From the NCBI GenBank assembly GCA_021848545.1, contig JAJZUL010000008.1:1-64000 (forward strand): a DNA stretch of 64,000 nucleotides. Direction: 5' to 3'. The notes under the pieces are model-generated. The model made no database searches. It saw only the letters and a list, made by a program, of their open reading frames with translations, and had not been told where the DNA came from. Below, piece by piece: positions 1 through 64,000 of the stretch. This DNA is from Pseudomonadota bacterium (lineage in GTDB: Bacteria > Pseudomonadota > Alphaproteobacteria > Rhodospirillales > Magnetospirillaceae). The first letter of the stretch is position 1, and the number at the start of each line of letters is the position of its first letter. Made by a program: the position numbers and the translations under genes.

Positions 1-139
1 CGCCGGCGATCTGACCAACGCCAACATGAATACGGAAAGCGCCAACATGCTGGCCCTTCAGACCCAGCAGCAGCTCGGTATCTCCTCGCTGTCCCTGGCG
101 TCGCAGGCTCAGCAGTCGATCCTCAAGCTGTTCCCGTAA
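1..139 (+). CDS. Flagellin, C-terminal end (partial)
   Basis: The open frame starts at base 2 and runs to a TAA at 137-139, giving the last 45 residues of a protein. The tail is rich in Gln, Ser and Leu, with NMNTESANMLALQTQQQLG followed by a run ending SILKLFP. This is the usual coiled C-terminal D0 helix of bacterial flagellins, the part that packs into the filament core. A strong terminator follows at once, and flbT and flaF, the two flagellin-specific regulators of alphaproteobacteria, come next on the same strand. The 5' part lies outside the window, so paralogue identity cannot be judged. Confidence 0.88.
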   Translation, partial: AGDLTNANMNTESANMLALQTQQQLGISSLSLASQAQQSILKLFP

Positions 140-158
140 GCGGATCGTGTTATGGTGT

Positions 159-188
159 GGGGGCGGCTTCGGCCGCCCCCTTTTTTTT
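159..188 (+). terminator. Rho-independent terminator after flagellin
   Basis: A perfect 9-bp GC stem (159-167 pairing with 172-180) closes a TTCG tetraloop and is followed by eight T residues (181-188). It lies 20 bases after the flagellin stop and 19 bases before the flbT start, so it should insulate the highly expressed flagellin message from flbT. Confidence 0.93.
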
Positions 189-206
189 GGATTCACCACC
201 CCCTCC

Positions 207-605
207 ATGTCTCTGAAAATCAGTCTCGCCCCAGGTGAAAGTGTCGTCATCGGTAAAGCCAAGGTCGAAAATGGCGATGATCGCCGTTGCACCTTGATCG
301 TGACCGGAGAAGAGGTGGTTCTGCGCGGACGCCGGGTCATGCGCGAACAGGATGCGACGACCCCTTTGAAACGCCTGTACTTCGTGGTGCAGGCCATATA
401 TCTTACGGATTACAAGTCTCTTTTGACTCCGCTTTTTATGGATGTCTTGCGGGAGGCTCTTCAATCTTGGCCGGAAATGGCGGTGCCGATTGTGACGGTG
501 GGCGAATTGATCGGGGAGGGGAAATATTACGAAGCCCTTAGCAAGACCTACGAATTGGTGGAACAGGAATCCGGCCGGGACACGGACCCTCGCGAGAAAG
601 GGTAG
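207..605 (+). CDS. flbT: Flagellin mRNA regulator FlbT
   Basis: Encodes 132 residues. FlbT proteins act after transcription on flagellin mRNA in alphaproteobacteria, binding its 5' untranslated region to limit or time flagellin synthesis. The protein begins MSLKISLAPGESVVIGKA and carries the family's beta-rich N-terminus, with a LIVTGEEVVLRG segment, and a helical second half (RLYFVVQAIYL, then VGELIGEGKYYEALSKTYEL). The ATG at 207 is chosen because it gives the family N-terminus; the open frame extends upstream only through the terminator stem. The stop is 3 bases before flaF, so the two are almost certainly co-translated. Confidence 0.93.
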   Translation: MSLKISLAPGESVVIGKAKVENGDDRRCTLIVTGEEVVLRGRRVMREQDATTPLKRLYFVVQAIYLTDYKSLLTPLFMDVLREALQSWPEMAVPIVTVGELIGEGKYYEALSKTYELVEQESGRDTDPREKG

Positions 606-608
606 GGT

Positions 609-1049
609 ATGAGCTACGATCAAGTCGAACGCGACGTCTTGAGCGGACGCAGCCTGGAAGCGCGCGCCTTGTTTCGCAGCGCTCAGCGATTGAGCGACGC
701 CATTCAGTCGACGGATCGCGAACGATTGTTCGAGGCGGTCAGCCTCAATAACAAATTGTGGCTTCTTTTTTTCAGCGAAATCGAAACCGGCCGCGTGCAG
801 CTTCCGCCGGAGGTCGCCCGCAATATCGGCGCCCTGGCCCGTTATGTGCTGAACTGCTCCATACGCGCCTTTTCCCGCGACGCGGAAACCCTGGAATCCC
901 TGGTGACCATCAACCGCCGCATCGCCATCGGCCTGTCGACCGACGGGCCGGCGGAGGCAAGCTCGGCTGCGTCCCACGCCGCGCCAACATCGCCCCCCCA
1001 ACCGACGGCCCCGTCGCCCATCCAGGGCGGCTTGTCGATCAAGGCGTAA
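609..1049 (+). CDS. flaF: Flagellar regulator FlaF
   Basis: Encodes 146 residues. FlaF is the partner of FlbT; in Caulobacter it is needed for flagellin translation and secretion and acts as a flagellin-binding chaperone-like factor. Visible here are the helical family core: an N-terminal YDQVERDVLSGRSLEARAL segment, then NNKLWLLFFSEI and LPPEVARNIGALARYVL. The final 40 residues are a Pro/Ala/Ser-rich tail longer than usual for the family. It sits 3 bases after flbT and is the last small flagellar gene before the giant TPR glycosyltransferase genes. The stop codon touches the left arm of the 144-bp hairpin element. Confidence 0.9.
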   Translation: MSYDQVERDVLSGRSLEARALFRSAQRLSDAIQSTDRERLFEAVSLNNKLWLLFFSEIETGRVQLPPEVARNIGALARYVLNCSIRAFSRDAETLESLVTINRRIAIGLSTDGPAEASSAASHAAPTSPPQPTAPSPIQGGLSIKA

Positions 1050-1192
1050 GAGCCCGACCCGAAAGTCATCATGGCGGCCTGCAAATGGCGGTTTTCTGCG
1101 CTTCCGCTGCTCACGTACATGAAGTACGCTCCGCTGCGGTTCTCGAAAACCGCCATTTTCGGCTCACCCTGCCGACTTTCGGGTCGGGCTCT
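1049..1192. repeat. 144-bp palindromic element (MITE or REP-like)
   Basis: The ends are a perfect 19-bp inverted repeat (1049-1067 and 1174-1192; outer arm AGAGCCCGACCCGAAAGTC). A second 14-bp inverted repeat is nested inside (1083-1096 and 1145-1158), and a small CGTAC/GTACG hairpin sits at the centre (1114-1128). The whole element can fold into one long hairpin. It has no coding capacity that matches a neighbour and no T-tract, so it is not a normal terminator, although it may weaken read-through from flaF into the giant gene. The architecture suits a non-autonomous mobile or REP-type element; only one copy is in this window. The rest of this 275-bp gap shows only the ribosome-binding site of the next gene. 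Confidence 0.75.
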
Positions 1193-1324
1193 AAGATCCG
1201 GCAGCCCCCGAACGAAACCGCTTTGCGATCGGTCGAAAACCGCGCGCGATGGTCGCGATGACATGAATTCGTGGGCGACGGGAGCGGACGAGGCGCCGGA
1301 GGCGGCGAAACAGGGGATCATCAG

Positions 1325-4300
1325 GTGAGTCGAGATCAGCCGACGCGGCCCGTTCCCGCCCAGACCAATCCGGCACCGGGGACCTTGTCGGACGACGATT
1401 TCCAACGTCAGGCGCAAGACGCCCTGTCTGCGCACCGGGCCGGCCGCTACCACGAAGCGATCGCCCATTACCAAAGCCTGCTGGCCCATCGCCCCGCTCT
1501 GGCCGCCCTGCACAGCAATCTGGGCGAGGCTCTTCTCGCCCTGGGTCGCATTGACGAGGCCGCGGATTCCTGCCGCCGCGCCGTCGCCATCGCACCGTCG
1601 GCCCCCGCTTTCACCCTGTTGGGCGCGGCCCTGTTCGCCCAGGGCCATGCGGAAGAGGCGATCGACGCCTGTGGCGACGCCTTGCGTCTCGATCCCCGGC
1701 AGCTTGCGGCCCGCCTTACGCTTGCCGCCGCCCTGTTCGGCGCCGGCCGCCTGACGGAGGCGGATCAGGCCTGCCGCCAGGCCATCGCCCAGGCCCCCAC
1801 CGCCAAGGCGTTTCTGTTGCTGGGCCGGATCGCCACGGCGGCGGGAGACGGGAACGGCGCGCTGGACGCCGCCCGCCGGGCCGCCGCCGCGGATCCGAAT
1901 TCGGTCGATGCCGCCATGGCGCTGGGCGCCGCCCTCAATGACCGGCACCTTTACGCCGAAGCCGAAACGGCGTTCCGCCACGTCATCGGCCTGAAGCCCG
2001 ACAGCGCCCTCGCTTATTCCAATTTGGGCAGCGTCCTGATCGAGCTGGGCCGCGAAACCGAGGCCCTCGACCTCTGCCGACGCGCCGTCGCCCTTGATCC
2101 CGGACTGGCCGCCGCTCACGGCAATCTCGGCCTCGCCGCCTTCACCAGCCGCCAATGGGAAACGGCGACGGCGGCCTTTCGCCAGTCGTTGCGCCTGGAC
2201 CCGTCCGACGCCGGAATCCACATCAATTACGGGACTTGCCTGCAAAACGGCGGTTGGGTGCGCGACGCCGCCGACCAGTACCGGGAGGCGTTGACCCTTG
2301 CGCCGTCCAGCCCCAACGCGCTTCGCAGCCTTCTGCTCAACGCGGCCTATCGGGACGATCTGGACATCGCCGCCTTCAACCGCATCCATCGCGAGGCCGG
2401 CGCCGCCTTCGCCCGGCCGGCCGTCATCGCGCCGCTTTCGGTCGATGCCGATCCCGAACGCCGTCTGCGCATCGGCTATGTCTCGTCGGATTTCCGGAGC
2501 CATCCGGTCGCCGGCAACATGCTGCCCTTCTGGCGCCATCGCGACCGCGAAGGTTTCAGCCAGATCTTCTATGCCGATGTCGCCCAACCCGACGCGACCA
2601 CCGACGAAATCCGGGGACTGGCCGACGGGTGGCACGACATTCGCGGTCTGGACGCCGCGGCCGTCGCCGATCTCGTCCGCGCCGATCGCATCGACATCCT
2701 GGTCCTTCTCGCCGGGCGGTTCGATCGCAATCGCCCCGATCTGGCCTGCCACCGCGCCGCCCCCATCCAGATCAGCCTGCATGATGTCGGCACGTCGGGT
2801 CTGGCGGAGATGGATTACATCGTCGGCGATCGTTGGCTGCTGCCCAAGGGCGGGCCGGAATATTTCTCCGAACGAATCTTGCGGCTGCCGCAATTCTACG
2901 TCGCCGACTGGCCCCGCGATCTGCCCGATCTGTCCGAAGGCCGCTGGACCGGACCGGTGGTGTTCGGCAGCTTCAACGCGCCGGCCAAGATCGGCGACCG
3001 GGTCCTGGCCTGCTGGGGCCGCATTTTGGCGGCGCTGCCCGAATCGCGGCTGGTCCTGAAACATACCGACTCGTTCAACCGCGAGGATCTGCGCGACCGC
3101 GTCCGCACCGCCATAACCGGCGCGGGGGCGTCCGCCGACCAGATCGTCTTCGTCACCGCCAAGGAATCGGGGCGCGTGTTCCTGTCCCGCTATAACGGGA
3201 TCGACGTGGCGCTGGACCCTTTTCCGTTCAGCGGCGCGACCACCAGCTTCACGGCGCTGGCCATGGGGGTGCCGGTGGTGACGCGGCCCATGGATCGCAT
3301 GGTCAGCCGTTGGACCGGGGCGATGCTGTCCCGCCTGGGCCTGGGCGAATTGATCGCCCGCTCCGACGACGATTATGTGGAAACGGCCATCCGCGTCGGC
3401 AGCAACGTCGATTCGTGGCGATCCCGGCGGGGGGACATCCGCGCCCGGCTGGCCGCCTCGCCGATGGTCAGAGGCGCCCATTGGGCCCGGCACCTGGAAC
3501 GCCTGTACCGGGCGGTATGGCGGCGCCATTGCCGGACCGTTGCCGCGCCCCGACCGGCACCGGCGGCGGCAGATACCGACCGCGAAATCGCCGCTTTGGC
3601 CGCCCGGGCCGCCCGGCTGTTCGAGACGGGACACCCCGATGAGGCCGTGGCCGTTCTCGACCGGGCGCTGCTCCTGGCCCCCGGCTGGGCGGGGGGGCAT
3701 TGCGACCGGGGGGTGCTGTTGATGGCGGCGGGTCGCCCCACCGAAGCCGTCACCGCCTATCGCCGGGCCATCGCCCTGGATTCCACCCTGGCCATGGCCC
3801 ATTCCAACCTCGCCGCCGCCCTGCTCGACGGCGGCGAGCCCGCCGCCGCCATCGAAGCGGCGCGGGCCGCCCTGGCGCTGGCCCCCGATCTGGCCGACGC
3901 CCATTACAATCTGGCCGGCGGGCTGGCCGATCTGGCGCGCTACGAGGAGGCGGTCGAGGCCTATCGCCGCGCCCTGGCGCTGGCCCCCGCCCATAGGGAC
4001 GCCGCCTTCAATCTCGGCCTTGCCCTCAACAGCCTGAAGCGATGGGACGAAGCCGCTTCGGTTCTGGAGGCGTTGATCCGGCGCCATCCCGACCATACGG
4101 GCGCCCAACAGGCCCTGGGCGCGGCGCTGTCGGGTCTGAAGCGCCACGAAGAGGCGCAGGCGATCTATCGGCGGATGATCGCGCTGTCGCCCACCCATAT
4201 CCCCGCCTATACCGACCTCGCCGTCGCCCTGATGGTCACGCGCCGTTTCGACGAAGCCGCCGATGTCTGCCGTCGCGCCCTGGAAATCGATCCCGATTCG

Positions 4301-7300
4301 GTCATGGCCCGGTGCGGATTGGCCGATGCCCTGGCGCGACGGAACCAATTCGCCGACAGCATGGCGGAAAGCGAACGCGCCCTCGACCTCGATCCGGGAA
4401 ACAAGACCGCTTATCAGCTCCTGTTCGGAGCGGCGCTCTACCGCGAGGATCTGAGTGCCGAAGCCCTTGTCGATCTCCATCGCCGCCGTTCCGTCCCCTT
4501 TCCCCGTCCCGACGCGACCCCCGCCGCCACCGATCCCGATCCCGAGCGCCGCCTGCGGATCGGTTTCGTCTCGGCGGATTTCCACGGCCATCCGGTGGCC
4601 GGCAATCTGATGCCGGTCCTCGCCCACCACGACCGCGACCGTTTCGCCCTGTATTTCTATGCCGACGTGGACGAACCGGACGCCGTTACCGGCGAATTCA
4701 AGGCTCTGGCCGAAGGCTGGCGCGATATACGGGGGCTGGACGACGAAGGGGTCGCGGCGAAGATCCGCGCCGACAGGATCGACATCCTGGTGCTGCTGGC
4801 CGGCCGTTTCGAGGGCAACCGCCCGACCCTGTCCCTTTACCGGGCGGCGCCGGTGCAGATCAGCATGCATGACGGCGGCACGTCCGGCTTTCGCGAGATG
4901 GATTACTTCATCGCCGACCCATGGCTGGTGCCGTTCGATACCAATGAGTTCTTCGTAGAACGGGTTTTGCGCCTGCCCCTGTTCTATATTCGCGACCTGC
5001 CCCCCGAACTGCCCGATATCGCCGATCGCGGGGACGGGCCGCCGGTCTTCGGCAGCTTCCACAATCCCGCCAAGCTCAATAGCCGGGTCCTCGCCTTGTG
5101 GGGCCGTATTCTGGCCGCGCTCCCCGAAAGCCGGCTGGTTCTGAAATACGAGGGACAGTTCGGCGACGAGGCGGTGCGCCGGCGGGTCCTGGCCGGGCTC
5201 GCGGCCGGCGGCGCGGCCCCCGGCCAGGTCACCATGCCGCAGGGCGGCCGGGAGGCGGGCGGCGCATTCCTGGCCCGCCACAACGATGTCGACCTGGCCC
5301 TCGATCCCTTTCCCTTCTCCGGCTCGACCGCCAGTTTCATGGCGCTGGCCATGGGCGTGCCGGTGGTGACCCGCCCCGCGGATGGTCTGGCCAGCCGCAT
5401 GACCGCGACCATCCTGCATGCCGTCGGCCTGGACGAACTGGTCGCCCGCTCCGACGAGGATTACGTGGACATCGTCCTGGGAATCGCCGGCGATATCGGC
5501 CGGTGGCGATCCCGGCGCCGGGACATCCGCGACCGGATCAAATCCTCGTCGCTGGTCGATGGCGGCCGCTGGGCGCGCTGGATCGAACGCCTGTACCGGG
5601 CGGTCTGGCGCCGCTATTGCCGCCGGGCGGCGCTGACCCCGGCCGACATCGCCCGCCTCGCCGCCGACGCGATGGAAAGCGACAAGGCCGGCCGCCTGAC
5701 CGAAACCGTCCGCCTGCTCCACCAACTGATCGCCGCCAAACCCGATTTCGCCGAGGCCCATTCCAATCTCGGGAGTGTTTTCAAGCGGTTGGGGCATAAC
5801 CGGCGGACGGCGGTCGAATTTCGCCGGACCGTCGCCCTGAAACCCGACGACGCGACGGCATGGTCCAATCTCGGCTCGGCGCTGATCGATTCCTACGCCT
5901 ACGCCGAAGCGGAAACGGCGTGCCGGCGGGCGATCGCTCTCGATCCCCGGCTGGTCGATGCCCATGTCAATCTCAGCGTGGTGGTCTTCCTGCTGGGACG
6001 GGTGGCCGAAACCATGGCCATTCACGAGACCCTGCTTGGCCTGTGCCCGAATCATGTCGGCATCGCCCGAACCCGGCTTTTGGCGGCGATGTACCGGGAC
6101 GATCTCGACACGCGGGCGCTGGCCGACCTGCACCGGGACTACGGGCGCATGTTCGACGTCGCCGTCGTCGCGGAGCCGCCGGCCGATTCCGACCCCGAAC
6201 GGCGCCTGCGGGTGGGGCTGCTGTCCTCGGACTTCCACCATCATCCGGTCGCTTACAACCTGCTGCCGGCCCTCGCCCATCGCGACCGCCGCACCCTGGA
6301 ACTGTTCGTCTATGCCGATGACGACGCGCCCGACAAGACGACCGACCGGGTCCGGGCCGAGGCCGACCATTGGCGCGATGTCGGCCGCCGGACGGATGCC
6401 GATATCGCCGCCGCGATCCGGGCCGACCATATCGACATCCTGGTCATTCTGGCGGGACGGTTCGATCAGAACCGGCCGAACGTCGCCTGCCACCGGGCGG
6501 CACCGGTGCAGATCAGCATGCATGACGTCGCCACCTCCGGCCTGCGGGAGATGGATTACATCATCGGCGATTCCGCGCTGATTCCGCGCCATACGCCCGA
6601 ATGGTTCAGCGAACGCCCGTTGCGCCTGCCCTGTTTCCATCTGCACGACATGCCGGGCGATCTGCCCGCCATCGCCATGACCCGCGCTCCCGGACCGCCG
6701 GTTTTCGGCTGTTTCAACAACCCGAAGAAGATCAGTCCCGCCACGCTCCGGCTGTGGGGCCGCATCCTGGCCGCCGATCCCGGCTCGCGCCTGATGCTGC
6801 ACTATGTAGGCAGCTACCGGGCGCCCGATCTGCGCCGGCGGATCATCGCCGATCTGGTCGCGGCGGGCGCGCGCGCGCGTCAGGTCGAATTCGGGTTCAC
6901 CGATGAGCCGGGCCCGGTATTCCTGGATCGTTACAACCGGATCGACGTCGCCCTGGACCCGTTCCCCTTCAGCGGATCGACCACCACCTTCCAGGCTCTG
7001 TCCATGGGGGTGCCGGTGGTCACTCTGCCGTTGGACCGCATGGTCAGCCGCTGGAGCCTGTCGATCCTGCGCGCCATCGGTCTGGAGGAATGGGCCGCAT
7101 CCTCGGAAGAGGCCTATGTGGACACGGCGCTGAGGCTGGCCCGCGACGCCGAGTCCTGGCGCGCCCGGCGTCCCGAAATCCGCGCCCGGCTGGCGGCCTC
7201 GGCGGTCACCGACGGCGCCGGCTACGCCCGCCATCTGGAGCGCCTGTTCCGCGCGACATGGCGCCGCGCCTGCCGAGGGAACCGGCCGGAGCCGGCCGAT

Positions 7301-10300
7301 CCCGACCGGCTGGCCCGGGAGGCGATGGACCACCAGCGCGCCGGCCGCCTGGACCAAGCGGTGGCGACGCTGGAACGGTTGCTGGCCGTCCGACCGGATT
7401 TGGCGGCGGCCCGCGCCAATCTCGGCGTCGCGCTCAAGGATCTCGGCCGCCTGGACGAGGCGGTCACCGCCTTTACCGAAGCCGCCCGGCGAACGCCCGA
7501 TGATCCCGTCATCCTGTCCAATCTCGGCGCCGCCCTGCTCGATCGCAGTGATTACGCGGGCGCCCGGGCCGCCCTGACGCGCGCCATCGATCTCAAACCG
7601 GATCTGGCCGAGGCCCACGGCAATCTCGGCGCCCTGTTGGCCCGTCTGGGGGAACACGCCGGGGCGATGGCGTGCTACGACAAGGCCCTGGCGCTCCACC
7701 CCGACGATATCGCCATCCGCAAGAAGCGGATGGCGTCGGCCCTTTATCGCGGCGATTACGACGACGCGGCGCTGAACGCCGTCCTGGCGGAGGCGGCCGA
7801 CGCGCTGCCGGGACCGACCGGCCTGGCCCGCCCGTCCACCGATCCCGATCCCGACCGGCGGCTTCGGATCGGTCTGGTCTCGTCGGATTTCCACGAACAC
7901 CCCTTGGCCCGAAACCTGTTGCCCGGCCTGGAGCACCACGATACCGGGCGGGTCGCGCTGTGCTTCTACAGCGACGTCGCCCGGCCCGATGCCGTGACCG
8001 CCCGCTTTCGCGCCCTGGCCGAAATCTGGCGCGACGTGGGCCGGCTGGACGACGCGGCCCTGGCGGAACGGATTCGCGCCGACAAGATCGACATCCTGGT
8101 GATCCTGGCGGGACGGTTCGATCGCAACCGGCCGGCGCTGGCCCGCCACCGCGCGGCGCCGATCCAGATCAGCATGCACGACGTGGCCACGTCGGGTCTG
8201 GCCGAGACGGATTACATCATCGGCGATCCCAGGTTGCTGCCGCGCCGCACCGCCGAATGGTTCAGCGAACGCCCGCTTCGCCTGTCCCATTTCTATCTGG
8301 CGGCGCCGCCCGCCAACCTGCCCGCCCTCGCCGAGACCAGGAACGGCCCGCCGGTCTTCGGCTGTTTCAACAATCCCGGCAAGATCACGGACCGCGTCCT
8401 CGCCATGTGGGGCCGCATCCTCGCCGCGTTGCCCGCCAGCCGTCTCGTGCTCGGCTATCTGGACGCCTATGGGGCACCCGAACAGCGCGACCGCATCCTC
8501 GCCGGCCTCGGCGCCCAGGGCGCCGCATTGGGCGAGCGAATCGTTTTCCAAACCCTCTACCAGCCCGATTCCGCCTTCCTTGAGCGCTATAACGGCATCG
8601 ACGTGGCCCTGGACACCTTTCCCTTCAGCGGCTCGACCACCACCTTCCAGGCCCTGTCCATGGGCGTGCCGGTGGTGACCCGGCCCCTGGACCGCATGGT
8701 CAGCCGCTGGAGCGCCGCCCTGCTCGCCCCCCTGGGTCTGGAGGCGCTGATCGCCGACAGCGACGATTCCTATGTGGACATCGCCGTCGCCGCCGCCCGC
8801 GATGTGGAATCCTGGCGGGGCCGGCGGCGGGACATCCGCGCCCGACTGATCGCCTCGCCCTTCTGCGACCAGCGGCGTTGGGCGCGGCAGATGGAACGCC
8901 TGTACCGGGCGGTATGGCGCCGCCATTGCCGGATGGAAACCGGCCCCGGACCATCGCTCATCGCCCCCACCGGAGAAGACGAAATCGCCGCCCGCCGGCT
9001 TCAGGCCGAGGCCGGCGCCGCCTGGGGGCGGGGGGACCACGCCGAAGCCGTCGCCCTGCTCCGCCGCGCCCTGGCGCTCAATCCCGACGACGCCCGGGGA
9101 CGGTGCGATCTCGGCTCGATGCTCAAGGCCCGGGGAGAGCGCGAGGAGGCCATCGCCGCCTACCGCAAGGCCATCGCCCTTGATCCCGGTCTGGCCATGG
9201 CCCATTCCAATCTCGGCGTCGCCCTGCAGGAGGCGGGACGGCTGGACGAAGCGGTCGATGCCTATGCCAGGGCCATCGCCACCGACCCCGGATTCGCCTC
9301 GGCCCGATCCAACCTCGCGGTCGCCCTGCTGGCCCTGGACCGGACCGAGGAATCCATCGCCGCCTGCCGCGACGCCATCGCCGCCATCCCCGGCCTTGCC
9401 GAAGCCCATTACAATCTCGGGCTGGCTTTGGACCGGGCGGGCGATGGCGCCGGCGCGGTGGCGGCCTGGACCCAGGCGACGTTGCTGAAGCCCGATTACC
9501 CGGCCGCCTTCATCCAGCTGGCCTTCGGCCTGAAGGCGCGGGACCGCCTCAAGGATGCCGTGGCCGCGGCCCGCCAGGCCGTCGCCCTGGCCCCGGATCT
9601 GGCCGAAACCCAGACCACGCTCGGCCGGATGCTGGTGGCCGACGAACGCTTCGACGATGCCGTCGAACCGTTCCGCCGGACGCTGGAGCTGGCCCCCGGC
9701 AATGCCGAGGCCTATACCGATCTCGGCGTCGCGCTGGACGGCGCCAAACGCTACGACGAGGCGCGAACGGTCTATGAACACGCGCTGGGCCGCGGGCTTG
9801 AGACCGCCGCCATCCACAGCAATCTCGGCATCGTCTACTGGCGGCTGGGCCGGTCCCGCGACGCGTTCGACCAGATGGAACTGGCCGTCCGCCTGGAACC
9901 GGACAACCCGCTTCATGCCCGCCTCCAGCTCTTGACCGCGATCTATCTGGAAGACATCGACAGCGACGCTTTCGCCGACCTTCACCGCCGTTTCGGCCGC
10001 ACCTTCGGGGGGAAGGCAACGGGGCGGCCGGCCACCGATCCCGATCCGGAACGCCGGATCAGGATCGGCTTCCTGTCCTCGGATCTGGCCCGCCACCCGG
10101 TCGCGTCCAACCTGCTGCCGGTGTTGCCCCATTACGACCGCGACCGGGTGTCGCTCCATTTCTATGCTCAGAGGACCAAGGAGGACGGGTTCACCGCCGC
10201 CATCCGCGCCCAGGCCGACGGCTGGCGCATCGTCTCCGGTCTCGACGACGAAACGGTCGCCCGCCAGATCCGCGCCGACAAGATCGACATTCTGGTGATC

Positions 10301-12892
10301 ATGGGCGGCCGTTTCGACGACAACCGGCCGACCGTGGCCTGCTGGCGGGCGGCGCCGATCCAGATCAGCCTGCATGACGGCGCCACGTCCGGCCTCGATG
10401 ACATGGATTACATCATCGGCGATCCCTGGCTGACCCCCCGCGGGACCACCGAATATTTCTCCGAGCGGCCGCTGCGCCTGCCGTATTTCTATGTGGCCGA
10501 CCTCCCGTCCGGGCTCCCCGAGCCGGTGGATCGTCGCGGGGACGGGCCGCCGGTCTTCGGCTGCTTCAACAATCCGGCCAAGATCGGCCCGCGCCTTCTG
10601 GGCCTGTGGGGCCGCATCCTGGCCGCCCTGCCCGACAGCCGGCTGATCCTGAAATACCAGGACGCCTATAATTCGACCGATCACCGGACGCGTTTCCTGG
10701 ACGCCCTGGTCGGGGGCGGCGCCGCCCCGGACCAGGTGGTGTTCATCGGCCGCAAGGATTCCTTCGCCGATTTCATGGCCCGCTACAACGCCATCGACGT
10801 CGCCCTGGACACCTTCCCCTTCAGCGGGTCCACCACCACCTTCCAGGCCCTGGTCATGGGCACGCCCGTCGTCACCCGGCCGACGAACCGCATGATCAGT
10901 CGCTGGAGCGCTTCGATGCTCCACGCGCTGGATATGACCGAGTTGATCGCCGACAGCGACGAATCCTATGTGGACATCGCCGTCCGCACCGCCCGCGACG
11001 CCGCCCGCTGGTGGGCGCGCCGCCCGGCCATCCGCGCCCGGCTGACCGCCTCACCGCTTTGCGACGGCGCCCGCTGGGCGCGGCAGAGCGAACGCCTGTT
11101 CCGCGCCGTCTGGCGCCGCTATTGCCACGGCGCGCCCGCCATGCCGCCGGCGACGGCCGACGCCCCGGCCGAGACTCCGGCCGAGGCGCCCCTGGCGCCG
11201 GTCGCCGCGCCGAAAATGAGCAAGACCGACGAGCTCACCGCCAAGGCCGCCGGCCTTCACCGCGCCGGCCGCCTGGACGAGGCCGAACGCCTGTACCGGG
11301 AGGCTTTGGCCCTGGACCCGGACGAGCCCGTCGTCCTGCACTATCTGGGGGTTCTTCTTCACGACCGGGGCGACAGCGCCCATGCGGTCGAGCTGCTGGA
11401 ACGGGCGGTCGCCCTGGCGCCGAAATGGCCGGAATTCCACGCCAATCTGGGGATGGTCCTGCGCAAACTGGGCCGAACCGACGAGGCCGCCGAAAGCTAT
11501 CGCCGCTCGCTGGCGCTTCAGCCCGACAATGCGGTGACCCATTACAATCTCGGCAATCTGCTGGCGGCGGAGGGCCGGCTCGACGAAGCGCTGACGGCCT
11601 ACCGGCGGGCGGTGGACCTGGCCCCCCATATTCCCGAATGCCAGAACGGGCTGGGCGCCACCCTGCGCCGCCTGGGCCGCACCGACGAGGCCATCGCCGC
11701 CCTGACCGAAGCCCTGCGCCAACGGCCCGCCTTCGCCGAAGCCCAAAACAATCTGGGCGCCTGCTTCTACGATCTGCGCGATCTCGACCGGGCGCGGGCC
11801 TGCTACGCCGAGGCGATCCGCATCAATCCCGATTACGCCGAGGCCCGCAAGAATCTGGGCGCGGCCCTGTACGAGCAGGGCGATACCGACGGCGCCATCG
11901 CCCAATATCGCGGGGCCATCGCCATCGCCCCCGCCTATGCCGACGCCCATTTCCATCTGGGCTGCGCCCTGCTGCGCCGGGGCGATTTCCCCCAGGGCTG
12001 GGCCGAATATGAATGGCGCCGCGAGATGCCCGCCTTTCCCGCCCAGACCTGGCCGGTCCCGGAATGGCGGGGCGAGCCGCTGGCGGGCCGCCGGCTGCTG
12101 CTGTACGGCGAACAGGGATATGGCGACATCATCCAGTTCGCCCGTTTCGCGCCGGTGCTGGCGGAAGCCGGCGCCCACGTCATCCTGTGCGTGGCGCCGG
12201 CGCTGATGCGTCTGATGCGAACCCTGTCCGGCGTGGGCGAAATCGTCGAGGTCAACCGGCCGCTGCCGCCCTTCGATTTCCATATCCCGCTGTTGAGCGT
12301 TCCCCATCGGCTGGGCCTGACCCTGGATACCATTCCCGCCGTCCCCTATCTGCGGGCCGAACCGGACGCCGCCGCGCGCTGGCGGAAACGGCTGGCGGCG
12401 CGGCCCGGTCTCAAGGTGGGGCTGGTCTGGGCGGGCAATCCCCGCCGCGACGACCGCGACAATTGGCTGGTGGATCGGCGCCGCTCGCTGTCGCTCGCCG
12501 CCTTCGCGCCGCTGGCCGGCACAGCCGGAATCACCCTGGTCAGCCTGCAAAAGGGCGAGCCGGCGGCGGAGGCGGGCCATCCGCCCCCAGGGCTCGATCT
12601 TTTCGACCCCATGGCCGAGATCGGGGATTTCGCCGACACCGCGGCGTTGATTTCGGCCCTCGATCTGGTGATCGGCGTCGATACCTCGGTCATCCATCTG
12701 GCCGGCGCCCTGGGCGTGCCGGTTTGGGTGCTGTCGCGTTACGACGGCTGCTGGCGCTGGCTGGAGAAAGGCGAGCGATCCCCCTGGTATCCCAGCCTGC
12801 GCCTGTTCCGGCAGGAAACGCCCGGCGACTGGACGGAAACCATCGCCCGCCTCGCCGGCGCGCTGGCCGAATTCGGGCGCGACCGGCCATGA
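1325..12892 (+). CDS. Giant protein with five TPR-GT41 modules and a GT9-like end
   Basis: About 3855 residues. Six TPR arrays alternate with five GT41 (SPINDLY/O-GlcNAc transferase type) catalytic regions at about residues 374-738, 1072-1434, 1622-1984, 2173-2537 and 2904-3268. A last TPR block is followed by a GT9-like domain from about 3587 ([20 protein letters not shown]). Each GT41 copy starts with an RLRIGxVSSDFxxHPV-type segment and keeps a lysine in [10 protein letters not shown] and an aspartate in [19 protein letters not shown]. By eye these match the UDP-sugar-binding Lys842 and Asp925 of human OGT. No signal peptide or membrane segment is seen, so it is probably cytoplasmic. GTG 1325 is preferred because AGGGG lies 8 bases upstream; a GTG at 1271 is also in frame. 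Position after flagellin-flbT-flaF suggests modification of flagellar proteins, but donor and acceptor are unknown. The stop overlaps the next start (ATGA). Confidence 0.9.
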   Translation: MSRDQPTRPVPAQTNPAPGTLSDDDFQRQAQDALSAHRAGRYHEAIAHYQSLLAHRPALAALHSNLGEALLALGRIDEAADSCRRAVAIAPSAPAFTLLGAALFAQGHAEEAIDACGDALRLDPRQLAARLTLAAALFGAGRLTEADQACRQAIAQAPTAKAFLLLGRIATAAGDGNGALDAARRAAAADPNSVDAAMALGAALNDRHLYAEAETAFRHVIGLKPDSALAYSNLGSVLIELGRETEALDLCRRAVALDPGLAAAHGNLGLAAFTSRQWETATAAFRQSLRLDPSDAGIHINYGTCLQNGGWVRDAADQYREALTLAPSSPNALRSLLLNAAYRDDLDIAAFNRIHREAGAAFARPAVIAPLSVDADPERRLRIGYVSSDFRSHPVAGNMLPFWRHRDREGFSQIFYADVAQPDATTDEIRGLADGWHDIRGLDAAAVADLVRADRIDILVLLAGRFDRNRPDLACHRAAPIQISLHDVGTSGLAEMDYIVGDRWLLPKGGPEYFSERILRLPQFYVADWPRDLPDLSEGRWTGPVVFGSFNAPAKIGDRVLACWGRILAALPESRLVLKHTDSFNREDLRDRVRTAITGAGASADQIVFVTAKESGRVFLSRYNGIDVALDPFPFSGATTSFTALAMGVPVVTRPMDRMVSRWTGAMLSRLGLGELIARSDDDYVETAIRVGSNVDSWRSRRGDIRARLAASPMVRGAHWARHLERLYRAVWRRHCRTVAAPRPAPAAADTDREIAALAARAARLFETGHPDEAVAVLDRALLLAPGWAGGHCDRGVLLMAAGRPTEAVTAYRRAIALDSTLAMAHSNLAAALLDGGEPAAAIEAARAALALAPDLADAHYNLAGGLADLARYEEAVEAYRRALALAPAHRDAAFNLGLALNSLKRWDEAASVLEALIRRHPDHTGAQQALGAALSGLKRHEEAQAIYRRMIALSPTHIPAYTDLAVALMVTRRFDEAADVCRRALEIDPDSVMARCGLADALARRNQFADSMAESERALDLDPGNKTAYQLLFGAALYREDLSAEALVDLHRRRSVPFPRPDATPAATDPDPERRLRIGFVSADFHGHPVAGNLMPVLAHHDRDRFALYFYADVDEPDAVTGEFKALAEGWRDIRGLDDEGVAAKIRADRIDILVLLAGRFEGNRPTLSLYRAAPVQISMHDGGTSGFREMDYFIADPWLVPFDTNEFFVERVLRLPLFYIRDLPPELPDIADRGDGPPVFGSFHNPAKLNSRVLALWGRILAALPESRLVLKYEGQFGDEAVRRRVLAGLAAGGAAPGQVTMPQGGREAGGAFLARHNDVDLALDPFPFSGSTASFMALAMGVPVVTRPADGLASRMTATILHAVGLDELVARSDEDYVDIVLGIAGDIGRWRSRRRDIRDRIKSSSLVDGGRWARWIERLYRAVWRRYCRRAALTPADIARLAADAMESDKAGRLTETVRLLHQLIAAKPDFAEAHSNLGSVFKRLGHNRRTAVEFRRTVALKPDDATAWSNLGSALIDSYAYAEAETACRRAIALDPRLVDAHVNLSVVVFLLGRVAETMAIHETLLGLCPNHVGIARTRLLAAMYRDDLDTRALADLHRDYGRMFDVAVVAEPPADSDPERRLRVGLLSSDFHHHPVAYNLLPALAHRDRRTLELFVYADDDAPDKTTDRVRAEADHWRDVGRRTDADIAAAIRADHIDILVILAGRFDQNRPNVACHRAAPVQISMHDVATSGLREMDYIIGDSALIPRHTPEWFSERPLRLPCFHLHDMPGDLPAIAMTRAPGPPVFGCFNNPKKISPATLRLWGRILAADPGSRLMLHYVGSYRAPDLRRRIIADLVAAGARARQVEFGFTDEPGPVFLDRYNRIDVALDPFPFSGSTTTFQALSMGVPVVTLPLDRMVSRWSLSILRAIGLEEWAASSEEAYVDTALRLARDAESWRARRPEIRARLAASAVTDGAGYARHLERLFRATWRRACRGNRPEPADPDRLAREAMDHQRAGRLDQAVATLERLLAVRPDLAAARANLGVALKDLGRLDEAVTAFTEAARRTPDDPVILSNLGAALLDRSDYAGARAALTRAIDLKPDLAEAHGNLGALLARLGEHAGAMACYDKALALHPDDIAIRKKRMASALYRGDYDDAALNAVLAEAADALPGPTGLARPSTDPDPDRRLRIGLVSSDFHEHPLARNLLPGLEHHDTGRVALCFYSDVARPDAVTARFRALAEIWRDVGRLDDAALAERIRADKIDILVILAGRFDRNRPALARHRAAPIQISMHDVATSGLAETDYIIGDPRLLPRRTAEWFSERPLRLSHFYLAAPPANLPALAETRNGPPVFGCFNNPGKITDRVLAMWGRILAALPASRLVLGYLDAYGAPEQRDRILAGLGAQGAALGERIVFQTLYQPDSAFLERYNGIDVALDTFPFSGSTTTFQALSMGVPVVTRPLDRMVSRWSAALLAPLGLEALIADSDDSYVDIAVAAARDVESWRGRRRDIRARLIASPFCDQRRWARQMERLYRAVWRRHCRMETGPGPSLIAPTGEDEIAARRLQAEAGAAWGRGDHAEAVALLRRALALNPDDARGRCDLGSMLKARGEREEAIAAYRKAIALDPGLAMAHSNLGVALQEAGRLDEAVDAYARAIATDPGFASARSNLAVALLALDRTEESIAACRDAIAAIPGLAEAHYNLGLALDRAGDGAGAVAAWTQATLLKPDYPAAFIQLAFGLKARDRLKDAVAAARQAVALAPDLAETQTTLGRMLVADERFDDAVEPFRRTLELAPGNAEAYTDLGVALDGAKRYDEARTVYEHALGRGLETAAIHSNLGIVYWRLGRSRDAFDQMELAVRLEPDNPLHARLQLLTAIYLEDIDSDAFADLHRRFGRTFGGKATGRPATDPDPERRIRIGFLSSDLARHPVASNLLPVLPHYDRDRVSLHFYAQRTKEDGFTAAIRAQADGWRIVSGLDDETVARQIRADKIDILVIMGGRFDDNRPTVACWRAAPIQISLHDGATSGLDDMDYIIGDPWLTPRGTTEYFSERPLRLPYFYVADLPSGLPEPVDRRGDGPPVFGCFNNPAKIGPRLLGLWGRILAALPDSRLILKYQDAYNSTDHRTRFLDALVGGGAAPDQVVFIGRKDSFADFMARYNAIDVALDTFPFSGSTTTFQALVMGTPVVTRPTNRMISRWSASMLHALDMTELIADSDESYVDIAVRTARDAARWWARRPAIRARLTASPLCDGARWARQSERLFRAVWRRYCHGAPAMPPATADAPAETPAEAPLAPVAAPKMSKTDELTAKAAGLHRAGRLDEAERLYREALALDPDEPVVLHYLGVLLHDRGDSAHAVELLERAVALAPKWPEFHANLGMVLRKLGRTDEAAESYRRSLALQPDNAVTHYNLGNLLAAEGRLDEALTAYRRAVDLAPHIPECQNGLGATLRRLGRTDEAIAALTEALRQRPAFAEAQNNLGACFYDLRDLDRARACYAEAIRINPDYAEARKNLGAALYEQGDTDGAIAQYRGAIAIAPAYADAHFHLGCALLRRGDFPQGWAEYEWRREMPAFPAQTWPVPEWRGEPLAGRRLLLYGEQGYGDIIQFARFAPVLAEAGAHVILCVAPALMRLMRTLSGVGEIVEVNRPLPPFDFHIPLLSVPHRLGLTLDTIPAVPYLRAEPDAAARWRKRLAARPGLKVGLVWAGNPRRDDRDNWLVDRRRSLSLAAFAPLAGTAGITLVSLQKGEPAAEAGHPPPGLDLFDPMAEIGDFADTAALISALDLVIGVDTSVIHLAGALGVPVWVLSRYDGCWRWLEKGERSPWYPSLRLFRQETPGDWTETIARLAGALAEFGRDRP

Positions 12893-15800
12893 CCCGCAAC
12901 AAACGCATTCTCAACGATCTCAACGAAGCGTCCCGCCTGTACCAGGGGGGCGATCCCGCCGGCGCCGCGCGGATCATGGGCAAACTCCTCGCCCGAGAGC
13001 CCAATTTCGCCGAGGGCCACGCCGATCACGGCGTGATGCTGGCCGCCGCCGGCCGGTTGGGCGACGCCGTCGCCGCCTGCCGCCGCGCCATCGCCTTGCA
13101 ACCCGGCCTGGGCGCGGCCCATCTTCAACTCGCCGCCGCCCTGCTGGCCTTGAACCGGCCGGACGAAGCCCTGGCCCCGGCGCGCCGGGCCGCCATCCTG
13201 GCGCCCAACCAGTTGGAACCGGCCTTTCATCTGGCCACCGCCTTGTTTCTGACCGGCGATTTCACCGCCGCCGCCGCCGCCTTTCGCCGCGCCGCCGACA
13301 TCGATCCCGGCAATGCCCGCATCCGCAACAATATCGGCCTCGCCCTCAAAGAGGCGGGACGGCTGGACGAATCCGCCGCCGCCTTCCGTGAGGCCATCGA
13401 TCGCGACGATACCCTGGCCGACGCCTGGAACAATCTCGGCACCGTGCTGCAGGCCCAGGGCGCCGCCACGGAAGCCGGCGCCTGTTACGACCGGGCCCTG
13501 GCCCGGCAGCCGGGCACGCCGCTTTACGCCGCCAACACGCTGGTCGCCGCCCTTTACCGCGACGATATCGACCTGACCGAACTGGCCCGGCGCCATCTGA
13601 CCTTCGGCCGGACCTTCGGCCGGGCCTTGCCGCGTCCGGCCGCCGCCGACCATGGCGACGACCGCCTGAAGATCGGCTTCGTCTCGTCCGATTTCCGCGA
13701 CCATCCGGTCGCCATTAATCTGCTGCCCGGCCTTCGTCATCACGACCGCACGCGCATAGCGCTTCATTTCTACAGCGCGACCGTAAAGACCGACGCGGTG
13801 ACGGAAAGCCTGCGCGCCCTGGCCGACGGCTGGCGCGAGATCGGCACCCTCGACGATGGCGGGGCCGCCGCGGCGATCCGCGCCGACGGGATCGACATCC
13901 TGGTGTTTCTGGCCGGGCGCTTCGACCATAACCGCCCGACCCTTGCCGAATGCCGCGCCGCGCCGATCCAGATCAGCCTGCACGACCCGGCGACATCGGG
14001 CCTGACCGCCATGGATTACATCATCGGCGATCCCGTGCTGCTGCCGCGTCTGGGAACCGAATTCTTCAGCGAGCGTCCGCTCCGCCTGCCTCACTTCTAT
14101 CTGGCCGATCCGCCCCACGATTTGCCCGCCATCAGCCAGACCCGGAACGGGCCGCCGGTCTTCGGCTGTTTCAACAATCCCGCCAAGATCGGCCCCCGCG
14201 TCTTGGGCCTGTGGGGGCGCATTCTGGCCGCCCTGCCGGAAAGCCGGCTGGTGCTGAAATTCCTCGACCGCTATGCCGTTCCCTCGATCCGCCGGCGAAT
14301 TCTCGAGACCCTGGTGGCGGCCGGGGCCAAGCCCGGGCAGATCGAATTTCTGACCGGCTGGGAGGAGCGGGGCGCGCTGCTGGAGCGCTACAATGGTATC
14401 GACGTGGCCCTGGACACCCTGCCCTTCAGCGGGTCCACCACCACCTTCCAGGCCCTGTGCATGGGCGTGCCGGTGGTCACGCGGCCCCTGGACCGCATGG
14501 TCAGCCGCTGGAGCGCCGCGCTTTTGGCCCCCCTGGCGCTGGACGAACTGATCGCCGACAGCGACGATTCCTATGTGGCGATCGCCATCCGGATGGCCGG
14601 GGAAGCCCCCCAGTGGCGGGGGCGCCGACATGAGATCAGCGCCCGGCTGGCGGCGTCGCCCTTTTGCGACGGCGCGCGCTGGGCGCGGCACATGGAACGG
14701 CTGTACCGCGCCGTCTGGCGCCGTCACCGCCGCGATCGGGACGGGCGCCCCACCCTGGCGGAAGCCCGGCAGCCGCTGATCGAGGGACGGTACCGGGATG
14801 CCGTCGCCGCCTATCGCCGGATCGTGACCCGCGCGCCCGATTCGGTGGAGGCCCAGGCCAATCTGGGCACCGCCCTCAAAGGTTTGGGCCTTCACCGGCT
14901 GGCCGCCGCCGCCTATGGCCGCGCCGTGGTGCTGGCGCCCGACAATGCCGAGATCCTGACCAATCTCGGCGAGCTTCTGACGGTGCTGAAACGGCCGGAA
15001 GAGGCGGAAGCCGCCTGCGCCCGCGCCGTCGCCCTGGCCCCCGGACTGGCCGAGGCCCATTACAATCGGGGCAACGCGCTGCGCTTCCTCGATCGCTATC
15101 CCGATGCCGAGGCCGCCTATACCCGGGCCCTGGCGCTGCGGCCCACCTTCGCCGACGCCCTCGTCAATCGCGGCTCGGTGCTGGCCTGGCTGGGGCGCCA
15201 TGACGAGGCCCTGGCCGATTATCGCCGCGCGCTGGAACTGGCCCCCGACCGGGCCGAGACCCATCATGATCTCGGCAATCTTCTGATCGCCATCGGCCGT
15301 CCGGACGAAGCGGCCGTCCATTATCAGGCCGCCCTCGAATGCCGGCCCGATTTGATCGCGCCGGCCCGCGGCGTGCTGATGGCGGCGGCCTATCGCGACG
15401 ATCTCGACCAGGAGGCATGGGCCGAAATCCACCGCGCCTTCGGCCGGCGCTTCGACCGCGACAATGGGGGGAATGCCTTCGCCAATTCCCCGGATTCCGA
15501 GCGCCCGCTGAGGATCGGGCTGCTTTCGTCGGATTTCCGCGGCCATCCCGTCGCCGTCAACCTGCTGCCGGTGCTGCGCCGCCACGACCGCCGGCGAATT
15601 TCCCTGTTCTTTTACGCCCAGGTCGGCAAGGCGGACGATATCACCGACCAGTGCAAGGCCCTGGCCGACGGCTGGCGCGATATCGCCGATCTCGACGACG
15701 AGGCGCTGGCCCGGCGCATCCGCGAGGACGGCATCGACATCCTGGTGCTGCTGGCCGGCCGCTTCGACGAAAACCGGCCCCAGGTGGCCGCCCGGCGGGC

Positions 15801-18057
15801 GGCGCCGGTGCAGATCAGCTTGCACGACGTCGCCACGTCGGGCCTGAAGGATATGGATTACATCATCGGCGATTCCCGGCTGATTCCCCGCCGGACCACC
15901 GAGTTTTTCACCGAACGGCCGCTGCGGCTGCCCCATTTCGCCATCGCCGATTTTCCCGCCGATCTGCCGGAGATCGAGGATGTCCGCGCCGACGCCCCCC
16001 CCGTCTTCGGCTCGTTCAACAACCCGGCGAAAATGACCCCGCGCGTGCTCGCTTTGTGGGGACGCATTCTCAAGGCCCTGCCGGAAAGCCGGCTGGTCCT
16101 CAAATTCCAGCGCCTCTATGCCAACGACACGGTGTCCCGCCGCATCCGGGACGGGATCGTCGCCGGCGGCGGCCAGGCCCACCAGATCGCGTTCCTGAGC
16201 GAAGCGGACAGCGCCGCCACCTTCATCAGGCGCTACAATGGCATCGACGTGGCGCTGGACACCTTTCCCTTCAGCGGATCGACCACCACCTTCCAGGCCC
16301 TGTGCATGGGCGTGCCGGTGGTCACGCGGCCCCTGGACCGCATGGTCAGCCGCTGGAGCGCGTCCATGCTCCACACCCTCGGTCTGGACGAATTGATCGC
16401 CGACAGCGACGATTCCTATGTGGACATCGCCGTCCGGGCGGCGACGAACGCCGCCGACTGGCGGGCGCGACGCCGGGAGATCAGCGCCCGGCTGGCCGCG
16501 TCGCCCCATTGCGCCCCCGCCCGCTGGGCGCGGCACATCGAACGGCTGTACCGCGCCGTCTGGCGCCGTCATTGCCGCCGGATCGCCGCGCGGACCGAAA
16601 GCGAACGGATGGCGGCGGCGGCGATGCACGCCCATGGGCGGGGCCGGCCCGAGGAGGCGGCCGCTTTGTTGCGAAAAGCCCTTCGGCTGAGCCCCGATTA
16701 CGCCGAAGCCCAATGCGCCCTGGGCGCCACCCTGGCCGGACTGGGCCGCCTGGACGAAGCCATCGCCGCCTACGACAAGGCCGTTTCCCTCAAGCCCGAT
16801 TTCGCCGTCGCCTGGTCCAATCTCGGGGTCGCCCGGCAGACCCTGGGGCAAATGGACGAAGCGGTCGTCGCCTACGATCGGGCCATCGCCGCCGATCCCG
16901 CCAATGCCGCCGCCCTGACCAATCTCGGTCTGGTCCTGACCGAACTGGGCCGCACCGACGAGGCGCTGGCCGCCTGTTCCCGCGCCATCGCCCTGGCGCC
17001 GGGCCAGGCCGAGGCCTGGTCCAATCTCGGTCTGGCGCTACGCATGGCCGGCCGCACCGACGAAGCCCTCGCCGCCCGGCGCCGGGCCGTCGCCATCGAT
17101 CCCAATAACGCCAAAGGCCACCGCAATTTGGCCATGAGCCTGCTGCTGAACGGCGAATACCGCGAGGGGTTCGCCGAATTCGAATGGCGCCGCGCCCTGG
17201 GCGACTGCCCGCCCCCGGACTCGACGCGGCCGGAATGGCGGGGCGAGCCGGTGGCCGGACGCACACTCCTGCTTTACGGCGAGCAGGGGCTGGGCGATGT
17301 CATCCAGTTCGCCCGCTACGCCACGCCCCTGGCCGAAAGCGGGGCGCGGGTGATTTTAGCGGTGCCGCGTCCCCTGGCGCGTCTGCTGGCGACAATTCCC
17401 GGCGTGGCCGGAATCGCCGACCGCACGCCCCTGCCCGACCATGATTGGCATTTCCCGTTGCTCAGCCTGCCCCATCGGCTGGGCACCACCGTGGAGAGCG
17501 TTCCCGCCGCCTGCCCCTATGTCGCGGCCGACCCGGCGGCGAAAGCGGCGTGGCGGAAACGACTGGACGCCCTGCCCGGCCGCAAGGTGGGGCTGGTCTG
17601 GTCGGGCGATCCCCGCCCCCACGACGTGGCCTGCGCCCTGGTGGATAGGCGCCGTTCCCTGACCCTGGCGCAACTGGCGCCCCTGGCCGCCGTGCCCGGC
17701 ATCACCCTGGTCAGCCTGCAAAAAGGCGCGCCGGCGGGTCAGGCCCGCACCCCGCCGCCGGGCATGGATCTGATCGACTGGATGGACGAGATCGACGATT
17801 TCGCCGATACCGCCGCCCTGGCCGACGCCCTCGATCTGGTGATCACCGTCGATACCTCGGTGGCCCATCTGGCCGGCGCCCTGGCCAAGCCGGTGTGGAT
17901 ATTGTCGCGGTTCGACGGGTGCTGGCGCTGGCTGTTGGAACGCGCCGATTCCCCCTGGTACCCCACCGCGCGCCTGTTCCGCCAGCCGGCGCCCGGCGAT
18001 TGGAGCCCGGCCATCGCCGAGTTGGTCCGGGCGCTGACGTTTTGGATTGAATCGTGA
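12889..18057 (+). CDS. Second TPR-GT41 protein, two modules plus GT9-like end
   Basis: About 1722 residues with the same plan as its neighbour: TPRs (about 14-211), GT41 (258-619), TPRs (621-824), GT41 (868-1234), TPRs (1238-1437), then a GT9-like domain (about 1455-1722; [19 protein letters not shown], later [17 protein letters not shown]). Both GT41 copies keep the PAKI/PAKM lysine and the LDTLP/LDTFP aspartate expected at the nucleotide-sugar site. The ATG overlaps the TGA of the giant upstream gene, so translation is coupled. The frame stays open for another 292 codons upstream, but that stretch is the other reading frame of the upstream gene. The two proteins probably arose by duplication and unequal growth in module number. 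The stop is only 6 bases from the convergent efflux gene. Confidence 0.9.
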
Positions 18058-18063
18058 CGGCGG

Positions 18064-19044
18064 TCAGCCCGGCGCGCAGGTTTTGCCCGAACAGGTGTGC
18101 ACCTCGACGGTGACGTGGCTGAGTTCGTCGAACCCCACCAGCAATTGCTTGTAATGGCTGGGATCGCGGGGGATGTGGGTGACCACCGAAACGATCGCCG
18201 CCCAATGGCCGGGGCCGACCCGCCACAAATGCAGGTCGGACAGCGCATTGTCGGCATCGGCCTCGATCGCGGCGCGCACCTGGGCCGACAGATCGCCGCC
18301 GTCGCCGCGATCGAGCAGAACCCCGCCGGTCTGTCGCAACAGGCCGATCGCCCATGACCCGACGACGGCGGCGCCGACCAGACCCATGACCGGATCCATC
18401 CACCAGGCCCCGGCATATTTGCCCAGCAACAGGGCGACGATGGCCAGGATCGAGGTGAAGGCGTCGGCCAGCACATGGACATAGGCCGCCCGCAGATTGT
18501 GGTCCTGATGACCATGATCATGCTCGTGGTGATGATCGTGGCCATGATCGTGATCGTGATCGTGATCGTGATGATGGTGGTCGTGGCCGTGCCCGCCCAG
18601 GATCCAGGCGCTGGCCAGATTGACGATCAGGCCCAGACTCGCCACCAGCAGGGCGCCGTTGAAATCGATGACCTGGACCTTGGTCAGGCGGGCCAGGGAT
18701 TCCCACACCATCGCCACCGCCACCACGCCCAGCACGATGGCGCTGGCGAATCCGGCCAGATCGGTCACCTTGCCGGTACCGAAGGCGAAGCTGCGGTCGT
18801 CGGCGTGCCGGCGGGCGTAGACATAGGCGAAGGCGGCGATGCCCATGGCCCCGGCATGGGTGGACATGTGCCAGCCATCGGCCGTCAGGGCCATGGAATT
18901 GAAGGCCCAGCCGGCGACGAGTTCGGCGACCATGGTCACCAGGGTCAGGACCAGCACCACCTGGGTTCGCCGTTCCGCCGACGCCTCGATGCCCGTTTCA
19001 TACCGATGGGCGTGCCGCCATTGGCTGAGATCGTGACTATGCAT
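18064..19044 (-). CDS. dmeF: Cation diffusion facilitator, DmeF-like
   Basis: 326 residues, inner-membrane divalent cation/proton antiporter of the CDF family, expected to export Co, Ni or Zn. Six membrane segments are visible. The metal-site signatures are ADGWH near residues 55-59 and HVLAD at 190-194. Between the fourth and fifth segments lies an extreme His/Asp loop (about 151-182) with some 19 histidines. The N-terminus [11 protein letters not shown] is typical of DmeF. ATG 19044 is chosen because AGGGAAGG lies just upstream; an open extension of 19 codons lacks such a site. It is divergent from purT and converges on the TPR-GT41 gene. Substrate preference is inferred from family resemblance only. 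Confidence 0.87.
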
Positions 19045-19178
19045 GCACCTTCCCTCGCTTGCCCGACTTCCACCCTCTATATGGGAACGACCGCGTCGCA
19101 TCCCAGGACCAGGGGCATCTGGCCGCCGGCCGACAAAATGGATACCCTGCCGTGCCCCACTTTGCCAGGAGCCCCGTC

Positions 19179-20357
19179 GTGACCGCTACCCGTAAAATTC
19201 TGCTGCTCGGTTCCGGCGAACTCGGCCGCGAGTTCGTGATCTCGGCCAAGCGCCTGGGCGCCCATGTGGTGGCCTGCGATTCCTATGCGGGGGCCCCGGC
19301 CATGCAGGTGGCCGACGCGGCGGAGGTGTTTTCCATGCTCGACGGCGCCGAACTGGGCGCGGTGATCGAGCGCCACCGCCCCGATTTCATCGTCCCGGAA
19401 ATCGAGGCCATCCGCACCGAGGTGCTGAAGGAATACGAGGATAAGGGCTATGCCGTGGTGCCTTCGGCGCGGGCCACCATGATGACCATGAACCGCGACC
19501 GCATCCGCGAAGTGGCGGCGACCGAACTGGGATTGGCGACCTCGCGCTATCTGTATGCCGAAAGCCTCGACGAGATGCGCGCCGCCGTGGCCGAGATCGG
19601 CATCCCCTGCGTGATCAAGCCGGTGATGTCGTCGTCGGGCAAGGGCCAGAGCGCGGTGACCCGGGCCGATCAGGTGAACGCCGCCTGGACTTACGCGGTC
19701 GCCGGCATGCGCGGCGACCGCAGCCGCGTCATCGTCGAGGCATTCGTCGATTTCGATTACGAGATCACCCTGCTGACGGTACGGACCCGCGACGGCGTGG
19801 TGTTCTGCGATCCCATCGGCCACCGCCAGGAGCGCGGCGATTACCAGGAAAGCTGGCAGCCCACCCCCATGACCGAGGCCGCCATCGCCGAAGCCCAACG
19901 CATGGCCAAGGCGGTGGTGGACAATCTCGGCGGCTACGGCCTGTTCGGCGTCGAATTCTTCGTCAAGGGCGACCAGGTGATCTTTTCCGAACTGTCGCCC
20001 CGGCCCCACGATACCGGCATGGTCACCCTGATTTCCCAGAACCTGTCGGAATTCGACCTGCACGCGCGGGCCATCCTCGGCCTGCCCATCCCCACCTTGA
20101 CCCAGTTGGGAGCGGCGGCCTCGGCGGTGATCCTGGCCGACCGCGACTCCGCCGATTTCCATGTCGAGGGGCTGGCCGAGGCCCTGACCCCCGAGACCGC
20201 CGGCATCGAACTGGATCTGCGCATCTTCAACAAACCCACCACCCGACGCTGGCGCCGCATGGGCGTGACGTTGGCCCTGGCCCGCACCGGAACCGTCGAG
20301 GACGCCCGCGCGGCGGCGAAGAAGGCGGCGGAAAAGGTGAAACTGGTTTATAGTTGA
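19179..20357 (+). CDS. purT: Formate-dependent GAR transformylase PurT
   Basis: 392 residues, exactly the length of the E. coli enzyme. PurT makes formylglycinamide ribonucleotide from GAR, formate and ATP in purine synthesis, without folate. The fold is ATP-grasp: [20 protein letters not shown] at the N-terminus, the FIVPEIEAI and MTMNRDRIR segments, ATP-binding [14 protein letters not shown], and [16 protein letters not shown] near the active site. GTG 19179 is chosen because AGGAG lies 7 bases upstream and it yields the family length; 40 upstream codons are open but would overlap the divergent gene's control region. Confidence 0.95.
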
Positions 20358-20390
20358 AACACTATCGCCGGATTGAGCGAGGGGGCCACG

Positions 20391-20864
20391 ATGAACCGGA
20401 ATTTCGCATTTCGTTCGCTGCTGGTGATTGCGGTGACGGCGGGAGTGGGAATGATCCCGACCGCCCATGCCCAGGGCATGATGGACGGCGGGATGATGAT
20501 GGGCGGCGGGATGATGGGATCGCGCGGCAACGCCGCGCCCGCACCGGGGAACGGCACCGCCGACACCGGACAGGCCCTGTTCCAAAGCCATTGCGCCATG
20601 TGCCACACCGTGGCGGCCGGCGCCGGCGACCGGTTCGGCCCCAATCTGCACGGCCTGTTCGGGCGCAAGGCCGGCACCGGACCAAGCTTCTCCTATTCGA
20701 CGGCGATGAGGGAGTCGGGCGTGGTGTGGAACGGAACGACCCTCGACCATTTCCTGGCCGATCCCGCGAAGATCATCCCCGGCAACAGGATGCCGTTCGC
20801 CGGGCTGAAGGACGGCGCCGACCGTCAGGCCCTGGTCACCTATCTCGAACGGGCGACCCGATAA
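20391..20864 (+). CDS. Exported class I c-type cytochrome, Met-rich N-terminus
   Basis: 157 residues. A signal peptide (residues 1-27, ending PTAHA) directs export to the periplasm. The heme motif is CAMCH at 68-72, followed by GPNLHGLFGRKAGT and the distal ligand Met134 in NRMPFAGL, all typical of cytochrome c2 or mitochondrial-type cytochrome c electron carriers. Between the signal and the fold is a short Gly/Met tract (about 29-44) with eight methionines, which could bind copper or just be a flexible linker. ATG 20391 is preferred for its GAGGGGG site; a TTG six codons upstream is open. It is 33 bases after purT and may be read through from it, although a shared function is not evident. 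Confidence 0.9.
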   Translation: MNRNFAFRSLLVIAVTAGVGMIPTAHAQGMMDGGMMMGGGMMGSRGNAAPAPGNGTADTGQALFQSHCAMCHTVAAGAGDRFGPNLHGLFGRKAGTGPSFSYSTAMRESGVVWNGTTLDHFLADPAKIIPGNRMPFAGLKDGADRQALVTYLERATR

Positions 20865-20900
20865 CACCGTCGGCCTCGGCGTCCCTTTTTCCCAAGCCGA

Positions 20901-22703
20901 TCAAAACGCGTCTTCCCAATGCTTGGACAGGCGCACCGCCGAATTGATCAGGCCGACCATGGAATAGGTCTGGGGGAAATTGCCCCACAATTCGCCGGTG
21001 ACCGGATGAATGTCCTCGGACAACAGGCCCAGCGAGCTGCGCCGCTCCAGGACCGAGGTGAACAGGGTGCGGGCCTCGTCCCTGCGACCCAGCGCCGCCA
21101 GGGCGTCGATATACCAGAAGGTGCAGATGGTGAACGCGGTCTGGGGCGAGCCGAAATCGTCTTCGACCGCATAGCGCAGCAACAGGTCGCCGCGCTTCAG
21201 GGCCGCCCCCACCGCTTCGACCGTCGCGGCGAAGCGGGGATCGTCGGTGGCGAGAAAATCCAGCTCGTGCAGCAGCAGCAAAGTGGCGTCGAGATAATCG
21301 CCGTCGAATGTCGCGACGAAGGAATTCATCTGGGGATTCCAGGCCCGCCGTGAAATGTCGGCATGCAGCCGCGTCGCCTCCGCCCGCCAGAAGGCGGCCT
21401 GTTCGCTCCGTCCGATCATGTCGGCGATCTTGGCCAGACGGTCGCAGGCCGCCCAGCACATCAGGGCGGAAAAGGTATGGACCGCCGGCTTGTTGCGCAA
21501 TTCCCACGGCCCCGCGTCGGGCTTGTCATAGACCGCCACCGCGCGGCGGCCCAGCTCCTCCATGCGGTCGAACAGCAACGGATCGCCCACCCGGCCCAGG
21601 CGCAGATCGAAAAAGGCGTGGGTGGCCGCCAGGACCACGCTGCCATAGACGTCGTTCTGGATCTGGAGATGGGCCTCGTTGCCGACCCGCACCGGCCCCA
21701 TGCCGCGATAGCCGGGCAAGGCCGGCGCCACCCGTTCCCCCAGATCGGTGTTGCGGGTGATGGCGTAGCAGGGCTTGAGCGTATGCTCGTCGCCTTCGGC
21801 GACGATGTCGGTGATGTAGGCGAGGTAATCCTCCATGGTGCGGGTGGTGCCCAGGCGATTGAGGGCATGCACCACGAAATAGGCGTCCCGCAGCCAGCAC
21901 AGCCGGTAATCCCAATTGCGCTGGGTCATCGGCGCTTCCGGAATCGAGGTGGTGAGCGCCGCGACGATCGCCCCGGTCTCCTCGAAATTGCACAATTTCA
22001 GGGTGATGGCGGCGCGAATCACCGCCTCCTGCCATTCGAAGGGGATGGATAGCGCCCGCACCCAACTGCGCCAATGGTCCAGCGTGCGTTCCAGAAACCG
22101 CCGCGCCGTATCCTCGATCCCGGCGTTCAGCCCCTCGTCGGGGCCGAAGAACAGGCTGAGCGGCCGGTCGATGACGAAGGAGGTTTCCTCCATGACATAG
22201 GACAGCGGCGCGTCGGTGGTCAGGCGCAAGGCCCCCGATTCGTTCTGGTAACGCAGATGGTTGGAGCCCACCGTCACCTGGGGCGTCACCGCGCCGTAAT
22301 CGAAACGGGGGCGCACCCGGATGCGCACGCGCGGCTGGCCGCTGACCGGAATCAGGCGCCGCACCAGCATCGGCGGCCGGAACATGCGGTCGAATTGCGG
22401 AAAGCGGGGGGCGAAATCGAGGATGTCCACCACATTGCCGGCGCCGTCGGTCAGGCGCGTGGACACGACCGCCGAATTGTACAGGTAATGCTGCTGGCAG
22501 GCGGTCATGCCGATCAGTTCGATGGAAAAATAGCCGCCATTGGCCGGGTCCTCGGGACGCCAGGGCTGTTCGCCGTTCAGCAGGCTGTGAAAGACCGGAT
22601 CGCTGTCGAGACGGGGAAGACCGGCCCAGACGACCGTCCCCACCCGATCGATCAAAGCGGAAACCGCGCAATTGCCGATAACGGCGAGATCAAGACTGGG
22701 CAT
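20901..22703 (-). CDS. GH15 family glucoamylase or trehalase-like hydrolase
   Basis: 600 residues, cytoplasmic, no signal peptide. GH15 enzymes are inverting glucosidases with an (alpha/alpha)6 barrel. An N-terminal beta-rich domain (about 1-230, beginning LDLAVIGNCAVSALID) precedes the barrel. Visible are NWDYRLCWLRDAY and, near the end, SEDIHPVTGELWGNFPQTYS, which carries the usual catalytic glutamate. It starts 8 bases after the stop of the trehalose-phosphate synthase gene and is surely co-transcribed, so the substrate may be trehalose or a related glucoside rather than starch. No trehalose-6-phosphate phosphatase gene is nearby. Exact activity cannot be read from sequence alone. Confidence 0.88.
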   Translation of the reverse strand: MPSLDLAVIGNCAVSALIDRVGTVVWAGLPRLDSDPVFHSLLNGEQPWRPEDPANGGYFSIELIGMTACQQHYLYNSAVVSTRLTDGAGNVVDILDFAPRFPQFDRMFRPPMLVRRLIPVSGQPRVRIRVRPRFDYGAVTPQVTVGSNHLRYQNESGALRLTTDAPLSYVMEETSFVIDRPLSLFFGPDEGLNAGIEDTARRFLERTLDHWRSWVRALSIPFEWQEAVIRAAITLKLCNFEETGAIVAALTTSIPEAPMTQRNWDYRLCWLRDAYFVVHALNRLGTTRTMEDYLAYITDIVAEGDEHTLKPCYAITRNTDLGERVAPALPGYRGMGPVRVGNEAHLQIQNDVYGSVVLAATHAFFDLRLGRVGDPLLFDRMEELGRRAVAVYDKPDAGPWELRNKPAVHTFSALMCWAACDRLAKIADMIGRSEQAAFWRAEATRLHADISRRAWNPQMNSFVATFDGDYLDATLLLLHELDFLATDDPRFAATVEAVGAALKRGDLLLRYAVEDDFGSPQTAFTICTFWYIDALAALGRRDEARTLFTSVLERRSSLGLLSEDIHPVTGELWGNFPQTYSMVGLINSAVRLSKHWEDAF

Positions 22704-22711
22704 ACTGGGTC

Positions 22712-24937
22712 CTATTTAATCTTAGACATGCCGGCATGGACGATCCGTTCCTCGATACGGCTCCGTTTACGCATGCGCGCCGCATCGAACAGCATCCGGC
22801 CGGCCCAATAGTAAATGTTGTTCTCGCGCACCGATTCCCGCATCAGCATCATCCGGTCCCGTTGCAGATCGGCGGGCATCATCAGCGCCGTATGCAGCGC
22901 CTCGCCCATGGCCCGGGCATCGTAGGGATTGACGATCAGCGCCTCCAGCAATTCGCGCGAGGCGCCGACGAAGGTGCTGAGGATCAGAACCCCCTGCTCG
23001 TCGTCGCGGGCGGCGACGAATTCCTTGGCCACCAGATTCATCCCGTCATGAAGCGAGGTGACCACGGCGACATCGGCGGCCCGAAACAATTCGAACACCT
23101 GATGGGGCTCGTGATGGTGGGGCACCAGGATCACCGGCTTCCAATCCTCGGTCCCGAAGCGGCGATTGACCTGTTCGGCCAGTTCGGCGGTTTCGGTCTG
23201 CAGCGCCGTATAGGCGGGCAGGCGCGAGCGGGTCGGCGCCGCCACCTGAAGCAGGACGAAGCGTCCGATCCATTCGGGATGGGATTCCAGCAGCGCGGCG
23301 ACGGCGTGAAAGCGATCGGGGATGCCCTTGGTGTAATCGAAGCGTTCGACGCCCACCGCAAGGCGCATGGTATCGGGCAGATGATAGCGGTCGCGCACGG
23401 TTTTCCGGCATTCCTCGACCGGAAGCTGGCCGACCAGGGCCGAAGGCGGCCATTCGATGGAAATGGGATAGGGCCGGACCAGGGCCGGCGTGCCGCCGAT
23501 GCTGACCGTGCTGTGTTCGCGGTCGACCTGGCATTCGAGGTAACGGTCGGCGGTATCCAGGAAATTGTTGCAGTGAAAGCGGGTGTGGAAGCCGATGATC
23601 GAACTGCCCAGCAGCCCGGCCAGGATTTCCTCGCGGTGGGGACAGATGCCGAAGATTTCGGAATTGGGCCAGGGTATGTGCCAGAAGGTGATGATGGTCG
23701 CCTGGGGCAGATGCTCGCGGATCATGCGCGGCGCCAGGGCGAAATGATAATCCTGGACCAACACCAGCGGGTCCCCGGTCCGCGCCTCGGCCACCACCGC
23801 ATCGGCGAATTTGCGGTTCACCTCGACATAGAATTCCCAGTCGGTGGCGCGAAAGATCGGCCGCACATAGGCGATATGGCACAGCGGCCACAGCCCCTCG
23901 TTGGCATAGCCGTAATAATACCCGTCCTGTTCCTCGTCCGACAGCCACACCCGGCGCAAGGTATAGGCCGGCCGGTCGGGCGGCACCTTCAGATGGTCGG
24001 CCGCATCCACCAGTTCGTGATCGGCCGACCCGCTGCCATGGGCGATCCACACGCCGCCGCAGGCGCGCATGATCGGCTCCAGGGCGGTGACCAGGCCGCT
24101 GGCGGGGCGCTGCATCACCACCTCGCCGTCCTGGTAATTGTGGATATAGGGCTCACGGTTGGAGAGGACCATGATTTCGGCGCCGGGCAATTCGTCGGCG
24201 ACGGCGCGGCGCAAGGTCTCGGCGGTCCAATCGATGCGGATGGAATCGGCGGCCCCGCGCAAGAAATTGACGTCGCGCATCATCTTGCGCAGATCGCGCA
24301 CCAGCGGCGCGATTTCGGGCGCCACCTGTTCGCCCGGCAGGGGCGTGCGGGTGACCAGGCTGTCCTTCATCGAGCGCACCCATTGGCGCAGGGTCACCCG
24401 CGCCACCAGAATGGTGACGGCGGCGAAGGCCAGCCCCAAAAGCGCCAGCCCGATCCCCAGATAAAGGTCGAAGCGGGCGCTGCGTTGGGCGATGAAGCGC
24501 AGATCGTTGAGGATGACCAGATATCCCGCCGGACGGCCCTTCACCACCAGGGGAAAGGTCGCGGCCAGCAGCGGGTCGCCCCGATCGAAGGCGGTGGTGA
24601 AAACGACACCGGCGGGATCGCCCCGGGGACAGGCCACGCGCGCCGGCCAGGCCCGCGAGGCGTGGACCAGCCGCCCCCGCGGACCGCACAGTCCCACCGC
24701 CAGAACCCGCTGGTCCATGGCGATGCGGCGGAACAGGGAATCCAGACCCCTGGTCCTGCCCTCGGCCATGTGGGTCAGCACCGTTTCCTGAACCGATTGG
24801 AAAATCAGACGCGAGCGCATCTCGACGTCGCTGCGGAACCATCCGGTCATCAGATGATCGACCACCGGAGTCATCGCCCAGGCGGTCACCGCCACGATCA
24901 CGAGCAATGGTATGGCGAACCGCGCCGCCGTCTTCAT
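22712..24937 (-). CDS. otsA: Membrane-anchored trehalose-6-phosphate synthase (GT20) with sensor region
   Basis: 741 residues, about 260 longer than ordinary OtsA. The extra N-terminus has a membrane helix (about 7-25), an extracytoplasmic region of about 130 residues, a second helix (157-180) and a HAMP-like linker (183-228). The GT20 domain starts near 254. Its features include [66 protein letters not shown] and [13 protein letters not shown], which cover the UDP-glucose and glucose-6-phosphate sites. The layout resembles a sensor kinase whose kinase has been replaced by a sugar synthase, so osmotic or chemical control of trehalose synthesis is plausible. ATG 24937 has AGGGGAG upstream. Co-transcribed with the GH15 gene. 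Some GT20 proteins make other sugar phosphates. Confidence 0.85.
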
Positions 24938-25074
24938 CCGCGCTCCCCTGTCGCATTGCGCTTCATGAGGCCCGAAAACCTTAACACATCGCTTTGACGG
25001 AACATACCGATGCAATCATTGGACAGTCTTCCCGCTCTCGGATATCAGGATTCGGGGCGGGAACGATCACGGAT

Positions 25075-25081
25075 AAGGAGG
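25075..25081 (+). promoter_or_regulatory. Strong Shine-Dalgarno deciding the kinase start
   Basis: AAGGAGG lies 9 bases before GTG 25091. It places the start of the HPr-kinase-like protein at this GTG, 27 codons inside the longest open frame, which begins at an ATG (25010) without such a site. Confidence 0.85.
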
Positions 25082-25090
25082 AACGCCCCG

Positions 25091-26020
25091 GTGACGGAAC
25101 AAAAGGGCGGCGATTACCGGCTTTGTGACTGGCGGGTGCGAAGCACTCTTCCTTTGCCGGAGGTCACGCCCTGGACCGGCGAGACCGCGCGTCCCCCCGA
25201 CATCGTCATCGCCGAAGCCGAATTGCCCGATTGTCTGGATGGCCCCGGACTGCCCAGCCGCGCCCTGATGGTGGGACGGGACGGGACGGTTCTGCTGCAT
25301 ATCCCCGGTCTGGTCCGGCTTCTGGTCAGGGCGGGGCGCGAAATCCTGGTCCACCGCCTGGGCGGTGATGCCGAAAGATCCTGGCGGCTGTTCGCGCTGG
25401 GGCCGGGGCTGGACATCCTGTGCCATCAGCGCGCCATTCTGCCGCTGCACGCCGCCGGCCTGCGCCGGGCCGGAAAGGCCGTCGCCATCGCCGGCCGGCG
25501 CGGCAGCGGCAAATCGACCCTGGCCCTGACCCTGGCCCAACGCGGCTACGACCCGGTGTCCGACGATTCGACGGCGGTGACGGCCGATGGGAAAGCGATG
25601 GTGCTGCCGGCCTATCCGCGCCTGAAACTGTGGCGCCCGGCGCTGGTGGCGGCGGGAGTGGACATCGAGGGGCTGGACCGCCTGCGCGACGGTTTGGAGA
25701 AATACGGCTGGCGGCCCGCGGCCGGGTTCGACCCGGCGCCGGCGCCCCTGGGCGCGGTGGTGATCCTGGATGAAGCCCCCGAACCGTCCCTGATCCGCCT
25801 GTCGCCGGAGGCGGCGCGTCCGGCCCTTCACGCCCAGATCTGCCGCCAGCGCATCGCCACCCTGATGGGATGTCGCGACCGCGTCGCCGCCCGGGTGGCG
25901 GCCCTCGCCGACACTGTTCCCGTCTATCGCCTGCGCCGGCCCAAACGGTTCGACCGAATGGCGGAGACGGCGGCGTTGATCGAGGACATGACGAAAACCG
26001 AATGGGAGGTGGCGCCGTGA
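25091..26020 (+). CDS. HPr kinase/phosphorylase C-domain-like protein
   Basis: 309 residues. The second half resembles the HprK catalytic domain: LPLHAAGLRR, then a P-loop GRRGSGKST (135-143) and a PVSDDS segment (156-160) that fits the HprK Walker B position. The first half is not recognised. True HPr kinase regulates the sugar PTS, but short forms like this are often encoded beside sulfotransferases or peptide-modification genes and their targets are unknown. Here the stop overlaps the GTG of a sulfotransferase gene (GTGA), so the two are translationally coupled and probably work in one process. The gene is divergent from the trehalose synthase. Confidence 0.75.
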   Translation: MTEQKGGDYRLCDWRVRSTLPLPEVTPWTGETARPPDIVIAEAELPDCLDGPGLPSRALMVGRDGTVLLHIPGLVRLLVRAGREILVHRLGGDAERSWRLFALGPGLDILCHQRAILPLHAAGLRRAGKAVAIAGRRGSGKSTLALTLAQRGYDPVSDDSTAVTADGKAMVLPAYPRLKLWRPALVAAGVDIEGLDRLRDGLEKYGWRPAAGFDPAPAPLGAVVILDEAPEPSLIRLSPEAARPALHAQICRQRIATLMGCRDRVAARVAALADTVPVYRLRRPKRFDRMAETAALIEDMTKTEWEVAP

Positions 26021-26862
26021 CCGCGCCCGGTATCGTCTGGATCGTTTCCTACCCCAAATCCGGCAATACCTGGGTGCGGCTGCTGCTGTCCAGTCTGGCG
26101 GCGGGGGGCGCGCTTCCCGACCTGTCCCGTCCCCTGCCCCATTGCCCCCATTCGGCGGCACGGGTCTGGATCGAAAGCGTCCTCGACATCCCCACCTCGG
26201 ACCTGCTGAACGACGAGGTGACGGCCTTGCGCAAGGAGGCCATCCGCCGCGTGGCCCTGGTGAACAAGCCACCCTTCTGGCTGAAGGCCCACGATTCCTA
26301 CGATTCCGACCTGTTCCCGGCCGAGGTGACGGCCGGCACCATCCATGTCCTTCGCGATCCGCGCGACGTGGCGCCGTCCTGGGCCGACCATATGGCGGTA
26401 TCCCTGGACGAGGCCATCCGGCGGATGAACCTTCCCGATTTCACCATGGCCGTGACCGGCGCCGATTTCCGCCCCCAGGCCCGGCAAAGATTGGGCAGCT
26501 GGTCCGGGAACGTCACATCATGGCTGGACGGCCCGCCGGGGCCGGTCCTGACCCTGCGCTACGAGGACATGCAGGCCGACCCCGCTGACGCCGTCCGCCG
26601 GATCGGCGCGTTCGTCGACCTGCCCACCCCGCCCGACATCGTCGCGGCGACGGTCGCCGCCTGCGACTTCGCCCGCCTCAAGGCGGCGGAGCGGAAATCG
26701 GGATTCCTGGAACGCATGGGCCATCAGCGCAGGTTCTTCCGCCAGGGACGGGCCGGCGCCTGGCGCGACGATTTGAGCGAGGAGCAGGCCGATCGTCTGT
26801 GGCGGGCCCACGGCGCCGTCATGACCCGTCTGGGCTACGGCCGGGACGGGTCCAGCCCATGA
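26017..26862 (+). CDS. PAPS-dependent sulfotransferase
   Basis: 281 residues, no signal peptide. It shows the Sulfotransfer_1 pattern: the 5'-phosphosulfate loop YPKSGNTWVR (12-21), the 3'-phosphate segment VLRDPRDVAPSWADHM, LRYEDMQADP, and the late GRAGAWRDDLSEEQ (GxxGxW type). Such enzymes move sulfate from PAPS to a hydroxyl or amine of a carbohydrate, peptide or small molecule. The GTG start overlaps the upstream kinase-like gene's stop, and GGGAGG lies 7 bases before it. The last 28 bases overlap the convergent dienelactone hydrolase gene. The acceptor is unknown; surface polysaccharide is one possibility. Confidence 0.87.
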   Translation: MTAPGIVWIVSYPKSGNTWVRLLLSSLAAGGALPDLSRPLPHCPHSAARVWIESVLDIPTSDLLNDEVTALRKEAIRRVALVNKPPFWLKAHDSYDSDLFPAEVTAGTIHVLRDPRDVAPSWADHMAVSLDEAIRRMNLPDFTMAVTGADFRPQARQRLGSWSGNVTSWLDGPPGPVLTLRYEDMQADPADAVRRIGAFVDLPTPPDIVAATVAACDFARLKAAERKSGFLERMGHQRRFFRQGRAGAWRDDLSEEQADRLWRAHGAVMTRLGYGRDGSSP

Positions 26863-27683
26863 CCGGCGAACCAGGCCAGCATGCGGCGCCAGCCGTCCTT
26901 GGCCGGCCCCTCGCGGTAACTGGAACGGCAATCGGCGCAGAAGGCGTGCGGCGCGTCGGGGTAGACCTGGATTTCGACCGGCATCGATCCCGCCGACGCC
27001 ACCTGACGCGCATGCTCCACCGTATCCAGCGGTATGCTTTGATCGGCGCCGCCGTAAAGCCCCAGAACCGGCGCCTTCAGCGCGCCGGCGACATCGACGG
27101 GATGGCGCGGCGTCATCGGCGTGATCGGTCCCGTCACCTTGCCGTACCAGGCCACCGCCGCCTTCAGGCCCGGCGCATGGGCGGCATACAGCCAGGCGAT
27201 GCGCCCGCCCCAGCAAAAGCCGGTGATGCCCAGACGCGCCGGATCGCCGCCATGGGACGCGGCCCAATCCGCGCCGGCATCGAGATCGGCCAGCACCTGG
27301 GAATCGGCGATCTTGGGAAGGATGGTCGATAAAATGGCCTGGATGGACGCGATGGACGCGGGATCGCCCTGGCGGGCATAGAGCTCGGGGGCCACCGCCA
27401 GATAGCCCGCCTTGGCCAGACGGCGGCACAGATCGCGGATATGCTCGTGAACCCCGAAAATCTCCTGAACCACCAGGATGGTCGGAAACGGACCGTTGCC
27501 CAGGGGCCTGGCCGCATAGCCGGGAATGATATCCGCCTCGCCCGACGGCAGGTCGCGGGCGGGAATCTCGATCGGCCCGGAATCCAGCCCGTCGGCATCG
27601 GTCAGGATGGTGGTCTCCGCCACCGGCAGCAAGGCGGCGGCGAAGCCGGAATCGGACGGCGGATGGGGAGCGTCGTCGGTCAT
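26835..27683 (-). CDS. Dienelactone hydrolase family protein
   Basis: 282 residues, alpha/beta hydrolase fold. The expected triad is visible: Cys157 in GFCWGG, Asp214 in GGADQSIP and His246 in YPDAPHAF. The region PTILVVQEIFGVHEHIRDLC is the family oxyanion-hole segment. Classical members open dienelactones in aromatic catabolism, but many relatives have other or unknown ester substrates, and no aromatic pathway genes are near. ATG 27683 is chosen because GGAGGA lies 7 bases upstream. It follows the NodT-like gene by 33 bases on the same strand and may be the last gene of the efflux operon. It overlaps the sulfotransferase tail to tail. Confidence 0.87.
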   Translation of the reverse strand: MTDDAPHPPSDSGFAAALLPVAETTILTDADGLDSGPIEIPARDLPSGEADIIPGYAARPLGNGPFPTILVVQEIFGVHEHIRDLCRRLAKAGYLAVAPELYARQGDPASIASIQAILSTILPKIADSQVLADLDAGADWAASHGGDPARLGITGFCWGGRIAWLYAAHAPGLKAAVAWYGKVTGPITPMTPRHPVDVAGALKAPVLGLYGGADQSIPLDTVEHARQVASAGSMPVEIQVYPDAPHAFCADCRSSYREGPAKDGWRRMLAWFAGHGLDPSRP

Positions 27684-27716
27684 GAACCTGTCCTCCACCA
27701 ATCTTGGTCCCCTGGT

Positions 27717-29153
27717 TTAACCCGCCTTTGCCGCTGGCGGCAAGTTTCCCCAGCCGCCGCCCAGGGCCTGATACAGACCGACCACCGCCTGCAGGCGCGA
27801 CACCTGCGCCTGGGCCAGGGCATCCTGGGCCGCGTACAGCGCCTTTTGGGTGGTCAGCACCGAGGTGATGTCCACGATTCCCGCCCGGAACTGGTCGCGG
27901 GAAATGCGATAGGCCTTCAGCGAGGTGGCGACGTTGACCCGCTCGGCTTGCACCAGGGCGCGGGTGCGGCCCACGGCGATCAGGGCGTTCTCGACGTCGG
28001 AAAAGGCCGACACCACCGATTTGCGGTAATCGGCGAGCAATTCCTGATAGCGGCCCTTTTGCTGTTCCAATTGCCCCGACAGCTTGCCGCCGTCGAAGAT
28101 GGTTTGCAGCACCGACGTCCCGAAGGAATAGACCAGCCCGGTATGGCTGATCAGGGTGTCCAGGGCGGCGCTGGCCAGCCCCCCCTGGGTGGTCAGGGAG
28201 ATGGCGGGAAAGAACTGGGCGCGGGCATTGTCGATATCGGCATTGGCGGCGATCAATTGCTGTTCGGCGGACCGCACGTCGGGACGCCGGGCCAACAGAT
28301 GCGACGGCAGCCCCGGCCGCACTTCGGGAACATGGATGGCGCCAAGCGAATCCGGCTTGCCGGCCAGGTCCGCCGGCATGGATTCGGGCATGCGCCCCAC
28401 CAGCACCGCCAGGGCGTTGACGTCCTGGCGCAATTTTTCCTCCAGCGGCGGCAGGGTGGCTTCCTGGGCGGCGACCACGCTTTCCTGCTGGGCCACGTCC
28501 AGATCGGTGGCGGTGCCGACCCGGAAGCGGTTGCGGACGATGGCCAGCACCTGACGGGCGTTGGCCACCGTGCTTCGCGCCACCCGCAACCGTTCGGCCT
28601 GGCCCAACAGATCGAAATAGGTGTTGGCGACGGAAGCCTGAACCGTCAGACGGGTGGTCAGCAGATCGTCGCGGCTGGCCGCCGCCTGGGCCTTGGCGGC
28701 GCGCTCCAGCGCCCGGTTGGCGCCCCAGAAATCGAGCTCGTAACTGGCCGTCAGATCGAGGCTGAAACTGTTGGTGAGCGGCGCCCGCGACAGGATCGCA
28801 TGATCCGGTCCGGACGACATCGACGAGCGCTGGCGGCTGGCGCCGGCCGAGGCGTTCAGGCTGGGCAACAAAGCGGCGCCGGCGACCCGGAGCTGGGCGT
28901 CGGCCTGACGCACCCGGGCGATGGCCGCGGCGACGTCGAAATTGGCCGCGTGGGCCTCGGCCATCAGCGTGTCCAGCCGCGCCGAACCGAAACTTTTCCA
29001 CCAGTGGGCCGACGGCCACGAGCCGGTGGCCGCGGCGTTGGTCCAGGCTTTGGGAATGGCCGTCGCGGGACGGTGATAGGTCGGGCCCACCGAGCAGCCG
29101 GCCAACAGGCAGGCGGCGGCGAACCCCAGGGCGGCGGTGGGACGACGGGTCAC
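27717..29153 (-). CDS. Outer-membrane efflux lipoprotein, NodT family
   Basis: 478 residues. The N-terminus is a lipoprotein signal with lipobox LLAGC, so Cys20 is the lipid anchor. The rest has the internal duplication of TolC-like factors (two OEP repeats), with GPTYHRP at the start of the mature protein, WWKSFGSARLDTLMAEA, and LLARRPDVRSAEQQLIAANA between the halves. It should form the outer-membrane channel for the RND pump encoded just upstream. The GTG start overlaps the stop of the second pump gene (GTGA), so synthesis is coupled. Confidence 0.93.
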   Translation of the reverse strand: MTRRPTAALGFAAACLLAGCSVGPTYHRPATAIPKAWTNAAATGSWPSAHWWKSFGSARLDTLMAEAHAANFDVAAAIARVRQADAQLRVAGAALLPSLNASAGASRQRSSMSSGPDHAILSRAPLTNSFSLDLTASYELDFWGANRALERAAKAQAAASRDDLLTTRLTVQASVANTYFDLLGQAERLRVARSTVANARQVLAIVRNRFRVGTATDLDVAQQESVVAAQEATLPPLEEKLRQDVNALAVLVGRMPESMPADLAGKPDSLGAIHVPEVRPGLPSHLLARRPDVRSAEQQLIAANADIDNARAQFFPAISLTTQGGLASAALDTLISHTGLVYSFGTSVLQTIFDGGKLSGQLEQQKGRYQELLADYRKSVVSAFSDVENALIAVGRTRALVQAERVNVATSLKAYRISRDQFRAGIVDITSVLTTQKALYAAQDALAQAQVSRLQAVVGLYQALGGGWGNLPPAAKAG

Positions 29154-32100
29154 GGGGCGATGGTCTCCGCTTTGGCCGCCCGCCGCCGGCGCATGCCCAA
29201 ACGGTCGAGCGCCAGATAGACGACGGGCGTGGTGTAAAGGGTGAGGAGCTGCGACACCAGAAGCCCGCCCACCACGGCTATCCCTAGCGGCCGGCGCAGC
29301 GCGCCGCCGGTCCCCAGCGCCAAAGCCAAAGGCATGGCGCCCAACAGCGCGGTCAAGGTGGTCATGGTGATCGGCCGGAACCGCTGACGGCAGGCTTCCA
29401 GGATCGCCTCTTCCGGCGACAGGCCGTGATTGCGTTCCGCATCGATGGCGAAATCCACCAGAATGATGCCGTTCTTCTTGACGATGCCCATCAGCAAAAT
29501 CACGCCGATGATGCTGATGACGGTCAGATCGGTGCCGGTCAGGATCAGGGCCAACAGGGCGCCGAGCCCCGCCGACGGCAGGGTCGAGAGAATGGTCAGG
29601 GGATGGCGGGTGCTTTCATACAGGACCCCCAGCACGATGTAGATGGTCAGCAGCGCCGCCAGGATCAGGATCGGCTCGCTCTTGACCGATTGGGCGAAGG
29701 CCTTGGCGTTGCCGGCGAAATTGGCGTGCACCGTCTCGGGCATGTGCATCGCGTCGGCATCGGCGCGGATGCGGGCCACCGCCGTGGACAGGGAGGTGCC
29801 CGGCGCCAGGTTGAAGGAGATGGTGGCGGACGGGAACTGGCCCTGATGGGTCACCGACAGGGGCGACGTGGCCGGCACGAACCGGGCCAGGGCGGACAGG
29901 GGCACCTGGGTGCCGTCGGCGGCGGGAACATAGAGGGCGGCCAGGGATTTCGCGCTTTTCTGGTAATCGGGCGAGACTTCCAGCACCACATGATACTGGT
30001 TGTCGCTGGTATAGATGGTCGAAACCTGACGCTGGGCGAAGGCGTCCTCCAGCACCTGATCGATATCGTTCATCGACACCCCCAGTTGGGCCGCCCGGGC
30101 GCGATCGACGGTCACCGTCACCTGCGGCGCCACCTTGTCCTGGTCGCTGGCCACGTCCTCCAGCCCCGGCGTCTTTTTCAAGCGGGCCATCAGCCGGGGC
30201 GTCCATTCCCGCAATTCCTTCAAGGATTCGTCCCACAAGGCGAACTGGTACAGGCCCTTGCCCAGGCGTCCGCCGATGCGCAGATCCTGGCCGGCGATCA
30301 TGTAGGTGGCGACCCCGGGTATATGGGCCAGCTTCGGCCGCAGCCGGTTGATCACCTTCTGCACGCTGACGCGCTCGGAAAGGGGTTTCAGATTGACGAA
30401 CATCCGTCCCTCATTGGCGGTGGACAAGCCGCCGCCGAGACCGACGAACGAGGCCAGATCGGCCACCGCCGGGTCTTTCAGGATGATGGCGGCGACCCGT
30501 TGCTGGAGCGCGGCCATGCGCTTGAAGGGAATGTCGGACCGGGCCTCGGTGATGACGATCATCATGCCGGTATCCTGGGGCGGAAACAGCCCCTTGGGGA
30601 TCACCACGTAAAGAGCGATGGTGGCCACCACCGTCGCCCCCATCACGCCCAGCATCAGGCGCTGATGGCGCATCACCCATTTCAGCCCGGCCAGATAAAG
30701 GTCGCGGGCATGCGCCATCGCCGCCTCGCCCGCCCGCGCCACCCGCGACGGCGGACGGTGCCGGCGATGCATCATCAGCCAGGCGTAGATCGCGGGCGTG
30801 ACGGTCAGGGAAATCAGCGCCGAGGACAGGATGGCGACGCTGAGCGTCACGGCGAACACCTGGAGCAGGCGGCCGATCACGCCGCCCATGAACAAAAGCG
30901 GGATGAACACCGCCACCAGGGACAGGCTGATGGAGATGACGGTGAACGTGATCTGGCCGGCGCCGGCGACCGCCGCCGTCAACGGTTCCTCGCCCCGCTC
31001 CACATGGCGGGCGATGTTCTCGATCATGACGATGGCGTCGTCCACCACGAACCCCACCGAGACGATCAGCGCCATCAGCGTGATATTGTCGAGGCTGTAG
31101 CCGATCACCCACATCACCGCGAAGGTCGCCGCCAGGGACAGGGGCACGGTGACGCTGGCGGCCAGGGTCGGGGTCATCCGGCCCAGGGACAGATAGACCA
31201 CCAGGATCACCAGACCGATGGTGATCAGCAGCGTTTCTTCCACATGATCGAGATCGCCGCGGATGGAATTGGTGCGATCGGCCAGGATCGACACCGTGGT
31301 CCCTGCCGGCATCCAGCGGCGCAACTGGGGCAACGCGGCCGTGATGCGGTCGGCGGTGGCGACCACGTTGGCCGCCGCCTGCTTGGTGACGATCACCAGC
31401 ACCGCCGGTTCCGAATCGTACCAGCCCTTCTGGCGATCGTCCTCGGACCCGTTGATCACCGAGCCCAGTTGCGAGATGCGCACGATATCGCCGTTCCGGG
31501 CCTTGACGACCAGCGGCCGGTAGGCCGAGGCCTCCAGCGGCAACTGATTGTTGACGGCGATCGCCATGCGTTGTTTCGGCCCGTCGAGAAAGCCGGTGGG
31601 ACCGTCCACGTTGCTTTGGGCGATGGCGGTGCGCACCGTTTCCAACCCCGTGCCCATCGCCGCCAGCCGGGTGGGGTCGACCCGCACCCGCACCGCCGGT
31701 TTGCCCACGCCGCCGACGAAGACCTGGGCCACGCCCTCGATCTGGGAAATGCGCTGGGACAGGATGCGGTCGGCGGCATCGTAGACCTGGGCCGGCGCCA
31801 GGGTCTTCGAGGTCACCGCGAAGATCATGATCGGCGCATCCGCCGGGTTTATCTTGCGATAGGTCGGCGGCGACGGCAGATCGACCGGCAGATCGCCCAG
31901 CGACGCGTTGATCGCCGCCTGGACGTCGTGGGCGGCACCATCGACGTTCCGCGACAGGCCGAACTGGGCGACGATGGTGGTCGAGCCCTCGGACGAGGTC
32001 GAGGTCAGTTCCTCCAGCCCGGCGATCCGGCCCACCCTTCGTTCGATGGGCGCGGCCACCGTCGCCGCCATGGTCTCGGGATCGGCGCCGGGCAATCTGG

Positions 32101-32245
32101 CCGAGATCATGATGGTCGGCAGATTGATCGACGGCAGCGAGGCCACCGGCAATTGGAAGAACGCCACCATGCCGGTCAGGAACAGACCCAGCGCCAGCAA
32201 CATGGTGCCCACGGGACGGCGGATGAACTGCGCCGACAAGCCCAT
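29150..32245 (-). CDS. mdtC: RND efflux permease, MdtC-like
   Basis: 1031 residues, inner-membrane proton-driven RND pump subunit. Twelve membrane helices and two large periplasmic loops are apparent. The first helix begins FIRRPVGTMLLALGLFLTG, and the TM4 region GFVVDDAIVMIENIARHVER carries the conserved Asp pair of the proton relay. The sequence is closest by eye to MdtC in the MdtABC systems that export bile salts, novobiocin and other drugs and use a heteromultimer of two permeases. ATG 32245 (GLSAQF) lies 4 bases after the preceding gene's stop; the longer open frame would run into that gene. Confidence 0.92.
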   Translation of the reverse strand: MGLSAQFIRRPVGTMLLALGLFLTGMVAFFQLPVASLPSINLPTIMISARLPGADPETMAATVAAPIERRVGRIAGLEELTSTSSEGSTTIVAQFGLSRNVDGAAHDVQAAINASLGDLPVDLPSPPTYRKINPADAPIMIFAVTSKTLAPAQVYDAADRILSQRISQIEGVAQVFVGGVGKPAVRVRVDPTRLAAMGTGLETVRTAIAQSNVDGPTGFLDGPKQRMAIAVNNQLPLEASAYRPLVVKARNGDIVRISQLGSVINGSEDDRQKGWYDSEPAVLVIVTKQAAANVVATADRITAALPQLRRWMPAGTTVSILADRTNSIRGDLDHVEETLLITIGLVILVVYLSLGRMTPTLAASVTVPLSLAATFAVMWVIGYSLDNITLMALIVSVGFVVDDAIVMIENIARHVERGEEPLTAAVAGAGQITFTVISISLSLVAVFIPLLFMGGVIGRLLQVFAVTLSVAILSSALISLTVTPAIYAWLMMHRRHRPPSRVARAGEAAMAHARDLYLAGLKWVMRHQRLMLGVMGATVVATIALYVVIPKGLFPPQDTGMMIVITEARSDIPFKRMAALQQRVAAIILKDPAVADLASFVGLGGGLSTANEGRMFVNLKPLSERVSVQKVINRLRPKLAHIPGVATYMIAGQDLRIGGRLGKGLYQFALWDESLKELREWTPRLMARLKKTPGLEDVASDQDKVAPQVTVTVDRARAAQLGVSMNDIDQVLEDAFAQRQVSTIYTSDNQYHVVLEVSPDYQKSAKSLAALYVPAADGTQVPLSALARFVPATSPLSVTHQGQFPSATISFNLAPGTSLSTAVARIRADADAMHMPETVHANFAGNAKAFAQSVKSEPILILAALLTIYIVLGVLYESTRHPLTILSTLPSAGLGALLALILTGTDLTVISIIGVILLMGIVKKNGIILVDFAIDAERNHGLSPEEAILEACRQRFRPITMTTLTALLGAMPLALALGTGGALRRPLGIAVVGGLLVSQLLTLYTTPVVYLALDRLGMRRRRAAKAETIAP

Positions 32246-32249
32246 GGCC

Positions 32250-35200
32250 CTACTCCGCGCCGTCCGTCTGGGACAGGGAGACATCCGGCAGGGTCAAAGG
32301 GCCGGTCACCGCGCCGCCGCCCAGACGGCGGCGCAGGCGTTCAAGGGCCAGATAGATGACCGGCGTGGTGTACAGCGTCAGCCATTGCGACACCAGCAGG
32401 CCGCCGACGATGGCGACGCCCAGCGGCTGGCGCAACTCCGAGCCGGTGCCGGTGCCCAGCGCCAGGGGCAGGGCGCCGAACAGGGCGGCCATGGTGGTCA
32501 TCATGATCGGCCGGAAACGCAGCAAACTGGCCTGAAAGATGGCGGCCTCGGGCGATTTTCCCTGCTCGCGCTCCGCCTCCAGCGCGAAATCGATCATCAT
32601 GATGGCGTTCTTCTTGACGATGCCCATCAGCAGAATGATGCCGATCAGGGCCACCAGCGACAGATCGTCGCCGACCAGGATCAGCGCCACCAGCGCCCCC
32701 ACCCCCGCCGAGGGCAAAGTGGACAGGATGGTCAGCGGATGGACGGTGCTTTCGTACAGAACGCCCAGCACGATGTAGATCACCACCACCGCCGCTCCGA
32801 TCAGCCACGGCTCGTCGGCGAGCGACGAGCGGAATTCGGCGGCGTCGCCGGAAAAGGCGCCGACCATGGTGTCGGGCATGTTCAGGGATTTTTCGGCGCG
32901 GTTGATGGCGTCCACCGCCTCTCCCAGGGACGCGCCCGGCGCCAGATTGAAGGACAGGGTCACCGAGGGGAACTGGCCCTGGCGGGTGATCACCAGCGGC
33001 GCCGTTTTCCGGGTGAAGGTGGCGAAGGCCGAAAGCGGCACCAGGGCGCCGGTACTGGCGCGCACATAGATGGATTTCAACGCCTGCGGACCGGCGCGGT
33101 AGCGGGGCGTCACCTCCAGGATCACGTGATACTGGTTGGCCTGGGAATAGACGGTGGTCACCTGGCGCTGGCCGAACGCGTCGTACAGGGTGTCGTCGAC
33201 GGCCTGGGGCAGGACCCCCAGCCGCGCCGCCTGGGCGCGGTCGATGGCGACGTCGGCCACCAGCCCGTCCGGCTGCTGGTCGGTGGCGACGTCGGTCAGC
33301 ATGGGCAGGGCCTTCAGCTTGGCCTCCAGCCGGGGCGCCAGCCGGGCCAGCGCGTCGGCGTCGGTGTCGGTCAAGGTGTACTGGTATTGGGTGCGGCTGG
33401 GCCGGGGCGATAATTGGATGTCCTGGGCCGATTTCATATGGACGGAAATACCGGGCACGCGGGCCAGCTTCGCCGCCAACCGGTCGATGATGGCGGTGGC
33501 CGAGGCGCTGCGCCGATCGCGAGGCTTCAGCACGATGGTCATGTGGCCGGTATTCAGCGTGGGATTGACCGTGCCCGCCCCCAGGAACGAAGTGACGGCG
33601 GTGACATCCGGGTCGGTGCGGACCAGATCGGCCACCGCCTGCTGGCGCTTGGCCATCAGGGCGAAGGAAATGCCGGGCGGCCCGTCGGTGGTGGCGACGA
33701 TCAGCGAGGTGTCCTGCTCGGGCAGGAACCCTTTGGGGATGGCCACATACAGCAGCACCGTCCCCACCAGGGTGGCCAGGGTCACCATCAGGGTGGCCCG
33801 CTGATGACGCAGCACCCAGGAGAGGCTGCGCTCGTAAGAACGGCGCAGGGCCAGAAAGAAGCCGCCCTCCTCCGCCTCGCGATGGCCGCCCTTCAGCAGA
33901 TGGCCGCACATCATCGGCGTCAGGGTCAGGGACACCACGGCCGACATGACCACGGCGATGGTCAGCGTCAGGGCGAATTCGCGGAACAGGCGGCCGACGA
34001 TGCCCGACATGAACAACAGGGGGATGAACACCGCCACCAGCGAGACCGTCAGCGAGACGATGGTGAAGCCGATCTCCTTCGCCCCTTTCAGCGCGGCCAC
34101 CAGCGGCGGGTCGCCCTTTTCGATGTAGCGGACGATGTTCTCGATCATGACGATGGCGTCGTCCACCACGAAGCCCGCCGAAATGGTCAGCGCCATCAGC
34201 GACAGATTGTCGAGGCTGAACCCGGCCACCGCCATGACCCCGAAGGTGCCCACCAGCGACATGGGCAGGGCGATGGCGGGAATAAGGGTCGCCCGCGCGC
34301 TTTTCAGGAACAGGGCGATGACCAGCACCACCAGGGCCATGGTCAACAGCAGGGTGAACTGGACGTCGCGGACCGAGGCGCGGATGGTCTCGGTGCGGTC
34401 GGCGAGCGGCGTGACCGTGATTCCCGCCGGCAAGGCCTGGGTGATTTGCGGCAGGGCGGCGCGGATGCGATCCACCGTTTCGACGATGTTGGCGCCGGGC
34501 TGACGCTGGATGTCCAGCAGCACCGCCCGCTTGCCGTCATACCAGCCGGCCACCTGGGAATTCTCGACCCCCTCCACCACCCGTCCGACATCCTTGACGC
34601 GGACCGGGGCGCCGGTGGTGGGGTTGGTGGCGATGATCAGATCGTCATATTGTTTCGTATCGGTGATCTGGTCGTTGGCCCCCACCGATTGCGCCTGATA
34701 TTCCCCATCGAAACTGCCCTTGGGCAGGGCGACGTTGGCCTTGGAAATGGCGGTGCGCACGTCCTCCAGGGTCAGGCCGTAGCCGGCCAGACGGGCGGGA
34801 TCGATCTCCACCCGCCAGGCCGGACGCTCGCCGCCCTCGATCAGCACCCGGCCGACGCCGCTGATCTGGGACAGTTTCTGCACCAGCAACGTGTCGGCGG
34901 CCTCGTCGAGCGCGGTGATCGGCAGGGTCTTCGAGGTCAGCGCCAGGGACAGGATCGGGGTGTCGGCCGGGTTGACCTTGGAATAGGTGGGCGGATAGGG
35001 CAGGTTGGGCGGCAGCACCCCATGGGCGGCGTCGATGGCCGCCTGCACGTCCTCGGCGGCATCGTCCAGACTTTTGCCCAGGACGAATTGCAGGGTGATG
35101 GCGCTGGTCCCGTCCGAGCTGGTCGAGGTCATGGTCTGCAACCCCGGAATCTGACCGAAGGTGCGTTCCAGGGGCGCGGTCAACAGCGAGGCCACGGTCT

Positions 35201-35369
35201 GGGCGCTGGCGCCGGGCAATTGGGTGGTGACCTGGATGGTGGGAAAACTCACCTGGGGCAATGCCGCCACCGGCAACAGCCGGTAGCCCAGCAATCCCAG
35301 CAGGGCGACGCCCAAAGCCAGCAGCCAGGTGGCCACCGGCCTGCGGACGAACGGCCCGGAAATGTTCAT
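32250..35369 (-). CDS. mdtB: RND efflux permease, MdtB-like
   Basis: 1039 residues, the first of two tandem RND permeases. It opens MNISGPFVRRPVATWLLALG, with LPVAALPQVSFPTIQV after the first helix, and the proton-relay segment GFVVDDAIVMIENIVRYIEK. Two different permease genes in a row between a fusion protein and an outer-membrane channel is the mdtABC hallmark, and the pump is expected to be an MdtB2C-type mixed trimer. The ATG overlaps the TGA of the fusion-protein gene (ATGA). Confidence 0.92.
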   Translation of the reverse strand: MNISGPFVRRPVATWLLALGVALLGLLGYRLLPVAALPQVSFPTIQVTTQLPGASAQTVASLLTAPLERTFGQIPGLQTMTSTSSDGTSAITLQFVLGKSLDDAAEDVQAAIDAAHGVLPPNLPYPPTYSKVNPADTPILSLALTSKTLPITALDEAADTLLVQKLSQISGVGRVLIEGGERPAWRVEIDPARLAGYGLTLEDVRTAISKANVALPKGSFDGEYQAQSVGANDQITDTKQYDDLIIATNPTTGAPVRVKDVGRVVEGVENSQVAGWYDGKRAVLLDIQRQPGANIVETVDRIRAALPQITQALPAGITVTPLADRTETIRASVRDVQFTLLLTMALVVLVIALFLKSARATLIPAIALPMSLVGTFGVMAVAGFSLDNLSLMALTISAGFVVDDAIVMIENIVRYIEKGDPPLVAALKGAKEIGFTIVSLTVSLVAVFIPLLFMSGIVGRLFREFALTLTIAVVMSAVVSLTLTPMMCGHLLKGGHREAEEGGFFLALRRSYERSLSWVLRHQRATLMVTLATLVGTVLLYVAIPKGFLPEQDTSLIVATTDGPPGISFALMAKRQQAVADLVRTDPDVTAVTSFLGAGTVNPTLNTGHMTIVLKPRDRRSASATAIIDRLAAKLARVPGISVHMKSAQDIQLSPRPSRTQYQYTLTDTDADALARLAPRLEAKLKALPMLTDVATDQQPDGLVADVAIDRAQAARLGVLPQAVDDTLYDAFGQRQVTTVYSQANQYHVILEVTPRYRAGPQALKSIYVRASTGALVPLSAFATFTRKTAPLVITRQGQFPSVTLSFNLAPGASLGEAVDAINRAEKSLNMPDTMVGAFSGDAAEFRSSLADEPWLIGAAVVVIYIVLGVLYESTVHPLTILSTLPSAGVGALVALILVGDDLSLVALIGIILLMGIVKKNAIMMIDFALEAEREQGKSPEAAIFQASLLRFRPIMMTTMAALFGALPLALGTGTGSELRQPLGVAIVGGLLVSQWLTLYTTPVIYLALERLRRRLGGGAVTGPLTLPDVSLSQTDGAE

Positions 35370-36490
35370 TGACCGGCGCTCCCGCCCGCCGGGGCGGGAA
35401 TGACCTTGGACCCGTCCTTCAGCTTGCCGGCGCCCACCGAGACCACCGTCGCGCCCGCGGCCAGACCCTTGGACACCAGCGCCCGCCCGCCCTCGATCTG
35501 GGCCACCGTCACCGGCCGCATGCTCACCGTGCGATCGGCGCCGACCAGGAAGACGTAGGCGCCCTCGGGACCGTGGCGGATGGCGGTGGCCGGCACGACG
35601 ATGCCGTCATGGACGGTCCGCACCAGCAGGCGGACATTGACGAAGGCGCCGGGCCACAGGCGCAGATCGGGATTGGGCATCACCGCCTTCAGACGGATGG
35701 TGCCGGTGGTGCCGTCCACCTGATTGTCCACCGTTTCCAGATGGCCGCGATCGATCACTTTTTCGCCGTCATCCTCCACCGCCAGCACCGGCAACGGAGT
35801 CTTGCGGCCGATCACCTGGGGCAGATCCTGCTGGGGCAGGGAAAACAGCACGGCGATGGGCTGCATCTGGGTCAGCACGACGATGCCGTTGGTATCGGTG
35901 GTATGGACGATATTGCCGGCATCGACCTGCCTGAGGCCGGCGCGGCCGGTGATGGGCGCGGTGATGGTGGTGTAACCGAGCTGGGTGGCGGCACTGTCCA
36001 TGGACGCCTGATCGGCGCTCACGGTGGCGACGAGTTGCGCCACCTGGGACCGGGTCTGGGAGACGGTCTGGGCGGAAACCGCGCTGCCCAGACTCAGGTA
36101 GCGGGCAAGGTCGCTTTTGGCCTGGGCCAACTGGGCGCGGTCCCGGTCCCGAATCGCCTTGTCCTGGTCATACTGGGCCTGATAGAGGCGCGGATCGATC
36201 CTGGCCAGCACCTGGCCGGCCTTGACGGTCTCGCCCTCCTTGAAATCGATGCTGGTCAGTTCGCCATTGACCTGGGCGCGGACGGTCACCGTGTTGTAGG
36301 CCTGGACCGTGCCCAATCCGTCCAGATAGACGGGAACGTTCTCGGCCTTCGCGGTGGCCACCACCACCGAGACCGGCCCGCCGTTTCCGGGCGGCCGCTT
36401 GGCCCCGTTGCGTTCGGTGGCCAATCGCCACGCCAAGCCGGCCGCCAGAACCACCGCCAAGCCAATAACGATCGTGCGAATCCGGGGCAC
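35366..36490 (-). CDS. mdtA: RND periplasmic adaptor, MdtA-like
   Basis: About 374 residues. One N-terminal membrane helix anchors a periplasmic adaptor that links the permeases to the outer-membrane channel. The lipoyl/barrel-sandwich region (VQAYNTVTVRAQVNGEL ... GETVKAGQVLARIDPRLYQ), a coiled hairpin rich in Gln, and TITAPITGRAGLRQVDAGN mark the family. GTG 36490 is preferred because AGGAGG sits 5 bases before it; an in-frame GTG at 36496 would abut that site with no spacing. First gene of the efflux operon; the 138 bases between it and the fliD stop should hold its promoter, though no clear hexamers were found. Confidence 0.9.
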   Translation of the reverse strand: MPRIRTIVIGLAVVLAAGLAWRLATERNGAKRPPGNGGPVSVVVATAKAENVPVYLDGLGTVQAYNTVTVRAQVNGELTSIDFKEGETVKAGQVLARIDPRLYQAQYDQDKAIRDRDRAQLAQAKSDLARYLSLGSAVSAQTVSQTRSQVAQLVATVSADQASMDSAATQLGYTTITAPITGRAGLRQVDAGNIVHTTDTNGIVVLTQMQPIAVLFSLPQQDLPQVIGRKTPLPVLAVEDDGEKVIDRGHLETVDNQVDGTTGTIRLKAVMPNPDLRLWPGAFVNVRLLVRTVHDGIVVPATAIRHGPEGAYVFLVGADRTVSMRPVTVAQIEGGRALVSKGLAAGATVVSVGAGKLKDGSKVIPAPAGGSAGQ

Positions 36491-36628
36491 GTCCACCTCC
36501 TCCGTCCGCCGGCGATCCCCCCGCCAGCCATTTTTACGGCGAGATCACAGCCGCGACCAGAGCCGGATCAATATCTAAACGGAGGATGTGTCGGAACTGT
36601 CTCCGGGGATATTTCAGACTGTAACAGC

Positions 36629-38167
36629 CTATCCCTGGCTTTGGGACGATGATTGCGACAAGGCCTGGGACAGGGCGTTCAGCAGATCGCTGCCGCTGGT
36701 GCCCGAGCCGGTGCCGGTTCCCGACGCGGAATTGCCCAGCAGCGACGACAGCAGAGTGTTGACGGTGGACGAAGCGCCGGTGCCGGTGCCGGTCTGCCCG
36801 CTCGCCCCCAAGGCCGACAGCAGCGAATCGAGAGACGATGAGCCGCTTTGGCCGGTGCCGGTCTGCCCGCCGCCCCCCAGGGCCGACAGCAGCGAATCCA
36901 GGGAGGAATTGCCGCTTGAGCCGGACGTCTGCCCCATCAGCGACGCCAGAGCGCCCAGGGACGAGGAGGATTGCGAACCCGAGCCGCCGTTCAACAGATC
37001 GAGCAGCGAAGTCCCCTGCATCATCGACGCGGTCAGGGCCTGGATTTGCGACTGGATCTGGCCGGACGCGCCGGCGCCGCCGTCCAACGCCTGCTGAAGG
37101 GCGGAGGTGGCCCGGGCGATGACCGTGCGGGTCGCGGTCGGATCGGTCGAATAGGCCTGTTGCAGGGTCTGGGTGTTCACGGCCAGGGTGCCGTCCGATT
37201 GGACGGTCAGGCCGATATCGGCCAGGGTCGAAATCGACCCGCCGCCGAAACTCTGTCCGGCGATGGTCTGAATGGTCTGCGCCAGGGACGCGCCGGCGCC
37301 GCTGCCCGACAGGCCTTCCTGCGACAGGCCGGTGACCAGGGAATTGACCGTATCGGCCAGGCTTTGGGCGGCGGTATTGGCGTCGCCCAGCCCCTGCGGC
37401 ACGGAAATGCTGGTGGCGCCCAGGGCCGAAAGGGTCAGCACCACGCCGCTGGCGATGGGGGCGTTGTCATTGGACCCGTTGGTCTTGGCCACGCCGTTCA
37501 CGCTGTATTGGGCGTCCTGGGCCGTCTGGGTCGCAGTCAGGCCGCCGCCGGAAGCGGTGGGATCGTAGGACAGGCCGGGTATGCCGGAAACGGTGAAGGC
37601 GTTGGCGGTGCCGCCGGCATTGCCGGTCAATTGCAGCTGGGACTGGCCGTCGGCGGTCTGCACCACCGATGCCGTCACCCCGGCATTGGCGGCGTTGACG
37701 GCGGCGGCGATGCCGTTCAGCGATCCGTCGGTGATCGAGACCGGAACCGCGCTCCCGCCGGTGGTGATGGTCATGGTGCCGGGATCGACCACCTGGGTAT
37801 CGGCGGCGGCATAGGAGCCGCTGACCAGGGTCTGGGGCTGGGCCAGTTGCGTCACGTTCACCTGATAGCTGGTCTGCGGCCCGTTGATGCCGGTGGCGAA
37901 GCTGTTCTGGTCGGCCAGATTGCCGAGTTGGCTTTCGGCCTGCCCCACCAGCCGGCCCAACTGGCTGTAGCCCAGCAATTGGGTGGTGGCCTGCTGCTGG
38001 CTGAGCGACAGCATATAGGAGGGATCGCTGGCGGACGCCGTCGTTTGCGTCGCCGCGTTGCTCGACGCGGTCGCGGTCGAAGACGACGGGGTCTGGGTGG
38101 ACGAGGTCTGGCTCGTCTGCGCCTGCAACAGCGAAGACAGGAGGGAGGAAAGACCCGACACCGACAT
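36629..38167 (-). CDS. fliD: Flagellar filament cap FliD (HAP2) with repetitive tail
   Basis: 512 residues. FliD is secreted by the flagellar type III system and forms the cap under which flagellin polymerises. Recognisable regions are SYQVNVTQLAQPQTLVSGSY (N-terminal D2 entry), VSITDGSLNGIAAAVNAAN and the C-terminal DIGLTVQSDGTLAVNTQTL segment. A Ser/Thr-rich stretch occurs near residues 16-50, and the last 96 residues (417-512) are a low-complexity tail with repeats of the type SSLDSLLSALG-QTGTG. Such a tail is not usual in FliD and offers many possible O-glycosylation sites. ATG 38167 follows AAGGAT; the longer open frame has no ribosome-binding site. Confidence 0.85.
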   Translation of the reverse strand: MSVSGLSSLLSSLLQAQTSQTSSTQTPSSSTATASSNAATQTTASASDPSYMLSLSQQQATTQLLGYSQLGRLVGQAESQLGNLADQNSFATGINGPQTSYQVNVTQLAQPQTLVSGSYAAADTQVVDPGTMTITTGGSAVPVSITDGSLNGIAAAVNAANAGVTASVVQTADGQSQLQLTGNAGGTANAFTVSGIPGLSYDPTASGGGLTATQTAQDAQYSVNGVAKTNGSNDNAPIASGVVLTLSALGATSISVPQGLGDANTAAQSLADTVNSLVTGLSQEGLSGSGAGASLAQTIQTIAGQSFGGGSISTLADIGLTVQSDGTLAVNTQTLQQAYSTDPTATRTVIARATSALQQALDGGAGASGQIQSQIQALTASMMQGTSLLDLLNGGSGSQSSSSLGALASLMGQTSGSSGNSSLDSLLSALGGGGQTGTGQSGSSSLDSLLSALGASGQTGTGTGASSTVNTLLSSLLGNSASGTGTGSGTSGSDLLNALSQALSQSSSQSQG

Positions 38168-38312
38168 GGCGATATCCTTATGCCGCGAAACGCTTCCCGG
38201 CGCCCCCGGGAACGCCGTTCCGGCGGCCATGCAAGCCGCGTTCCGGTGAATCGCGACGGATGTTTCGGTCGGTTTCCACCGCTCCGCACCGCCCACGGCG
38301 CGCAAAGCCGGG

Positions 38313-38346
38313 AAAAAATTGCCGCCTCGAACCCAAAAGACGGCAA
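38313..38346 (-). terminator. Candidate terminator after the VPAQTETT-repeat gene
   Basis: Reading the minus strand, TTGCCG (38346-38341) can pair with CGGCAA (38324-38319) around a 16-base loop, and six U residues follow (38318-38313). The stem is short, so activity is uncertain. It would separate the repeat-protein gene from fliD. Confidence 0.4.
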
Positions 38347-38359
38347 ACTTTGCCTGGAT

Positions 38360-39271
38360 TTATTGGTAGCGCTCCAACGCCTCCACCAGCTTTTCCACCC
38401 CACGGAAAGCCCCGGCCAGATCGATATAGGCGGCCCGCAAGGTGGCGGCGTCGGGACTGGGAGTGCCCCCCAGGCGATTGCCTTGCAGCATGCGCGCCGC
38501 CGCCGCCAGGCTTTGACCTTTGACGAAGGTGGCGATGCGGCGCACCTCGGCATAATGCTCGACCGCCTGGCTGACCAGGGCGGGCGGCAGCAGAGTCAAA
38601 CCGTCGCCGGCCGCGGTAAAGCCCATGCTCAAGGATTCCAGCGCCGAAACCGCCGCGACGAACGACACGCCGGCCTCGGCGTTGGGCGGAGCCGGCACCC
38701 GTTCGAAGGCGCGGCGACGCGCCGCCAGTTCCGCCGCCAGCACGGTCGCGGCCGAACGGCGTCGCGCCGCGCGCTCGGCGCGGCCGTTGCGGACCAAAGC
38801 CAGGAAACCGCCGATGCCACCCAACAGCCCGCCCAACGCCACCAGCAACCCCGCCGCCCACAGCGGCACGACGAAAACCGGCGGCGGCGGCGCGGATACG
38901 GTGGGGGCCGGAACGGCGGGCGGCGTTTGCGCCGGAATGTCGGTTTTGGGCTGCGCCGGAACGACGGTTTCGGTTGGCGCCGGGACGGTTGTCCGGGTTT
39001 GCGCCGGGACGGCTGTCTCGGTTTGCGCCGGGACGGTTGTCTCGGTTTGCGCCGGAACGGTTGTCTCGGTTTGCGCCGGAACGGCGCGGGCCGTCGCGAC
39101 CGGAGCGGGTGGCGCCAGCTTTTCCGCCAGAACCGGCACCTGGGCCGCCGCTTTCGGCGGCGGCGGCGCGCCGGCGGACGAAGACGGGGAAGCCGCCGCC
39201 ATTGGGACGAACGCGACCGAAGCGGCGATTACAGCCGCGGCAAAGGGGAAACCGGGACTGATCTGGGGCAT
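38360..39271 (-). CDS. Membrane protein with VPAQTETT octapeptide repeats, function unknown
   Basis: About 303 residues. A signal-like hydrophobic N-terminus (about 8-27) is followed by a Pro/Ala/Thr-rich segment with about seven and a half units of an eight-residue repeat (VPAQTETT and variants, residues 64-124; DNA 38900-39082). Then comes one clear membrane helix (132-159) and a cytoplasmic helical domain of about 140 residues that I do not recognise. The low-complexity stretch may span the periplasm or wall. ATG 39271 is the best start on the signal-like sequence, but no good ribosome-binding site is seen; ATG 39304 is an alternative. It lies between fliD and a histidine kinase gene on the same strand. 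Confidence 0.7.
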   Translation of the reverse strand: MPQISPGFPFAAAVIAASVAFVPMAAASPSSSAGAPPPPKAAAQVPVLAEKLAPPAPVATARAVPAQTETTVPAQTETTVPAQTETAVPAQTRTTVPAPTETVVPAQPKTDIPAQTPPAVPAPTVSAPPPPVFVVPLWAAGLLVALGGLLGGIGGFLALVRNGRAERAARRRSAATVLAAELAARRRAFERVPAPPNAEAGVSFVAAVSALESLSMGFTAAGDGLTLLPPALVSQAVEHYAEVRRIATFVKGQSLAAAARMLQGNRLGGTPSPDAATLRAAYIDLAGAFRGVEKLVEALERYQ

Positions 39272-39365
39272 GGGACAGGCTTGTAACAGGGTTGGGCGGA
39301 CCATCCGCGCGCGCAGCATAGACGAAAGCGCGGCCCGACGAAAAGACCCGGGCCGGACCCGCCTT

Positions 39366-42272
39366 TCAAATTCCGCCGCCGCTCTGCCCCGATTGCCGGT
39401 CGACGATGCGACCGGGCGGAAAGATCACGGTCGCGGTGGTCCCGGCGCCGACGACGCTTTCCAGACGCAACTGCCCCTGATGGGCCACCACCAGCGTTTT
39501 GGCCAGGGGCAGCCCCAGACCGGTTCCCTCGAACCGTCGCGACAGGCGGGAATCCACCTGCACGAACGGTTCCATCACCCGTTCCAGATCTTCGGCGCTC
39601 ATGCCGATGCCGGTATCGCGGATGACGAGAACGAACCCCTCCGCTTCCAGGCGGGCGGCGGCGATGACCTGTCCGCCCTCCTCGGTGAATTTGACGGCAT
39701 TGGACAACAGGTTGAGAACGATCTGGCGAACGCGGCGTTCGTCGGCGAAAAGCGGAGGCAGATCGGCCGGCAGGGTATCGACCATTTCGATGCCGTGATT
39801 GTGGGCGCGCGTCGCCATCATCCGCATCGCCGAACGCACGATGGCCACCACATCCACCTCGCCCTCGACCAGATCGGTCATGCCCACCTCGGCCTTGGAC
39901 ATGTCGAGGACGTCGTTGATCAATTCAAGAAGATGCACGCCGCTATCGTTGATGTCGTCCACATAGCTTCGGTACTGAGCCGGTTCCAGCGGCCCGTAGA
40001 TTTCGTGTTTCATCATCTCGGAAAAGCCGATGACGGCGTTGAGCGGCGTGCGCAATTCGTGGCTGATATTGGCGAGAAAGGTCGCCTTGGCGCGATTGCC
40101 CCGTTCGGCCGCCTCCTTGGCCTCGCGTAGCGTCTCCTCGGTGCGCCGGCGCTCGGTCACATCCGAGAAGGTCAGGATGGGACCGCCGCCCGGCATGGTC
40201 GTCGCCCGGACTTCGAGAACGGAGCCGTTGGGCCGGACGTAATCGAGCACCCGCGACCCCGCCCCCCGCAAACGGTCGAGCGGCACCACCGTATCGCCGG
40301 TGAAATAGCCCTGGCGGCCGAGATGGCGGATGAATCCGCCGAAGGTCGCCGCCGTTTGCACCGGCCCGTCGCCGGGCAGGTCCAGCAGATGCCGCGCCGC
40401 GCGATTGATCGCCGCCAGACGGTCGCGCTCGTCGAAAGCGACGATGCCCTGGGCGACGTTGTCGATGATGCCCTGACGCAGGGCCGATTGCGCCGCCAGT
40501 TCATGTTCATGCCATTTGAGGGCGGTGATGTCGCTGGCGGTCCCGCGAAAGGCGCGGCAATTGCCGCCGGTCGAGGCGGGGCGGCCGGACATCTCCACAT
40601 AGCGGGTTTCGCCCGACGGCAGCACATAGCGCAGGACCAGCCCGCGGAACGGTTTGCCGGCGCGCATCAGGGCCAATTGCTCGTTCCATAGAACGGGGTC
40701 CGGGCATGACGAGTTGAGCTCGGTGAACGACCGCCCCAGAAAGAATTCCGGCCCCACCCCCAGCACCGGACGCACCCGGCCGGAAACGAAGGTGAACACC
40801 AGTCGCGCGTCGGTTTCCCAGAACCAGTCGGACGCGGCCTCGGCCAGATCCCGCAGGCGCTGCTCGCTTTCCACCAGGGCGCTTTCGATGCATTTGCGAT
40901 CGGTGATGTCGCGCACCACCGCGATATAGGTCACGTCATTCCCCTGGCGCATGGTGCCCGCCGCCACTTCCAGGGGAAACAGAGTGCCGTTCTTGCGACG
41001 CCCTTCGACCTGGCGCAGGGGGCCGGGGGCGAAGGCGCCGACCCCATCGGCCGGATCGGCCAACAGCCGGGCGGCGTCGCTGCCGATGACCTCGTCGAGG
41101 CCGTAGCCGAAAATGCGGCAGGCGGCGGGATTGAGCGACAGCACGAAACCGGCCTGATCCAGGGCCACCAGCCCGTCCACCATGGTTTCCATGATGCCCC
41201 GCACCCAGGCGAGGCTGTCCGCCAGCGCCCGCTCGGCCTGCTTGCGCGGGGTGATGTCGGTCAATATGCGCAAATGCCCGCCATCGGCGGTGGGATAGGT
41301 GTTGACCGACACCCAGCGGCCATCGGCATGCTGGTGCTCGCGGACCACATCGCGCACCGCGGCCTCGCTGCCGTCGAAAAAGGCGCTGTCCCGGATGGCT
41401 TCCGGGGAAGAGGCGTCGCCGCCGTTGATATTGATATTGACGACCCACCCGGAATTGGCCAGCGCCCGCAGCACGGTGCGGAGATGGGTGCCCGGACGGG
41501 CCAGATCGTTGCAGGGACCGAGGGCTTCGACGTAGCGGTCGTTCCAGGTCACCAGCCGGTTGGCGGAATCATACAGGGCGACCGCGTCGCGGACGCCGCC
41601 CAGAGCGTCGAGCAGGCGGGTTTGCAGCACCGCCGCCCGCTCGCCCGCGCTTTCGGTCAGGGCCGCCTGGCGGCGCACCACCACCAGCAGCAGCGCCACA
41701 GCCATCACCATGGACAGAATCTGGCCGACGACGAAACCCCAGGTCGCCACATCGGCATGCATAGCGAGAAGCGGTCCCGCCGTTTGATACAGCCCACGGG
41801 CGAGAAAAGCGAAGCCGGCGGTCCGCCGGCCGGACAAGAACGGCGACCGCCTGGACAGAAACGCCCAGCCCGCCAAAAGCTGAGGCGGTCCGCCGATGCC
41901 GAAAATCGGCACGCCGGCCAGATCCAAAACATGGCGCAACCAGACCGCCGCCTGCCCCCAGCCGAGCACGACCGCCAGACCGGCCAAGGGCATGGTGATG
42001 CCGACCCGCCACCCCCGCAGGGAAAAGACGCCGACGACGGTAAGCAGCGCCGCGACGCCCTGCAACAGATCGGAGGCCGGCAACACCGGCGCCCCGAGAA
42101 CGCCTTCGCCCAGAACCACGGCCTGGGAACAGGTGCCGACCAGAAAGGCCGCCGCCCACCAGCGGAACGCGCCCGGCACACCGGGCTGGGTCGCGCCATA
42201 GAGGGTGGACAGCGTCAAGACGGCTCCGCCTACCGTCGCCCCCAGCAACGCCGTCTGCAACGCGAAATCCAT
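39366..42272 (-). CDS. Membrane histidine kinase with four PAS domains
   Basis: 968 residues. About 205 N-terminal residues form roughly six to seven membrane helices. Four PAS-like domains follow (about 220-345, 350-470, 475-600, 605-720). The dimerisation/phosphoacceptor segment has His738 in ISHELRTPLN, and the HPIGxYGPLEP-type stretch after it resembles PleC/DivJ-like kinases. The ATPase domain shows LLSNAVKFTEEGG (N box), RDTGIGMS (G1) and FEGTGLGLPLAK (F/G2). No receiver domain is attached and no response regulator gene is adjacent, so it is an orphan kinase; signal and partner are unknown. Confidence 0.93.
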   Translation of the reverse strand: MDFALQTALLGATVGGAVLTLSTLYGATQPGVPGAFRWWAAAFLVGTCSQAVVLGEGVLGAPVLPASDLLQGVAALLTVVGVFSLRGWRVGITMPLAGLAVVLGWGQAAVWLRHVLDLAGVPIFGIGGPPQLLAGWAFLSRRSPFLSGRRTAGFAFLARGLYQTAGPLLAMHADVATWGFVVGQILSMVMAVALLLVVVRRQAALTESAGERAAVLQTRLLDALGGVRDAVALYDSANRLVTWNDRYVEALGPCNDLARPGTHLRTVLRALANSGWVVNININGGDASSPEAIRDSAFFDGSEAAVRDVVREHQHADGRWVSVNTYPTADGGHLRILTDITPRKQAERALADSLAWVRGIMETMVDGLVALDQAGFVLSLNPAACRIFGYGLDEVIGSDAARLLADPADGVGAFAPGPLRQVEGRRKNGTLFPLEVAAGTMRQGNDVTYIAVVRDITDRKCIESALVESEQRLRDLAEAASDWFWETDARLVFTFVSGRVRPVLGVGPEFFLGRSFTELNSSCPDPVLWNEQLALMRAGKPFRGLVLRYVLPSGETRYVEMSGRPASTGGNCRAFRGTASDITALKWHEHELAAQSALRQGIIDNVAQGIVAFDERDRLAAINRAARHLLDLPGDGPVQTAATFGGFIRHLGRQGYFTGDTVVPLDRLRGAGSRVLDYVRPNGSVLEVRATTMPGGGPILTFSDVTERRRTEETLREAKEAAERGNRAKATFLANISHELRTPLNAVIGFSEMMKHEIYGPLEPAQYRSYVDDINDSGVHLLELINDVLDMSKAEVGMTDLVEGEVDVVAIVRSAMRMMATRAHNHGIEMVDTLPADLPPLFADERRVRQIVLNLLSNAVKFTEEGGQVIAAARLEAEGFVLVIRDTGIGMSAEDLERVMEPFVQVDSRLSRRFEGTGLGLPLAKTLVVAHQGQLRLESVVGAGTTATVIFPPGRIVDRQSGQSGGGI

Positions 42273-42390
42273 GGACGGAGCCTCATTTCCGACGACTCCC
42301 CGTCACCGTGCGGACACGGTTCCAGGATATCCAAGCCAACGGCGCGGTGCTATCCCCGTCCCGCCCCGCCTCGGGGCGCGCGGCCGGACG

Positions 42391-42915
42391 TCAATCGTCG
42401 TAGGCGACGAGACTGGTAACGGGGACGTCCTGCGCCTCGAGGCGCTTACGTCCCCCCAAAAACGTCAATTCGATGATGGTGGCGGCGCCCACCACTTCGG
42501 CGCCGACCTTGCGCAACAGGGTCACCCCGGCATCCAAGGTGCCGCCGGTCGCCAGCAGATCGTCCAGGATCACCACCCGGGCGCCCGGTTCCACCGCGCC
42601 TTCCTGAATCTCGATGACGTCGGTGCCGTATTCCAGGGCGTATTCATGGCGGATGGTGGCGCCGGGCAGCTTGCCCTTCTTGCGCAGCATGACGAAACCG
42701 CAGCCCAGCTTCAGCGCCAGCGGCGCCGCCACCAGGAACCCCCGCGATTCGATCCCGGCGAGAACGGTCGGATGGAACGCGCGCACATCGCGGGCCATCC
42801 GCCCCATCGCCACCTGCCAGGCGTCGGGATGGGCCAACAGGGTCGAAATATCGTAAAAAAGAATGCCCTTCTTCGGAAAATCCGGAATGCCGCGAATATG
42901 ATCCTTGATATCCAT
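42391..42915 (-). CDS. apt: Adenine phosphoribosyltransferase
   Basis: 174 residues. Apt salvages adenine to AMP with PRPP. The N-terminal [18 protein letters not shown], the [18 protein letters not shown] segment and the PRPP loop [17 protein letters not shown] are diagnostic. ATG 42915 gives the family-typical [13 protein letters not shown] start; an in-frame ATG at 42933 adds six residues and cannot be excluded, as neither has a clear ribosome-binding site. Single gene between the kinase and the GT9/gmk unit. Confidence 0.93.
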
Positions 42916-42980
42916 AGTTGAAATCGTTCCCATCGGTTGTCGCCGCTCCGACTATCGGTCGAACGGCCTTTTTCCTTATC

Positions 42981-43985
42981 CTATGGCGGCGGGGAGGCGG
43001 TCAAGCCGCCGTCTCCCAGCAAACCCTCCAGCGCCGCCGCCACCGCCGTTCCCGGAATGCGATCCATGGCAGGCCCCCCCCAATCGGCGGCCTTGACCAC
43101 AACCAATCGACTGGTGGCGGGGGCGAATTTTTCCCAGGCGGTGGGACCGAACAGCGACACCATCGGCACGTCGGCGGCGGCCAGCATATGGCCGGTGCCG
43201 GAATCGTTGGCCACCGCCGCGGTCAGGCGCCGCGCCAGGGCGATGGTCAGCAGGGGGCTGGTTTCCGAAGTCTCCTGAAGCGGCAGACGGGCGCCGGGCA
43301 CGGCCTCGCGCACGCGGGCCTCCCACTCGGCCTCGGCCGGCCCCAACAGCACCACCGGCGTCAATCCGCGGCCCGCCAGATCGCCGGCCAGGGCGAGAAA
43401 GCGATCCAGGGGCCAGCGCTTTTCGACACCGCCGGCGCCGGGCGCCAATCCGACATAGCAGGGGCCGGGCGGCAACAAAGCGGCGGCCATGGCATCGAAG
43501 GCGGGGTCAGAGGGCAGGGACGCCGCTTGCGCGCCGCCGCCGCCGGCCAGATCGATCAGCGCCTGCATCTGCCCCGCCAGGGACGGCGGCTTGGCGCGCC
43601 GCTTCGGGCGACGGTCGGACAAATGATAGCCGGCCGCCGCCGACAGGAAACGGCCATGGCGGATACGCCGCAGGATCAGGGTGGTCAGCACCCGCCTTTG
43701 GGTATCGATGATCAGGTCGAAGCGCCGGCCGGCCAGGGGCCGCCGCCCCACCAGTTCGGCGGCGCGGATGCCCACCCCGGCATTCTCCACCACTTCGTCG
43801 ATCAGCCCCGCGACCAGCGGCGCCAGCGAGCCGGCATAGACGCTGGTCCCCTTGCCCGCCAGCCAGGTGATGCGGGCATCGGGAAAAGCCCCGCGCAGGG
43901 CCCGCACGAAGGGCAGCTTCATCAGGCCGTCGCCGACCACGTCCAAGCCGACATAGACCAGGATGGTGGCGGGCACCGGGTCCAT
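42981..43985 (-). CDS. Glycosyltransferase family 9 (heptosyltransferase-like)
   Basis: 334 residues, GT-B fold. Family features are ILVYVGLDVVGDGLMKLPFVRAL at the N-terminus in place of the usual GLGD loop, FDLIIDTQRR, VGLAPGAGGVEKRWPLDRFL and the donor-site segment VANDSGTGHMLAAADVPMV. GT9 enzymes add heptose or related sugars to the lipopolysaccharide core on the cytoplasmic face. ATG 43985 with GGAG upstream is preferred over a TTG at 43994. It starts 5 bases after the gmk stop and so forms an operon with yicC and gmk, although no functional link is obvious. Confidence 0.87.
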   Translation of the reverse strand: MDPVPATILVYVGLDVVGDGLMKLPFVRALRGAFPDARITWLAGKGTSVYAGSLAPLVAGLIDEVVENAGVGIRAAELVGRRPLAGRRFDLIIDTQRRVLTTLILRRIRHGRFLSAAAGYHLSDRRPKRRAKPPSLAGQMQALIDLAGGGGAQAASLPSDPAFDAMAAALLPPGPCYVGLAPGAGGVEKRWPLDRFLALAGDLAGRGLTPVVLLGPAEAEWEARVREAVPGARLPLQETSETSPLLTIALARRLTAAVANDSGTGHMLAAADVPMVSLFGPTAWEKFAPATSRLVVVKAADWGGPAMDRIPGTAVAAALEGLLGDGGLTASPPP

Positions 43986-43990
43986 CGCGG

Positions 43991-44653
43991 TCAAGCTCCG
44001 CGCAGACGGGCGACGAAATCGTGCATGCCGACCTGACGGTCGCGCTTCAACCGTTCGGCGGCGAGAATGGCGGTCACGGCGGCGACCGAACGGTCCACCT
44101 CGCTATTGACGACGATGTAATCGTATTCGCGCCAATGGCTCATCTCGTCGCCGGCCTTGGCCATGCGGGCGGCCACCACTTCGGCCGAGTCCGAGGCCCG
44201 CGTGGTCAGACGGCGGCCCAGTTCCTCCACCGACGGCGGCAGGATGAACACCGAAACCAGATCGGCCCGGGCGTTCTGGGCCACCTGCTGGGTGCCCTGC
44301 CAATCGATGTCGAACAGCACGTCGCGACCCGCCGCCAGCGCCGCTTCCACCGGCGCCCTGGGGGTGCCGTAGTAATTGTCGAACACCCGGGCGTGTTCGA
44401 GAAACGCGCCGGCGGCCACCATTTCCTCGAACCGGGGCACGGCAACGAAATGATAATCCTTGCCGTCCACCTCGCCGGGGCGCGGGGCGCGGGTGGTGGC
44501 CGATACCGACATGGCGATGTGGGAATCCTGGGCCAGCAGGGCGCGGCACAAGGTGGTCTTGCCCGCCCCCGACGGCGAGGACAGAACCAGCATCAGACCG
44601 CGACGGTCCACCGCCGGAAGGTTGGCCGGGGCAAAAGATACGGCGTCGGTCAT
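43991..44653 (-). CDS. gmk: Guanylate kinase
   Basis: 220 residues. Gmk phosphorylates GMP to GDP with ATP. P-loop LSSPSGAGKTTL, the GMP-binding SVSATTRAPRPGEVDGKDYHF, the Tyr pair in VFDNYYGTPR, and VLFDIDWQGTQQV are all present. ATG 44653 is preceded by GAGGGGG, whereas the longer open frame overlaps yicC's stop region. The yicC-gmk neighbourhood is widely conserved in bacteria. Confidence 0.96.
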   Translation of the reverse strand: MTDAVSFAPANLPAVDRRGLMLVLSSPSGAGKTTLCRALLAQDSHIAMSVSATTRAPRPGEVDGKDYHFVAVPRFEEMVAAGAFLEHARVFDNYYGTPRAPVEAALAAGRDVLFDIDWQGTQQVAQNARADLVSVFILPPSVEELGRRLTTRASDSAEVVAARMAKAGDEMSHWREYDYIVVNSEVDRSVAAVTAILAAERLKRDRQVGMHDFVARLRGA

Positions 44654-44660
44654 GACCCCC

Positions 44661-45542
44661 TCATTCGATATTCTGAATCTGTTCACGGAACTGGTCGATC
44701 ACCGCCTTGAGATCCAGCCCGATCCGGGTCAGCTCGACATCGGAGGATTTCGAACACAGCGTGTTGGCTTCGCGATTGAATTCCTGGGACAGGAAATCGA
44801 GCTTGCGGCCGACCGCGCCGCCACCGGCGATCAGCTCGCGCGCCGCCCCCACATGGGCGGCCAGACGGTCCAATTCCTCGCGCACGTCGCCCTTGACCGC
44901 CAGCAGCGCCAATTCCTGGGCGATCCGCTCTTCCGGCGGGGACGGTATCGCCCCCAGCAGAGCGCCCAGCTGCGCCTTCAGACGCGCCGCCACCGCGTCG
45001 GGCCGCAACGCCGCCGTGGCCGCCGCCCGGCCCGCCAATTCGGCGATGGCATCGATCTGGCCGGTCAGCACCTCGGCCAGACGGCCGCCCTCGGCCCGGC
45101 GCATGGCGGCCAGGGCCGCCAAGGCCTCGTTCAGGGTGGCGATCATCGCCGTTTCGCGGGCGCCGCGTTCGGCCTCGTCGTCGTCCGCCTCGATTTCGGC
45201 CGGCTCGATCACCCCTTTGACCGCCAGCAACCCATCCCAGCGGGGCGCGGTCACATCCGGATGGCGCGCCCCCCACTCCCGGCACAGACCGAGCAGATCC
45301 TCCAGCAGGCGGGTATTGATCCGAACGCCGGACAGATCGGCCGGACGGATCACCGACAGGGATAATTGAACGTTGCCGCGTTTGAGATGCCGGGCAGCCG
45401 TCTCGCGCACCGACGCTTCCATTCCGTCATGACCGGGCGGCAGGCGCAGGCGCACCTCCAATCCGCGTCCGTTGACGCTTTTGGCCTCCCAGGTCCATTC
45501 CACGCGCGCGTCGCGCCCTTGGGCGCGGGCGTAGCCGGTCAT
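44661..45542 (-). CDS. yicC: YicC-family endoribonuclease
   Basis: 293 residues. Members are stress-linked endoribonucleases; E. coli YicC promotes decay of the small RNA RyhB. The start MTGYARAQGRD, KSVNGRGLEVRLRLP near residue 21, and the C-terminal RKLDFLSQEFNREANTLCSKS are family signatures. The ATG given is the first ordinary start, but it lies 20 bases from the only good ribosome-binding site, which instead suits an in-frame CTG at 45557 (five residues more, giving an N-terminus TVASMTGYAR like many homologues). Upstream of gmk by 7 bases. Confidence 0.9.
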   Translation of the reverse strand: MTGYARAQGRDARVEWTWEAKSVNGRGLEVRLRLPPGHDGMEASVRETAARHLKRGNVQLSLSVIRPADLSGVRINTRLLEDLLGLCREWGARHPDVTAPRWDGLLAVKGVIEPAEIEADDDEAERGARETAMIATLNEALAALAAMRRAEGGRLAEVLTGQIDAIAELAGRAAATAALRPDAVAARLKAQLGALLGAIPSPPEERIAQELALLAVKGDVREELDRLAAHVGAARELIAGGGAVGRKLDFLSQEFNREANTLCSKSSDVELTRIGLDLKAVIDQFREQIQNIE

Positions 45543-45561
45543 GCTGGCGACGGTCAGCGTT

Positions 45562-45570
45562 CCCTCCCCT
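45562..45570 (-). promoter_or_regulatory. yicC ribosome-binding site suggesting a CTG start
   Basis: On the minus strand AGGGGAGGG is followed, five bases after its GGAGG core, by an in-frame CTG (45557-45555), and only 20 bases later by the first ATG (45542). No other start-like codon lies between, so CTG initiation is the simplest reading. Confidence 0.5.
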
Positions 45571-45675
45571 TTTTGCTTCGTATGGGGTTATAGCCGCAAG
45601 CGGCCCCGCCCAACAACCGTGCAGCGGAGCCCGGGCGCGGTTATGCTGTCGAACCTTTTGCGAGAATGGCGCGCC

Positions 45676-46446
45676 ATGGCCCGTTTCACCCCACCCGCCG
45701 TCCTTCTGATCACCGGCGCCTCGTCCGGTCTGGGCGCGGCCTTGGCCCGGCGTTACGCCCGACCCGGCGCCACCCTGTTCCTATCGGGCCGTCATGCCGG
45801 CCGCCTGAACGAAGTGGCCGAGGCCTGCCGGGCGGCGGGGGCGGCCGTCCATGAACGGGCGATCGACGTCACCGACCGCGAATCCATGAAAAACTGGGTG
45901 GAAGAGGCGGACGGGGTTCGGCCCCTGGATCTGGTGATCGCCAATGCCGGCATCGCCGCCGGCACCGGCGACCATGGCGAGACGCCGGAACAGACCCGCG
46001 CCATCTTCGCCGTCAATGTGGAGGGCGTGATCAACACCGTGCTGCCGGCCTTGGCCGGCATGCGGACCCGCAAACGCGGCCATATCGCCATCATGAGCTC
46101 GCTGGCCGGCTTTCGCGGCATGCCGGGCGCGCCCGCTTATTGCGCCTCCAAGGCGGCGGTCCGTCTGTGGGGCGAGGGCTTGCGCGGCTGGCTGGCCGAG
46201 GACGGCGTGCGGGTCTCGGTGATCTGCCCCGGCTTCGTCACCACGCCGATGACCGACGTGAACCGCTTCCCCATGCCGTTCCTGATGAGCGCCGAACGCG
46301 CCGCCGCCATCATCCAGGCGGGGCTGGCCCGCGATCGGGGCCGCATCGTCTTTCCCCGCCGTCTGGCCCTGGGGGTTTATCTGCTGACCCTGATGCCCGA
46401 TGCCTGGGCCGACCGCCTGACGCGGGGGTTGCCGCGCAAGGGCTGA
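45676..46446 (+). CDS. Short-chain dehydrogenase/reductase
   Basis: 256 residues, Rossmann-fold NAD(P)-dependent oxidoreductase. Cofactor loop ITGASSGLGAALARRYA, a NAG motif in VIANAGIAAGTG, catalytic Ser in IMSSLAGFRGMPG, YxxxK in YCASKAAVRLWGEGL, and VICPGFVTTPMTDV are all in place. The C-terminal hydrophobic segment (VYLLTLMPDAW) may touch the membrane. ATG 45676 begins just before the Rossmann strand; an ATG at 45643 adds 11 residues, and neither has a strong ribosome-binding site. Divergent from yicC. Substrate unknown. Confidence 0.9.
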   Translation: MARFTPPAVLLITGASSGLGAALARRYARPGATLFLSGRHAGRLNEVAEACRAAGAAVHERAIDVTDRESMKNWVEEADGVRPLDLVIANAGIAAGTGDHGETPEQTRAIFAVNVEGVINTVLPALAGMRTRKRGHIAIMSSLAGFRGMPGAPAYCASKAAVRLWGEGLRGWLAEDGVRVSVICPGFVTTPMTDVNRFPMPFLMSAERAAAIIQAGLARDRGRIVFPRRLALGVYLLTLMPDAWADRLTRGLPRKG

Positions 46447-46486
46447 CCGGCAGAAGAGCGGGCGCGATAAACCCGCTCGTCGCGTC

Positions 46487-46747
46487 CTAATTCTTCTTGT
46501 CGCTGCCGTCCACGGCCGAAGTGACCACATGCGCCGTCTTTGAAACGGCGGCACCGGTGGCGTCCGCAGCCTTCGAGAGGGCGGAGCCGGTAGCGTCCGC
46601 CGCCCTCGAAAGGGCGGCACCGGTGGCGTTCGCGGCCCTCGAGACCGCCGTGTCGACGGTACTGGCGGTGGTCTTGGTCCTCGCGCATCCGCCAAGCCCC
46701 AGGATTCCGAGGATCAGCAGCACAGTTCCCGACATCCTGATCGTCAT
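46487..46747 (-). CDS. Small lipoprotein with four 11-residue repeats
   Basis: 86 residues. Lipoprotein signal with lipobox LGLGGC (Cys21). The mature part consists of four 11-residue units, residues 34-77, of the form A(L/V)S(R/K)AADATG(A/S), which should make an amphipathic helix of the kind seen in LEA-like or phasin-like proteins. The DNA repeats (33-bp units) are visible between about 46517 and 46648. ATG 46747 has GGGAGAG upstream. No family assignment; an envelope stress or structural role is only a guess. Confidence 0.75.
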   Translation of the reverse strand: MTIRMSGTVLLILGILGLGGCARTKTTASTVDTAVSRAANATGAALSRAADATGSALSKAADATGAAVSKTAHVVTSAVDGSDKKN

Positions 46748-46836
46748 CGCACTCTCCCTCGCGACGCCGCGAAAGCGGCTCTCGCTTTATGACCAGGCCT
46801 GTCCCGGGCCGCGCTCAAACGCCGCGCGGGCTTGTC

Positions 46837-46872
46837 GCATTTTCCGGCTGATTCTATCAGATCGGAAAATGC
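46837..46872. repeat. Palindrome directly after cysS
   Basis: GCATTTTCCG (46837-46846) and CGGAAAATGC (46863-46872) are perfect inverted repeats, with a nested CTGAT/ATCAG pair (46848-46852 and 46856-46860). The palindrome begins one base after the cysS stop on the minus strand. It has no following U-tract, so it may act as a 3'-end mRNA stabiliser or be an intergenic palindromic repeat rather than a standard terminator. Confidence 0.7.
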
Positions 46873-46873
46873 T

Positions 46874-48241
46874 CTAGACCTTCTTCCAGGTGGTCCCGCC
46901 GGCGCCATCCTCCAGCACGATGCCGGCATCGGCCAGTTCCTGGCGGATGCGGTCGGCCTCGGCGAAGTCGCGGGCCTTGCGGGCCGCCGTGCGGGCGGCG
47001 ATTTTCACCTCGATCGCGGCGGCCTCGTCGTCGTCTCCGCCCCGTCCGAACCAATCGGCCGGATCGCGGGTGAGCAGGCCCAGCAGATCGGCTCCCGCCA
47101 GCAACGCGCCTTTGGCTTTCGCCTTGGCGTCGGGGGTGTCGGCCTTGTTCAGCGCCCCGGCCAATTCGTGAAGATGGGCGATGGCCAGCGGCGTGTTGAG
47201 ATCGTCCTCCAGCGCCGCCAGAACGGCGAGCGGCGGCTCCGCGCCCTCGGCCGGCAGATCGGCGGCGCCGGCCAGGGCCGTGTACAGCCGGTCCAAAGCG
47301 GCCTTGGCCCGCTTGAGCCCGGCCGCCGTCCAGTCGATCGGCTGGTGATAATGGGTGGACAGCATGGCCAGACGGATGGCCTCGCCCGGCGCCTCGGCCA
47401 GAAGATCGTGGACGGTGATGAAATTGCCCAGGGATTTGGACATCTTCTCGCCTTCGACCATCAGATAGCCGTTATGCAGCCAATAGCGGGCCAGGGGATG
47501 GCCGTTGGCGCAGGTGCTTTGGGCGATTTCGTTCTCGTGATGGGGGAACACCAGATCCTGGCCGCCGCCATGAATGTCGAAGGTATCGCCCAGATATTCG
47601 CGGCTCATGGCGCTGCATTCGATATGCCAGCCGGGACGGCCGCGGCCCCAGGGCGAATCCCAGCCCGGCAGATCGTCGGACGAAGGCTTCCATAGCACGA
47701 AATCGGCGGGATTGGCCTTGTAGGGCGCCACGTCGACGCGGGCGCCGGCGATCATCTCGTCCTGGGAGCGGCCCGACAGGCGACCGTAATCGGGCATGGA
47801 AGGCACCGAGAACAGCACATGGCCCTCGGCCACATAGGCATGACCCGTGGCCACCAGCCGCTCGATCATCGCCACCATCTGGGCGATATGGGCGGTGGCC
47901 CTGGGCTCGTCGGTGGGCGGCAGCACGTTCAGCGCGGCGATGTCGGCGTGGAACAGCCGGGTGGTTTCGCCGGTGATCTCGGCGATGGGCCGGCCGCTCT
48001 CGCGGGACCGCGCGTTGATCTTGTCATCGACGTCGGTGATGTTGCGGACATAGGTGACCGACGGATACAGGCGCTTCAGCAGCCGATAGAGCACGTCGAA
48101 CACGATCACCGGCCGGGCGTTGCCGATATGGGCGCGGTCGTAGACGGTGGGGCCGCAGACGTAAAGGCCGACATGGCCGGGGGTGAGCGGCTCGAACGGC
48201 TCCTTGCCGCGGGTCAGGGTGTTGTAGAGAACCAGAGGCAT
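46874..48241 (-). CDS. cysS: Cysteinyl-tRNA synthetase
   Basis: 455 residues, class I synthetase that charges tRNA-Cys. The HIGH-type motif is [12 protein letters not shown], preceded by zinc ligand Cys in YVCGPTVYD. The other zinc ligands are in GWHIECSAM and [11 protein letters not shown], and the KMSKS loop is [11 protein letters not shown]. It begins 13 bases after the gltX stop, in one operon with nadE and gltX. The palindrome noted above follows its stop. Confidence 0.96.
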
Positions 48242-48254
48242 CGTTCCCCTCTCC

Positions 48255-49601
48255 TTACGCGGCTTCGCCGGCCAACCGACGGACCGCCCGCTCGCGGCCG
48301 ATCAGGGGCAGCAGGGACTTCAGGTCCGGTCCGGACTCGCGCCCGGTCAGGGCCAGACGCAGGGGGTGGAACAGGGCCTTGCCCTTGCGCCCGGTGTTTT
48401 CCTTCACCGATGCCGTCCAGGCGCCCCAGGTGGTTTCGTCCCACGGCTCGGACGGCAGCAAAGCGGCGGCGGCGGCCGCAAGTTCGCCATCCTCGATCAC
48501 CGGCGCGCACGGCCCGGCCACCACCCGCCACCAATCGGCGGCTTCGGCCAGATGGGTCAGATTGCCCCGCACCGCCAGCCAGAAATCGGCGCCGGCCTCG
48601 CTCAGGCCCAGGGCGGCCAGACGCGGCGCCGCCTCGCTCCAATCCAGCCCGTGCAGCAGGCGGGCGTTGAGGTGATCCAGTTCGTGTTCGTCGAAACGCG
48701 GCGTGGCGCGCGAGAAATGGCTGAAATCGAACCCCTGAGCCAGATGGTCGAGATCGGGGGCCAGTTCGATGGCGTCCGACGTGCCCAGCCGGGCCAACAG
48801 CGACGTCAAAGCCAAGGGCTCGATCCCCCGCGCGCGCAGATCGCGCAGCGAGGCCGAGCCCAGCCGCTTCGACAGGCCCTGGCCTTCGGCATCGGTGAGC
48901 AGGGGCAGATGGGCGAAGGCCGGCGCCGTCGCCCCCAGCGCCTCGAACACCTGGATCTGGGCGGCGGTGTTGGTGACGTGATCCTCGCCCCGCACCACAT
49001 GGGTCACGGCGAAATCGATGTCGTCCACCACGCTGGGCAGGGTGTAGAGAAAGGTGCCGTCGGCGCGGATCAGCACCGGATCGGACAGGGACGCGGCGTC
49101 GGCATGGGACGGGCCGCGCGCCAGATCGTCCCAGCGCACGTCGCCGGCATCGAGCAGGAACCGCCAATGGGGCCGCCGTCCCTCGGCCTCCAGCCGGGCG
49201 CGGTCGGCGTCCGACAAGGCCAGCCCGGCCCGGTCATAGACCGGCGGCAGGCGCCGCATCAGCAGCCGGCGGCGCTTGGCCTCCAATTCCTCGGGCGTTT
49301 CGTAGCAGGCGTACAACCGTCCCGCCGCCCGCAATCGTTGGGCCGCCGCCTCGTAGCGCTCAAGGCGTTCCGACTGAAACGCCGTCTCCTGCCAATCCAG
49401 ACCCAGCCAGGCCAGATCCTCGGCGATGGCCGCCACGTATTCGGGCCGCGAGCGGTCGCGGTCGGTATCGTCGTAGCGCAGCAGCATCCGCCCGCCCCGG
49501 GCGCGGGCGAACAGCCAGTTGATCAGCGCCACCCGCGCATTGCCCACATGCAGCAGGCCGGTGGGGCTGGGGGCGAAACGGACGGTCACGGCGTTTCCCA
49601 T
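48255..49601 (-). CDS. gltX: Glutamyl-tRNA synthetase (short, second-type)
   Basis: 448 residues. Motifs: [18 protein letters not shown] (HIGH type) and [11 protein letters not shown], where the KMSKS loop reads GLSKR. This form is typical of one of the two GluRS paralogues in alphaproteobacteria, one of which may charge tRNA-Glu and the other tRNA-Gln for later amidation; which role this one has cannot be decided here. The zinc-binding Cys cluster of E. coli GluRS is absent, as is usual in this group. The ATG shares one base with the TGA of nadE, so the two are coupled. Confidence 0.94.
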
Positions 49602-51265
49602 CAGATCGCTCCGGTAAAACCATTGGTGATGGGATAGCGGCGCTCGCGGCCGAAGGAACGGCTGGTGATCTTCACCCCCGGCGGCGCCTGACGGCGCTTG
49701 TATTCGGCCCGGTCGAGCATGCGCCAGACCTGGCGCACCACCGTCTCGTCCCATCCCCGCGCCACCGTGCCCGCCACCGAGACCTCGCCTTCGATCAGAC
49801 AGGCGAGAATGCCGTCCAGAACCTCGTAGGGCGGCAGGCTGTCCTGGTCGGTCTGGTCGGGGCGCAATTCGGCCGAAGGCGGCTTGACGATGACCCGTTC
49901 GGGCATCACCGGCCCGTCCGGCCCGCGCCCGCCCGGCGGCCGGGTCCGGTTGCGCCAGCGGCTCAAGGCGAAGACCGTGGTCTTGTAGACATCCTTCAAC
50001 ACCGCGAAACCGCCGCACATGTCGCCATACAACGTGGCGTAGCCGACGCTCATCTCGCTTTTGTTGCCGGTGGACAGCACCATCGGCCCGAAGGCGTTGG
50101 ACAGGGCCATCAGAGTCAGGCCACGGGCGCGCGACTGGATGTTCTCTTCGGTGACGCCCGGCGCGCGGCCGCCGGCCACCGGCGCCAGCATGGCGTCGAA
50201 CGCCGCCATCGCCGGTTCGATGCCCAGGATGTCGTAACGGCAGCCCAGCATTTCGGCCACCGCCTTGGCGTCCTCCAGGCTCTCGGCGCTGGTATAGGGC
50301 GACGGCATCATCACGCACCACACCCGCTCCGCCCCCAGGGCATCGACGGCGATGGCGGCCGCCAGCGCCGAATCGATGCCGCCCGACAGGCCCAGCACCA
50401 CGCCGGGAAAACGGTTCTTGGCGACGTAATCGCCCAGGCCCGTCACCAGCGCCCGGTAGATGTCCTCTTCCCGCGCCGCGCCGCTTTGCCGGTCATCAAT
50501 GGCTTGCGGCACCAATCCCCGTCCGTCGCGGCGCCAGGTCATGGTGACCGAAGCCTCGTCCCAGGCCGGCAGGCCCAAGACCCGCCGTCCCCGGACATCG
50601 AGCACGAAGGAGGCGCCGTCGAACACCAGTTCGTCCTGGCCGCCGACCTGATTGACATAGACCAGCGGCAGGCCGCTTTCGCTCACCCGCGCCGCGGCGT
50701 GGCCCAGCCGCACCCCGGCCTTGTCCAGTTCGAAGGGCGATCCGTTGGGAACGATCAGCAGTTCGGCGCCGTCATCGGCCAGGGCCCGGGCGACGTCGGC
50801 GTGCCACATATCCTCGCAGACCATCACCCCCAGCCGCAGACCGCGAAAGGCCACCGTCGCCGGCAGGGGGCCGGGCGCGAAGACGCGGACCTCGTCGAAC
50901 ACGCCGTAATTGGGCAGATGATGCTTGAGCGTCGTCGCCGCCACCCGCCCGCCTTCCAGCAGCAGGGCGGCGTTGTAACACCGTCCGTCCACCCGCCAGG
51001 GCGCGCCCACCAGCAGCGCCGGGCCGCCGTCTCCGGTCACCTCCGCGAGATCGGCGACGCCCGCCTCCACCGCGTCCAGGAACGCCGCCTTCAACACCAG
51101 ATCCTCCGGCGGGTAGCCGGACACCGTCAGTTCGGGAAACACCGCCAGATGGGCGCCGTCCCGCGCCGCGACGGTTCGCGCCGCCAATATGCGGGCGACA
51201 TTGCCGGCGACGTCGCCGACGACGGGATTGATCTGGGCCAGGGTCAGGGCAAAATCTTCGGACAT
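49601..51265 (-). CDS. nadE: Glutamine-dependent NAD+ synthetase
   Basis: 554 residues with two domains. The N-terminal nitrilase-like glutaminase has the triad Glu in [15 protein letters not shown], Lys in [15 protein letters not shown] and Cys in [10 protein letters not shown]. The C-terminal synthetase has the P-loop [16 protein letters not shown] and [19 protein letters not shown]. It converts NaAD to NAD+ with glutamine as amide donor. A short Arg/Gly/Pro insertion follows ALSRWRNR. First gene of nadE-gltX-cysS; no promoter hexamers could be assigned upstream. Confidence 0.95.
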
Positions 51266-51493
51266 GAACGGCTAGCCTGGATTTCCAACGCCGTGCGTCC
51301 CTTACGGCAGTGACGGGCGCCTGTCAAACTCTTCCCCAAACTCCGCTTCGCCCCGGCACAATACAAAACCCCGGAACGGCCGGGCGCGGCGCGGAAAAAG
51401 GTCGTACATACGCCTGGAACCGAAACCATCCCTTATCCGGCTGGAGGCGCCGGGATGGATTTCCGATACTTGCAAACAGACCAACCGCATCCC

Positions 51494-51537
51494 GCGATGG
51501 ACTTCCGCGCGAAGCGCGATGGGTTTCCGCGCGAAAG
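51494..51537 (+). repeat. Tandem pair of 22-bp repeats upstream of small gene
   Basis: Two adjacent 22-bp units (51494-51515 and 51516-51537) share GCGATGG and TTCCGCGCGAA and differ at four positions. They lie in the 285-bp gap between nadE and the small gene starting at 51551. Nothing else is recognised in that gap. Confidence 0.6.
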
Positions 51538-51550
51538 AGGTCCGAAGGCC

Positions 51551-51784
51551 ATGCCCCGCCCACCCCTGCCGATCAGCGACGATATCGATGGCGTGATTCA
51601 GGCGATCACGAAGTTCAAGGCCGGCGCGTGGACCGGCCGGACCGGAATCGACGGGGAGTTCGACCGGGCGGTTTCCGGTCTGGTGACGGCGGTGAGCGGC
51701 GGCGGGCGCCGCACCACGGGGATTCCGGTCGCGGCCAACGACAATGGCCCGATTACGGAGCGGCGGGAAAAAGAGGGATTCTGA
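51551..51784 (+). CDS. Small hypothetical protein with VAANDN motif
   Basis: 77 residues, soluble, no signal or membrane segment. It ends with IPVAANDNGPITERREKEGF; the VAANDN string recurs in short uncharacterised alphaproteobacterial proteins. ATG 51551 has a weak GAAGG site; an upstream ATG at 51455 is in frame but would translate the tandem 22-bp repeats. A strong terminator follows 45 bases after the stop, which supports a real transcript. Function unknown. Confidence 0.6.
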   Translation: MPRPPLPISDDIDGVIQAITKFKAGAWTGRTGIDGEFDRAVSGLVTAVSGGGRRTTGIPVAANDNGPITERREKEGF

Positions 51785-51829
51785 AATCCGGTGGCGTCCG
51801 GGAGGCGCGTCCTCCGTCGGGACAGCCAG

Positions 51830-51876
51830 AGGGCGCGACGCACTCCCCCCCCGCGTCGCGCCCTCCCCATTTTTTC
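51830..51876 (+). terminator. Rho-independent terminator between convergent genes
   Basis: A perfect 12-bp GC-rich stem (51830-51841 with 51853-51864) around an 11-base C-rich loop is followed by CCCCA and six T residues (51870-51875). It ends the small + strand gene, and lies 8 bases from the stop of the convergent DAHP synthase gene, so it may work for both. Confidence 0.88.
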
Positions 51877-51883
51877 TTGTGTT

Positions 51884-53269
51884 CTAAAAATTGGTGGCCT
51901 GGCGCTCGACCGCATGGGCGTTGCGATCGGCCTTGAGCTGGTCGGCGATGAGAAAGGCCAGTTCCAGCGCCTGGGTGGCGTTGAGGCGGGGATCGCAATG
52001 GGTATGGTAGCGATCGCCCAGGCTGGCCTCGGTCACCGACACCGCGCCGCCCACGCATTCGGTGACGTCCTGGCCGGTCATCTCGATGTGAACGCCGCCG
52101 GCATGGGTGCCTTCGGCCTTGTGGACGGCGAAAAAGGCGCGAACCTCGGCCAGGATGCGATCGAACAGGCGGGTCTTGTACCCCGACGCCGCGCGGACCG
52201 TATTGGCGTGCATGGGATCGCAGCTCCACACCACCTTGCGGCCTTCGCGCGCCACGCGGCGCACCAGCGCCGGCAGCTTGTCCTCCAGGTTTTCCGGTCC
52301 CATGCGGGTGATCAGCGTGATCCGCCCGGCGCGATTGTCGGGATTGAGCCGGTCGATCAGACGCAACAGATCGTCGCCGGCCATGCCGGGGCCGACCTTG
52401 AAGCCGATGGGATTTTTCACCCCGCGCAGGAATTCCACATGGGCGCCGTCCAGCCGCCGGGTCCGTTCGCCGATCCACAGGAAATGCGCCGAACAATCGT
52501 AGCAATCGCCAGAGGTCGAATCGATGCGGGTCAACGCCTGCTCGTAGGGCAGCAACAGCGCCTCGTGCGAGGTGAAGAACTCGGTTTCGCGAATCTGGGG
52601 CGTGGTTTCCGACGACAGGCCGCAGGCCTCCATGAAGGACAGGGTCTCGGACAGGCGATTGGCCAGATCCTCGTACAGGCGCCCCTGCAACGACCCGGCG
52701 ACGCAGCCCAGCGTCCACTGATGAACCTTGCGCAGATCGGCGAAGCCGCCGCTGGCGAAGGCCCGCAGCAGGTTCAGGGTGGCCGCCGACTGGTTATAGG
52801 CGCGCACCATGCGCTCGGGGTCGGGAATCCGGGCCTCGGGAGTGAAATCGATGCCGTTGACGATGTCGCCGCGATAGCTGGGCAGGCTGACGCCGTCCTT
52901 GGTCTCGGTCTCCGCCGAACGCGGCTTGGCGAACTGGCCGGCCATGCGGCCGAGCTTGACCACCGGCATGGCGGCGCCGTAGGTCAGCACCACCGCCATC
53001 TGCAACATCACCCGAAAGGTGTCGCGAATGGTATTGGCGCGGAATTCGGCGAAGCTTTCGGCGCAATCGCCGCCCTGAAGCAGGAACGCCTTCCCGTCCG
53101 CCACCCGCGCCAGATTGCTTTCCAGACGCCGCGCCTCGCCGGCGAACACCAGCGGCGGAAAGGCGGCCAGGGTCGCTTCGACATGGGCCAGGCGTTCCTG
53201 GTCGGGGTAGGTGGGAACGTTGTCGATCGGCGCCTTGCGCCAACCGTCCGGCGTCCAGGGATCGGCCAT
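51884..53269 (-). CDS. Class II 3-deoxy-D-arabino-heptulosonate-7-phosphate synthase
   Basis: 461 residues, the usual length of plant/actinobacterial-type (AroA-II) DAHP synthases. It condenses PEP and erythrose-4-phosphate, the first step to aromatic amino acids. Visible are [24 protein letters not shown] with the metal-binding Cys, [38 protein letters not shown] with metal-binding His, and [15 protein letters not shown] with metal-binding Glu. ATG 53269 follows GAGGA at good spacing; the longer open frame runs into a repeat element. Confidence 0.95.
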
Positions 53270-53455
53270 GCTGTCCTCGTGATCGCGACGAAACGGGGTC
53301 CGGCGGCCGCACCGCGCTTCGCCCATGGTCCTAGATATCAACGCCCCATCGGCGCCGTTCATCGGGCCGGACCCGATGCATTGCCTGGGGAGAAACCGTA
53401 CTATATACGATGGGAACGCCCCCCATTCCAGCGCGGCGATGCGAAATGGCAGGGT

Positions 53456-53634
53456 AATCGGGTGAAGGCGCGTTGGAGCGGAGCGACTAGGCCGTTGAGG
53501 CCGCCGCAGCGTGCGGAGAGGCTCCATCGGGGCCTCGGAGCGCAAGCGAGGATAGCCAAGGGCGCGGACGCGCCCGCCCGGCGATTGAGGGAAATATACA
53601 TAATCCAGGGGAAGCGGGTTCACCCGATTCCCCT
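53456..53634. repeat. Terminal-inverted-repeat element, copy 1
   Basis: Bounded by AATCGGGTGAA (53456-53466) and TTCACCCGATT (53619-53629). Inside are a GGGCGC/GCGCCC hairpin (53560-53575) and, at the right end, an imperfect 13-bp hairpin (53607-53633). It matches the element at 62950-63205 over nearly its full length apart from a tandem expansion there. It fills the 5' leader of the methyltransferase gene, ending 19 bases before its ATG. The remaining part of this gene-free stretch (53270-53455) shows nothing else recognisable. Confidence 0.8.
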
Positions 53635-53652
53635 GTGCGAAATGGAGACGAG

Positions 53653-54273
53653 ATGGACCAGGATACGCGCGCCAGCCACTGGCAAAAAGTCTGGACCGAC
53701 AAGCCCGCCGACCGGACCAGCTGGTTCCAGGACGAACCGGCGCCGTCCCTGGCGATGATCGATGCCGCGGCGATCAGCCCGCCCGCATCGGTCATCGATG
53801 TCGGCGGCGGCGCGTCCGCCCTGGCCGATCGCCTGCTGGACCGGGGCTTCGCCGATCTCGCCGTGCTCGACATCGCGCCCCAGGCCATGGAGCGTTCCCG
53901 AACCCGTCTGGGCGCGCGGGCGGGCGACGTGCGCTGGATCGCCTCGGACATCCTGACCTGGAGTCCCGATCGCCGCTGGGACGTGTGGCACGACCGCGCC
54001 CTGGTCCATTTCCTCACCGATCCCGCCGAACAGGCGCGCTATCGCGAACAGGTGACGGCGGCCCTGGCGCCGGGGGGCACGGCCATCCTCGCCGCCTTTG
54101 CCCTCGACGGGCCGGAAAAATGCTCGAATCTCCCGGTCCAACGCCATGACGGCGCCAGTCTTGCCGCCCTGATGGGGCCGGATTTCCGCCTGGAACAGGA
54201 AATCCGGCAGGATCACGTCACCCCGGCCAGCGCCACCCAGCGCTTTTGCTGGTGCCGATTCCGCCGCGCCTGA
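53653..54273 (+). CDS. Class I SAM-dependent methyltransferase
   Basis: 206 residues. The glycine-rich SAM loop is [17 protein letters not shown], followed by [19 protein letters not shown] (acidic loop) and [19 protein letters not shown]. The protein starts with [18 protein letters not shown], a segment seen in small tellurite- or thiopurine-like methyltransferases, so the substrate could be a small thiol or metalloid, but this is not certain. ATG 53653 has GGAGACGAG upstream and lies just beyond the right end of a repeat element. Confidence 0.88.
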
Positions 54274-54390
54274 CATCCGGCGAAAACCACAATTTTTATA
54301 TGAACTATCAACCGTCCGCTGTTGACGCTGGAGCCCCATGCGGCGCTCCTTTAGACTGGTCCTGACGGAAGACGGATAGGACCGGACGCC

Positions 54391-55930
<1,540 letters not shown>

Positions 55931-57142
55931 TCATTCCACCGGAACCGGCGCCGGTCGCGATATCCCCGGCAGAAACCGGCCAGCCACGGCGATGAGCGCC
56001 GCCAATCCCGCCAGCAGCGCGAACAGGGCGCCGAGGCCGCCGGAAGAGCCGCCCATCACCGCCACCAGCGGCACCGCCAGACTGGCGACCCCGAATCCCA
56101 GCACATATTTGAATCCGAAGGCGGTACCCCGCCAGCGGGCCGGCGCCGCGCGGGCCACCAGCAAATTTTCCGCCGGAATCGCCGACAGGTTGGCGGTCAC
56201 CGCCAACGCCGCCGCCGCCACCAGCCCCACCCCCGACAGGCCCGCCACCGCCAGCAGCAACGGCAATTGAGCCAAGGCCGCGCCGATATAGATCCGTTTG
56301 GGGGGATGACGGTCGGCGAGGTGACCGGCGGCGATCTGCGCCAGACCGGCCACCAGATAGATGACGCTGACCGCCATCGACACCGCGACGACGCCCCCTC
56401 CCGAACCGCCATCGCCCAAACGCTCGGCCAGCACCTTCGGCAGAGCCGCCTGGGTCGCCTGATAGATCAGGCCGGCGGAAAGCATGGTCACCGCCAGAAC
56501 CTGGCCGGCCCGCCGGGCCTCGCCCGGCGCCGGCGGCGGGTGCGGCCGGCGATCGGCCTTGGTTTCGACCACACGGCCGAGGCGGATGGCGACGGCGAAA
56601 GCGAACCCCACCAGCAGGCAGACCGCGCCGGGCGCGATGAAGGCCGCCCGCCAGCCGCCGGTCGCCCCCAGACCGGCGGTGACCAGCCCGGCCAGGGCCG
56701 GTCCCAACCCGCCGAACACGCCGTTGATGCCGATGGCCCGGCCGCGATTTTCCGCGCTTTGGATCAGCCAGGCGATGCCCACCGGATGGTAGATCGATCC
56801 GAACAGCCCGACCAACGCCAGCGCCGCCGCCAGACTCCAGGGGCCGGTGGCCAGCCCGGCGGCGATGGCGCCGGCGCCCAGGCCGAAAAAATAGACCACC
56901 ATCATCCCCACCCGGCTCCAGCGGTCGCCCAGCCAGCCGGCGGCCGGCGCCGCCACCCCGTACAACACCTTGGCCACGACGATCAGCACCAGCACGCGCC
57001 CGTAGGACAGGCCCAGATCGGCCGGCAGGCTCAGGGCGGCGACGATATAAAAAATCGGCTCGAACAGATGGGAAAAGGTGTGGGCCACCGCCGCGAAGGC
57101 CAGAGCGGCCCCGGTCGAAGGGGTGGTGGAGCGGTTTCGCAT
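55931..57142 (-). CDS. Major facilitator superfamily transporter
   Basis: 403 residues with twelve predicted membrane segments in two halves joined by a charged loop near residues 195-215. The MFS signature between helices 2 and 3 is GWLGDRWSRVGMM, with a second copy GHLADRHPPKRIYIG in the C-terminal half. The sequence begins with AHTFSHLFEPIFYIVAALSLP, which resembles fosmidomycin-resistance/FSR-like exporters. Substrate unknown; an efflux role is only suggested. Confidence 0.88.
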   Translation of the reverse strand: MRNRSTTPSTGAALAFAAVAHTFSHLFEPIFYIVAALSLPADLGLSYGRVLVLIVVAKVLYGVAAPAAGWLGDRWSRVGMMVVYFFGLGAGAIAAGLATGPWSLAAALALVGLFGSIYHPVGIAWLIQSAENRGRAIGINGVFGGLGPALAGLVTAGLGATGGWRAAFIAPGAVCLLVGFAFAVAIRLGRVVETKADRRPHPPPAPGEARRAGQVLAVTMLSAGLIYQATQAALPKVLAERLGDGGSGGGVVAVSMAVSVIYLVAGLAQIAAGHLADRHPPKRIYIGAALAQLPLLLAVAGLSGVGLVAAAALAVTANLSAIPAENLLVARAAPARWRGTAFGFKYVLGFGVASLAVPLVAVMGGSSGGLGALFALLAGLAALIAVAGRFLPGISRPAPVPVE

Positions 57143-57324
57143 GGGTGGCGTCGCAAGAGGGAAAGGGCCGCCATCGTGCCACCGGCCGGCCGACGCCGCA
57201 ATCCGCTGCCTTTATCTTTTCATACGACAAATCAACCGTAGAACAATACACTCTCGGTCAGAGCGACGCGCCTGAAATCTGAAACGTCTGGCTAAATCTT
57301 GGACGCGTCGCTCCGGCGAGCATT

Positions 57325-57389
57325 GAGCGAGCGGCCAAGCGCGCGGACGCGCGCGTCCGGCGAGGGCCAAATATAAAGCGTTTCACCCC
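57325..57389. repeat. Diverged remnant of the inverted-repeat element
   Basis: The stretch GCGAGCGGCCAAGCGCGCGG through AAATATAAAGCG and TTTCACCC matches the right half of the elements at 53456 and 62950, but with several differences and without a left arm. The CG-rich hairpin (GCGCG/CGCGC) is kept. It sits just before the ribosome-binding site of the next gene. The rest of this 264-bp gap shows nothing clear. Confidence 0.5.
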
Positions 57390-57406
57390 TGCAACGGGAG
57401 GCGGTT

Positions 57407-58093
57407 ATGGTTTTCAAATCCGTCGAGGCCTATCTCGACGCCCTGCGCCAGGATTCCAACCTCACCATGCTCCCCCTGGGATTGGTGGCGGAACTGAAGG
57501 GGATCAGCCGGTCGGCGGTCTCGGAACAGATCAAATCGGGGGCGTTGAGCGGAATCGTCGTCAAAGGACGACGCAAGACCTGGCGCGGCGTCCAGCCCGA
57601 CGCCCTGTTCGCCCAGGAACGGCGCATCCAGGAAGAGGCCCGCGAGCGGCGCGAACAATTGCTGGCGGCGCTGGTCGCCCATGCCGGCGCCAAGCGCACG
57701 GTGCCCTACGCCACGATCATGGAGCCGCTGGGCATGGCGCCGAAAAACCCCCGCCATCGGGCCGAGATCGGCGATCTGCTGGCCGAGGCGTCGAAGCGAA
57801 GCCATGCCGATCACGGCTTCATGATCGGCGCCATCGTCGTGCAGAAATCCTCGGGCCAGCCCAACCGGCTGTTCTTCCAATTGGCCCGAGAACTGGGCGA
57901 ACTGGCCGAGGGCGCCGACGAGACCCTGTTCTGGCAGGCCCAGTGCGAGCGGGTCTTCGCCCATTACGCCGCGACGGCGCCGGCGGCAGCGGCACCCGCT
58001 CCGGCCAAACCGAAGAAAACGCCGAAGCCGAAGGCGGCGGTCAAGCCCAAGACGGCAGCGGCTGATGCCGCGAAGCCCGAGCGAACGGAGTGA
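57407..58093 (+). CDS. HTH-like protein with Lys/Pro/Ala tail, function unknown
   Basis: 228 residues. The start holds a helix-turn-helix-like region (LGLVAELKGISRSAVSEQIK, about 24-43) followed by a basic GRRKTWRG strand and a charged helix. The middle is a compact domain with no family that I recognise. The last 40 residues are Ala/Pro/Lys-rich, like the histone-like tails of GC-rich bacterial nucleoid proteins. A DNA-binding role is plausible. ATG 57407 follows GGGAGGCGG. It converges on the polyamine operon. Confidence 0.72.
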   Translation: MVFKSVEAYLDALRQDSNLTMLPLGLVAELKGISRSAVSEQIKSGALSGIVVKGRRKTWRGVQPDALFAQERRIQEEARERREQLLAALVAHAGAKRTVPYATIMEPLGMAPKNPRHRAEIGDLLAEASKRSHADHGFMIGAIVVQKSSGQPNRLFFQLARELGELAEGADETLFWQAQCERVFAHYAATAPAAAAPAPAKPKKTPKPKAAVKPKTAAADAAKPERTE

Positions 58094-58129
58094 GCGCCCG
58101 GCTACTCGAGGGCGGGTTTGACATAAAAA

Positions 58130-58960
58130 TCAGGCGCGGGCGCGCATCAGCCGCCAGGCGGCGAGGATTCCCACCGCCACCACCAGGACGATGATGGTGC
58201 CCAGCGCGTTGATTTCGGGGGAAACCCCCATGCGGACCGAGGAGAACACCTCGATCGGCAAGGTGGTGGCGCCGGGTCCGGTCACGAACTGGGCCACCAC
58301 CACGTCGTCGAGGGAGAGCGTGAAGGCCAGCAGCCAGCCCGCCGCCAAAGACGGCGCCAGCAGCGGCAGGGTGATCAGGGCGAAGGCCTTGGCAGGCCGC
58401 GCCCCCAGATCCATCGCCGCCTCTTCCAGGGAATGGTCCATCTGGCCCAGACGGGCGCGGACCACCACCGCCACATAGGTCATGGCGATGGTGGCATGGG
58501 CGATGACCAGGGTGGTGAAGCCGCGCTGGGACGGCCAGCCGACGGTCTGTCCCAAAGCCACGAACATCAGCAACAAGGCCAGGCCGATGATGACGTCGGG
58601 CATCACCAGGGGCGCGGCGATCAGCGCCATGAACAGATTCCGCCCGCGAAAATCGCCGAACCGCACCAGGGCCACCGCCGCCAGGGTTCCCAACACCAGG
58701 GCCAGGGTGGCGCTGGTGGCCGCCACCTTGAGGCTGAGCCAGGCGGCGTCGAGAAAACGGGGATCGTGGGCCAGCACCCCGTACCAGCGGGTCGACAGCC
58801 CGCCCCAGATCACCACCAGGCGCGATTTGTTGAACGACCACACCATCAGCACCAGGATCGGCAGATACAGAAAGGCGTAGCCGAACCCCAGCAGGCTGAG
58901 CAGACCCAGCCGGGAGGCGCCGACCATGCGCGCCCCGTTTTCACCCCCCGCCGCGGTCAC
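58130..58960 (-). CDS. potI: Polyamine ABC transporter permease PotI
   Basis: 276 residues, six membrane helices. The ABC permease loop is EEAAMDLGARPAKAFALITLPLLAPS (EAA motif), preceded by TYVAVVVRARLGQMD, and LSLDDVVVAQFVTGPG is typical of PotC/PotI. GTG 58960 overlaps the stop of the preceding permease gene (GTGA) and has GAGG 7 bases upstream; an ATG at 58927 is a shorter alternative. Last gene of the operon. Confidence 0.92.
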   Translation of the reverse strand: MTAAGGENGARMVGASRLGLLSLLGFGYAFLYLPILVLMVWSFNKSRLVVIWGGLSTRWYGVLAHDPRFLDAAWLSLKVAATSATLALVLGTLAAVALVRFGDFRGRNLFMALIAAPLVMPDVIIGLALLLMFVALGQTVGWPSQRGFTTLVIAHATIAMTYVAVVVRARLGQMDHSLEEAAMDLGARPAKAFALITLPLLAPSLAAGWLLAFTLSLDDVVVAQFVTGPGATTLPIEVFSSVRMGVSPEINALGTIIVLVVAVGILAAWRLMRARA

Positions 58961-59865
58961 GACCCGGCCTCGACGGTTCGGGCCAGACGCCGCTGCAACC
59001 GTTGCAGCAGGGCCAGCGGCACAATCAGCGCCACCAGCAACGCCACCGCCAGGGCCGAGGCGGTGGGCCAGTCGCGGTCGAGCGCGAACACGTCCCACAG
59101 GGCCTTGCCCAGCATGTTGGAGCCGCTGCCGCCCAGCAGGTCGGGAATGACGTATTCGCCCACCGCCGGAATGAACACCAGCAGACAACCGGCGACGATC
59201 CCCGGAAACGACAAGGGCAGGGTCACCGACAGAAAGGTGCGCCAGGGCCGCGCCCCGAGATCGGCGGCGGCCTCCAGCAGGGCCGGGTCCTGGCGTTCCA
59301 GGGTCGCGTAGAGCGGCAGGATCATGAAGGGCAGATAGGAATAGACGATGCCGATATAGACCGCGGTCGGCGTGTCGAGGATCACCAGGGAGTGATGGAT
59401 GATTCCTAAGCTTTTCAGCAGCAGATTGAGCAGCCCCTGATCCTTGAGAATGCCCATCCAGGCATAGACCCGGATCAGGAACGAGGTCCAGAACGGCAGG
59501 ATCACCAGCATCAGCAGCAGATTGCGCCGGTCGGGACGCGCCCGGGCGATGGCCAGGGCCATGGGATAGCCCAACCCCAGGCACAGCAGGGTGGAGATGG
59601 CGGCGATCTTCAGGGACCCGAAATAGGCCGCGACATAGAGATCGTCGCGGAACAGCCGGGCGAAATTGTTGAACGTGATGTTGGCCGCAGGCCAGTGGTG
59701 GCGCCAGACCACCACGGGTTCGTAAGGCGGAATGCCGATGCGGGCATGGGACAGGCTGATGGCCGCCACGATCAGGAACGGGGCCAGGAAGAACAGCGCC
59801 AGCCACAGGAAGGGCAGCGCCACCACCAGCCGCGCCCCCCAGAGATTGGCCCGCCCTCCGCTCAC
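58957..59865 (-). CDS. potH: Polyamine ABC transporter permease PotH
   Basis: 302 residues, six membrane helices. The EAA loop reads LLEAAADLGARPWRTFLSVTLP, and PFWTSFLIRVYAWMGIL is a PotB/PotH signature. Pairs with PotI to form the membrane channel for putrescine or spermidine uptake. The GTG start overlaps the stop of the ATPase gene (GTGA), and its own stop overlaps potI. Confidence 0.93.
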   Translation of the reverse strand: MSGGRANLWGARLVVALPFLWLALFFLAPFLIVAAISLSHARIGIPPYEPVVVWRHHWPAANITFNNFARLFRDDLYVAAYFGSLKIAAISTLLCLGLGYPMALAIARARPDRRNLLLMLVILPFWTSFLIRVYAWMGILKDQGLLNLLLKSLGIIHHSLVILDTPTAVYIGIVYSYLPFMILPLYATLERQDPALLEAAADLGARPWRTFLSVTLPLSFPGIVAGCLLVFIPAVGEYVIPDLLGGSGSNMLGKALWDVFALDRDWPTASALAVALLVALIVPLALLQRLQRRLARTVEAGS

Positions 59866-60968
59866 GGCACCACCCGCGCCGCCGACGGGGGAATGGCCAG
59901 GAATACCGCCTCGCCGCGATCGATGGCCGCCGCGTCATGGCCGAAATTGGCGGCGGTGACCAGCACCGACCGGCCGCCGGCCAATTCCACCCGATATTGC
60001 GAGGCGTCGCCGTGATAGGCGACGGCCGCCACCGTTCCTGTCAGCACCGCATCCGTCCCCGCCGGCGGCGTCCGGCTCAGCGCGATCCGTTCCGGCCGCA
60101 CCATCAGCGTCACCGGGCCGCCGGCGCGATCGCCGCTCTCGCCGTCGAGGGCGGCCAGCAGCGGCGCCGCCAGCCCCTCGACGGCGACCGCCAGATGCCC
60201 GTCGCGATAGCCGGCGGCGGTCCCTTCGAAGAAATTGGCGGTGCCGATGAAATCGGCCACCTGCCGCCCCGCCGGGCGCTCGTAGATGTCGCGCGGACGC
60301 CCCACCTGGAGAATGCGGCCGTTCTCCATCACCGCGATGCGGGTCGACAGGGTCATCGCCTCCTCCTGGTCGTGGGTGACCATGACGAAGGTGAGTCCGA
60401 CCTCGTTCTGAATGCGCATCAGTTCGAACTGGGTACGCTGGCGCAGTCTTTTGTCGAGGGCCGCCAGGGGTTCGTCCAGCAGCACCACCTTGGGACGCTT
60501 GACCAGGCAGCGGGCCAGGGCCACGCGCTGGCGCTGGCCGCCCGACAATTGTCCGGGGCGGCGCCGCCCCAACCCCTCCAACTGCACCAGGGCCAGCATG
60601 GCGGCCACCCGCTCGCGGATTTCCGCCCGCTTCACCCCGTCCTGGCGCAGGCCGAAGGCGATATTGTCCTCGACGCTCATATGGGGGAACAGGGCGTAGG
60701 ACTGGAACATCATGTTCACCGGCCGCCCATAGGCCGGCGTTCCGGTCATGTCGGCCCCGCCGATCAGGATACGCCCGGCGCTGGGACTTTCCAGCCCGGC
60801 CATCATCCTCAGCAGAGTGCTTTTTCCGCAGCCGGACGGTCCCAGCAGCGAAAAGAACTCGCCCTCGGCGATGGCGAGATCGACCCCGTCCACCGCCGTC
60901 ACCGTTCCGAACAGCTTGGTCACGCCCTCCAGGCGCAATGCCGGTTCACCGGCCGCGAGCCCGGCCAT
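59862..60968 (-). CDS. potG: Polyamine ABC transporter ATPase PotG
   Basis: 368 residues. Walker A LLGPSGCGKSTLL, signature LSGGQRQRVALARCL, Walker B VVLLDEPLAALDKRLR and H-loop VMVTHDQEEAMTLS, with a C-terminal TOBE domain (TLMVRPERIALS). Powers uptake through PotHI. ATG 60968 lies 2 bases after the potF stop. Confidence 0.94.
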   Translation of the reverse strand: MAGLAAGEPALRLEGVTKLFGTVTAVDGVDLAIAEGEFFSLLGPSGCGKSTLLRMMAGLESPSAGRILIGGADMTGTPAYGRPVNMMFQSYALFPHMSVEDNIAFGLRQDGVKRAEIRERVAAMLALVQLEGLGRRRPGQLSGGQRQRVALARCLVKRPKVVLLDEPLAALDKRLRQRTQFELMRIQNEVGLTFVMVTHDQEEAMTLSTRIAVMENGRILQVGRPRDIYERPAGRQVADFIGTANFFEGTAAGYRDGHLAVAVEGLAAPLLAALDGESGDRAGGPVTLMVRPERIALSRTPPAGTDAVLTGTVAAVAYHGDASQYRVELAGGRSVLVTAANFGHDAAAIDRGEAVFLAIPPSAARVVP

Positions 60969-60970
60969 GG

Positions 60971-62080
60971 CTACCGGAGACCGGCGCGGAAGCGGGTCCA
61001 GGCGCGGGTCCGCTTGCGCTCGAAGGCGAAGGAGGCCGGCGGCAGGGCCGAGAACAGCCGTTTTTCCACCGCGGGCGGCGGATAGATCACCGGATCGTCC
61101 TTGATCGACGGCTTGACGTATTTGAGCGAGGCCGGCACCGCGTTGGCGTAGCCCACCGCATTGGTGATGTCGCCGATCACGTCGGGGCGCAGGATGAAAT
61201 TGATGAATTCCTCGGCGGCGCGGGGATGGGGAGCGTCCTTGGGAATGGCCATGACGTCGATATTGACCACCGCGCCCTGTTTGGGAATGACGATGGCGAT
61301 CTTGCGCTTGTCGCCGGCCTCCTCGGCGCGGCGGCGCACCTGCACCAGATCGCCGACATAGCCCTGGGCCACGCAGATGTCGCCCGACACCAGATCGTCC
61401 CGGTATTTTTCGCTGTTGAGATAGCGGTAATCGTGCCGGAGCGGGGTCAGCGCGTCCATCGCCGCCTTCAGCGCCGCATCGTCCTGTTCCTCGGGATCGC
61501 GGCCAAGATAATCGAGCATCGCCGGCACCACTTCCAGCGGCGTGTCGAGCAGGGTCACCCCGCATTTCTTGAGCACCGAGACCACCTTGGGATCGAACAG
61601 CATCGCCCAGGAATTGACCGGCGCGTCGGGCAGCAGCTTCTTCACTTCCGCCACGTTATAGCCGATGCCGGTGGCCGCCATCATATAGGGCACGCCGTGG
61701 GCGTTGCCGGGATCGACCTTGGCCAGCCGGGCCATCACCCGCTTGTCCAGCCCCTTGGCGTTGGGAATGCGGGCGTAATCGAGCTTGCGGTAGATGCCGG
61801 CCTTGACCTGCTGGGCGAAGAACGGCGACGAGGATGGAAACACCACGTCATAGCCGGAATCCCCGGTCATCAGCTTGGCGTCCAGGGTTTCGTTGTCGCC
61901 ATAGGTGTCGTAACGGACCTTGATGCCGGTGGCCTTGGTGAAGCGCGCCAGCGTATCGGGCGCGATATAGGCGGACCAGTTATAGACATTGACCACCCGC
62001 TCCTTCGCCGCCGCGCCGGCGGCGGTCAGAGCCAGAAGTCCCAACAAAACGGCAAAGCGAACGGACAGACGAACGGACAT
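60971..62080 (-). CDS. potF: Periplasmic polyamine-binding protein PotF
   Basis: 369 residues with a cleavable signal (about 1-25). The mature protein begins ERVVNVYNWSAYIAPDTLARF, the classical PotD/PotF opening, and contains YDVVFPSSSPFFAQQ and WAMLFDP. It captures putrescine or a related polyamine and passes it to PotHI. ATG 62080 has AGGGGAAG upstream. First gene of potFGHI, divergent from the membrane coiled-coil gene. Confidence 0.93.
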   Translation of the reverse strand: MSVRLSVRFAVLLGLLALTAAGAAAKERVVNVYNWSAYIAPDTLARFTKATGIKVRYDTYGDNETLDAKLMTGDSGYDVVFPSSSPFFAQQVKAGIYRKLDYARIPNAKGLDKRVMARLAKVDPGNAHGVPYMMAATGIGYNVAEVKKLLPDAPVNSWAMLFDPKVVSVLKKCGVTLLDTPLEVVPAMLDYLGRDPEEQDDAALKAAMDALTPLRHDYRYLNSEKYRDDLVSGDICVAQGYVGDLVQVRRRAEEAGDKRKIAIVIPKQGAVVNIDVMAIPKDAPHPRAAEEFINFILRPDVIGDITNAVGYANAVPASLKYVKPSIKDDPVIYPPPAVEKRLFSALPPASFAFERKRTRAWTRFRAGLR

Positions 62081-62203
62081 GGCGCTTCCCCTTGCCAACC
62101 AACCCGAACATGACGGCGGGCGCGGCATGGGCGGAATTTACCGCATGGCCCGCGTCTCGAGTCAATCGGGGAACAACGGCGCCCGAGGGCGATCAAGGTT
62201 GCA

Positions 62204-62869
62204 ATGAAGAGCCGGTTAGCGGAGAGTGACGCATATTATTGCACCCTCACCCTTACACCGCCGGTCGATGTCATGGGCTTGTCTACGATCCTTGTCATTA
62301 CATTGGCGGCGGGTGTTGTCTTGGTGGTTGGGGGCGGCCTTGTGATGTACATGGCCAACCTTGTAAAAAGCGCCTATGAAATCAAGGTCCAGATCAATTC
62401 CGACGTGGATGATCGCCTGACCAAAATGGCCGACGATCTGGACAAGAAGTCCAAATGGATCAAGCGCGATCTGCTGGAAGAGTTGGAAAAAAGCAAGGCG
62501 GCTCTGTTCACCGAGAACGCCACCAAGCTCCAGGCCCTGGCCGATCCCCTGACCAAGCGCACCGAGGCATTGGAAACGGCCCTGCGCGGCGAGCGCGGCG
62601 AATGGGTCAAGGCCGTCGATTCCGATCGGCAAAGTCTCGGCAATCTCGATGCCCGCCTCAAGCTGATTCGCCGCGACATCAAGCGGATCGAGGAAAAGCT
62701 GGGGTTGGAGAGCGCCGCCGAGGCCGGCGCGGCCCCGCAACCGGCCGGCAAGCCGGATACGGCCGCCGCCCCGGGCAAAGAGTCCACGCCGGCGCAGGCC
62801 AAGCCTGAAGCGGAAAAAAAACCGGCCAGCCCCTATTCCGGCGGCCTCACCCTGCCCGATCTGGGTTGA
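62204..62869 (+). CDS. Membrane-anchored coiled-coil protein, function unknown
   Basis: 221 residues if started at ATG 62204, which has AAGG 6 bases upstream. ATG 62273, directly before the membrane helix, would give 198 residues. One helix (ILVITLAAGVVLVVGGGLVM) is followed by about 110 residues of heptad-rich coiled coil dense in Lys, Asp and Glu, then an Ala/Pro-rich tail ending SGGLTLPDLG. The build suits a cytoplasmic scaffold or spacer held at the inner membrane. No family recognised. Confidence 0.72.
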   Translation: MKSRLAESDAYYCTLTLTPPVDVMGLSTILVITLAAGVVLVVGGGLVMYMANLVKSAYEIKVQINSDVDDRLTKMADDLDKKSKWIKRDLLEELEKSKAALFTENATKLQALADPLTKRTEALETALRGERGEWVKAVDSDRQSLGNLDARLKLIRRDIKRIEEKLGLESAAEAGAAPQPAGKPDTAAAPGKESTPAQAKPEAEKKPASPYSGGLTLPDLG

Positions 62870-62949
62870 AATCCCGCGTCACCGCAAAGAGCGCGATGAT
62901 AGGGCATGAACGGTCCATCCGGGGCCGGATGCGATCGATCGCCAGGGTC

Positions 62950-63205
62950 ATCGGGTGAAGGCGCATTGGAGCGGAGCGACCAGACCGTTGAGGCCGCCGC
63001 AGCGTGCGGAGAGGCCCCATCGGGGCCCCGGAGCGCAAGCGAAGATAACCCAGAGATCGCGCAAGCGAAGATAACCCAGAGATCGCGCAAGCGAAGATAA
63101 CCCAGAGATCGCGCAAGCGAGGATAGCCAAGGGCGCGGACGCGCCCGCCCGGCGATTGAGGGAAATATACATAACCCAGGGGAAGCGGGTTCACCCGATT
63201 CCCCT
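62950..63205. repeat. Terminal-inverted-repeat element, copy 2 (expanded)
   Basis: Bounded by ATCGGGTGAA (62950-62959) and TTCACCCGAT (63190-63199), with the same right-end hairpin as copy 1. It matches copy 1 (53456-53634) closely but is about 75 bp longer because of a tandem expansion inside. It fills most of the gap between the coiled-coil gene and nuoM. The bases before it (62870-62949) show nothing else recognisable. Confidence 0.8.
63033..63120 (+). repeat. Three 26-bp tandem repeats inside copy 2
   Basis: Three identical 26-bp units (63033-63058, 63059-63084, 63085-63110), each starting GCGCAAGCGAAGATAACC, followed by a partial fourth (63111-63120). Copy 1 has only a single unit at the matching place, so this is a local expansion. 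There are no spacers, so it is not a CRISPR array. Confidence 0.9.
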
Positions 63206-63229
63206 GGATCGATCGCGGAGCCGTAACGA

Positions 63230-63262
63230 CATCGGGCCGGCGCCAAAGGCGCCGGCCCGATG
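63230..63262 (-). terminator. Hairpin downstream of nuoM
   Basis: A perfect 15-bp stem (63230-63244 with 63248-63262) with a three-base loop lies 24 bases beyond the nuoM stop on the minus strand. No run of U residues follows, so it may stop transcription only partly or protect the mRNA 3' end. Confidence 0.6.
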
Positions 63263-63286
63263 TTCGAACCAACCCGATATATCGGA

Positions 63287-64000
63287 TCAGCGGCTGGCGA
63301 TGGACATCCCTTGGCGCATGGCGGCGACCGGACCCCGGGCGGCCCGCGCCTTCACCTGAGCCTCGGCCTGGGCCACGGACATGCCGGTGGGCGACGCCTC
63401 GGCGATCTGGACGGTGCTGACCAGATGGCTCACCGAAGCCTGCATGGGACGCAGGAAGGTGGCGGGATAGACCCCCATCCACAGAACCACCACCAGCAGC
63501 GGGGCGAAGACGGCGATTTCGCGGGCGCTCATATCCAGGATGCCCATCAGATCCGGGCGCACCAGCTTGCCCAGCACCACCCGACGATACAGATAGAGCA
63601 TGTAGGCCGCGCTCAGCACCATGCCGGTGGCCGCCACCGCCGAAACCCACATCTTCGCCTTGAACAGGCCCACCAGCACCAGGAACTCGCCGACGAAGCC
63701 CGAGGTTCCGGGCAGGCCCGCGGCCGCCAGGATGAAGATCATGAAAATCGCCGCGTATTTGGGCATGCGGCTGGCCAGACCGCCGAAGCGGGCGATGTCC
63801 ATGGTGTGGACGCGGTCATAGACGACGCCCGCGCACAGGAACAGGGCCGCGGTGATGATCCCCTGGGACAGCATTTGCAGCAGCGCCCCTTCGACCCCCT
63901 GGGTGGTCACCGAGAACACGCCGGCGGTGACGAAACCCATATGAGCGATCGAGGAATAGGCGATCAGCTTCTTCATGTCGGTCTGAACCAGGGTCACCAG
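63287..64000 (-). CDS. nuoM: NADH-quinone oxidoreductase subunit M, C-terminal part
   Basis: About 237 codons of the 3' part; the start lies beyond the window. NuoM is one of the antiporter-like proton-pumping subunits of respiratory complex I in the inner membrane. The segments [22 protein letters not shown] and [21 protein letters not shown] are diagnostic, and membrane helices run to about 40 residues before the end. The final 35 residues are a soluble Ala/Arg-rich extension with [13 protein letters not shown]. nuoN would be expected downstream on the minus strand but is absent; the repeat element and the coiled-coil gene lie there instead. Confidence 0.93.

Follow-up and report, generated by a model that had tools for sequence, protein, structure and literature searches.

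Strings of GT41 glycosyltransferase modules in two giant proteins encoded beside flagellin in a member of the Magnetospirillaceae

Glycosyltransferases of family GT41 usually carry one catalytic domain per chain, and two of them, OGT and SPINDLY, put single sugars directly onto Ser/Thr. What, then, would a bacterium do with two overlapping genes that encode long strings of such domains next to its flagellin? We addressed this question in a 64,000-nucleotide stretch of DNA (the window; contig JAJZUL010000008.1 of assembly GCA_021848545.1, a draft genome of 85 contigs and 99.75% completeness). Our reading, to which we give a probability of roughly 0.62, is that the two products (A and B) are cytosolic multi-headed O-glycosyltransferases for the flagellin encoded upstream, with heads that would act in parallel at many sites; we infer the substrate, donor and activity.

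The gene order on the forward strand is flagellin-flbT-flaF-GT-GT, with the two giant genes last. This order had been described in a sequence-only reading of the window and is borne out, with the correction that the contig start truncates the flagellin gene: only its C-terminus (2..139; Flagellin_C E 1.5e-7) lies in the window, broken at position 1, and the remaining N-terminal 535 aa form the end of another contig (G000:C56). At the break, C56 closes with ...NLINTLQ and C51 opens with AGDLTNAN.... The central region of the flagellin is long and Ser/Thr-rich (about 335 aa, 32% Ser+Thr). Downstream are flbT (183..605; NCBIfam FlbT E 4e-22), flaF (609..1049; NCBIfam FlaF E 2e-19) and, between flaF and the first glycosyltransferase gene, an inverted-repeat element of about 148 bp (1049..1196, no strand given) of which the genome holds about 40 copies. 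Gene A (P0001; 1325..12892) has a GTG start and encodes 3855 aa, and gene B (P0002; 12889..18057) encodes 1722 aa, its ATG start sitting within an ATGA overlap with gene A, which confirms the two overlapping genes and the lengths first proposed. An Rfam search of window positions 1-20000 returned no matches, and a scan of positions 900-1500 found no promoter or terminator.

Searches with the Pfam profile PF13844 (GT41) matched five places in A and two in B, all above the Pfam cut-off (120-141 bits per module among the modules scanned, with E-values down to 4e-41), and TPRs precede every one of the seven catalytic regions, as the sequence-only reading had it. In A, the catalytic regions, all on the forward strand, are A1 (2462..3538, TPRs 1325-2461), A2 (4550..5626, TPRs 3539-4549), A3 (6203..7279, TPRs 5627-6202), A4 (7859..8935, TPRs 7280-7858) and A5 (10055..11131, TPRs 8936-10054); in B, on the same strand, they are B1 (13663..14736, TPRs 12889-13662) and B2 (15502..16581, TPRs 14737-15501). 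The predicted structure of module B1 (pLDDT 95.8) has a TPR superhelix leading into a GT41 catalytic fold of two lobes and superimposes on SPINDLY (7y4i) with a TM-score of 0.90 and an rmsd of 3.7 Å.

At the C-terminus of each giant protein is a glycosyltransferase of a second kind, in which a GT9-like domain follows its own TPRs (hereafter the CT unit); this unit had been overlooked when seven modules were counted. A is thus five GT41 modules plus a CT unit and B two plus a CT unit, nine units in total. The CT domain of A (11981..12889, forward strand, TPRs 11132-11980) scores 23.5 bits with Glyco_transf_9, above the cut-off of 22, and that of B (17152..18054, forward strand, TPRs 16582-17151) scores 19.8 bits, slightly below it; the two are 62% identical. 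The CT unit of B is modelled as an alpha/beta structure (pLDDT 93.8), and PDB alignments of the whole CT model are dominated by the TPRs, with an rmsd of 11-13 Å across the whole. A sequence search of solved structures with the CT domain yielded no credible relative. The unit has the layout of FlmG, that is, N-terminal TPRs and then a GT-B-type domain, where the assignment of the glycosyltransferase fold comes from Pfam.

The sequence-only reading had also held that all seven copies keep the Lys and Asp of the nucleotide-sugar site and so look active rather than decayed. The donor-site Lys (hOGT K842, SPY K665) is indeed invariant in all seven modules; K665 is essential in SPY (PMC9715652). 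Equivalents of SPY D491/H495 (hOGT D554/H558) are likewise present throughout. The Asp, in contrast, is not kept: at the position of hOGT D925, a Glu in SPY, no module has an acidic residue, the site being occupied by Q in A3, A4, A5, B1 and B2, by T in A1 and by M in A2. An acidic residue at this position is common yet variable across the GT41 family and hence not defining, and Q occurs there in 14 of 35 subfamily members. All seven modules are complete and read in frame, and each differs from the subfamily at only 0-2 of 46 conserved columns; given so few differences and the frequency of Q in the subfamily, we reject decay of the modules. Judged from sequence conservation, the seven copies thus appear active overall, though not by way of the Asp that had been cited.

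Further support for a link to flagellin comes from relatives, in which a GT41 or CT gene lies within about 1.5 kb of flaF at 16 of 29 flaF loci. One of these relatives (G007), whose FlaF and FlbT share 62% and 69% identity with those of the window, has a fused CT-GT41 gene after flbT-flaF; FlaF identity is 61-63% across G007 and G014. In four relatives (L168, L172, L175, L176), flagellin lies between an upstream CT gene and a downstream GT41 gene, CT genes of 585-590 aa adjoin flagellin in relatives, and five loci (L047, L065, L071, L080, L098) have rows of separate GT41 genes around flagellin, flaF or flbT. Glycosyltransferase genes are therefore linked to flagellin, and the linkage is conserved, as at a flagellin glycosylation locus. 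The flaF-linked GT41 genes of relatives nevertheless form a distant clade, and the tree rejects their orthology with the window modules. In the flanks read around the nearest single-module relatives (L002-L009, L023, L030, L031), none of flagellin, flaF and flbT is present, and the subfamily as such is therefore not bound to flagellin.

Proteins with several GT41 domains, which the sequence-only reading had suggested searching for, are supported as a real architecture, which recurs in Desulfobacterota, Betaproteobacteria and one planctomycete, with up to at least nine modules. Those of Desulfuromonadales and Desulfatirhabdium resemble the window proteins in carrying many TPR-GT41 modules per chain (three to at least nine) and lie mostly next to flagellin or type IV pilin where the flanks are readable. 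They differ in that many are linked to pilin, in that the modules from Desulfatirhabdium group in a clade by themselves, and in that a CT fusion within Desulfuromonadales occurs only at L217, where a CT-CT-GT41-GT41 protein directly adjoins flagellin. Among the long GT41 loci of Desulfuromonadales, 15 of 18 adjoin flagellin (seven) or type IV pilin (eight), as against 0 of 20 control stretches from the same genomes (Fisher p 5e-8, a value that is too small, as these genomes are mutually related). No filament gene is seen at some multi-glycosyltransferase loci (the P. marisnigri array, L038, L113, L218, L223). Taken as a whole, comparative genomics favours filament glycosylation as the probable role. 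In the openly accessible literature searched, we found no such proteins described under multi-domain GT41, GT41 with flagellin, or Geobacter pilin glycosylation.

How the two proteins might work can be outlined on this basis. The TPR superhelices would hold newly made flagellin before its export, and each GT41 unit would transfer a single sugar to a Ser or Thr of the flagellin central region; several heads acting in parallel at different sites would give greater coverage and rate. The C-terminal unit of each protein may add a different kind of sugar, and the ATGA overlap may couple translation of A and B. As to the link between the long Ser/Thr region and the number of modules, it rests on one genome. 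All seven GT41 modules fall in a single clade of the tree and hence arose by local duplication, and because the modules of A4-A5-CT are the nearest relatives of those in B, B is probably a duplicate of the last third of A.

Could the strings be something else? That mis-assembled repeats have inflated a shorter true gene might be suspected in a draft whose adjacent flagellin gene is split between contigs. DNA identity between modules, however, does not exceed about 75% over 1 kb, protein identity is 55-71%, and other, independent genomes have comparable multi-module genes; we therefore reject an assembly artefact, whose probability is negligible. A mostly scaffolding or chaperone role, in which the TPRs bind flagellin and several of the glycosyltransferase domains are no longer catalytic, could draw on the loss of the acidic donor residue in A1 and A2 and its replacement by Gln in the others. 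This is very improbable, as the catalytic Lys, the His and nearly all conserved columns are intact in all seven modules, and the Gln is common in the subfamily.

The rivals that keep the modules catalytic concern what they build and on what. In an assembly line, the modules would act in sequence to build on flagellin one oligosaccharide whose first or last sugar would come from the terminal unit. Two kinds of glycosyltransferase per protein would fit this, as would the variation of the donor site (Q, T, M), which may mean different sugars; we nonetheless consider it unlikely, given that OGT and SPINDLY transfer single sugars, and that the modules are nearly equivalent paralogues within one clade, with B resembling a partial duplicate of A. 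The sequence-only reading had offered multi-site and assembly-line glycosylation of flagellin together: the flagellin part is upheld by synteny among relatives and within an unrelated order, and the two modes are not separated by it, parallel multi-site action being the simpler reading. Less likely still is another target, such as a surface adhesin, an envelope polysaccharide or some other cytosolic protein, with the adjacency to flagellin incidental. The closest single-module relatives are not next to flagellin and the large P. marisnigri array (L117) adjoins a long secreted-looking protein, but several unrelated GT41 and CT genes have repeatedly used the flagellin-flaF position, and filament association is found also in another order (Desulfuromonadales).

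With SPINDLY and OGT (CAZy GT41), each module shares the TPR superhelix, the two-lobed catalytic region and the catalytic Lys; the window proteins differ in having five and two catalytic modules per chain, a terminal GT9-like unit and Q, T or M at the acidic site. Caulobacter FlmG is a soluble TPR-glycosyltransferase that binds and glycosylates flagellin (PMC7591256), and comparison with it, also drawn in the sequence-only reading, is reasonable, with the amendment that the FlmG-like part is the C-terminal unit, which that reading did not mention. The window enzymes would likewise be soluble TPR-glycosyltransferases of the flagellin pathway, and their CT unit shares the FlmG layout; as a difference, it comes after GT41 modules in the same chain. 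NeuB had no match in the window genome and was recovered by the same search in Caulobacter; a Caulobacter-type pseudaminic acid pathway is thus lacking, and a pseudaminic acid donor by that route is unsupported. It is reasonable that the window enzymes may work in an FlmG-like way. The flagellin glycosylation islands of enterobacteria also contain GT41 (SPINDLY-type) genes, assigned to flagellin modification by location as in the window; in the parts of that source consulted, these are single genes, many with a methyltransferase domain, and no strings of catalytic domains are reported (PMC4875605).

Strung-together glycosyltransferases beside flagellin or pilin genes recur in unrelated bacteria and suggest that motility filaments can be sugar-coated in a way that is little described. 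More tentatively, and at somewhat less than even odds, strings of TPR-GT41 and TPR-GT9-like units may be widespread, undescribed "polyglycosyltransferases" that evolved several times beside flagellin or type IV pilin genes, the number of heads setting the density of decoration or the number of sugars before export. Chains of five to at least nine complete enzymes by filament genes in unrelated phyla would represent a new principle by which proteins are glycosylated densely or in order, and the modules would serve as a ready-made set for studying site choice by TPRs and change of donor specificity. Under the same reading, the pilins of Desulfuromonadales (Geobacter relatives), whose pili are much studied, would be expected to be glycosylated.

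The source assembly of the window is a draft (3.17 Mb, 85 contigs, 99.75% complete), with the window lying at the start of contig C51. Gene A (1325-12892, plus strand; GTG start, 3855 aa, or 3873 aa from an alternative upstream GTG at 1271) and gene B (12889-18057, plus strand; 1722 aa) are joined by an ATGA overlap and together fill 1325-18057. A Pfam profile search returned five PF13844 (GT41) matches in protein A (P0001) and two in protein B (P0002), all exceeding the cut-off, and a TPR block precedes every catalytic region, confirming the five-plus-two arrangement in overlapping genes described in the sequence-only reading. The seven catalytic regions span 358-360 aa, with pairwise identities of 55-70%. 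The predicted structure of module B1 (pLDDT 95.8) matches Arabidopsis SPINDLY (7y4i) over the whole TPR-GT41 unit (TM 0.90, rmsd 3.7 Å), and B1 is thus modelled as a complete SPINDLY-like enzyme; the remaining six modules share its layout. Nevertheless, the inventory of seven units was not the complete tally, as the unit ending each protein had been overlooked. Past the last GT41 region, both proteins carry an extra TPR block followed by a glycosyltransferase domain of ~300 aa (together, the CT unit), so the machine comprises five GT41 modules plus CT and two GT41 modules plus CT, i.e. nine glycosyltransferase units. The Glyco_transf_9 score of CT is 23.5 bits in A (above the cut-off of 22) and 19.8 bits, just below it, in B; the two copies are 62% identical. 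The predicted CT structure (pLDDT 93.8) has alternating strands and helices, and the PDB matches to the whole model were led by its TPRs. Seven more CT-type domains occur elsewhere in the genome. A 3360 aa open frame antisense to gene A (842-10924, minus strand) was not counted as a gene, as it was interpreted as a by-product of high-GC coding on the opposite strand. Two adjoining RND efflux pump genes (AcrB family) lie at 29150-35369 on the minus strand.

In SPINDLY, the GDP phosphates are bound by N661, K665, and T748, of which K665 is essential (PMC9715652). The corresponding donor-site Lys is invariant in the alignment of all seven modules, as had been claimed, and the Asp-His pair matching hOGT D554/H558 is retained. 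The claim that an Asp is likewise kept did not stand: the hOGT D925 position is Gln in five modules (A3, A4, A5, B1, B2), whereas A1 has Thr and A2 has Met. Alignments place Glu there in SPINDLY and Thermobaculum OGT, and Gln is a frequent residue at this site across the subfamily (14 of 35 members). With 0-2 departures per module at 46 conserved columns, versus 0-5 in other members, the modules appear intact rather than decayed, in agreement with the earlier view, and we read them as seven intact enzymes of predicted activity. Donor handling possibly differs between modules, and A1 and A2 are the least certain of the seven as intact enzymes.

A collapsed or expanded assembly repeat is expected to show near 100% identity, whereas the highest inter-module DNA identity over a kilobase is about 75%; repeat mis-assembly was therefore ruled out. 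A tree built from 88 GT41 regions (support as SH-aLRT) places the window's modules in a single clade (95), within which A4 is nearest to B1 and A5 to B2, so that gene B resembles a duplicate of the final third of A (A4-A5-CT). Across the order (317 genomes), no further frame carrying at least three modules of the subfamily was listed; two-module frames were found in Paramagnetospirillum marisnigri (1221 aa) and, at lengths of 1430 and 1502 aa, in the relative G026.

Upstream of gene A sit flbT, flaF, and the final 45 aa of flagellin. Contig C56 ends in a 535 aa flagellin piece (last residues ...NLINTLQ) and window position 2 resumes with AGDLTNAN...; because these ends fit, we infer a single split gene. 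Its central region is about 335 aa long (32% Ser+Thr), and that of the flagellins at the compared loci is 50-168 aa. A MITE-like inverted-repeat element of ~148 bp (1049-1196) lies between flaF and gene A, with about 40 listed copies genome-wide at 93-98% identity. On another contig of the same genome (C52; L024, 3705-9055), an ordinary single GT41 gene immediately precedes a 951-aa flagellin/FlgL-like gene, a second GT41-filament pairing. When 29 flaF loci within the family were surveyed (~1.5 kb each side), a GT41 or CT gene was present at 16, typically in the order flagellin-flaF-GT41. Four genomes have an additional CT gene upstream of flagellin (L168, L172, L175, L176), genome G007 has a CT-GT41 fusion after flbT (69% identity to the window's copy) and flaF (62%), and rows of separate GT41 genes are found around flagellin, flaF, or flbT at L047, L065, L071, L080, and L098. 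In G026 (L164, G026:C101), flbT-flaF-CT is accompanied by a NeuB-like frame two genes on (by eye), a NeuC-like frame, and a large adjoining flagellin, making this a probable nonulosonic acid flagellin glycosylation locus. The relatives' flaF-linked GT41 genes form a clade distant from the window's modules, so different GT41 lineages have come to occupy the same position beside flagellin, a pattern that favours function over an inherited neighbourhood.

The search for proteins with multiple GT41 domains that had been proposed, run as a scan of named genomes plus follow-up searches, found proteins of 2 to at least 9 modules in other phyla. A Desulfatirhabdium butyrativorans MAG encodes a 6568 aa open frame with at least nine modules that runs off the contig end (L100, 20-19723, DZCT01000003.1), as well as a four-module protein. 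Fused modules number six in a Pelobacter MAG, five in a Desulfuromonadales MAG, and three in a Geobacter MAG, and two-module proteins occur in one betaproteobacterium and one planctomycete. The Desulfatirhabdium modules form their own clade (SH-aLRT 100), so multiplication was independent at least there and in the window's lineage; those of Pelobacter and Desulfuromonadales interleave in the tree and thus have a common ancestral string. Before any neighbours were inspected, eighteen Desulfuromonadales loci were picked because their GT41 frames are long or adjacent, a selection not fully blind as pilin was already known at a few. Type IV pilin adjoins 8 of these and flagellin 7, versus a filament gene in 0 of 20 control stretches from the same genomes (Fisher p 5e-8, a value too small because the genomes are related). 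At L217, a 2321 aa chain (CT-CT-GT41-GT41) immediately adjoins flagellin. Giant multi-GT41 genes lie immediately 3' of short type IV pilin genes at L072 (8050-20281), L101 (4582-15934), L114 (7014-13342), and L209 (2055-14379). A Burkholderiales MAG (L121 and L122; G084:C1, 128-144 kb) has a row of at least seven separate GT41 genes downstream of pilin genes, two of which were found in L094, with a CT gene adjoining pilin; this row is the unfused counterpart of the fused proteins. We would like to note exceptions to the filament link: P. marisnigri has ~15 GT41 genes in 45 kb (contig 82-127 kb; L116, L117, L041) beside a long secreted-looking protein, with no flagellin or pilin in the region viewed. 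Further exceptions are L038, L113, L218, and L223, together with the single-module proteins most closely related to the modules of the window.

The Caulobacter enzyme FlmG is a soluble TPR-glycosyltransferase whose TPRs bind flagellin, and it is required and sufficient for glycosylation with pseudaminic acid before export (PMC7591256). Proteins A and B are FlmG-like by layout. NeuB was not found in the window's 99.75% complete genome, making the Caulobacter-type donor unlikely. The TPR blocks in both proteins may hold flagellin in the cytosol while the seven GT41 heads would add single sugars in parallel at many sites of its Ser/Thr-rich region; the CT units would add a second kind of sugar, and the ATGA overlap may couple the two proteins. 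We prefer parallel to sequential action on two grounds: the modules are paralogues that are nearly equivalent, and GT41 enzymes are known to transfer a single sugar onto Ser/Thr or Asn.

Judged from sequence, genes A and B are a real, intact, and unusual variant of known families (GT41; FlmG-like by layout). No description of multi-headed filament glycosyltransferases was found in the open-access literature; A and B would belong to this broader class, whose function is predicted. In the Desulfuromonadales with pilin-adjoining giant genes, the arrangement implies that pilin may be glycosylated by a TPR-GT41 enzyme, which, if cytosolic, would need to act ahead of membrane insertion.
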